A stretch of DNA of 42,112 nucleotides from Pascua guehoae. Taxonomy: Eukaryota > Basidiomycota > Tremellomycetes > Trichosporonales > Trichosporonaceae. The notes below the pieces were generated by a model. That model did no database searches. It was not told the DNA's origin and saw nothing but the letters and a program-made list of their open reading frames with translations. Positions 1 to 42,112 of the stretch are shown here, piece by piece; the stretch's first letter is position 1; each line of letters starts with the position of its first letter. The position numbers and the translations under genes are program-made. Where the stretch lies: the NCBI GenBank assembly GCA_001600415.1, contig BCJX01000003.1:2749231-2791342 (forward strand). The letters run 5' to 3'.

Positions 1-1095
1 ATCGACTATCGCCAGATGAATGAGCACATCATCAAGTGGCGATACCCCATCCCTCGCATGGACGATGTCCTCGACAGACTCCGTGCCGGCAAGGTCTTCA
101 CCAAGATCGACCTGCGCTCAGTGTACTACCTTGTACGCATCCGACCAGGCGATGAGTGGAAGACCTCCTTTGTCATGTCCAGAGGGCAATTCGAGTACCT
201 CGTCATGCCATTCGGACTGACCAATGCTGCTGCCTGGTTCCAAAACCTCATCAATGAGGCTATCGGCAGTGAGCTCCTGGACAGGTGNACCGTCGGATAC
301 CTAGACGACATCCTGGTCCATTCCCACTCACGCGAGGACAACATCAGAGACACCAAAGAGGTCCTCGAGCGACTCCGCGCGCACTGTCTCTTCGCAAAGG
401 CTGAGAAGTGCGAATTCTTCACCGACCGGACACGTTTCCTCGGATTCATGGTAGGCCACGGTGAGCTTGGCATGACACCCGACAAAGTCGCCGCCATCCT
501 CGACTGGCCCGTCCCAACCACGATCCGACACGTCCGCTCCTTCCTTGGCTTCTGCAACTTCTACCGNCGGTTCATCCACAACTACGCGAAAGTCGCACTC
601 GCGCTGCACTGCCTCATGCAGCAAGGGCGCGCTTGGCGTTGGACCGAAGAAGAGCAGAAAGCCTTCGACTTCCTCAAGCACTGCTTCACTGTCGCCCCAG
701 TGTTGAGGATGTTCGACCCCCTGCGCCAGCTGTTCATTGAAGCTGACGCATCCGACTTCGCCATCGCTGCTGTCCTTTCCCAGCACGACGATGACGGCCA
801 CCTCCTTCCCATTGCGTTCTTCTCCCGAAAGCTCACTCCATCTGAGCTCAACTACAAGACGCATGACAAGGAGATGCTTGCAATCGTTGCAGCCTTCAAG
901 CAGTGGTGCCACTACCTTGCATATGCCCATGACACTCAAGTGTTTACCGACCACCACAACCTTGAGTACTTCCTCACCGCGAGATCGTGGAATCGGCGTC
1001 AAAACTGGTACATCGAGCTGCTCATGCNCTTTGACTTCTCCATCAGGTGGAAGAAGGGCTCGCAGATGGTAAAGCCTGATGCCCTTTCACACTGA
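1..1095 (+). pseudogene. Gy1 pol: reverse transcriptase and RNase H (partial)
   Basis: The frame is open from base 1, so the gene is cut by the window edge. It contains the gypsy reverse transcriptase core ([13 protein letters not shown], then YLDDIL at about 300-317, the catalytic Asp pair) and the Ty3-type RNase H that begins [16 protein letters not shown], with the later [14 protein letters not shown] and FTDHHNLEYF segments. The frame ends at TGA 1093-1095 exactly where this family normally reads DALSRR: the two Arg codons appear as CAC TGA, the products expected from CGC CGA by CpG transitions. Ambiguous bases at 288, 567 and 1028 leave single codons undefined. The rest of pol continues in the next frame, so an indel near 1096-1115 must also be present. 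Apart from these lesions the protein is close to functional. Confidence 0.9.
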
Positions 1096-2887
1096 CATGA
1101 CCTTCAGCNGCACAAAGGCAAAAGAGGCTGAACCCCAGTTGTTCTTTGACCCTGATCGAGTCGAAACCCCTCCCCCTGTTGTCGCTACCATGGCTCACAC
1201 CCGAAGTGACACCAGAAAAGAGGCCGCGAGCATCCCCCTGGAACAAGAGCTTGACCTCGAACCCATCCCCGAGGTCGAGTCAGAACCGGAGAACGTCGAT
1301 GCTCCCCCCGAGCAGGGGGATGACGATGACGGACCTGATGACTACCCTCCTCACTCCGACATTGTCAAATGGCTGCGCAGAGCCCAAGACAACGATGAGC
1401 ACTGTCAACAGCTGATCCATGCTCTGCAGCATCCTGAGGAGACCCCTCCGGATGACCTGGCAGATGACCTTGAGTTCTTCTCAGTGCACAATGGGCTACT
1501 CTTCTTCGCCAACCTCCTATTTGTGCCCGAGGACCATCAACTCAAACTCAACATCGTCTACCAGGCTCATAATGTTCCCATGGCTGGCCACCCTGGCAGT
1601 GCAAAAACTCTTGCTGCCATCAGCCATTACTTCTACTTCCCCGTGATGAGCAAGTTCATCAATGCCTACTGCACCGGCTGTCACACCTGCAACTGGGACA
1701 AGCCCTGGCACCAGCGGCAGTTTGGACCTCTGCAACCGCTCCCCATTCTGTTGTGTCCCATGAGCTCCCTTGCCATGGACGCTTTGACAAAGCTTCCACC
1801 TGATGAGAATGGTAATGACGCCATCATGTTCTGGGTCTGCCGTCTCACCAAGTTTGGAATCTTCGTCCCTTTTACGGAAAAGGGCTTCACCGCGGAAGAC
1901 CTGGTCGACCTGATGATCACGCATGTCTTCTCCATATATGGCATGCCTCTGGATATCGTCTCCGACCGGGGCCCCCTCAACGCGTCGCGTTACACCCATG
2001 CCTTCTTTGATGCGCTCGGCACCAAGTCTGCCTTGTCCACGGCCTGGCACCCGCAGACCGACGGACAAACCGAGCGCCTCATTCAGATTATCATTCACTA
2101 TCTGCGGCACCACGTCAACGCGACGTACATGGACTGGAAGCGCCTCTTGCCGATTGCCGCATTCGCCTACAATAATGCGATTCAATCGTCTACCAAGGTC
2201 TCCCCGTTCTTCGCCCTCCACGGTTTCAACCCCGTGGACCCCACGACCCCGGTGCGTCCGGCCAACGTCCCGGCTGCGCAACGCCGCCTCGATGAGATTG
2301 CAACTCTCCGCGAGACCCTCAAGGAGAACATCAAGGCAGCACAAGTGCATCACTCAGAGTTCTATAACCGAAAGGTTAAACCAGCTCCACCCTACAAGGA
2401 GGGCGACCTTGTCTACCTCAAGCGCAAGAACATCACGTCACTCCGACCGTTGTTCAAGCTTGACCGTGTCGCCCTCGGCCCCTACAAGATCCTCGCCCCG
2501 ACCAAGTCACCTTTGGCGTGGGTGATCGATCTTCCTCCCAAGCTGAAGCGACTGCACCCCGTCTTCCACGTGCAGTTGTTCCGCCCGGCCAAACCGCCCT
2601 TGCCTGGCCAACGTCAGGAGCCCGAACCAGCCATCCATGTCGACGGTGAACCCGAGTGGTACGTCGACAAGGTCCTCGACTCTCAGTATGACGAAGAAAA
2701 CGAGGAGGATAAGTATTGGTACCTTATCCATTGGCGTGGCTTCCCCGACTACGAAGACTCATGGGAACCGTACCGCAACATCAAGGATGTGGGCATCTTC
2801 CGTGAGTTCTACAAGGCCAACAAGGACAACCCGGAGCATTTCTTCCCCCCTGTTCCCGCTCCAAAGCGACGGCGCAAGCGTCGCTGA
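1079..2887 (+). pseudogene. Gy1 pol: integrase and chromodomain
   Basis: This 602-codon frame is the continuation of Gy1 pol after a frameshift; the ATG at 1079 lies in the overlap and is probably not a real start. After an acidic linker it has the integrase zinc-binding region (AGHPG, then CTGCHTC), the DDE core (Asp in LAMDALTK, Asp in VSDRGP, Glu in DGQTER), a GDLVYL barrel segment, and a C-terminal chromodomain (WYLIHWRGFPDYEDSWEP) near residues 535-580. Chromodomain integrases direct insertion to modified chromatin in related chromoviruses. The C-terminus is Lys/Arg-rich and ends at TGA 2885-2887. The frame is intact internally, which suggests a young copy. Confidence 0.88.
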
Positions 2888-2997
2888 ACAAANGAAACCC
2901 GGCAAACCGATCCAACGAAATGACTTACCTCACCCCGATCCTGTCGACGCTGTCGANATCGATAAACGAGGCCCGTCGGGACTTCGGCCCCTCTGTC

Positions 2998-3007
2998 AGG
3001 GGGGCAG
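2998..3007 (+). other. Polypurine tract of Gy1
   Basis: AGGGGGGCAG lies directly before the TGTCAC start of the 3' LTR. This is the expected position of the plus-strand primer. The same tract precedes the LTR of the second copy (30867-30876). The 110 bases between the pol stop and here show nothing else recognisable. Confidence 0.75.
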
Positions 3008-3625
3008 TGTCACGATCTGGACNACTTAGTCGTTTCTACGCGGTGTTGAAATCACATGACCGACAATCACGTGACGTCACGATCGCCACCCGCANGGTTC
3101 GGTTCGCCACTCGAGACAACAAGCGACAAGAAATCANGCACGTCGCCTTGACAGCACACAATACACGCTTCACGACGCCTTGCGAAGCACACACGCCGTA
3201 CTGTCGCCCGTGCATGTCGGCGCTACTACTAGAGGCTCTACCACCGACCCAGAGCGCCACGCTTGTAGACCAGGCCTAACTCCGTATCCCCCGCGCAGCT
3301 CCTGCTCGTACGCTCACTAGGGTACTTAGTTCAGCGCCGTCCGTAGTTTGTATCTCCAAGCCATGCAACTACAAGTCTAGTCTCGACAACCAGTTGCCTT
3401 GGCACTTGCTCCCTCCGACACCTCCGCGGCGCCACCTCCGTCTCCGCTCCGTCCTTCCGTCCTTCCACGTCCCCCTCCGCGTGCATGTCACAGCAACCCC
3501 CTGGCCCCGGCGCCTTCCTCTAGGTCGTCAATCCCGTGAGTCCGACGCCGTCTTGCAGGACGAGACGGAGTCGCGGTGCTAGGTTTGTGTTCGGTTCCCA
3601 AGCCTTCACCATTCAGCTTGTGACA
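3008..3625 (+). repeat. 3' LTR of Gy1, 618 bases
   Basis: It starts TGTCACGA and ends GTGACA, giving a perfect 6-base terminal inverted repeat. The copy at 30877-31494 has exactly the same length (618) and aligns throughout, which fixes both ends. The other copy has a clear TATA-like ggtatatag where this copy has ggtacttag (about 3320), so this LTR may be a weaker promoter. It contains three ambiguous bases (3023, 3095, 3137). Confidence 0.93.
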
Positions 3626-3703
3626 TCGGTGGTGCCGAGGCCCGAGAAACAGGTCAGATTTGTGGAAGAAGAAGGGCGGCTGAGAGACTCTAGTAGCTTC
3701 TGA
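3626..3703 (+). pseudogene. C-terminal remnant of A1 pol
   Basis: Only the last two dozen or so codons remain, ending at TGA 3701-3703. They match the end of A2 pol (stop at 21114-21116), including the shared ending RDSSSF. The rest was separated by the Gy1 insertion and lies outside the window. Bases 3704-3927 hold no gene I can support. Confidence 0.8.
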
Positions 3704-3927
3704 TCCGCCATAGGCTGAAGAGAAGGAGGCCAGTGCATGAGGAAGGGAATACAGGAGGCCCGTGCTACGGGGTCCGAGGACGGACCATTAAGAAATTGGG
3801 GAGAAAAGAGGAGTCGTGGACCAACAAGGGAAGAGACTCGACCGAGTCCGACAGAAGAGGGGAAAGAGATAAAAGGAGAAGAAAGAGACTTGAGAAAACG
3901 GACAGACACCCCACAAGTCCAGCTCGG

Positions 3928-4918
3928 ATGACGAACGACTGGAGCGCCCAGAACCCAGACCTTTCTGCCCTCACCATCCAATCGCCGACAGGGCAGCGCG
4001 CGACCATGACGGTGGAGAACCACAACCCGTTTGAGGGAGTTGGGTTTGAAGGAGAAGGCGTGAGTCCCAAAGACAACCAGAGGGAGAAAGGGGGTTGATA
4101 ATGGGAAGAATCAAAGCACGACCGACGTTCATATGAGCACAACGGAGCCGGCCACGGGTGCTACGATGGCAACCGCCAACCAGTCGCCGAGAGACGTTGA
4201 CGCGGTGGCGCACATCTTCTCACATGCCAACTCCGAGTCCAGCTGCCAACCGAGTGTCGCCGACAATGTGTCCAACGCCGGCACCAGCCACTCCGAGGCG
4301 GACAGCTTGCTGGGAGACTCGTTTTGGGGTGTGGCACAGAGAACGACAAGCTGCGGGTTCTGCGGAGAGGAGCATGACCTGTCCGGCTTCATGTTCGGCC
4401 TGCGGCGATTCCCTTGCATTGTTGTATGATGGATTGAGATGATTTGGGGCCAGGAGAGGTTCTTCTACGCTGAGAAGGGTGCATTCTGGTTCTACAACAG
4501 CCAGAAGCAGGAGATGATCCACCGATACGAAGAAGAGCTACCCGTGGTAGTGTGGATACGTTTTGAGCTGTACATGTGGGAAAACAAGTACCCATGCCTG
4601 CAAGGTCAGGCCAGTCGCCTCCTTGGGCACAACAACAAGCTCCACTCGGTCTTCAACACGAGCCCGACTCACAAAGTCCAAGACATCCTCCAACGTGCGG
4701 TCGCGACGCATAACGAGCTCAAGAATGTGTCCGAGGCCGAGCAGAAACGTATGGCGACCATGCTACTCTGCAAGGGCTGGAACGTGACACACCAGGTCCA
4801 CCGCATCCCGCACCTCACCCCGAATGGCAGGTTCTGTGCTAAACCCGAGCACCGCCTGGGGGTTGCTGGACCGTCCTCCGGATTTGCTCGTCATACGCCC
4901 AAGTATGTCCACAAGTAG
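3928..4918 (+). CDS. Plus-strand accessory gene of A1 with a probable intron and an in-frame TGA
   Basis: I do not recognise the family. The model is exon 1 at 3928-4059 (44 codons), a 49-base intron at 4060-4108 (GTGAGT to AAG), and exon 2 at 4109-4918 (270 codons including the stop). Both exons are phase 0. Exon 2 is interrupted by TGA at 4427-4429 and reads on in the same frame for 162 more codons. A2 has the same lengths, the same frame and the same TGA, inside a 214-base block with no difference between copies. The N-terminal half is Ser/Thr/Asn-rich and has a CGFC motif followed by FPC just before the TGA. The second half is mixed, aromatic and basic, and could be a separate 159-residue protein starting at 4439. 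The gene lies about 225 bases after the pol stop in the same orientation. No function is assigned. The intron is moderately supported; A2 has lost its donor. Confidence 0.55.
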
Positions 4919-5156
4919 TGGATAGTTGACGATGCAAAGGATCAGAAAAGGAGAGCACCAAGTGTCAAGGATGAAAAGGAGGCGGCGAGAGACGGGGACA
5001 GAGTCACGTGGCAGGCACGTGGAGGACAGAAACCAAGGGATCAAAGCGGCCCGAGACTCGGAAATGGATACTTGCAGTGCATAGGCAAGGGCAGTAGGTG
5101 ATACAGCATGAACAGATATGCAAAGTATGATACAACAGGAGGAAGTGAAGAGATGT
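4919..5156. other. Convergent intergenic spacer in A1
   Basis: These 238 bases lie between the stop of the plus-strand accessory gene and the stop of the minus-strand three-exon gene. It probably holds the 3' ends of both transcripts. I see no gene, and no poly(A) signal that I would defend. Confidence 0.5.
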
Positions 5157-7689
5157 TTACAAAGGGCGGCTATGACGATAGCCCGGGAGAGAGTCTTGGC
5201 CGAGCAGAGTGCTGGGGTGGGCCCAAGTGGAGCGCCCAGGGGCGGGCTGGTTGGTGGGAGGCTTGTTAGCCGGAGGTAGAGCAATTTGAGCCGCGGCGTT
5301 GCCCCCGGGAGGCGCGACAGGGGGTGCAGGTGACAACATGTACGATTTATGCTGGCGACATTTCTCAGCCTCTGCTTCAGCCTTAGCCTTGGTTGCCTCG
5401 GCCTCAGCTTTGGCAACCGCGGCCTTAGCGGCCTCAGCTTCTGCTTTAGCTACGGCCGCCTCCGCTTTGGCCTTGTCGGCCTCGGCCTCGGCCTTTGCCT
5501 TGGCATCAGCGTCGGCCTTGGCTTTGGCTTCAGCCTCAGCCTCGGCTTTAGCCTTGGCGTTGGCCTCGGCCTTGGCCTTGGCATTGGCCTCAGCTTTGGC
5601 TTTAGCGTCGGCTTCTTGTTGGTGGGCCACTGCAGCATTGAGCTCTCGAGCGAGGTTCGGAGGCAGGAGAGGGTGTGCAGCGGCGCAGAAACGGTGATGG
5701 GTAAACTCACGCCCTTCTTGGGCAAGGCTGTACGATGGGAGCATGATGGCCAAGTAAAGTGAGGCCACAGAGTCTGAGAAATCGAGAGGGCCGTTAGGCG
5801 AGGTGAGGGCCAGAACCGTGTCTTGGATCACAATCTCGGCCTCCTGTCCAGCTGGAAGCAACTGGCGCAGGCCCTCAAGGAGTGCGAGCCGGGTGCCGGA
5901 GTCGACAGCTTGGAGTCGAAGGATAAAGTTCGACAGGGCCGTAATCGGGTTGCTGATGTTCCCGGGTCCGAGCCTTTCATGCTTTTCCGTGAGGACATTG
6001 TAGAGGTCTAGCAGAGATTGAGCCGACCGCTGTGGCGGCTGTTGCTGGGGTTGGCTGGGCTGAACGGGGTCAGCTGGGTCGACTGGATGAGGAAAGAGGG
6101 CTTGAATGAAGGGGTCGTCACCTCCTATCTCTTCAATCGATGCAAGACCAAAGGCCTTGAGGATGTCTGCTGGCGGGTACAGCATGGATTTCATCATGGG
6201 CAGATGCACAAAACAGCCACCGTAATTGACCCAGTCCTTGACACCTCCCTCATTGATAACCGCGATAGCACGGTCACCCGAGGGGCCAGCACCCTTGATC
6301 GAATAAAGATGGGAGGATGCATTCGTGCCTTCCGAGTACGAGCTACTGACCAAAGTGAGGCCCGGACCGAGACCCGAGGTGGTGCCAGTGGCTGCGCCCT
6401 TGCTGGGCTGAAAGCCGGTCTTGGGTGTGGGACGGGGGGCGGGCTGGTTGGTGCCGGCAGCGGGCGTCTTAGTGGGGCCGGGAGTCGCAGCAGTGTGGCC
6501 CCCCGGGTGTGCGGCGGGGGCGGGGGGATCGAGAACCTGCCCGGGAAAGATCGCCGATCCGCCCTTAGCAGACCACCACTCCCGCTTGGAGGCACCCCAC
6601 ATTGGGCCCTCGACTGCCTCGAACCATTGATGGAGCTCGCGACGAGGAGTGGTGCGACCCTCCATGTGGTCATCGTTGTCGTCGTCGCCATCATCCCTCC
6701 CAGTCTTGTCAAGCTTCTCCGTAAAGCCAAAGTGGTCGGAGAAGAAATGACGCTCTCCCCCAAGCTCGACAATCTCAACATGTGGGCCGGGACCAGGCAG
6801 AGTCAGGGCAGGACGATAGGCGAAGGGCGGCGGGCCGAAACGATAAGTGTAGCCCTAGCTGGTACAGGGAGGAGCGCCAGGTGTCCAAGGCGGGAAGCGG
6901 GCGACATCGGCCCATGCAGCGAGCTCGTACGGGCAATCTTCGGGAGGGCGGGGGTAGGCTCGCCAGAGCAACGCCGGCACGAAACCGATGGTGGCAGCCT
7001 CGACAAACTGCATGTGATGGTCGATGAACTGGGCGTATGCTGGCACACTTGGGGAATCCCAGACACCCGCACCGGCACCCATCAACCGCGCCAAGATATC
7101 CGAGATCTCCGCGAGCATGGCCAACTTGTGCTCATTGTGGGAAGGCGTAAACGAGCAATCGTCTGGGCATTGGATGCAGTGATCCGGGTCAATCGCCTTG
7201 TTGAATGGGCAGCTGACTTTCTTGGACATGCACCTCCGACAACGCGACATGCCGGAGAGGAACTGGTAGCCCGGGAATGTTTCCTGATGGGGTCAATTCG
7301 AGGGTTGGGAGTAGGACGCCAGAGAAAGGATCCAGTGTACTGGAAAGGCAGGTGGGGACTAACCCGAAGTTTGGCATCTAGCTCTCCTGGTGTCATGTCT
7401 CCTTCCGGCAACCGAACTGCAGAGCCCTTGGGGCGACCCTTCCTCCTGACGTGCGTGTCACCCTAAGGAAAAGAACAGTCAGAACAGGATCAAGGCAAGG
7501 ATGAGAGAGGAGAGAAGAGTAGCTTACAGGCTTCGGGGCTGGAGCAGGGGCTGGAGCGGGGGCTGGAGCAGGAGCCAGACCTGGGGCCGGAGCTGGATTG
7601 GGCGGGTTGGCAGTGGCATTTCCGCCGCCTCGACCACCACCTCGGCCGGCTCCTCCTCGACCACCATGGCCACTTCGCTGAGGAGGCAT
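5157..7689 (-). CDS. Antisense three-exon gene: AT-hook, six-Cys cluster, Ala/Lys/Glu coiled coil (A1)
   Basis: The model is exon 1 at 7689-7528, intron 65 bases (GTAAGC to TTAG), exon 2 at 7462-7364, intron 80 bases (GTTAGT to TCAG), exon 3 at 7283-5157; all junctions are phase 0 and the total is 795 codons. Exon 1 is Gly/Arg then Pro/Ala-rich. Exon 2 carries an AT-hook-like RKGRPKG (residues about 61-67). Exon 3 has Cys at 102, 105, 112, 123, 126 and 130 (CX2CX6CX10CX2CX3C), resembling a fungal zinc cluster with a shortened last loop. There follow a Trp-rich middle, a Pro/Thr-rich linker and a helical Ala/Lys/Glu repeat (about residues 642-727). One in-frame TAG at 6855-6857 (codon 230) is absent from A2. 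The start was chosen because a pyrimidine-rich leader precedes it and A2 shares it. Function is unknown; I infer a nuclear DNA-binding protein. Confidence 0.72.
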
Positions 7690-7800
7690 GGTAGGGCAAA
7701 AAGAACGATTGGGAATGGAGTAAAAGGAGTGTGAGGGCGAACAGAAAGGAAGAGCGGGGAATGACAAGGAGAGTAACGGAGGGAAGTAGAGGGAGGCGAG
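7690..7800 (-). promoter_or_regulatory. CT-rich leader of the antisense three-exon gene
   Basis: On the minus strand the roughly 110 bases before ATG 7689 are strongly pyrimidine-rich with no clear TATA box. CT-rich tracts before the start codon are common in basidiomycete promoters. A2 shows the same character upstream of 24996. The rest of the spacer to 8630 is a 59-base duplication plus unremarkable sequence. Confidence 0.45.
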
Positions 7801-8044
7801 ACGGTGATGGGGGGCTGAGTAGGAGATGGAGAAGCAGGCCAGTCTTATGCTACGCGCAAGACGAGCGGGATGAGAAAGGAGGTAACATGTCGGATGGGAA
7901 ACAAACAAAGGGGCATGGGTGTGATGACAAACGAGTCGACAGAGCATGGTGAGGCTTGGTTGGGGCATGCTCAAATGTGTAACGAGGGGAGCAAGCGAGG
8001 GGTGCGATCAGGTCCCGAGGGACGTGGGACAATAAGGTGATCAT

Positions 8045-8162
8045 GATGGGATGGGTGAATGAGTGATCCACTAGCTGGGAGAGCAGTTCAGTGGAGTGAC
8101 GGTGATGGGATGGGTGAATGAGTGATCCACTAGCTGGGAGAGCAGTTCAGTGGAGTGACGGT
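8045..8162. repeat. 59-base tandem duplication in A1
   Basis: A 59-base unit beginning gatgggatggg is present twice in direct succession with almost no difference. A2 has a single, diverged counterpart near 25355-25415, so the duplication is recent and specific to A1. It lies in the spacer between the two antisense genes. Confidence 0.85.
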
Positions 8163-8630
8163 GATGGGCAGGTGAGGATCAGGAAGAGCAGGAGACAACC
8201 TAAGAAGAATGTTACAGGTCTCGTGCGATGATTGACAGGACTAAGGGGAAGCGGCTGTGGTGGGAGGTGAACTAGTGAGGCAGGGGGACGAGACTCTGGG
8301 CAGATCTGGTGTGGCGTGCGGGTCAATGCAAGTAAAGGGGGATACTCTGGGCATTGGGCCGCCCCCGACGTCATCCCTCTCCCCCTAAGCACCCCAACCT
8401 TCTGGTGGGTGTGGAACATGTGTCACCAGGTAGAGAAGAAAGGGGAGCTGCCGTCGAAGTGTGCAGAAGGGGGGACAAGGTACAGTATGCATGACAGGAT
8501 ACAGAGACGCATGCAACGAGAGAGAATAGAAGAGCCTATGGACAGGATCTGCGAAGAAGTGGAGAGAGGAAGTGGGGTACAGCTACTTCTGGCGCTTCGG
8601 GTCCCGGGGAGAAGGGTGCTCACCTCTGCC

Positions 8631-10219
8631 TCATTTTGTGTGGGTGGTGGGGCAAGGCCCGCGGAATTTGACCAGCAGGGGGACAGGCCAGGAGGGATTC
8701 TCGGCGCGCAGGACGGCGGATGGACGCTTGTAACTAGCCCACTCCCCTCCCTCTCGGTCCAGGTCTGCATCGCTGGTGGCGTGAAGGTCAAACCAGTCCT
8801 TCCCGTCCTCCCCAATGGTAAAGCATGGGCGGGGGACGTCGAGCTCAGCCAACTCGTGGGTATAAGAGGGGCCGTGGGCCAGGAAACGAGTGGCACGAAT
8901 GAGTTCGAGCCCAACGCCAAAGCGTGCATGGCCGTCTAGGCGGTGGGTAGCTGGGAATGTGTCCCGCAGGCGGGACCAGCCCACGACATGCGCCTTGCGG
9001 GGAGCTATGTTTGCACCATCGTAGAAAGAGCAACAAGTCCCGTGAGAGCCCTTACACTTCTTGCAGGTCGCATTTGGCTTGCTCTTGAGGACCCAATGCC
9101 TAAAGTTACCCTTGCGACAGGGAGGGCAGCCTTCAGCGAAGGGGAGCAGCTCGTACCCTGCACCTGCGTCCGCTTTCTAAGCTAATGAGCATTGGAAAAG
9201 GATTTAGGATGAACAAAGGGCTGTAGAGATGGGGTTATGGGACTCACATAGGGGTCAGTGGGGGGAACCATGATCCCCCTCAAGCTCTTGCAGAGCTCCT
9301 CGTGCTCCTCCCAGGAGAGGTCGCGCCAGCTCCGAGTCTCTCGCCCACTTCCCTCCTGCCCGGCTGGGGGACCGGCGGCGACATCATGAAGATGCCGCTT
9401 GGTGGGGGTGATGGGGAGCGTGGTGGGGAAAAGTGTGGACCCAATTGGCATGGGCGGAGGCATGACAATGGTATGGGAGTTTGGAAAAGGGCCCCGGAGG
9501 TAACCAGCCCAAGGCTCTACTGATGGCCATGCGGTAGATTCCCGAGCCAGCTGGGAGAGGACCTGTGAAGGTCAGAACCCGGGCTGGGGGAGTAGGAGAG
9601 CAGGCGGGCAGGATGCGACTCACGAGGGAGTCATTTGCGACTCTAGCCCAAGCTTTGAAGAACCTCATGGCAAGCGGAGGGAAACAATGGACCAAGCGAG
9701 TCGGAGGAGGATAAAGGAGGCGTGCGCGGTCGAAGATATGGTACCACATGTCCGCCTTCAGAGTCCTGAAGAAGGTGTCAGCCTGCGGTAGAGAAGAGAA
9801 GCTGGCCCAACTGACTCTGCATCGTCGCTGGTCGAGCGGGGGTACACGGTGGCCAGGGCTGGGAGAAGAAAGTGGTGCATCCACCACACCTCGTGCGAGA
9901 CCGCCGCCAAGAAGTGCTCCTTCGAGTCCGGGTCTCGGAGTTCGAGGACAAAGCTGGAACCGACAGCTGGCTGCTTGTATTCGGTCGACTGGCCTTCCAC
10001 CTCTGCACGAGAGGGTGCCTCCAGGAGCTTGTGCCACTCGATGGTCCGAGACATGTCCTCAGCCGGACTAAGTTTGCGGGCCAGGTCCCGAAAGAAGGCG
10101 GCGTTGACGGCATCGGGGCAGGGGTGAAGTAGCTCGGAGATGGCGTCCTTGCCGAGAACCTCTGTGTAACTGATAATGGAGGCAAGAGAGGGATGACTGG
10201 GGTTGATGTTGATGGACAT
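8631..10219 (-). CDS. Antisense four-exon gene with Zn2Cys6-like cluster (A1), intact
   Basis: The model is exons 10219-9848 (372 bases), 9782-9624 (159), 9562-9248 (315) and 9176-8631, with introns of 65, 61 and 71 bases. Donors are GTGTAC, GTGAGT and GTGAGT; acceptors are CGCAG, ACAG and TTAG; intron 2 has a CTGAC branch-like site. All junctions are phase 0 and the frame is open for 463 codons. In A2 exons 1-3 have exactly the same lengths while intron lengths are 64, 62 and 71. Exon 4 carries a CPPC motif at about residues 299-302, then His309 (Cys in A2), Cys320, Cys323 and Cys330/331. The A2 form is CX2CX6CX10CX2CX7C, within the usual range for fungal Zn2Cys6 domains, although here it is central rather than N-terminal. 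I recognise no other domain. I infer a DNA- or nucleic-acid-binding protein encoded antisense to the retroelement. Confidence 0.78.
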
Positions 10220-10340
10220 GGCGGGCTGGGAAGTGAATGATGATGTGTGCAAGGTGTTCAAGAGTGGGAAGAAGGGGCAGAGGGGGAAGAGCATGCATGA
10301 GAGACAAGAATGGGGAGATGCCCTCCTCTATGAAGAAAGG
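10220..10340 (-). promoter_or_regulatory. CT-rich leader of the antisense four-exon gene
   Basis: The minus strand upstream of ATG 10219 has long C/T runs (for example CTTCCCCCTCTGCCCCTTCT near 10280), also present in A2 upstream of 27453. A1 and A2 differ by indels here that break any upstream reading frame, which supports the start at 10219. No TATA box is obvious. I support no gene between 10340 and 11075. Confidence 0.45.
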
Positions 10341-10929
10341 TGGGCACGGTGTGGCTGGAGTAAAAGTAGGGGAGGCAGAACGTGTCAAAGGAGTGCACAA
10401 TGGGCGTGGCAATCGAGCACACTCGTATGACGGAGGCAGTGGCATAGAGGGCATGATGAAAGAGGGCGTAGAGTGTTGAGGGCACAACAAAAGGAGCCAA
10501 GAAAAGGGGATGGGATGACCCGCGTTCATGTGATAAAGTGGGAGAGAGGGAGGAACTGAGGTGATCGAGATAGCGGGTACTGGCCGAGGAGGGGAGGGGT
10601 GGTTGCGAGCAACGCCAAGCAGATGCTCTACCTTGAAGAGGAGACAGTGTGAGAGGAGACCCCAGGGTTAGTCAAGAGGGCGGTGGGACGGAAATGGGTG
10701 GCAACTACTGCTGCCAGGATGATGGTGGTGCCGGGCCTGTGCTGGCGCTTCTCCTCATTGCCTAGTGTCGCTGGTAACTGCGGAGGCTTCGGCCAGGATC
10801 GAGACTCAGGGCTCGCAAGGTAGGCACGGGGCCTTTGAGGGGTAGCTCTAGGAGGGGCACAGCCCTCCACTCCCGGGGTGGGGCCCGAGTCGGTATTATG
10901 CCCGGACTGGGTGACCCGTGCGCAGCGTT

Positions 10930-10954
10930 GATGGGGCGTTGGGCGTACCCCATC
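10930..10954. other. Conserved hairpin with paired substitutions (A1)
   Basis: GATGGGG (10930-10936) pairs with CCCCATC (10948-10954) around a GTTGGGC loop. In A2 the arms are GACAGGGT and ACCCTGTC (28147-28154, 28164-28171). Two base pairs have changed on both sides together (C-G to T-A and A-T to G-C). With only two copies this is suggestive, not proof, of a selected RNA or DNA structure. Confidence 0.45.
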
Positions 10955-11075
10955 GGGCCAGTTCCCACGACGAGGCGAAGGTGGTGGCGAAAGGACCGCG
11001 CGGGCGGCTACACGAGAGGGGGAGGGATAAGTGGAGTTGGGGGTGATGTGCGCAGGGCGGTGTTAGAGGAGGGAA

Positions 11076-11445
11076 GAAGGAAGGTCGTGTCGAGAGGTGG
11101 AGCGCGCCGACTGTCTGTGCTGGGAATGAAGGGCGGTCGCGTCGAGAGGTGGAGCACGCCAACTGTCTTTGCTGGGAATGAAGAGCGGTCGCGTTGAGAG
11201 GTGGAGCATGCCGACTGTCTGTGCTGGGAATGAAGAGCGGTCATGTCGAGAGGCGGAGCGTGCCGACTGTCTGTGCTGGGAGTAAAGAGTGGTCGCATCG
11301 AGAGGTGGAGCACACCGACTGTCTGTGCTGGGAATGAAGATTGGTCGCATCGAGAGGTGGAGCGCGCCGACTGTCTATGCTGAGAATGAAGATCGGTCAT
11401 GTCGGGAGGTGGAACCCGCCGACTGCCTGTGTTGGTACGAGGATC
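11076..11445. repeat. 52-base minisatellite, about 7 copies (A1)
   Basis: The unit contains the constant parts gagaggtggagc and gccgactgtctgtgctggga and repeats every 52 bases with scattered substitutions. Because 52 is not a multiple of 3, open frames across it on either strand are an artefact of repetition. A2 has about 5 copies at 28300-28560. The last unit in both copies is the most diverged. Confidence 0.9.
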
Positions 11446-11696
11446 GAGCGCGATTTGGGCCTAGTCTCTAAGGAGCGCGCTGCATGTCATCTTCCTGGTG
11501 GAGGATTGACCATGCCAGGGGGTTGGAAATGGATGCCGATTCTGCATAGACCTCCGAGAAGGTGTGGGATGATGAAGAAGGCTATGGGGGGAGTAAGGTG
11601 GAAGGAAGTGGGGAGAAAGGAAAAGAGGAAGGAAGGATATGAGGAGCATTGGAAGGTGGGGCCATGGGAGGTGTGAATCAGGCACGCGGCGAGAAG

Positions 11697-11820
11697 CAAG
11701 CCATGTATGGCAGACGCGCATCGAGAGTCTAGTTGTGTAGGACAGACGCGCACCTAGGTTCTAGCCATGTAGGACAGATGCGCGCCTAGACTCTAGCCAT
11801 GTAGGACAGATGCGTGTCTG
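11697..11820. repeat. 32-base minisatellite, about 4 copies (A1)
   Basis: The unit starts ctagccatgtaggacaga and ends in cacctagact, with a 32-base period. A2 carries about 11 copies of the same family at 28811-29165. The block between 11446 and 11696 is purine-rich single-copy sequence without a supported gene. Confidence 0.88.
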
Positions 11821-11879
11821 GAGCTGGGCTAGGAGGGTAGGGGGTACCGGGAATCGAGCTACGAAGGATGGGTGGCAGT

Positions 11880-12090
11880 GGGCCGTGAATCTGAACAAGC
11901 GGGACCAAAAATAGTTGAGGCCTGGAGGACGAGCGGTGAATCTGAGCAAGCGGGAACAAAACAGCCGAGCCACAGAAGATGGACCGAGAGTCGAGGCGGC
12001 GGGATCGAAAGAAATCGAGCCACCAGGTTGGATCACAGAAGATAGAACGAGAATCGGGGTGGCGGGAGTGGGAGAGTTGAGCTACCGAGA
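11880..12090. repeat. Degenerate ~60-base repeat, 3-4 copies (A1)
   Basis: Units share the pieces gtgaatctgagcaagcggga, gagccacagaag and gagagtcgaggcggc, with irregular spacing near 60 bases. The equivalent block in A2 is 29215-29500. From 12090 to 12540 the sequence is single-copy between A1 and A2 and shows no supported gene. Confidence 0.7.
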
Positions 12091-12544
12091 AAGATCAAAG
12101 AGCGGGAGGTTGGCCAGGAAGGGGGCGCAAGTGACTGGTTGCAGAATACGATCGAGACTAGGGGTGAGGCAGAGTCAAGCCACAGGACACCCCCAGCAGG
12201 GGAGTGTAAGGACGTCCGAGCGCTGGCGGATGAGATGAGGGAGGGAGCAGCAAAAGTCCAGGGCAGACCGAGACTCAGAGCTTCCTCATGCTTAACCGCC
12301 AGGTCGGGGGACCGACCCACTAGAGCGTGGGGGATCCTGTGGTGGGAATAACTCGCCCACCAGGAATCGATGACGTATCTGCCAGAGACTCATGCCAAAC
12401 ATGATAGCCGACCTAACCGAGGTTTGGGTTGCGGAGCAAGACTCAGAGACACCCATTCACCGAGACACGAGCGAGAGGCGGAGAGAGAAACGAGGCCGAG
12501 ACGGACAGAGGCCCGGAGACACATGACACCAAGACTTGCGCGTG

Positions 12545-12954
12545 ACTGGCACTGAGACTCGAGCCAGTCACGGACCGAGACTCAAGCCAGTTGCGGACCA
12601 AGACCCAAGCCAGTCGCAGACCGGGACTCGAGCCTGGGGCGGACTGAGACTCGAGCCAGCAGCGGACCGAGACTCGAGCCTGGGGCAGACCGAGACTCGA
12701 GCCAGCAGCGGGCAGAGACTCGAGCAAGATCGACACCGAGACTCGAGCCAGCAGGGGACCGAGACTCGAGCCTGGGGCGGACCGAGACTCGAGCCAGCAG
12801 GGGACCGAGACTCGAGCCTGGGGCGGACCAAGACTCGAGCCAGCAGCAGACTGAGACTCGAGCCAGCAGCGGACCGAGACTCTAGCCCGTGGCGGACAGA
12901 GACTCGAGCCAGTGACGGATCAGGACCCAAGCCAGCAATGGGCCGAGACCCGGG
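12545..12954. repeat. 23-base minisatellite, about 18 copies (A1)
   Basis: The core gagactcgagcc alternates with agcagcggacc or tggggcggacc, giving a period of about 23 bases. It is the last A1 sequence before the join to element B. A2 has about 10 copies at 29935-30160 followed by 130 bases of other sequence, so A1 is truncated inside the array. Confidence 0.88.
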
Positions 12955-12957
12955 TGG

Positions 12958-13995
12958 TTTCCTACTTGTCACTTTTTGGGGCCACCACATCACACCAGGA
13001 ATCACTGCCCACTGCCGAAATCACACCATGCGATGAGGACCTTGTCCCTACTGAATATCATGATTCCCTGGATGTCTTCAGCAAGAAGAATGCTGATCAA
13101 CTCCCACCTCATCGCCCTTTCGACCACCGAATTCTAATCCAAGATGGTAAACAGCCACCATTTGGACCGATCTATTCGCTATCCGACAAAGAGCTTAAGG
13201 CTCTTCGCGAATACCTTGACGAGAACCTTGCAAAAGGCTCCATCGTACCCTCTGAGTCACCTGCCGCTGCGCCTATACTCTTTGTCAAGAAGAAAGACAG
13301 TTCGCTTTGGTTATGTGTGGACTACTGTGGTCTCAACACTATTACAACCAAGAACCGCTACCTGCTGCCCATCATTGGAGACCTCCTGGATCGACTACAA
13401 CATGCCAAAGTCTTTACCAAAATTGATCTTCGTGGCGCATACAACCTATTGCGCATTGCCAAAGGCGAGGAATGGAAGACGGCCTTCCGCACTCGCTATG
13501 GACTCTTTGAATACCGAGGCATGCCCTTTGGCCTTACCAACGCACCGGCCTCTTTCCAGCACCTCATGAATCACAACTTCCATGACATGATGGACGACTT
13601 TGTGATCTGCTACTTGGATGACATCCTTGTATTCAGCAGTGACCAAGATACCCACTGTGATCACGTACAACGGGTCCTCCAACGACTTCGTGAAGTTGGA
13701 CTCTATGCAAAGGCCGACAAGTGTGAATTCCATTGCCCCACCGTCAAATTCCTTGGATATGTTGTCACGGCCAATGGAGTAGAAATGGACAGGAAGAAGG
13801 TCCAGACCATCCTCGACTGGCTTGATCCCAACAACCTCCATGATGTTTGCTCCTTCCTTGGCTTTGCCAACTTCTACCGACGATTCATCGAGGACTATTC
13901 GACCATCGCACACCCTCTATCCATCCTCACCAAGAAGGATAAGGGATTTACCTGGACCAACAGTGAACAACAGGCTTTCAACACCCTCAAAATGC
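12958..13995 (+). pseudogene. B pol: reverse transcriptase
   Basis: The frame shows the segment leading into the reverse transcriptase ([19 protein letters not shown]), then [10 protein letters not shown] with the first catalytic Asp, [12 protein letters not shown], and [10 protein letters not shown] with the catalytic Asp pair, followed by the thumb motifs [11 protein letters not shown]. There is no natural start codon because the upstream part is lost. The frame fails near 13990-14005, within the text after FNTLK, where a single-base indel moves the reading to the next frame; the open stretch beyond that to 14303 is a shadow. Confidence 0.88.
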
Positions 13996-16003
13996 CTTTA
14001 CAACAGCCGACATACTCTACCACTTCGATCCCTCAAAACCCACCATTCTGGAGACTGACGCATCCGACTTTGCAATTGCTGGCATCCTCTCACAGGAAGA
14101 AGATGGGGTTATGCACCCAGTTGCCTTCTACAGCCGCAAACTGCAAGACGCGGAACTCAATTATGAGATCCATGACAAGGAAATGCTTGCCATTGTCTCC
14201 GCCTTCAAACAAGGGCGGCATTACCTTGAAGGAACGGTACACCAGATCAAGGTCTACACCGATCACCGCAGCCTGGAATACTTCACAACTTCCAAGCAGC
14301 TGAATCGTCGACAGGCTCGTTGGTCTGAGTTCCTTGCTGAGTTCGACTTCATCATCATCTATCGCCCTGGCATCAAAGGCACCAAGCCCGATGCACTCAC
14401 ACGTCGTCCCGACTATCACCCTTAACACAAAGGTGCCAGTCTCTCTACAGCTGCCAACCCCCTCAATAATCAGGCACTCCTTAAACCTGGGCAATTCCTT
14501 GGCACTGTTATGACATTCAAAGTCACATCGACAATCACATCCGACCTACAGGTTGCCCTCGAAAAAGACAACTCCACCAAAACCAAAGCCCTTATCGCAA
14601 AGGCCAACAACAACTTCGAATCCGACTACACACTCGACAATGGCCTACTCAAATTCCAACAGCGGTACTATGTCCCAGACGCAGACAACATGCGACTCTG
14701 CATTGTCAAGGAGCATCACGACCACCCCACTGCTGGACACCCTGGGCGACGCAAGACAATGCAACTGGTACGAAGAGACTACTGGTGGCCAGAAATGAAG
14801 AAATTCATCCACCACTATGTCGACACCTGCCATGCTCGCAACCGAGCCAAATCTCGACGTCACCGGCCCTATGGACACCTCAGGTCACTACCGATCCCAC
14901 CATATCCCTGGTCATCGGTGTCTATGGACCTCATCGAACACCTCCCACTCTCAAACGGCTTCAACTCAATCCTTGTCATTGTCGATCACCTTACCAAAAT
15001 GGCCATATTCATTCCAACAAACACCAACCTGATGGCTGAGCACCTTGCCCAGCTGTACATCGAACATGTCTTCTCCAAACATGGACTCCCAACGGACATT
15101 GTCTCTGACCGCGGGTCAGAGTTCACCTCCCGCTTCTGGAGAGCATTCACGACACTCCTCGACATCGAACTCAAACTGTCTACAGCCTACCACCCTGAGA
15201 CAGATGGCCAAACTGAAAGTACAAACCAAACACTCGAACAGTACCTTCGCCTCTACACTGACTACAAACAACAACTCTGGGCTTCACTCTTGCCTCTTGC
15301 AGAGTTCACATACAACAACTTGCCAAACTCCTCAACTACAGTGTCACCATTCTTTGCCAACAAAGGGTACCACCCACGTGCATACTTTACACCCAACGAC
15401 GTACACGATACACCCATCAACTCACCTACAGCTGTCCGCCAAGTTGATGGCCTTGCTGAGCTTCACAAGTTCTTGCAAGAGGAGATGGCAGTTGCCCAAA
15501 TGGCTACCGCCACCCAATTCGACAAGAAACGAAAGCACACACCCGAATACAAGATAGGCAAACAAGTCTGGGTTGCTGCACCAAAGAAACTGACAAACTG
15601 ACCATTAAAATCTGTCACTCAGCCCTCTCGAAAGCTCCATGCTCGATTCTGGGGTCCCTTCAAGATTATTGAGCGCATATCAAGCCACGCTTATCACATC
15701 GAACTCCCCCAGACAATGAGGATTCACAATGTCTTCCATGTCCAATGCCTGGAGCCCTATGAGGAGAACACCATCGAAGGATGCTATGAACCACAACCAC
15801 CTCCAATCGAGGTTGAAGGAGAAGAAGAATACAAAATCGAAGCTATCCTCGACTCACGCATCGACAGGTGCTGTGCGGAACCACGTTGCTACCTTGTCAA
15901 ATGGCTAGGATATGACGAAACTACCTGGCTACCTCCCTCCAAACTCGAACACGCAAAGGACCTCCTAGAAGAATTCAACAAGGTCCACAAAATCCGCCTC
16001 TAG
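13996..16003 (+). pseudogene. B pol: RNase H, integrase and chromodomain
   Basis: In one frame after the upstream shift: RNase H ([15 protein letters not shown] at about 14050, then [13 protein letters not shown]), a stop TAA at 14423-14425, the integrase zinc region (AGHPG, then a Cys followed by Arg-Asn where a second Cys is expected), the DDE core (SMDLIEHL, SDRGSEF, DGQTEST), a stop TGA at 15599-15601, and a chromodomain (YLVKWLGYDETTWLP) ending at TAG 16001-16003. Both stops fit single transitions from CAA and CGA. The text between stops is well preserved, so inactivation looks recent. Confidence 0.88.
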
Positions 16004-16059
16004 TGGTCCACCAACACCTTGAACGACCCCTTGGCCTACACAAATTATATCATCAAAAT

Positions 16060-16310
16060 CGAACCTGCACCCTCCTCGCATGCAGCCTGCACTCCTGCAC
16101 TCCTGTGCCCTCCTCGCACACAGCCTGCACTCTCCCACACTCGACTTCGATCCAACAACCATGCAACTCGCATGCACGCTCCCCTCCCACGCTTGCCTCG
16201 CACGCACGCTCCCCAACCATGCGGCTCGCACGCGCGCTCCCCTCCCATGCTTGACTCACACACACGCTCCCCTCCCATGCTCGAGTCACACGCAGCAAGC
16301 ACGCACACTT
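16060..16310. repeat. C-rich ~30-base repeats after B pol
   Basis: Units built from cacgctcccctcccatgct and ctcgcacgcacg recur five or more times with a period near 30 bases. The block separates the pol stop from the 3' end of the antisense gene. Confidence 0.7.
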
Positions 16311-16351
16311 TTCATTTCAAACACTACTAGGTCATTCTGTCCTTCGTGCAC

Positions 16352-17395
16352 TCACTGCGACATGCTACATACGATCGCACCCAGCTTGTCCATGAGCAAA
16401 GCCCTAAAGGCAGTCTCATGAGCCTCCTTGAGTTGGCAGCACCTGTCGAACTCTTGGAGCTGCGAGTGGAGCTCTGCAAGCTGAAGTCGAACCTCCCAGA
16501 ACTGCGCATTCGAGTGCACGCTTGCACCCAGCGAAGTCGCACCCAAAGAGCTTGCAATCTGCGACTGCGAGCTGCTTGCGCATGATACGTGCGACTGTGC
16601 AATGGCAATGCCAAGCACCTCCTACCCATGAGCTCTGTGAGCCTCCCCACCTGGCACTTACAGGGGCCATGGAGACATTGCTGGGAACGAAGCTCGAGCT
16701 CGACCAAAGACTGGTTGCACATGAAGCATCCGAGCCTGCGTTCGAGTCCTGGACATAGGAGCAGGCATAGCCCCCTTTTGCCCATCGAAGACAGGATGTA
16801 CGTTCGCCATACTGGATACACTTGGGAGCAATGCGCTTGCACGATGCGCACTGCACGCACTTCGACACCTCGACACCATGCGCTTCAATGAGCGCAGCTT
16901 GAGCCCTGCGCTGCGCAGTCTTCGATGAGTGCTGGAATGGACTGCCCATACCCACAGAAGGAGGGACACCACTGTCTCCCTGCGATGCTGTCAGGCTCGC
17001 AGTCGTACTCGCATCCTCGAAGAGGCACTCGCCTTCGACTACGTCTGCGACCATGGCTGCTTCGAGGGTCGAGCCAAAACCAATGTCAAGATCCTGGACA
17101 TGCTCCTGGTCAATCTGCCCTTGATCAGCATCCTCCTGCGAGCTTCGCTCAACTGTGTGACCTACACACAACCCTCCACCCTTCGTGCGTGCATGCAAGC
17201 TTGTGCGCACACTGCGAGCCTCCAAGTCGAAGCGCACGCATGCATGGGACTCACCAGACCAAGGTAGTTCCAGATATTCTCCCCTGCCAGGTGCTGGGCA
17301 AGAAACCCCCAGTCCCCTGCATGTCCCTCATGTCCCTCATTCTCCTCTGCTTCGAAATCGAAGACGAACTCGTCCATGCGTGCGTCGACATCCAT
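16352..17395 (-). CDS. Antisense gene with Zn2Cys6-like cluster between B pol and its LTR
   Basis: Exon 1 is 17395 to about 17255-17260, acidic (DEFVFDFEAEENE). An intron of 93-98 bases ends at TGTGTAG (17162). The strong donor GTGAGT at 17254 leaves exon 2 out of phase; a weaker GTCTGG at 17259 keeps it. Exon 2 (from 17161) carries CX2CX6CX8CX2WX6C at about 16785-16850: five of six zinc-cluster Cys in correct spacing, with Trp in the fifth position (one base from Cys). The frame probably shifts by one near 16620, after which a helix-like C-terminus (LQLAELHSQLQEF) ends at 16352. The gene has a TATA box. It shows no clear similarity to the antisense genes of A outside the cluster. I infer a decayed DNA-binding protein gene carried antisense by the element. 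Confidence 0.55.
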
Positions 17396-17445
17396 CGTGC
17401 GTGCGAGAACAAGTCGAAGGGGCCTCGCACACACAGACAGCCTCT

Positions 17446-17453
17446 TATAAATC
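17446..17453 (-). promoter_or_regulatory. TATA box of the B antisense gene
   Basis: On the minus strand ATTTATAA lies about 52 bases before ATG 17395, a plausible position for a promoter driving the antisense gene from inside the retroelement. No other TATA-like site is this well placed. The region 17460-17800 is otherwise without a supported gene. Confidence 0.5.
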
Positions 17454-17813
17454 GCTCGCACGTACTGGAACCCACCTACACCCTCACACAAACCCCATTG
17501 TGCCTCGCACATCCCCAATATACTTCGCTCGACCTCAAGCGACCTTGCTTGACCTCGCACAAGCGCACGAACCCCGCACGTACCTGAGCGCATCAGGTGA
17601 CTATTGTGCGACCCTTCGAGGACCCAAATCATATGCACGCACGTAGTTGCACATAAAACAATTACACCGTTCCTTCGACCGACATCCAACGCTCTTTTTT
17701 ATGCTATAAGAGCCTTTGATTACCATTCAACAGCTTCGACCACAATTACTACAATATGAGTGGTACGATTTCAACCAAAACCACCGACTATTTGGCTCGA
17801 CGGAGCTCGCCAT

Positions 17814-17828
17814 AGAAGGAGGGGGATA
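17814..17828 (+). other. Polypurine tract of B
   Basis: AGAAGGAGGGGGATA ends one or two bases before TGTTACG, the LTR start, as expected for the plus-strand primer. Confidence 0.75.
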
Positions 17829-17829
17829 C

Positions 17830-18414
17830 TGTTACGACCCTGCCTGAACCCTCCACTTTGCCACCCCTATTTTTGCCACTCCGGCAGTGCCGTAACACCT
17901 CAACCATTGTCAACCACCCCGCAGGACCTCTACAGACCTCAGTACACCTCGAGTGATGTCGGTATACCTTGGTATACCTCGGTATACCTCAACCGACCTC
18001 AGTATACCTCAGTATACCTCGACAGGGTTTGACCAAGGCCCCCTTGTATTTCATGGAGAATTGCGGGGCCCACCGAGGCCTCCAAATACTATATAAGGAC
18101 CAGCTCTGCTGGCCCAATGGTCCTTCTTCCCCAAGGATCAATTTATCTGTACTTGACTGTACCTCTACTGTATTACCACTATACTCTTTTGCCACCCACA
18201 CCACAAGCGCTCGCCATCGCTTCGCTCTTGCTTGCCATCACCACATACTCACCATCGCCACACTGCTTGCCCTATCACCAGGGACGATCCTTCCAAGCCT
18301 CCCACCTGTCTTAGCACTTCATTGCCCACAGGTCTAGTGGATTGAGACAACTACTCTCATCTCGAGTCACCAGAATTGCGCCTGCTGTCTCCCATTCCAG
18401 ACAGGAGCGTAACA
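17830..18414 (+). repeat. 3' LTR of B, 585 bases
   Basis: It starts TGTTACGACC and ends CGTAACA, a 7-base inverted repeat. It has a TATA box (CTATATAAGG, 18089-18098) and, upstream, several copies of cggtatacct containing the palindrome GTATAC (17940-18020). The segment after the TATA box matches, in reverse, the sequence at 41820-41895. The five bases after it (aaacc) would be the right target-site copy. Confidence 0.88.
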
Positions 18415-19107
18415 AAACCACAAAACAACTATCACACTCGCTACTCCCATTCCAGTCTTCTTTGTTCAAGTCTCCATTGTGCTGGGGAACTTCTTGTACA
18501 ACACCCTCAAGGCTTTTCCAAGACAGGGTTGGCAATCCCATACAACTATGACCAATCCTGCAACCTTCGCCACACATCACCTGAACTTCTACCTGGAAAT
18601 GACCAATCTTCCTCCTTGTCGCAGAACATCTGCCCACTCTTCTGCCACAACGACCAACAAGGAGACCTCAACGACCAACCTGGACTCCATACAACCAATC
18701 CAGGAATGCATATGACCAATCCAGGCTTCCAGGCGACCAATCCCACTTGGGATCACAACCAATCTCTGAAAGTTCTGAGACACTTTGTAGATGTCTTATG
18801 GCCATGTCTGGTCAAATGGCAATTTCAAAATACTATATAAGGAGCCAGCTTTCCATAGTTCTTCCCCAGCAATGGATCACAAAGTCAACACCAACTTCAT
18901 CACCCAAATCCCCTGTAGTTTCCTTGCCACCCACTCTCCCATGCGCCTTCCTTGTCTTGCTTTGTCAAGCCAGAGATACGGGTTGATCCTCCGCGATAGC
19001 CCAAACCTTCGTCACTACTCTTCTAGTCTAGTCCTTGCCCTTTACCCATCTTGTCTACACCCCAGTTATCCCTTGTCTTGCACTCTTGTCCCCAGCGAAG
19101 AGTGACA
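18415..19107 (+). repeat. Partial LTR D, 3' portion
   Basis: This 693-base segment has LTR character: a TATA box in the same setting as B (CTATATAAGG, 18833-18842), repeats of gaccaatcc upstream of it, no coding potential, and an end in GTGACA at 19102-19107 directly against pol of A2. Its left end was cut by insertion of B. Assignment as an LTR rests on these signs only; no second copy is in the window. Confidence 0.6.
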
Positions 19108-19108
19108 A

Positions 19109-21116
19109 CCCCATAGCACACCAGTACATTCCCAGTCCAGGTGTGCACCCATCCACGACAAGTACCCACCCATAGTGGTGATAGACACCAGCATCACGGG
19201 ATGCGGGGTAGAACTAGCACAAATGGGCGAAGATGGGAAGCGATACCCGGCCTGGTTCTACAGCATGTACTACAACACTGTGCAGCAGGGCTACAGCCAA
19301 CCGAAGTTGGAGCTGTATGGGATCTACGTCGGGATGAGGGCGGTCCACCACTATATGCACAACACTAGATTCATTCTCGAGTCAGACTGCATGTCTATCA
19401 AGCAGATGATCAACTCTCCGATCTTGCCGAGCACAGCAGAGGCTAGGTGGTGTTGGTACATCAAGCTTAATGACTTCTTTAAGCATGTGCCAGGAGAGAG
19501 GCACAGAATCGCAAACGGTTTGTCGCGCAGGCCAAAGGCTGAAGATGACAGTGACGACACGGATCCCGAGGAGTGGCTGGATGCCTACTGTGAGGCTATT
19601 GACGGAGGGCGCAAGTCTTGCGCAGCACAAGTTGAAGCTCTGGATGACATCCCGTTCCAGGCGGAGCTGTACAAGGATGACGATGACTGGGTGGTGGTCA
19701 GCATGTTTTTGGAAGGCAAGGGCTGGCTGGCCGACGCGAGTCAGAGCAAGGTCAAGCGGCTGCAGCTAATGGCCAAGTACTGTCACTGTCATCTGGAGCA
19801 GGGCAAGTTGTGGAGAAGGAAAGGGTATCGGCTCCCCATGGAGGTGGTAGTGGATAAGGCCCAGCAAGAATCGATTCTCAATCTCTGTCATGAACAGGCT
19901 GGACACAAGGGCACGCAGTACACCTACTTCAAAGTTGCCGAGAGGTTCTACTGGCAAGGCATGAGTGCAGCGTGTAAGGAATGGACGAAGAGCTGCCCCG
20001 ACTGCCAGGCGCGACTATCAATTCTATGAGAATCCGCGCACTAGTATCCTCGTGCCAGTGCTGTTTGGGAAAGTAAGCATTGATTGCATCACGATGGGTG
20101 TGGACAATGGTGAAGGGGTGGATGGCAGAATGTACGTTATTGTGCTGGCACGTGATGATTTGACCGGATGGGTCGAAGGGTGGGTGCTGCCAGATGGAAA
20201 GGCCAAGACTATCACCCAGTTCTTCTATGAGGATATACTGGCTAGGTTCGGGCTGGTAGGCCAGGTCAGTATGGACTGAGGCTCTGAATTCAGAGGTGAA
20301 TTCGAGGCATTGCTCCGAGTGTGGGGTGTATGGTACATTCGGATGTCGGCCCACAACCCGGCAGCAAATGGTGGCATTGAGGCAACAGGCCGATCAAAGA
20401 GCTGCTCTTCAAGCTCGCTCGATCACGGCTGCCCAACTGGAGGTGGCTGCTGCCTCTCGCCTTGTGGGCGGACAGGACGACGGCCAAGCATACCACCGGC
20501 TATACTCCCCATTTTCCCTTGTATGGTGAAGAGTGTCGATGTGCAGTATGAGACATACATGACAGGTCACTGGCGGGACAACATGACCATGGCTGAGCTT
20601 CTTGAAGCACGCCTTAGGCAGCTTGAACAGCACCCAGAGGATGTGGCACTCGTGGCTTTATGAGCCAGAGAAGCAAGGAGAGAAACTGTGCTGCGGCACA
20701 ATGAGGATTTCGAGGGTCGCCACCATGACAGGGAGTTCAAGTTGGGTGACTTGATCCTGGTGCGGAACTCAACCCAGGACAACTCTCAGAGGGCCAAGCA
20801 GTTGGACCGATACCTCAGGCTGTACAAGATCCTGAAGTTTGGAAAGAAAGGATCTGTTAGGCTTCAGGAGCTCGATGGCACGGCCATCAAGGATGCAGGG
20901 CGGGGTAGCGTTGGCCACAATAGGCTGCGAAGGTTCTACACTAGAAGGCGGGACAACCAGGGAGGCGACACAGAGGAGCCCTGGGCGGCCGGCAGGCCAG
21001 AAATGAAGGTTATTCCCCTGTCCACAGGAAATACCCAGTCGATAGTGCCGAGGCCTGAAAAGAGGGTCAGGTTTGTGGATGAGGAAGGGCGGCCGAGAGA
21101 CTCTAGTAGCTTCTGA
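19109..21116 (+). pseudogene. A2 pol: RNase H and integrase
   Basis: The frame is open from the LTR D junction. RNase H begins VVIDTSITGCG and includes QPKLELYGIYVG, FILESDC and HVPGERHRIANGLSRRP. The integrase zinc region has HEQAGHKG and CPDC (about 19890-20010). A frameshift near 20012 leads to the catalytic core: Asp in VSIDCITM, Asp in VSMD followed by TGA 20277-20279, and Glu in NGGIEATGRS. Two further compensating shifts lie near 20398 and 20520, and another TGA at 20661-20663. The end has EFKLGDLILVRNS and a basic tail stopping at 21114-21116. Stops fit CGA to TGA. Non-functional. Confidence 0.85.
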
Positions 21117-21340
21117 TCCACCATAGGCCGAAGAGAAGGAGGCCAGTGCACAAGGAAGGGAACAAAGGAGGCTCGTGCCACGAGGTCCGGGGATGGACCA
21201 TTTAGAAATTGGGGGGAAGGAGGGGGTTGCGGACCAATGAGAAAGAGACTCGACCGAGTCTGACAGGAGAGGGGAAAGAGATAAAAGGAGAAGAATGAGA
21301 CTTGAGAAAATGGACAGACACCCCACAAAATCCAGCTCGG

Positions 21341-22331
21341 ATGACGAATGACTGGAGTGCCCAGAACCCAGACCTTTCTGCCCTCACCATCCAATCGCCG
21401 ACAGGACAGCATGTGACCATGGCGGTGAAGAACCACAACCCGTTTGAGGGAGTTGGGTTTGAAGGCGAAGGCATGAGTTCCAAAGGCAATTGGCGGGAGA
21501 AAGGGGGTTGATGATGGGAAGAATCAAAGCATGACCGACGTGCATATGAGCACAACGGAGCCGACCACAGGTGCTACGATGGCAACCGCCAACCAGTCGC
21601 TGAGAGACGGTGACGCGATGGTGCACATCTTCTCACACGCCAACTCCGAGTCCAGCTTCCAACCGAGCATTGCCGACAACGTGTCCCATGCTGGCACCAG
21701 CCACTCCGAGGTGGACAGCTCGCTGGGAGACTCGTTTTGGGGTGTGGCGCAGAGAACGACAAGCTGCGGGTTCTGCGGAGAGGAGCATGACCTGTCCGGC
21801 TTCATGTTCGGCCTGCGGCGATTCCCTTGCATTGTTGTATGATGGATTGAGATGATTTGGGGCCAGGAGAGGTTCTTCTACGCTGAGAAGGGTGCATTCT
21901 GGTTCTACAACAGCCAGAAGCAGGAGATGATCCACCGATACGAAGAAGAGCTACCCGTGGTAGCGTGGATACGTTTCGAGCTGTACATGTGGGAAAACAA
22001 GTACCCATGCCTGCAAGGTCAGGCCAGCCACCTCCTCAGGCACAACAACAAGCTCCACTTGGTCCTCAACACGAGCCCAACTCACAAGGTCCAAGACATC
22101 CTCCGATGTGCGGTCGCGATGCATAACGAGCTCAAGTATGTGTCCGAGGCTGAGCAGAAACGTATGGCGACCATGCTGCTCTGCAAGGGTTGGAACGTGA
22201 CGCACCAGGTCCACTGCATCCCGCACCTCACCCTGAATGGCAGGTTCTGTGCCAAGCCTGAGCATCGCTTGGGGGGTGCAGGACCGTCCTCTGGATTTGT
22301 TCATTGTACGCCCAAATATGTCCGCAAATAG
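21341..22331 (+). pseudogene. Plus-strand accessory gene of A2
   Basis: This is the counterpart of 3928-4918 with identical exon and intron lengths: exon 1 at 21341-21472, intron region at 21473-21521 (49 bases), exon 2 at 21522-22331 with the shared in-frame TGA at 21840-21842. The intron donor reads ATGAGT instead of GTGAGT, a G to A change that would abolish normal splicing. Otherwise the frame is as long as in A1. The 214 bases 21750-21963 are identical to A1 4337-4550 although flanks differ at nearly one base in ten. Function unknown. Confidence 0.55.
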
Positions 22332-22569
22332 AGTGGATGAGTTGAGGATGCAATGAATCACAGAGGGGACACTGAGAGTGGAAGACAACGAAACAGTGAT
22401 AAGAGATGGGACAGAGACATGTGGCAAGCATGTGGAGGTGGAAGAACTCGGGATCAAAGGCGACTCGAGACTTGAGACAGGAAACTCACAATGCATAAAG
22501 CAAGGCAGTGGTGATACAAGATCGACAAATATGTGAAGCATGATACAGAGGAGGGAGTAAAGAGATGTT
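22332..22569. other. Convergent intergenic spacer in A2
   Basis: It is the same length (238 bases) as the A1 spacer 4919-5156 and aligns with it. No gene is seen. Equal length despite divergence may reflect overlapping 3' ends, but that is inference. Confidence 0.45.
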
Positions 22570-24996
22570 TTACAAAGGACAGCTGCAACGATAGCCCAGA
22601 AGAGAGTCTTGGCCAAGCAGAGTGCTGGGGTGCGCCCGAGTGGAGCGAGTGGATGTACGCCCAGGAGCGGGCTGGTTGGCTGGAGGCTGGTTAGCCTGAG
22701 GGGGAGCAACTTGGGCTGCGGCATTGTTCCCAGAGGGTGCGGCAGGGGGCGCGGTGGGAGGNGCAGGCGACAACGTGGACGATTTATGTTGGCAGTGCTT
22801 CTCGGCCTCAGCTTTAGCTTTGGTAGCTTCAGCCTCAGCCTTGGCAGCCGCAGCCTTAGTGGCCTCAGCCTCGGCTTTAGCTTTGACAGCCTCCGTTTTA
22901 GCCTTCATGATCTTGGCCTCGGCTTTGGCCTTGGCATCAGCCTTGGCTTTGGCTTTGGTGTCGGCCTCAGCTTTGGCCTTAGCTTCGGCCTCCTCTTGAT
23001 GGGCCAGTAGAGCGTTGAGCTCTAGGGCAAGAGCCTCGGGCAAGAGAGGGTGCCCAGTGGCACAAAAACGGTGGTGGACCCAATCACCCCCTTCTCGAGG
23101 AAGGTTGTACGTAGGCAGCATAATGGCCGAGTAGAATGTGGCCACGGAGTCCAAAAAGTCGAGAGGACCGTTAGGTGACGTGAGGGCCAAAACCGTGTCT
23201 CGGACCATAAGCTCTGCCTCTCCTCCAGCAGCAAGTTGTTGGCATAGATCCTCTAGGAGGGCGAGCCGGGAGCCGGAGTCGACGGCTTGGAGCCGAAGGA
23301 TAAAGTTCGACAGAGCCAGGGTCGAGTTGCCAGGATGCCCGGCTCTGAGCCGGCAGCACTTCTCCGCAAGGGCAGAATAAAGGTCCAGCAGAGCTTGCAC
23401 TGAATGCCGTGGCTGGGGGTTGGGCTGAACGGGGTCAGCTGGGTCGACTGGACAAGGAAAAAGGGCTTGAATGGAGGGGTCGTCACCTCCTATCTCTTCC
23501 ATCGATGCAAGGCCAAAGGCCTTGAGAATGTCTGCAGGCAGGTACGGTGTAGATGTCATCATGGGAAGATGCACGAAACAGCCACTGTAATTGACACAGT
23601 ATTTGACACCACCCTCATTGATAACCGTGATGGCACGGTCACCTGAGGGGCCAGCACCCTTTATCAAATAAAGATGGGAGGATGCATTCATGCCTTCCGA
23701 GTACGAGCTACTGACCAAAGTGAGGCCTGGACTGAGACCCAAGGTGGCACCAGCGGCTGCGCCCTTGCTGGGCTGAAAACCAGTTTTGGGTGCAGGACGA
23801 GGAGCGGGCTGGTTGGTGCTGGCAGCAGGCGTTTTAGTGGGGCCGGGAGTCGCAGCAGTGTGGCCCCCCGGGTGCGCGGCCCGGGCAGGTTCTCGTGAAC
23901 CTGCCCGGGAAAGATCGCCAATCCGCCCTTAGCAGACCACCAGTCCGGCTCAAACCCGCTCCACATCGGCCCTTCAATGGCCTCGAACCAGTCATGGAGC
24001 TTGCGGCGCAGGGTCTTGCAATCCTCCATAGGGTCATCGCCATTGTTGCCGTCGTCGCCCTTCTTCTTCTTGTTGGGCTCCTCAGAGAAGCCGAAGTGGT
24101 CAGAGAAGAAAGGGCACTCTCCTCCCAACTCGACGATCTCAACATTGGCGCCATTATGAGGGACGGTTAGGGCCGGGCGGTAGGCGAAAGGTGGGGGGCC
24201 AAAGCGGTAGGTGTAGCCATGGGCCGTGAGGGGAGGGGCGCCGGGTATCCAAGGCGGGAAACGCGCAACGTCGGCCCACATCAACAACTCATATGGGCAG
24301 TCGTCTGGAGGAAGGGGGTATGCCTGCCAGACCAGCGCAGGTGGGAAGCCGATGGTTGCCACCTCAACAAACCACATGTCATGATCGATAAACTGGGCAT
24401 ACACCGGTGCACTCGGCGAATCCCACACACCCGCGCTGGCTCCCATCATACGGGCCAAGATGTCTGAGATCTCGGCAAGTACAGCGAGCTCATGCTCGTT
24501 GTTGGAAGGGGAGAACGAACATTCATCCAGGCATTGGACACAGTGAGCAGGGTCGATGGCCTCGTTGAACAGGCAGCTGGCCTTCTTCGACACACACCGG
24601 TGACAACGCGACATGCCAGTGAGAAACTGGTGGCCCTTGAAAGTCACCTGACAAAGGTTAATCATCAAAAGAAGGGACAAAAAGGGGAGAGAGAGTAGAT
24701 TCCATGTGATATGAGGGGAGGTAGACTAACCCGAAGTGCAGCGTCCAACTCCTCCAGCATCATGTTCTCCTCGGGCAACCACACTGCTGAACCCTTGGGT
24801 CGACCCTTCCGCTTGACATGCATGTCTCCCTAGAAGAAAAGAATGGTCAGGATCGGGACTAGAGCGAGAGCAAAGAGGGGAAGAGAGAGTAGCTCACAGG
24901 CTTGGGAGCCAGAGCTGGGGCCGGGGGCAGGTTGGGCTGGGGAGCTGCGGCGTTGCCGCCTCCTCGACCGCCCCTGTTGCGTCACTGGGGAGGCAT
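22570..24996 (-). pseudogene. Antisense three-exon gene of A2 (AT-hook, six-Cys cluster, coiled coil)
   Basis: Exons are 24996-24898, 24829-24731 and 24647-22570, with introns of 68 and 83 bases (65 and 80 in A1). Exon 1 is 21 codons shorter than in A1 and has a TGA as codon 5 (24982-24984; CGA in A1). Exon 2 keeps KRKGRPKGS, the AT-hook-like core. Exon 3 keeps all six Cys of the cluster and lacks the A1 TAG. It carries a one-base frameshift where a 13-base inverted repeat has appeared (23880-23909). The Ala/Lys/Glu repeat is shorter than in A1. One ambiguous base is at 22762. The two copies together allow the ancestral gene structure to be read, though neither is intact. Confidence 0.7.
23880..23909. 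repeat. Perfect 13-base inverted repeat in A2
   Basis: CCCGGGCAGGTTC, loop TCGT, then GAACCTGCCCGGG. In A1 only the right-hand arm (as read on the plus strand) is present and the left side is unrelated C/G-rich sequence one base longer. The inverted copy appears to have been templated from its neighbour and shifts the frame of the antisense gene. Confidence 0.9.
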
Positions 24997-25818
24997 GGTA
25001 GGGAGCAGGACAGGGCTGTAGGCGGGTGAAAAAGAGTGTGGAGGCAGGAAAAGAGAGTTGGGATGGAAGAATGGAACAGGAAGGGAGAGTGGCGAGGTGA
25101 AGGTGGTGAAGAAGCTGGAGGATGAAGAAAGCTGGTTAGTCTTAAGAGTTGCGTGCGGAGTCAGTAGGGCTGAGAAAAGGGTATCAGGCTGCATGAGAAC
25201 AAACAAAGGGGTGCGGGTGTGATGGGAAACACACTGACGGGGCTGGATGAGGCATGGCTGAGGTGTGACTGCCATCGGGTGGAGGGCGACGAGAGCAAGC
25301 GAGGGGTGCGATCTGGTCCCGAGGGGCATGGGACAATAGAGAAAATCATGACAAGATGATGGGCCGATGAGTGATCTGCTAGCAGGAGGCAGGTTGATTG
25401 AAGTAATGGTGATGGGCGAGTCGAGGTTTGGAGAAGAAGAAATGACGACCTAAGGGGATGCTACAAGCCCCGTGCAACGATCGACAGGGCCGAAAGGGAG
25501 CAACGGCAAAGGGCATGAGGTAGTGATGCCAGAAGGGCGAGACTTGGGGCAGATCTGGTGTGACGAGTGAGTCAACACAAGCAGAGAAGGGGCACCCCTG
25601 GGGGCCCACCTATTCCTCTCCAAGCCGCCCAATCTTCTGGAGGACACGAAACGTGAGGTCCTAGGAAGGAGAAAAGAGGGAAACGGTCACTGGGGTGCAA
25701 AGAGAAAGGGAGACGAGAATACAGCATGCATGATGGAGTACAGACGAGCACAGACAACAAGGGAGTGGGAGAGACTAGATCTGGGCGGACACACAAGAAA
25801 AGAGAATGGGGGTGGATG
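24997..25818. other. Spacer between the antisense genes of A2
   Basis: The 822 bases correspond to A1 7690-8630. The part next to 24996 is pyrimidine-rich on the minus strand, the probable leader of the three-exon gene. It lacks the 59-base duplication of A1. No gene is supported; scattered open frames here are not shared with A1. Confidence 0.5.
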
Positions 25819-27453
25819 TTACTGCCAGTGCTTTGGGTCGTGAGGGGAGGGGAGCTCGCCGCCACCCCGCTTTGAGTGACTGGAGGGGCAGGGCCCACGG
25901 AACAGGAGGGGCAGAGGGACAGGCCAGGGGGGATTCTTCGAGTCAAGGACGGCAGTCGGGCGCTCGAGGCTAGCCCATTCACCTGCCTGCCGATCCAAAC
26001 CTGCATCGCAGGCCTCCTGGGTGTCAAACCAGTCCTTCCCATCCTCCCCAATGGTAAAACGCGGGCGGGGGACGTCAAGCCTGGCTGTCTCGTGTATATG
26101 AGCGGCCGCGGGCCAGGAAACGGGTAGCCCGGATGAGTTTGAGCCCGACTCTGAAGCGCATGCGGCCACCCATGTGGTACATGGTCGGGAAAATGTCCCG
26201 GAGATGGGACCAGCCCGCGATATGCACCTTGTGAGGGGCAATGTTCGCCCCATCGTAAAAGGAGCATCGAGTCCCATGAGAATTCTTGCACTTCTTACAG
26301 GTGGCGTTCGGTTTACTGTTGAGCACCCAACACCTAAAGTTGCCCTTGCGACAAGGTGGGCAGCCTTCAGAGAAAGGGAGCATGATGAAGCCCTCACCAC
26401 CGTTTCCGTTCTTTACGAATAAGCATTGAAAGAAGCATCAAGGATGAAAGGAGGACTGGATGAGGGAATTGTGACACTCACGTAGGGATCTGTGGGGGTG
26501 CCCGAGAGCCCCATTGACCTATTGACGAGCTCTTCATGTTCCTCCTCGGTGAGGTCAACCTAGCTCCGGGTGTCCCGCTCATCCTCCTCCTGCCCAATGG
26601 GAGGACCTGCCGCCGCATCGCGGAGACGCCGTTTGGTGGGGGTGCGGGGCAGGAAAGTGGGCAGAGCAGGGGACCTGGGTGGTGTGCGTGGAGGCGTGAC
26701 GATGGTACGGGAGTTTGGAAAAGGGCCCGGAAGGTAACCAGCCCAAGGTTCCACCGACGGCCATGCACTTGATTCCCGAGCCAGCTGGGAGAGGACCTGC
26801 GAAGGATCAGAACCTGGGGTAGAGAAGTGGGAGAGCAGGCGGGCAGGATGCGATGCACGAGAGAGTCATTTGCGACTCTAGCCCGAGTTTCAAAGAACTG
26901 CATGGCAAGCGGGGGGAAACAGTGGACCAAACGAGTTGGGGGAGGATAAAGGAGGCGTGCGCCGTCCAAGATATGGTACCACATGTCTGCCTTTAGAGTC
27001 CTGAAGAAGGTGTTAGCCTGCGGCAGAGAAGAAAGCTGGCCCAACTGACTCTGCATCGTCGCTGGTCGAGCAGGGATACACGGCAGCTAGGGCGGGGAAA
27101 AGGAAGTGGTGCATCCACCAAGCCTCATGCGAGACTGCTGCCAGGAAATGCTCCTTCGAGTCTGGGTCTCAGAGCTCGAGCACGAAGCTGGAACCGATGG
27201 CCGGCTGTTTGTACTCAAGTGACTGAATCTCGGCATCCGCATGAGAGGACGGCTTGAGCAGCTCGCGCCAGTCAACGGTTCGAGACATGCCCTCCACTGG
27301 GTCAAGCTTGTGGGCCAGGTCCAGGAAGAAGGTGGCGTTAATGGCATCGGGGCAGGGGCGGAGTAGCTTGGAGATGGTGTCCTTGCCGAGGCTCTCAGTG
27401 TAACCGATAATGGAAGCAAGGGAGGGATGACTGAGGTTGATGTTGATGGACAT
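25819..27453 (-). pseudogene. Antisense four-exon gene with Zn2Cys6-like cluster (A2), broken
   Basis: Exons are 27453-27082 (372 bases), 27017-26859 (159), 26796-26482 (315) and 26410-25819; introns are 64, 62 and 71 bases. The first three exons match A1 in length exactly. Lesions: TGA at 27169-27171 (CGA in A1), TAG at 26560-26562 (TGG in A1), donor of intron 2 changed to GTGCAT, and a two-base loss near 26085. The six Cys of the cluster are all present here with spacing CX2CX6CX10CX2CX7C (near 26280-26375), including the third Cys that is His in A1, so this copy preserves the ancestral motif. The reading continues about 19 codons past the A1 stop. Confidence 0.75.
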
Positions 27454-28299
27454 GATGGGCTGGGGGTGAATGATGGTGCGTGTGGGGTGTTCAAGAGCGA
27501 AAAAAAGGGCAGAGGGAGGAGAGCATGCATGAGAGACAAGAGCGGGGAGATGTCCTCCCCTATGTAGAGAGGCGGGTACAGTGTGACCGGGGAAAGAGCA
27601 GGGGGAGGCAGAACGTGTTAGAGGGGCACACAATAGGCGTGGCAATTGAGCACACTTGTATGACAGAGGCAGTGGCGTAGAGGGTGTGATGAAAGAGGGC
27701 GTAGAGTGTCGAGGGCACGACAAAAGGAGCTGAAAAAGGGGATGGGATGACTCGCGTTTGTGATAAGAGAGAGAGGGAGGGGAACTGAGGCGATCGAGTT
27801 AGTGGGTACTGGCCAGGAAGGGCTACAGCACTGAGCGGATGCTCTACCTTGAAGAGGAGACGGTGTGAGAAGAGGCCCCAGGCTTAGCCAAGAGGGCTGT
27901 GGGACAGAAGTAGGCGGCGACTACCACTGCCAGGACGATCCTGGTGCTGGGCTAGTGCTGGCACTTCTCCTCATTGCCTAGAGTTGCAGGTAGCTGCGAA
28001 GGCTCTGACTAGGATCGAGGCTCGGAGCTCGCAAGGTAGGCGCGGGGCCTTTGAGGGGTAGTGCTAGGATGAGCGCCGCCCTCCACTCTCCCGAATGGGG
28101 CCCGAGTCGGGTTTATGCCAGGACTGGGCGACCCGCACGCAGTGCCGACAGGGTGTTGGGCATACCCTGTCAGGCTAGTTTCACAACGGGGCAAAGGTGG
28201 TGGCGAGAGGACTGCGCAGACGGCTAACAGAGAGAGAGAGGGATAAGTAGAGTTGGGGGGTAACGCGTGCAGGCCGGTGTAGGAGGAGGGAGGAAGAGG
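27454..28299. other. Upstream region of the A2 four-exon gene
   Basis: It aligns with A1 10220-11075. CT-rich minus-strand leader near 27460-27560, then single-copy GC-rich sequence with the conserved hairpin at 28147-28171. No gene is supported. Confidence 0.45.
28144..28175. other. Conserved hairpin with paired substitutions (A2)
   Basis: GACAGGGT (28147-28154) pairs with ACCCTGTC (28164-28171) around a 9-base loop; an outer GCC/GGC pair (28144-28146, 28173-28175) extends the stem past one unpaired A. It is the counterpart of A1 10930-10954, with two compensating base-pair changes. Confidence 0.45.
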
Positions 28300-28560
28300 C
28301 TGTGTTGAGAGAAGTGGAGTGCGCCGACTGTCTGTGCTGAGGAATGGAGGACGGTCGCGTCGAGAGGTGGAGCATGCCAACGGTCTGTGCTGGGAATGAA
28401 GAGCAGTCACGTCGAGAGGTGGAGGGCACCGACTGTCTGTGCTGGGAATGAAGAGCAGCCGCGTCGAAAGGTGGAGCGCGCCGACTGTCTGTGCTGAGAA
28501 TGAAGATTGGTCGTGTCGAGAGGTGGAACTTGCTGACTGCCTGTGTTGGTATGGGGATCG
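28300..28560. repeat. 52-base minisatellite, about 5 copies (A2)
   Basis: Same family and position as A1 11076-11445 but two copies shorter. The first unit is the least regular. Confidence 0.88.
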
Positions 28561-28668
28561 AACGTGATCAGGGCCTAGTCCTTAGGGAGCACACCACATG
28601 TCATCTTCTTGGTGGAGGATTGACTATGCCAGGGGCTGGAAACGGATGCCGATTGTGCATAGACCTCC

Positions 28669-28687
28669 AAAAAAAAAAAAAAAAAAA
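28669..28687 (+). repeat. A19 homopolymer in A2
   Basis: Nineteen consecutive A replace a G/A-rich stretch present in A1 near 11550. It sits between the 52-base and 32-base arrays and is not a retroposon tail, since the sequence continues collinearly with A1 on both sides. Confidence 0.85.
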
Positions 28688-28810
28688 GATGAAGAAGGGA
28701 ACAGGATGAGTAGGGCGGAAGGAAGTGGGGGAAGAAGGGAAAGGAGAAGGAAGGATACAAGGAGCGTTGGAAGGCAGGGCCATGGGAAGTGTGAATCAGG
28801 CATGCAGCGA

Positions 28811-29165
28811 GGAGCAAGCCATGTAGGACAGGCGCGCACCTAGGCTCTAGCCATGTAGGACAGGCATGCACCTAGATTCTAGCCATGTAGGGCAGGCGTG
28901 CACCTAGACTCTAGCCATGTAGGGCAGGCGCACACCTAGACTCTAGTCATGTAGGGCAGATGCGCACCTAGAGTCTAGCCATGTAGGGCAGATGTGCATC
29001 GAGAGTCTAGCCATGTAGGACAGACATGCATCGAGCGTCTAGCCATGTAGGACAGACGTGCATTGAGAGTCTAGCCATGTAGGACAGACGCGCACCTAGA
29101 CTCTAGCCATGTAGGACAGATGTGCACCTAGACTCTAGCCATGTAGGACAGATGCGTATCTGGGG
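28811..29165. repeat. 32-base minisatellite, about 11 copies (A2)
   Basis: Regular 32-base units starting ctagccatgtagg. A1 has about four. Variants tgcatcgagagt and cgcacctagact are interspersed, so units have been shuffled by local exchange. Confidence 0.9.
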
Positions 29166-29214
29166 CTGGGCCAGGAAGGTAGGCGTGCACCGGAAATCGA
29201 GCTACGGAGGATGG

Positions 29215-29500
29215 GCTGCGGTGGGCCGAGAATCTGAAAAGTGGGATCAAAAACAGTCGAGCCTGGAGGACGGGCTGTGAATCTGAGCAAGTGGGATCAA
29301 AACAGTCGAGCCACAGAAGGTAGACTGAGAGTCGAGGCAGCGGAATTGAAAGAAATCGAGCCACCTAGGTTGGACCACAGAAGGTAGGCCGAGAGTCGAG
29401 GTGGCGGAGTTGGAAGAAATCGAGCCACTAGGTTGGACCACAGAAGATAGACTGAGAGTCGGGGTGCGGGATTGGAAGAGTTGAGCTACTGAGAACGGTC
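29215..29500. repeat. Degenerate ~60-base repeat, 4-5 copies (A2)
   Basis: Units share gagccac, gaaggtagac, gagagtcgaggc and gaaagaaatcgagcc. It is slightly longer than the A1 block 11880-12090. 29500-29935 aligns with A1 12090-12540 and shows no gene. Confidence 0.7.
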
Positions 29501-29934
29501 AGGGATGGGAGGTTGGTCAGGAGGGGGCGTGAGCGACTGGCTGGAATAGAATACGATTGAGACTAGGGGTGAGGCAGAGCGAAGCCACAGGACAGCTCCA
29601 GCAGGGGAGTGTATGGACGTCCGAATGCCAGCGGTCGGGATAAGGAAGCAAGCAGCAAAAAGTCCAGGGCGGACCGAGACTCGGAGCTTCCTAATACTTA
29701 ACCACTGGGGTGGGGGACCTACCCACTAGAGCTTGGGGGATCCTGTGGTGGGAATAACTCGCCCACTGGGAATCGATGACGTACCTGCCAGAGACTCGTG
29801 CCAAACATGATAGCCGACCTAACCGAGGTTTGGGTTGCGGAGCGAGACTTGGTGTCACCCATTCACCGAGACATGAGCGAGAAACGGAGCGAGAAATGAG
29901 GCTGAGACAGACAGAGGCCTGGAGACACACGACA

Positions 29935-30160
29935 CCGAGACTCGAGCATGACCGACACTGAGACTCGAGCCAGTCTTGGACCGAGACTCGAACCAGTCAC
30001 GGACCGAGACTCAAGCCAGTCGCGGACTGAGACTCGAGCCAGCAGCAGACCGAGACCCGAGCCAGCAGCAGACTGAGACCTGAGCCAGTAGCGGACTGAG
30101 ATTTGAGCCAGCAACAGGTCGAGACCTGAGCCAGCAACGGGTCGAGACCCGGACCGACAA
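29935..30160. repeat. 23-base minisatellite, about 10 copies (A2)
   Basis: Units around gagactcgagccagcagc, with later units drifting to gagacctgagcc. It is followed by about 130 bases of single-copy sequence before the Gy2 junction; this is the furthest-right sequence of element A in the window. Confidence 0.85.
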
Positions 30161-30297
30161 CAGGCCGAGATTCTGGGACGGGGAGACAGACACCCTAGCA
30201 GGGAGGAGAGTGAGACCCTGCCCAGTGGGCGACGGTAGTGAGTAACTGACAGAGCAAGGCCCTACACTCGAGGGCGAGGCAAAACTACCACAGTGTA

Positions 30298-30758
30298 AGA
30301 ACATCATGTCGCTCCGACCCCTGTTCAAGCTTGACCGCATCACCCTTGGCCCCTACAAGATCCTCGCCCCAACCAAGTCCCCATTGGCGTGGGTGATCGA
30401 TTTTCCTCCTGAGCTGAAATGACTGCACCCCGTCTTCCATGTGCAGTTGTTCCGCCCGGCCAAACCGCCCTTGCCCCGCCAGGGTCAGGAACCTGAACTG
30501 CCAATCCATGTCGACGGCAAACCCAAGTGGTAAGTTGAATCGGTCCTCGATTCCCAGTACGACGAAGGGAACGAGGAGGATGAGTATTGGTACCTCATCC
30601 ATTGGCACAGGTATCCCGACCACGAAAACTCATGGGAACTGCACCACACGATCAAGAATGTGGGCGCCTTCCGTAAGTTTTACCTGGCTAACAAGGACAA
30701 CCCGGAGCATGTCTTCCCCCATGCTCCCGCCCCAAAGCGATGGCGCAAGCATCACTGA
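30298..30758 (+). pseudogene. Gy2 integrase C-terminus and chromodomain remnant
   Basis: It aligns with the last 150 codons of Gy1 pol. The barrel segment LRPLFKLDRI and the chromodomain core WYLIHWHRYPDHENSWE remain, but there is a TGA where Gy1 has CGA (near 30420) and a TAA where Gy1 has TAC just before the chromodomain. It ends at TGA 30756-30758, the same place as Gy1. Confidence 0.88.
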
Positions 30759-30876
30759 GCAACTAAAACCGGCATCCCCGAGCCAACGACACAACTCACC
30801 TCATCTGATCCTGTTGACTTTGTCGGTATCGTAAACGAGGTCTGTCGGGACTACAGCCCCTTTGTCAGGGGGGCAG

Positions 30877-31494
30877 TGTCACGATTCGGACAACTTAGTT
30901 GTTTCTACCCAGTGTCGAAATCACATGACCGGCAGCCACGTGACGTCATGACCTCCACTGCCCCATGACTCAGTTTGCCACTCGAGACAACAAGTGACAA
31001 GAAATCATGCACGTCATCTCGACAGCACACAACACATGCTGCACAACACCTCATGTAGCACACCCTCGTTGCTGTCATCTGTGCATGTCGGCGCTACTAC
31101 TAGGGCTCTATCGCCGACCCAGAGTGCCATGCTTGTAGACTAGGCCTAACTCCATACTCCCCATGCAGCTCATGCTCATATGCTGGCTAGGGTATATAGT
31201 TCAGCACTGCCCGTAGTTTGTATCCCCAAGCCATACAACTACAAGTCTAGTCTCAACAATCAGTTGCCTCGGCATTTGCCCTCTCTGACACCTCCACGTC
31301 ACCACCTCCATCTCCGCTCCGTCCTCCCGTCCTTCCGCGTCCCCTTCACGTGCATGTCGCAGCAACCCCCTGGCCCCGACGCCTTTCTTTAGGTCGTCAA
31401 TCCCATGAGTCTGACGCCATCTTGCAGGTCGAGACAGAGTCGCGGTGTTAGGTTTGTGTTCGGTTCCCAAGCCTCCACCGATCGGCTCATGACA
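30877..31494 (+). repeat. 3' LTR of Gy2, 618 bases
   Basis: It starts TGTCACGATT and ends CATGACA, with exactly the length of the Gy1 LTR. A TATA-like ggtatatag lies near 31190. It is CpG-poor compared with Gy1, in line with an older insertion. Confidence 0.93.
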
Positions 31495-32300
31495 GTTGGC
31501 CATCGGCCAGGGGTATTTTGCCATAGGCTATGCTCAGGCAGAGTATCCCGCAGAGGCTTTATTGAAAATGTCTGCAAATTCTCTGAATTCCTCTGGGATA
31601 TTGGCAAGAGAATCTGGAATCTTGATTGATATCATTGGAGATGCCTTGTCGCCATGGATTACTACCTTCAATTGGGCTAGTAGCATGCCAGTAGGGTGGT
31701 GTTACACCAGTTTCATGAATTCTTGGGCATTTACCAACTTAATCTTGAAGCTGAGATGGTTGGTCTTATTTTTCTTCTTATTCTTCTTTTTCTTCTTTTG
31801 TTTCTTTTTCTTGTCGCCAATGCTAAATTGGTCATGACCAATGATGGTGCTCTCCTTATCTTTGTCTCGTCATCCCTATTGTCATTCTCTTGGCGTTTGT
31901 AGAGGACATAGGGCAGATCGAGGGTGCTATTGTCCCAATCGATAGATGTGCGATACTTCCGCATCCATGGGAGACCTAAAATTACTTATGTGTCAAGATA
32001 GTTCACCACTATGGGATCCATAGAGGAGCTGTAATGTGTAGGTTTTCTCATTTTCTTCTGGCTTAAGCCCCAGTCTGGTGATTATGTTGGGGTTTATGAA
32101 GTTTGCATCAGAACCTGTGTCGACCAGTGCTTTATAGACTGCTGGTCCTGCATGAGTGTGGAAGGTGGCTTCCTGGTAGAGGTGTTGCATGTCTTCTGTT
32201 TGTGCATCTGCCATAAACCGCAGTCTTATTATCTCTGTCTGCCTAGGTGGGTCTCCCAGCACTTGGTCTTGAGGTGGTTGCCGGGAGACTTAGAGTTTAA
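31495..32300 (-). pseudogene. C pol start: protease and linker to reverse transcriptase
   Basis: The retropepsin active site is seen as ALVDTGSDANFI (about 32095-32130) within a frame ending at 31993. In another frame follow VILGLPWMRKY and SIDWDNST, the usual end of gypsy protease, then a low-complexity Lys/Arg-rich insertion (31750-31820) and IPEEFREFADIF near 31590, the segment that precedes gypsy reverse transcriptase. Several stops and shifts make it inactive. Confidence 0.75.
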
Positions 32301-34338
32301 AGAGTCGTACTTGACGACATTGCCAGCTTTGCTGTTTACTTTCGGCTGTGCCACTTTACCTAGAGCCTTTTGCATTCAGGCTGGGCAATCTTCCAGATTG
32401 TGCTTACCTTCACCACAATAAGGGCAGAGGCCCAAGGTGTCATGCTCAGGGTGCATTGGGTATAAGGGGCTGACCAGGTGGTCACATGTCTCTGGCTTGT
32501 TCACAAGTGATTACGATTGCATGCAGGCAATAGTTGGACTTGGGATACTGAGGGCAAGCACAAAGGGTTGGGTAGCTTTGAGGGAATAGTCGGGATAGTC
32601 AGCAAGCTGGCAATGACATTCCCAAGTGAAGTGTGGTACATTGGGTACTGATGGGGAGCAAGGGGTATATGATAGCGAGCAAGGGGTATATGATAGTGAC
32701 GACAAGTCTAATCCAGATTAGTGTGGTGTGTCAATCCACTAATAGTCATTTGACGTATGACCCATAACTGAGAGGGTCTACAGGGGGCTGGGCATGGCCC
32801 TTTATATAGTATTTTGGGTGGCAAATGGCTGTCCAATAACAAAAATGCCTCAAAGGCCTTCAGGCAGCAGCCAATAGAAAAAATGCCTCACTGGGCTCTG
32901 CTGAGTAAGCCGTTCTATTTATAGAACTGCTTACTAAGTGAGGGGCAGCCAATCAGAGGCAGCCTATTAGACGTCGATGGATCCTTGGTCGACGAGCAAG
33001 GCAGATTGCAAGTAGGTTGGAACTCTTGTCTGTTCCTTGTTTCTTTGGATCCTCGAACTTCTAACTCTAGGTCTTCAGATACTTGGACTGTGCCTTGTAT
33101 CACTGGGTTATTGGATTGGTGGCCCATGGTATTACAACTTGTCAAACATCAGGAAACGGGAAGGTAGGTTCATGACACAAGGTGCAGCGATGGTCCTTCT
33201 CGGCAGCTGTGATGTGGCCATCCCTGTTGAGGTTGGCCTTGTACAGCGGCTTGTTGGCTGCCTTGTAGTTGTTGTTGTTGCTGGCATCCCTGGGTGCATA
33301 CTCAGTGGACGGGTACTTCAGGTGCAGCAGGTAGGCATAACTGTCTTTGCCCATGGGGTGAAACACCTTCTGCATGCTGCGGCTGTATATCGATCGAGAT
33401 CGATTGATATTCATGACAGTTGGCAGGCCCATGGGGTTGTAACGAGGCATGAGCCAGTTCTGGAAGTTACCAGAAAAGAACTCTGAGTTACACTCTCTGT
33501 TATGCACCTGCATCAAGTTGTTGATCCTGATGGCCTGCTCGATGAGGTCATCGATGTTGTCCTCATGACCTTCTCAAGGGACTCTGTCCTTAACCACGTC
33601 CTTCAACCATTTATAGAATAGGGCTGGTAGGGTGGCTTCAGTAGTGGTGTAGTTAAGGTACGCCATGTGCTGTTGGAATGACGTGGTGTATGCTGCTGCA
33701 GATGTAGTCTGGCAAAGTCTTATGAATGACCACTCATACAAGTTTTGGCAGTCAGGATCACTCCAGACCTTTTCAAGCTCAGTCTTGAACTCAACAAAGT
33801 CCTTCATGAATGATGGGTGCATATCGATCGATATCTCTTGATATTGTTGATACCAATCCTTGGCTGTACCTGTGAGTAGTGCTCCCATGAACATGATCTT
33901 GTGCTCATCGGTGGCAGTGGCCTTGGGTTGGAGCACCATGTATTCTTCGACGTCAATGATGCATCCCTTCAAGTGGGCAGATTTGCCATCATACTTGAGA
34001 GGCTCCGGGGGCTTGATGCCCTTGAATGGGTCCTCGCTACAGCCAAGGCCTCAATCGGCCAGTGACTTGAGCACTTGGCTCAGAGTATTGTGTTTGTTGA
34101 GGTTGACTTAAAGAGCCTCATTCTAGAGAGCCAGGCTGTGCAGTCACTTGTGACTGACCCTGGTCTTGTCAATAAGGCTATGTACAGCCTGTTCCAGTTG
34201 CTAGATCCTATTGCCTTGGTTGCCATTGCTGGGGATGAAGTCGACAGGAGGGGAGTCCTCCAATTCACCTGAAGGTCTGACATCCTGTGGCGGGTCGGGG
34301 GGAGTTGTGTGACTGGAACTAGCTTCTGTCTCAGTCAT
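32301..34338 (-). pseudogene. C gag, split by a solo LTR
   Basis: From ATG 34338 the frame contains at least five stops before the conserved part (TAG, TGA, TAG, TAA, TGA), every one explained by a C to T change in CAG, CGA or CAA. The retrotransposon gag core (MGALLTGTAKDWYQQY and FVEFKTELEKVW) lies at 33972-33574. After removing the 740-base LTR and one CAAGG, the frame joins perfectly into a CX2CX4HX4C zinc knuckle (CPYCGEGKHNLEDC, near 32385-32430). The knuckle is the nucleic-acid-binding end of gag. Confidence 0.8.
32438..33177 (-). repeat. Solo LTR, 740 bases, with 5-base target duplication
   Basis: The ends are TGTCATG (32438) and CATGACA (33177), a perfect 7-base inverted repeat. The flanks are CAAGG on both sides (32433-32437 and 33178-33182). 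Orientation is minus, judged by the TATA box TATATAAA (minus strand, 32801-32808) in the same context as the B and D LTRs. No other copy is in the window. It left behind a gag frame that can be rejoined exactly, so the element inserted and then recombined between its LTRs. Confidence 0.93.
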
Positions 34339-34545
34339 GTCAAATGGTCCTATATCAATACAAGTCGATAGAACAATCTAAAATTCTGTAAGACACCGAA
34401 ATGGGGTCATGGTAGATGGATTAGGTAATGGCCAGAATCAATTAGAATTGTCGTTTATCGATTGATATCTGTTGAGATAACACGTTGGACGAGATGCAGG
34501 AGTAGAGGTACTGTGGAGAGTGACAATAACGGAAGGTAGGAGGTT

Positions 34546-34705
34546 AGGGGAACACTGCAAACGCGGTCCCTTCGCTTAAACAGCACCCCAACTTGTAGAA
34601 AATCGCCCAAGTAGTCTAGCCACTTGTACATATATAAGAGGGCGCTTTGAGTGCTTGGGAATGTCAACAACTTTGCGGTTTTCCATTCCCTGTCATATCT
34701 TGAAA
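34546..34705 (+). repeat. 5' LTR of the copia element, truncated to 160 bases
   Basis: It matches the last 160 bases of the 3' LTR (40227-40386), from TTAGGGGAACACTGC through the TATA box (tacatatataag, 34627-34638) to CTTGAAA. The first 400 or so bases (U3) are missing, so the promoter core remains but upstream control sequence is lost. Confidence 0.88.
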
Positions 34706-34725
34706 GGTTATGAGCCTGGGCGCCC
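34706..34725 (+). other. Primer-binding site, half-tRNA(iMet) type
   Basis: GGTTATGAGCCTGGGCGCCC follows the LTR directly. GGTTATGAGC is complementary to the anticodon loop and stem (GCTCATAACC) of eukaryotic initiator tRNA-Met, not to its 3' end. Priming by a cleaved initiator tRNA is known from Drosophila copia. The match was made from memory of the tRNA. Confidence 0.6.
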
Positions 34726-35119
34726 TTCTATAGCGATCACATACCCACACCAGCGCCCTACACAGCCCCACAAGCGCCCACTTTGACACATACCACACTT
34801 TTGCCACCCACATTACTCGCCCAATTCCGCCTCGATCACCGCGATTTCAGTGCCTAGCACTATCTACACACAGCGAACTGTCCGAATCAATTATCAAACA
34901 CGCTCGCCACCGCTGACTACATGAGCTATTCGATTGTTTTTCAATCGAAACTTCGATTCACCCTCTTTGGACTTCTTTGCAAACTCGAAATTTTGCCACC
35001 CAGATTCCCACCCAACCGCTTATCGAATATACCCATTCTTCGACACTACTTGGGCAATCCACACCTGCCGTTTCCGATACAACGATCAAACCCGACCTAG
35101 CACCAACCGATCGCTCACG

Positions 35120-38100
35120 ATGGCCGAAAACGACACTTCAATTTCGAAAATCGAAAAGCTTAAAGGTTCTGAGGACTACCCAGACTGGCAGCTCGCTGTG
35201 GGCGCTCTCCTTCTTGGGAAAGGCGTTCTCAACTTCGTTAAAACACCTCCAAGGCCAAGGACGTTTCTAATCGCGATTTGGCGTTTTCGATCATCATTCA
35301 AACGCTCTCACCCACAGTTAGAGGCAACTTAACACCGAAATCACGAAACTACCTCGAACCCAACCCTAAGGCGCTCTGGGACGAAATTAAGACGCGCTAC
35401 AGCGCCTCCTCTGGTGCTAGACAGGCTGCGCTCCTTCAAAACATGTGGACAACTCCAATTTCGGAAGGAGAAGAAGACCCTTTACCTCACATTGGGCGCA
35501 TTAGTCTTGCTCATTCACAGCTTAACGCTGCAGGTGAAAATCTGAGCGACTCAATGCTGGCATTTGCGCTTGCAATTGCCCTTCCTGAGTCCTACAACGT
35601 CCTTAAACAGTCAATGTGGCTCAAAACACCCCTGGACTCGAATTCGGTTATTACTGCGATCGAAGCCGAAGTTACTAGGCGCAAGACTGATTCAGCATCG
35701 TCTACAGCGCTTTTCGCATCGAATAAGGGCAAAAACAACTTCAACCGATCGCAAAACCAGAATCGCAACAACAACAGCAACAACCGCTCAAACAACCAAT
35801 ATAAGCGCGATCCCAATGCCTACTGTGAGGAACACCAGATCTATGGTCACTCTACAAAGGATTGCGCTCTTAGGCAGCGCAAACTGGCCAACAGCAACAA
35901 GGGATCGGTCAATATGGCCTCAAACGAAGCAAATCGAAACGAAACGAATCGAAACGATCGATCGGACGCAATGCTGGCCTCTGTCGACTCTGCATATGCG
36001 TTTAATTCTGCGATTTCGGCCGGAATTCCCTCAAATTCATTTATTATCGACTCTGGGGCGACCCACCACATGGTCCATGACATCAGGCTTCTCCAGGACA
36101 TTCGAACCAGGCCGAAAATCGATATTTGCTTCGGTGATGGCTCCATTCAGCAAGCTACCCTTGAAGGCGACCTCAAGGTCAAAGGTACAACCTTCCACAA
36201 CGTCCTCTATGTCCCTGGACTCAAGCACAACCTCATTTCGGTTGCTGGATCGCCGGGCAACTGGTTTTTCGATTCGAAACTCGCCCAACTTGTCAACAAG
36301 AACAACACAGTTACCCTAACTGCGAAAAACCAGAACGGCCTGTTTGCCATGGCAAGTGTTGCTCAAACGTCAATAAATCCAGCAGCTGACCATTTGGCAG
36401 CTTGGCATTTTCGCTTAGGTCACCTTAATGTCCAAGACATTGCTAGGTTAGACCGTGCTGGTAGACTAGGCAGTAACACTTCCATAAGCTCCAATGAATT
36501 GAAGAATTTCCAGTGCGAATTCTGCATTCTGGGCAAAGGCAAACGTCTGGCTTCGCCCTCTAACCCGACTTTAAGGGCTACTCGACCTCTAGCAACTGTG
36601 CATATCGACTTATGGGGCCCTGCACGAACTCCCAGCATATCAGGAGCCAAATACATGGCGACCTTCTATGACGATCACTCTGGCAAGTTACATATCGCTT
36701 TCCTCAGATCCAAGGACGCTTCATTCACTGCAATCGTCCATTACATCGCCAAAGTCGAAAGGCAACTTGGAATTCAAGTTCTTAGACTTCGAACCGATCT
36801 TGGAGGCGAATTCAGCTCTAAAAGACTTTACCAATCGCTTTGGAATCGATCATATTCAAGTTCCTCCTGATGCTCACACACAAGGCCGAATTGAGCGCGC
36901 ACATCTCACGATCCTTAATGGAATCCGAACCGTTCTAGCCCAAACTGGACGTCCACCTCAATTCTGGGCTGAAGCGGCCAACTATATCGTCTACACTGGC
37001 AATTACAGCCCCTCTGGGCCACACAAGGCAATTCCAGAGGATATCTGGAGAAAATAACAAGGTTCTACCGCTCAATTCGATCATCTTCAACCGTTTGGCT
37101 CCCTACTCTACTATAGGGACCATACAAACACCAACAAACTTTCACCTCGCTACAAGAAAGGACTTCTCCTGGGATATGTGGAAGGAACACGCAATTATCG
37201 CATCCTGGACTCTGAAACGTCCAACAGCACAAAAAGCGTTATTTCTAGGGATGTGGTATTTCCTAAAGGACAATTTCACAGCACAGGCCGATTCAGCATG
37301 CGAAACCGCCCTAAGTACCCTCCCAACATCAAAGAAACAACCACTGGATCGATCGAAAATCGAAACGAAAATCGAAACGAAAACCCAAACATTCACAACC
37401 AGCCCCAATCTGACACTTTGGACACTTTCGATTTCATTAATTCTCGATCACAGCCTTCGGATTCGAATCTGGGCGATCGAACAAGCGCACAAGGTCAATC
37501 CACACCTGAAGTTTCACCTAGTGAAGAGAACTCTCAAATCCGTCCAGCCGATCACGAGCTATTCGATTTTTCGTCCGAAAACGACCAATCTCAACTTCAA
37601 ATCGAAACCTCTTCGATTCCTTCCCCGATCGCAAGCCATCCACCACATTCAGATAGCGAGGATTCTGAATATCCAACGACCTCCTCAATCGGCCCAGCGG
37701 TTCTGGAGATATCACCCTTTCAAAACGAAACTTTCGATCGAAGTGCAATTGAGCCCCAAATGGAACGAATCGAAACTTTCGATTTCGATCACTCTCGATC
37801 ACAGCGTTCTAGGTCGAATTCCCAAGATGTTTCAAGCCATCCAGGACCTTCTCAACACGCTCTCTCACATCATACCCTGAACCAAACCGTACGATCAACC
37901 GATCGGGAGTTATCCCATGATTCGTCCGCAACCCGTTCCAGTGGGAGACTTCGATCGATCCCAAGGATCAATTACAATGAAAACAAAAGTGAAAACGAAA
38001 GCGATGAAACATCCAAGGATCCCCTGGACGTTATTTCCGACCTGGCCTACGCTCTGTCCTCTATTTCGATCGATACACCGACGACTTATCAGCAAGCCCG

Positions 38101-39961
38101 ACACTCAATTGAGTGGGAGCAGTGGGAGAAAGCAATTGAGGCCGAACTTTCTAAAATGGCAAAGTACAAGGTCTTTACAGGTGTTGATCGGCACAAACAA
38201 CACACTGTCCCTGCTAAATGGGTGTTTACACGAAAAATCGATGGTGAAACAGGCAAACCAAACGAATACAAAGCCAGATGGGTTGCTAAAGGCTTCAGGC
38301 AAATCCCTGGAATCGAATACAACGAACTGTTCTCTGCAGTTACACACAAGGACTCAATTCGACTATTCCTGGCGATTGTCAACTATTTCAACCTCGAATG
38401 CGACCAAGTAGACATCAAGGCAGCGTTTCTAAACGGCGAACTTGAAGAAACCATCTATGTCGAACCACCAGAGGGCAGTAACATCCCCAACTCGAAAGTT
38501 CTGCTCTTAAACAAGTCACTTTACGGCCTAAAGCAATCCCCAAGGTGCTTCAATCGCAAACTCGACTCTTGGCTTCGATCACAAGGCCTACAACCTACAA
38601 CTGGGGACTCTCGTCTCTATATTCGCCGAAATCACAATTCCAACTCGATTCTGCATGTAGACGATCAACTTATCGCCTGTAACGATCGAGACGTCCTAAA
38701 CGAGTTTAAGAGCGACTTAAACGACACATTCGAATGCTCGGACTCTGGAGACGCAAACTACTTCCTTGGATTCAACATTATCCGAAACCGATCAAACAGA
38801 ACACTCCAGATATCGCAACATCACTACACCAACGCAATTCTGGAGAAATTCAACATGTCTGAGTGCAATCCAGCCCAGATACCGCTACAACAGGGCTTCC
38901 AGGCCTTAGTTGCGACCGAAACAGAGTTTGAAGCGGCCAAACACTTGCCTTATCCTCAACTCGCTGGTTCCCTCCTCTATCTCTCAACAATCTCTCGTTT
39001 GGACACAGCCCATGCTGCAAACACGCTCTGCAGGTTCATTTCGAAGTGGAGCAAGGCCCATTACAATGCTGCAAAGCATATACTTCGTTACCTCAAAGGA
39101 ACGATCAATTACGCCCTCACTTTCACTGGAAACGATCAAGAAATCGAAACAAGCGATCGAAAAATCGAAACAAGCGATCGAAAAAGCGATCGAAAAATCG
39201 AAACCTTCAACAAAACGAAAGCATCCATTCAAACCCTTGAATGCAAAGACAGCCAGACACCAGCCAAAACGATTCAAGACTCTGAATCCGACCATTCAAC
39301 ACTTCGAAACGAAACATTAACTGGATTCTGCGATGCAGGCTGGGCTGGCGATCGAAACAACCGCAGGTCGACTACTGGTTACGTTTTTCGATGCTTTGGT
39401 GCTACAATCGCTTGGAAATCGCGTTTACAACCGACTGTTGCCCTTTCTACAACCGAAGCTGAGTCCATGGCTTCTGTGGACGCAGCAAGGCACTCTATCT
39501 GGCTCAAACGACTTCTCATTGAGCTAGGTTTCGAAAATAACGACTCAGCAATCCTCATTTACAATGACAATAGAGGATCGATCGCTCTATCTCGAAATGC
39601 GGTCAACCATGAGCGTTCTAAACATATCGACATTCGCCATCACTTCCTGAGAGAGAAGGTACTCGAAAAATCGATCGACTTACAGCATATCGCCTCTGAA
39701 AACAACTTGGCCGACATTTTAACCAAGTATCTCTCCAGAGACTTGTTTAAACGACTTCGAAACGAGTTACAACTTCAACCAACACTACAGCCCTCTGAAC
39801 GAGTGGGAGTGTCGAAATACAGCGCCCAGAGGCCTGTAGATGCGCCCAACAACGCCCCTCGGCTCGGTTTGCGCCCTCTACGGCCGCAAATAACGCAATC
39901 CGACTCGGAATCGCCTCAAACCACCGCCCAGGGCACCGCAGGGCGTCGTTTACGCCCCTAG
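35120..39961 (+). pseudogene. copia gag-pol polyprotein
   Basis: The start is ATG 35120 (MAENDTSISK), after a 390-base leader. Gag ends in a knuckle CX2HX4HX4C (near 35820-35865; the second Cys is His). Protease has FIIDSGATHHM (about 36045). The pre-integrase HHCC region and integrase triad follow (VHIDLWGP, LRTDLGGEF, GRIERAH). Reverse transcriptase has [11 protein letters not shown] and ILHVDDQL (38655), where the usual YVDD is HVDD. RNase H has [17 protein letters not shown] and NLADILTK. Lesions: a one-base shift near 35250, another near 36815, and TAA at 37055-37057. From 37058 the frame is open for 900 codons and runs through the polypurine tract into the LTR. An in-frame repeat coding IETSDRK lies between reverse transcriptase and RNase H. 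Confidence 0.88.
39799..39809 (+). other. Polypurine tract of the copia element
   Basis: ACGAGTGGGAG precedes TGTCGAAATA, the LTR start. The same tract occurs before the LTR at 41254. Confidence 0.65.
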
Positions 39962-40386
39962 GGCCTTGTTTCGGCCCCTAGGGCGTCGGATTAAGCGCCA
40001 GGGCGTCGGTTTCACTCAATCCCCGCCGTTTCGACCCCTGTTTCGACTTATCCGCACTCTGAGACATCTCAGAACGCCCGAAACCGTCTCAGAAGCGTCT
40101 CACACGCCTGGGAACGGTCCAGACCGAGTCTAGACTTCGTTTCAACACCCAGGGTAGCGTTTAGGACCTTAGAACGTGGGCCCAGACCGACCTTAAGCGT
40201 TTCTCCCTTGTTTTGGGTGTGTTACACTTAGGGGAACACTGCAAACGCGTTCCCTTCGCTTAAACAGCACCCCAACTTGTAGAAAATCGCCCAAGTAGGT
40301 TAGCCACTTGTACATATATAAGAGGGCACTTTGAGCGCTTGGGAATGTCAACAACTTTGCGCTTTTGACCTTCCCTTTCATATCTT
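39810..40386 (+). repeat. 3' LTR of the copia element, 577 bases
   Basis: It starts TGTCGAAATAC and ends CTTGAAA. The end is defined by three copies that diverge at the same point (34705, 40386, 41819). The U3 part has short repeats around cccctagggcgtcg (39950-40010). TATA box at 40314-40322. The usual terminal CA is not conserved among the copies, so the last base is uncertain by one or two. Confidence 0.85.
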
Positions 40387-41201
40387 GAAACAACCCTGCC
40401 CAGACACCACTACAACAGGGTTTCCAAGCCCTAGTTGCGACCGATACCGAGTTTGAGGCCGCCAAACATCTCCCTTTTCCTCAACTGGCCGGTTCCTGCC
40501 TGTATCTCTCAACAATATCTCGTTTGGACACTGCCTAAGCTGCAAATATGCTCTGCAGGTTCATTTCGAAGTGGAGCAAGGCCCATTACAAGAAACGAAA
40601 AGTGATCGAAAATCGAAAAACGATCGAAAAAGTGATCGAAATTTCGAAAACTTCAATGGAGCAAATACAGCCATTCAACACTGTGAATCAACCGACACTC
40701 AAATCACACCCAGGACGATTCATACCTCTGAATCCGACCCTTCAACACTTCGAAGTACCAAACTAAAAGGTTTCTGCAATGCAGATTGGGTAGGCAATCA
40801 CAATAACCACCGATCGACCACAGGATACGTTTTCCAGTGTTTTGGTGTGACCATTGCATGGAAATCTCGATTGCAACCGACTGTAGCACTGTCTACAACA
40901 GAAGCCAAGTACATGGCCTCTGGTAGATGCTGCACGGCATTCGATTTGGCTCAAACGACTTCTAATTGAGCTGGGATTTGAACAGCACAACTCCGCCATT
41001 ACAATCTACAATGATAATCAAGTTTCTATCACTCTATCTCGAAATCTGGTCAATCATGAGCGTTCTAAACACATCGACATTTGCCACCACTTCCTCAGAG
41101 AGACGGTACTTGACAAATCCATTGATTTACAGCACATTGGGTCCGAAGACAACTTGGCTGATATTTTAACCAAGTATCTCTCCAGAGGCTTGTTTAAATG
41201 A
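40387..41201 (+). pseudogene. copia pol fragment: end of reverse transcriptase and RNase H
   Basis: Recognisable pieces in shifting frames are [32 protein letters not shown] followed by a stop, [44 protein letters not shown] and [12 protein letters not shown], ending at TGA 41199-41201. It carries its own version of the GATCGAAA-rich linker (40600-40655). Confidence 0.85.
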
Positions 41202-41253
41202 CTTCGACATCAATTACAACTGTGCCCAGTTCAGCCCTCTGAACGAGTGGGAG

Positions 41254-41819
41254 TGTCGAAATACAGTGCCCAGAGGCCTGTAAATATGCCCTATAACGCC
41301 CCTCGGCTCGATGTGGGCCCTCTAAGGCCGCAAATAACGCAATCCGACTCGAGATTGGCTGAAACCAATGCCCTGGACACTGCAGGGCGTCGTTTAGGCC
41401 CCTAGGGCGTCGTTTCANCCCCTAGGGTGTCGCATTAGCCTCCAGGGCGTGCATTTCGCGCAATGCCCGCCGTTCCAACCCCGGTTTCGACTTATCCGCA
41501 CTCTGAGACGTCTCACAACGCCCGAAACACCCTTGGGAACGGTCCAGATCAAGTCTAGACTTCATTTCAGCACCCAGGGGTAGCGTTTAGGACCTTAGAA
41601 CGAAGGTCCAGACGGTTGCTAAGTGTTTCCCCTTGTTTTGGTTGTGTTACACTTAGCGGAACACTGGAAACGTGTTCCCTTTGCTTAAACTGCACCCCAA
41701 CTTGCAGAAATCGCGCAAGTGCTCTCTCTAGCAACCTGTAGATATATAAGAGTGCGCTTTCTGGCACTTGGGAATGTCAACAACTTTGCACTTTTGTCCT
41801 TCCCTTTCATATCTTGAAA
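41254..41819 (+). repeat. 3' LTR of the second copia copy, 566 bases
   Basis: TGTCGAAATACAG to CTTGAAA, aligned with 39810-40386 throughout. TATA box near 41741-41750. One ambiguous base at 41420. It joins a reversed B-type LTR at 41820. Confidence 0.85.
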
Positions 41820-42112
41820 ATTCAGTGGAGTATAGATAAATTGATCCTTGAGGAAGGACCATTGGGCCAGCAAAGCTGGTCCTTATATAGTGTTCGGGAG
41901 CTTCTGTGGGCCCCAGGTTGCTATGACAAATGCTGAGTGTCTTTAACAGGGACCTCAGGAGAGTACAGCAAATATGGTAGTTCCTCAACAGAGGCTTGGT
42001 TGTCCTTGGAGAAGATTGGCAATACTGTAGTACCTCGATAGAGGTACATTGGGAGGTGTTGAGGTTTGATAGAGGTTGCCCTGATATGCTGAGGTTTGCT
42101 GGGGGTTCGATT
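41820..42112 (-). repeat. B-type LTR in reverse orientation, partial
   Basis: On the minus strand it contains the block actatataaggaccagc, ggcccaatggtccttc and aaggatcaatttatct found at 18088-18155 of the B LTR. TATA box on the minus strand at 41881-41890. It is cut on the left by the copia insertion and on the right by the window edge. Outside the core it is diverged, so it is a related rather than identical family. Confidence 0.75.

Follow-up and report, generated by a model that had tools for sequence, protein, structure and literature searches.

Do the two minus-strand, intron-bearing genes with six-cysteine clusters found in the window (the whole 42,112-nucleotide stretch of Pascua guehoae DNA analysed here) belong to the retrotransposon that surrounds them, and what might their products do for it? 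The anatomy of this element, termed element A, and the presence in it of selected protein genes are in our view practically certain. The best overall explanation, to which we give somewhat better than even odds, is a selected antisense pair, p3 and p4, whose products act as DNA-binding (trans-)regulators or anti-silencing factors of their own element.

The family A element is a Ty3/gypsy-type LTR retrotransposon of ~19.3 kb. The 3′ part of copy 1 (pol end, ORF-X, p3, p4, tandem repeats and the start of the 3′ LTR; 3626..12950, plus strand) repeats 21039-30113, has further copies on contigs C4, C6, C10 and C26, and runs into another gypsy near 12950; its truncated 3′ LTR (12338..12950, plus strand) begins with TGTGGTGGGAATAAC and contains 23-bp tandem repeats. 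The original prediction placed the antisense genes downstream of pol, but the pol at 1-2887 is that of a nested gypsy, B, which encodes a chromodomain (Chromo E 3.2e-9) and ends at 3625, element A picking up again at 3626. Copy 1 has its own pol beyond the limits of the window, at C3:2740372-2741244. The second copy of the module, at 21039-30292, has 8.6 kb between pol and the 3′ LTR, and holds ORF-X (21546..22331, plus strand; the open reading frame 21843-22331 is its second half), the p3 region (22570..24926, minus strand; its two exon-3 pieces, 22570-23928 and 23688-24725, do not share a frame), the p4 region (25819..27480, minus strand; frame broken) and a 549-bp TG...CA 3′ LTR (29744..30292, plus strand). 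Its pol (19156..21116, plus strand) lacks the 5′ part and has a broken frame, yet shares 85-91% DNA identity with other copies, and its Pfam matches to RT_RNaseH and Integrase_H2C2 identify the RNaseH-integrase part of an RT-RNaseH-integrase polyprotein. With the C26 pol as query, 538 of the 7991 scored candidates were matched, the best listed ones carrying RVT_1, RNaseH, H2C2 and rve. Both LTRs (TG..CA) are present in copies C6b and C10b, with a target duplication of GCGT in the former and of three of the four bases in the latter. The tRNA primer binding site GCCCCATAATGGGCT occurs at 57 genomic sites (0 for the control), ~13 of which adjoin element LTRs. The primer-site match tested on C4 falls at the 3′ terminus of a tRNA that contains an intron; ARAGORN in intron-free mode reported no tRNA at the C4 or L039 sites, the L039 piece being short.

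In copy 1, p4 (10219-8631, minus strand) consists of four exons (9816..10219, 9624..9765, 9248..9562 and 8631..9176) separated by GT-AG introns of 50, 61 and 71 nt. The long open frame originally predicted is thus present, at 468 aa and not 463 codons. Exon 4 carries the cluster CX2CX6CX10CX2CX7C, in which the third Cys is replaced by His in copy 1 and is Cys in the other six aligned rows; copy 1 also has an additional Cys beside the last one. Six-cysteine clusters, as had been claimed, occur in both p3 and p4, except that the copy 1 p4 cluster has this His. A simple pattern search returned no basic NLS-like run in p4, and a single-sequence structure model of exon 4 had a pLDDT of 36.5, too low to be informative.

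The three exons of p3 were likewise located (minus strand, from 7689 down; introns of 65 and 80 nt): an RGG-like, Ala-Pro-rich exon 1 (7528..7689), exon 2 (7364..7462) and an exon 3 (6855..7283) with the cluster CX2CX6CX10CX2CX3C from near 7241. However, the copy 1 gene ends after 229 aa at a TAG (6857-6855), and the stretch 5157..6854 (minus strand), which includes an Ala/Lys/Glu repeat, continues the exon-3 frame beyond that premature stop. In C6b and C26, one open frame of 730-733 aa, a count that takes in ~25 intron codons in front, covers exon 3 on both sides of the stop. In-frame stops fall within exon 3 in four of the eight copies, frame-shifts and insertions not counted, and small exon indels occur in p4 of copies w2, C10a and C10b; many copies are thus decaying. 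An AT-hook was not confirmed in p3: exon 2 has a basic stretch, RRKGRPKGS (7447-7424), which looks AT-hook-like, but Pfam returned no AT_hook in exon 2 alone or in the p3 N-terminus, the GRP core being discernible only by eye.

The Zn2Cys6 consensus is CX2CX6CX5-12CX2CX6-8C. The p4 spacing agrees with it (X2, X6, X10, X2, then X6 in the C20 family or X7 in families A and C4b; His as the third Cys in copy 1), and p4 thereby shares the arrangement CX2CX6CX10CX2CX6-7C with fungal Zn2Cys6 transcription factors (PF00172), whereas p3 departs from it in a short last loop (X3-5). The pair further differs from these factors in being retroelement-encoded, antisense and below the Pfam cut-off. The original Zn2Cys6 label has marginal backing, in that PF00172 (Zn_clus) scored 18.1 and 18.2 bits for C20/C16-type p4, against a gathering score of 21 bits which none of the scanned p3 or p4 pieces reached, and gave no match in the family-A or p3 pieces among them; among the 77 Zn_clus matches listed for the genome, none is at a p3/p4 locus. 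PDB profile searches drew p4 towards LEU3 (E 0.7) and p3 towards GAL4 (E 0.58), with unrelated proteins outscoring both. The unmet Zn_clus threshold, the RGG-like p3 exon 1 and a CxxC motif seen by eye in ORF-X as well would suit products of another kind, namely RNA-binding export, packaging or Gag-partner factors (Rev/Vif-like) whose zinc clusters contact RNA or protein. We consider this unlikely, given a p4 cluster spacing that fits Zn2Cys6 in all three families and the leaning of the profiles, weak and below unrelated matches, towards LEU3 and GAL4.

It is quite unlikely that p3 and p4 serve integration targeting, holding the integration complex at heterochromatin or centromeres and so standing in for an absent chromodomain. 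In favour of such a tether, Pfam found no Chromo (E up to 0.1) in the C-terminus of element A pol (20664-21116), which sets it apart from chromoviruses, whereas the scan did recover the domain in its positive control, nested gypsy B (1073-2887). Moreover, matches to the element pol and LTR fall mostly into one cluster per contig, several of them at contig ends where the assembly stopped. However, an unrelated copia and other gypsies crowd into the same clusters, so an element-specific tether is not needed for clustering, and packaging with integrase would be less direct for proteins that, being antisense, are produced separately from the gag-pol RNA.

Whether the genes belong to the element at all was to be judged, by a test set in advance, from the copies lying outside retroelements. 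The outcome spoke against refutation: of the 11 p4 loci found genome-wide, ten stand in order with the pol, ORF-X and p3 of the same family, and the eleventh, on C16, is fragmentary and lies within the same cluster of repeats. All eight family-A p4 loci keep the order pol(+), ORF-X(+), p3(-), p4(-), and order and strands are identical in the sister families C20 and C4b (the latter on C4, 545-566 kb), whose pol is 67-71% and whose p4 is ~28-30% identical to that of family A. The six-cysteine clusters recur in all three families, with the Cys spacing kept for p3 and p4. Incidental capture, either of host genes or of a separate mobile cassette hitch-hiking in one element, is highly improbable in view of this constant arrangement across three diverged families, comprising ten of the 14 loci with a pol of 250 aa or more (eight of family A, C20 and C4b), and of the location of all 11 p4 loci in repeat clusters. 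Its proponents could point to the other four pol loci, where neither p3 nor p4 was seen, and to the failure to find a homologue outside elements that would name a donor, which leaves an old capture as a possible origin; the only other place that p3 matched, on C18, consists of low-complexity sequence ahead of a gene read as ribonucleotide-reductase.

All five intron places of p3 and p4 are discernible in the eight aligned copies, and p4 introns 1 and 3 lie, by eye, at matching places in the C20 family, where p4 is only ~29% identical. The argument first made for this locus, that introns antisense to the genomic RNA escape loss, fits these observations and the intronless ORF-X: reverse transcription takes sense RNA only, in which an antisense intron would have no splice signal, and p3 and p4 introns would survive for this reason.

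The comparison of dN/dS across copies that had been proposed supports the reading frames. In the eight-copy alignments, omega in the annotated frames was 0.22 for p4 exon 1, 0.21 for p4 exon 4 and 0.21 for p3 exon 3, and these frames held 0.1-0.5 stops per copy; pooled values were 0.26 for p4, 0.21-0.22 for p3 exon 3, 0.27 for ORF-X and 0.14 for pol, placing the p3 and p4 frames at 0.21-0.26. A six-frame control, run for p3, p4 and ORF-X, gave omega of 1.06-1.56 in four of the five other frames of p3 and p4, while the remaining one, an opposite-strand frame that reflects the third positions of the gene, had a low omega (0.26-0.28) but 2.1-18.4 stops per copy. Low omega and few stops thus coincide in the annotated frames only, and this result, together with cysteines invariant across families just ~30% identical, makes it hardly credible that antisense RNA is the functional product (dsRNA/siRNA control) and the ORFs its by-products, even though retroelement antisense transcripts can feed siRNA (PMC7264820). 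Taken with the layout shared by the sister families, the low omega indicates that the two genes have long belonged to the element and are kept there by selection; judged from sequence, p3 and p4 look like its working parts, not passengers.

Under the preferred reading, a selected pair of self-regulators, p3 and p4 would be transcribed leftwards, each from a promoter on its own side; that of p4 would lie between p4 and the 3′ LTR, within a region of 52-bp (11071..11526) and 32-bp (11610..11809) tandem repeats. The same arrays occur in C6b and C10b, and copy 2 has more 32-bp units (28728-29151). Host machinery would splice the transcripts, and the products would enter the nucleus, there to bind DNA of the element itself, most likely at the tandem arrays of the LTR (23-bp), leader (42-bp) and 3′ flank, keeping the element transcribable against host silencing. 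We give an even chance to p3 and p4 being nuclear DNA-binding regulators of their own element, and a low one to a specifically anti-silencing role. It is possible, albeit doubtful, that the two antisense, intron-bearing zinc-cluster proteins recognise the iterons of their element, namely the 23-bp units of the LTR and the arrays flanking it, and diverge in step with these, in a sequence-specific self-regulation or anti-silencing convergent with plant Retand and VANDAL elements.

HTLV-1 HBZ is a spliced antisense regulatory gene of an LTR element, encoding a bZIP protein in an animal retrovirus. It resembles p3 and p4 in being antisense, spliced and part of an LTR element, and differs from this fungal zinc-cluster pair in its protein type and host. 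HBZ is mentioned in PMC11963269. Retand-lineage plant gypsy elements carry antisense TRP28 ORFs with a probable DNA-binding domain in a long pol-3′LTR region, with tandem-repeat arrays there in about half of them (PMC11963269). Element A shares the long region, the antisense ORFs and the arrays, but as described Retand differs from its two intron-bearing cysteine-cluster genes, sense ORF-X and additional repeats in LTR and leader; TRP28 (PF04195) had no Pfam match in the p3 and p4 pieces scanned. Maize Grande gene23, which sits antisense in the interval from pol to 3′ LTR and is reported to have a nuclear product and its own promoter, is a single plant gene for which the passages describing it mention no zinc cluster (PMC7264820). 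Boty/BcGypsy1 of Botrytis cinerea has the antisense gene brtn between pol and 3′ LTR (PMC7264820, PMC8365987). This fungal gypsy, likened to ours by description only, thus has an antisense gene at the same place, but one gene; the view that nothing of the kind had been described in fungi accordingly holds for a pair but not for an antisense gene as such. VANDALs, unlike element A, are DNA transposons. The VANC proteins of Arabidopsis VANDAL are element-coded DNA-binding anti-silencing proteins, for which loss of silent marks was shown, and these proteins, with the tandem-repeated short motifs in the noncoding parts of VANDAL, offer a functional analogy only (PMC5735166, PMC10398659). According to PMC7264820 and PMC11963269, what such antisense accessory genes do for LTR elements is unknown.

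Antisense accessory genes have precedents in Grande and Retand of plants and, among fungi, in at least Boty (brtn). The novelty of the present case lies in a pair of such genes that is spliced, in their Zn2Cys6-like clusters and in a Retand-like layout outside plants, in a fungus. One and the same element encodes two selected proteins with zinc clusters, has retained the introns of their genes across deep divergence and contains the tandem repeats that are candidate targets, so the proposed role is open to a direct in-vitro binding test. The case also shows, by a natural example, how introns last when they lie antisense in a retroelement whose sense ORF-X is intron-free, and its layout repeats that of plant Retand, apparently independently, which hints at a general strategy.

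ORF-X itself (copy 1: 4133..4918, plus strand), aligned in eight copies, is broken in copy 1 by an in-frame TGA near 4427-4429. It has relatives in both sister families, C20 and C4b, the C20 copy with one in-frame stop, and no intron was seen in the three families; a CxxC motif is visible by eye. The 12-mer CCGAGACTCGAG occurs at 107 sites, compared with 8 for its reversed control, a trivial enrichment because it is repeated in the LTRs. Differences within LTR pairs are mainly CpG transitions (18 of 30 and 21 of 33), as host methylation of the element would lead one to expect.

Element A, a Ty3/gypsy-type LTR retrotransposon, bears two minus-strand, intron-containing genes, p3 and p4, between its pol and its 3′ LTR, together with a sense frame, ORF-X. 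A genome search with p4 returned 14 matches at 11 loci and one with p3 returned 13 matches at 8 loci, besides a low-complexity match on contig C18 that we discarded as chance; ORF-X gave 15 matches and a piece of pol gave 24, of which 14 extend over 250 aa or more. All eight p4 loci of element A's own family (family A) have the order pol(+), ORF-X(+), p3(−), p4(−). Gene order and strands are shared by two sister families, one on C20 (pol 478712(+), ORF-X 481256(+), p3 482445-482879(−), p4 485360(−)) and one on C4 (pol 545206(+), ORF-X 560472(+), p3 near 564 kb(−), p4 565915(−)), pol and ORF-X of the latter being 14 kb apart. The proposed residence of the antisense genes inside the element is thus borne out at 10 of the 11 p4 loci; the eleventh, C16:38625, is a fragment beside a putative family-A gag, with no pol of its own in view. 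In the genome-wide match search, four loci among the 14 with pol, namely C26:88618, C16:34806, C12:435325 and C4:587644, gave no p3/p4 match; comparison of the surrounding region showed that the match at C26:88618 breaks off inside ORF-X, and C4:587644 still has ORF-X. Between the sister families and family A, identity is 67-71% in pol, 40-53% in ORF-X, 38-44% in the p3 cluster region and about 28-30% in p4, with the cluster cysteines retained.

The window takes up the last 42,112 nt of C3, a contig of 2,791,342 bases in a genome of 33.6 Mb and 28 contigs, and is built as a nest of retroelements. It opens with the end of a chromodomain gypsy (1-3625; Pfam RVT_1, RNaseH, H2C2 and Chromo) nested in element A copy 1, and the 3′ end of this gypsy is found again at 31341-31494, or 30285-31494 in a broader reading. 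Repeat comparison shows element A from 3626 onwards (copy 1) and a second occurrence of the same stretch, copy 2, at 21039-30113. Since the Chromo-bearing gypsy ends at 3625 and element A runs from 3626, the pol at the start of the window, which the original prediction had attributed to element A, is that of the inserted gypsy. The RNaseH-integrase of element A itself lies at 19156-21116 in copy 2; that of copy 1 is at C3:2740372-2741244, before the window begins. The LTR of copy 1 begins at 12338 and that of copy 2 spans 29744-30292 (549 bp), both beginning with TGTGGTGGGAATAAC; the former is cut off by a third gypsy at 12950-18412, with its pol at about 12950-16000 and an LTR at about 17828-18412 that reads, by eye, TGTTACG...CGTAACA.

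Both LTRs are present in two copies, on C6 (near 97.3-77.9 kb) and C10 (near 48.1-28.7 kb), giving a length of about 19.3 kb. The C6 copy is flanked by a 4-bp duplication, GCGT, and three of the four flanking bases match in the C10 copy. The primer site adjoins the LTR, and its complement, GCCCCATAATGGGCT, has 57 genomic sites compared to 0 for the control; about 13 of the 57, compared by eye, lie beside element LTRs and the remainder are dispersed. The dispersed site examined on C4 forms the 3′ end of a tRNA with an intron (Rfam match at 52.1 bits), which ARAGORN detects when introns are allowed and calls Glu, whereas we read its loop as Lys-CTT; without introns, ARAGORN returned nothing there. 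The two LTRs of the C6 copy are 93.9% identical, and their 30 differences include 25 transitions, 18 of these in CpG context; those of the C10 copy are 93.7% identical, with 33 differences, 27 transitions and 21 of these in CpG context. This divergence, mostly CpG transitions, indicates that neither copy is very young and that both have probably been CpG-methylated.

In copy 1, p4 consists of four minus-strand exons (10219-9816, 9765-9624, 9562-9248 and 9176-8631) encoding 468 aa. For its first intron, a 29-nt version was discarded in favour of a 50-nt intron: the donor position, the phase and a branch-like CTGAC/CTAAC of the latter agree, by eye, with both the other copies and the C20 family. 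By the same inspection, the C20 p4 matches family-A introns 1 and 3 in place and phase and has one extra intron. The exons of p3, also on the minus strand, lie at 7689-7528, 7462-7364 and from 7283 down, and a TAG at 6857-6855 ends the protein of copy 1 at 229 aa. In exon 3, an uninterrupted frame spans 733 aa in the C26 copy and 730 aa in the two-LTR C6 copy, both counts including about 25 codons of the intron in front; four of the eight copies carry in-frame stops in this exon, a count that leaves frame-shifts and insertions aside. Intron places in p3 and p4 are common to the aligned copies, with small indels within the introns. Lesions in p4 comprise an internal duplication in exon 4 in the two-LTR C10 copy, an insertion in the same exon on C4, an insertion at the start in C26, and 1- or 2-nt gaps in the exons of window copy 2 and of both C10 copies (C10a and C10b).

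The coding frames are under purifying selection. Pooled over 28 copy pairs, omega was 0.26 for p4 (468 codons), 0.21-0.22 for p3 exon 3 and 0.14 for pol (750 codons), in sets that include decaying copies, which pull omega towards 1. As a control, all six frames of four stretches were analysed: the annotated frames gave 0.22 for p4 exon 1, 0.21 for p4 exon 4, 0.21 for p3 and 0.27 for ORF-X, with 0.1, 0.1, 0.5 and 1.5 stops per copy, respectively. The opposite-strand frame that mirrors third positions also reached 0.26-0.30, yet with 2.1-18.4 stops per copy, and the remaining four frames gave 1.06-1.56 for p3/p4 and 0.61-1.26 for ORF-X. Low omega and few stops thus coincide only in the annotated frames.

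ORF-X (4133-4918 and 21546-22331) lies between pol and the antisense genes, contains a CxxC motif and is conserved in the three families; no Pfam match above the cut-off was found. Its position is that of env in retroviruses. Both window copies contain a stop. A spliced frame, suspected from these two copies, was rejected, as the frame runs on uninterrupted in other copies. ORF-X is read without an intron in the C26 copy and the C4 sister family, the C20 copy being broken by one stop. The argument that introns antisense to the genomic RNA escape loss fits this contrast: p3, p4 and the C20 p4 have introns, and the sense ORF-X (C26, C4 sister) has none, a pattern that would be expected if sense RNA alone undergoes reverse transcription.

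The cysteine cluster of p4, CX2CX6CX10CX2CX6-7C, has the Zn2Cys6 consensus spacing. Pfam Zn_clus scored 18.1-18.2 bits (cut-off 21) for C20-type p4 only, with no match in the family-A pieces scanned; other Pfam matches to p3/p4 pieces were likewise sub-threshold, and the 77 Zn_clus hits listed in this genome all fall outside p3/p4 loci. Profile searches against PDB sequences ranked LEU3 third for p4 (E 0.7), after two unrelated proteins, and GAL4 for p3 (E 0.58) behind succinate dehydrogenase (E 0.0059), neither LEU3 nor GAL4 being significant. In hhalign, the p3 and p4 profiles aligned across the cluster at E 0.0015, with a probability of just 16.5%. Because Pfam scores are below the cut-off and profile matches non-significant, the predicted zinc-cluster identity is retained as 'Zn2Cys6-like', short of family membership. 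The AT-hook fares similarly: RRKGRPKGS in p3 exon 2 resembles one by eye, and Pfam finds no match in this exon. Structure prediction for p4 exon 4 was uninformative. A predicted-protein collection yielded no homologue of spliced p4 (468 aa) among 7995 candidates scored or of p3 (C26 frame, residues 30-480) among 7998, which is weak evidence of absence given intron-split genes, a length filter and scoring of only the top word-sharing candidates. A pol control gave 538 matches, including seven metagenome proteins 61-65% identical to the C26 copy, on contigs of up to 18.3 kb; a scan of viral contigs with the best pol relative found none.

An antisense gene in a fungal gypsy element is already on record, brtn of Boty (cited in PMC7264820 and PMC8365987). 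Searches of an open-access collection, which covers few subscription papers, gave no description of an intron-bearing, zinc-cluster antisense pair in fungi. The novelty hence lies in the intron-bearing pair with Zn2Cys6-like clusters and in a Retand-like layout in a fungus. The plant Retand layout is close to that of element A: the stretch from pol to the 3′ LTR is long, its antisense ORFs encode a probable DNA-binding domain, and about half of the elements have tandem repeats there (PMC11963269).

In element A, the interval from p4 to the 3′ LTR contains tandem arrays of 52-bp and 32-bp units; 23-bp units are repeated in the LTR and 42-bp units in the leader, the latter two arrays sharing CCGAGACTCGAG. 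Tandem arrays encoded alongside DNA-binding-type proteins suggest that element-coded factors recognise element-coded repeats, the putative p3/p4 products binding the element's own arrays. Genome enrichment of a 12-mer was dropped as binding evidence because any LTR repeat would show the like. The CpG-type decay of the copies would be a reason for an anti-silencing role. A model is offered by the Arabidopsis VANC proteins, which bind a short, tandemly repeated motif and cause silent marks to be lost (PMC5735166, PMC10398659); the likeness to p3/p4 would be one of functional analogy.

Alternatively, p3/p4 might direct integration, a role left vacant in a pol that has no chromodomain match; we consider this improbable, since unrelated elements occupy the same clusters. 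Gypsy and copia elements pile up at the end of C3, C4 520-640 kb, C6 0-120 kb, C10 0-48 kb, C12 434-494 kb, C16 0-52 kb, C20 472-522 kb and C26. Such clusters are mostly single within a contig, and several sit at contig ends; C16 and C11 have two each, and some matches lie elsewhere. These clusters may represent candidate centromeres. At 35242-41526 the window also contains a copia element, accompanied by part of a second copy, and the family of this element occurs in the clusters on C3, C4, C6, C12, C16, C20 and C26.
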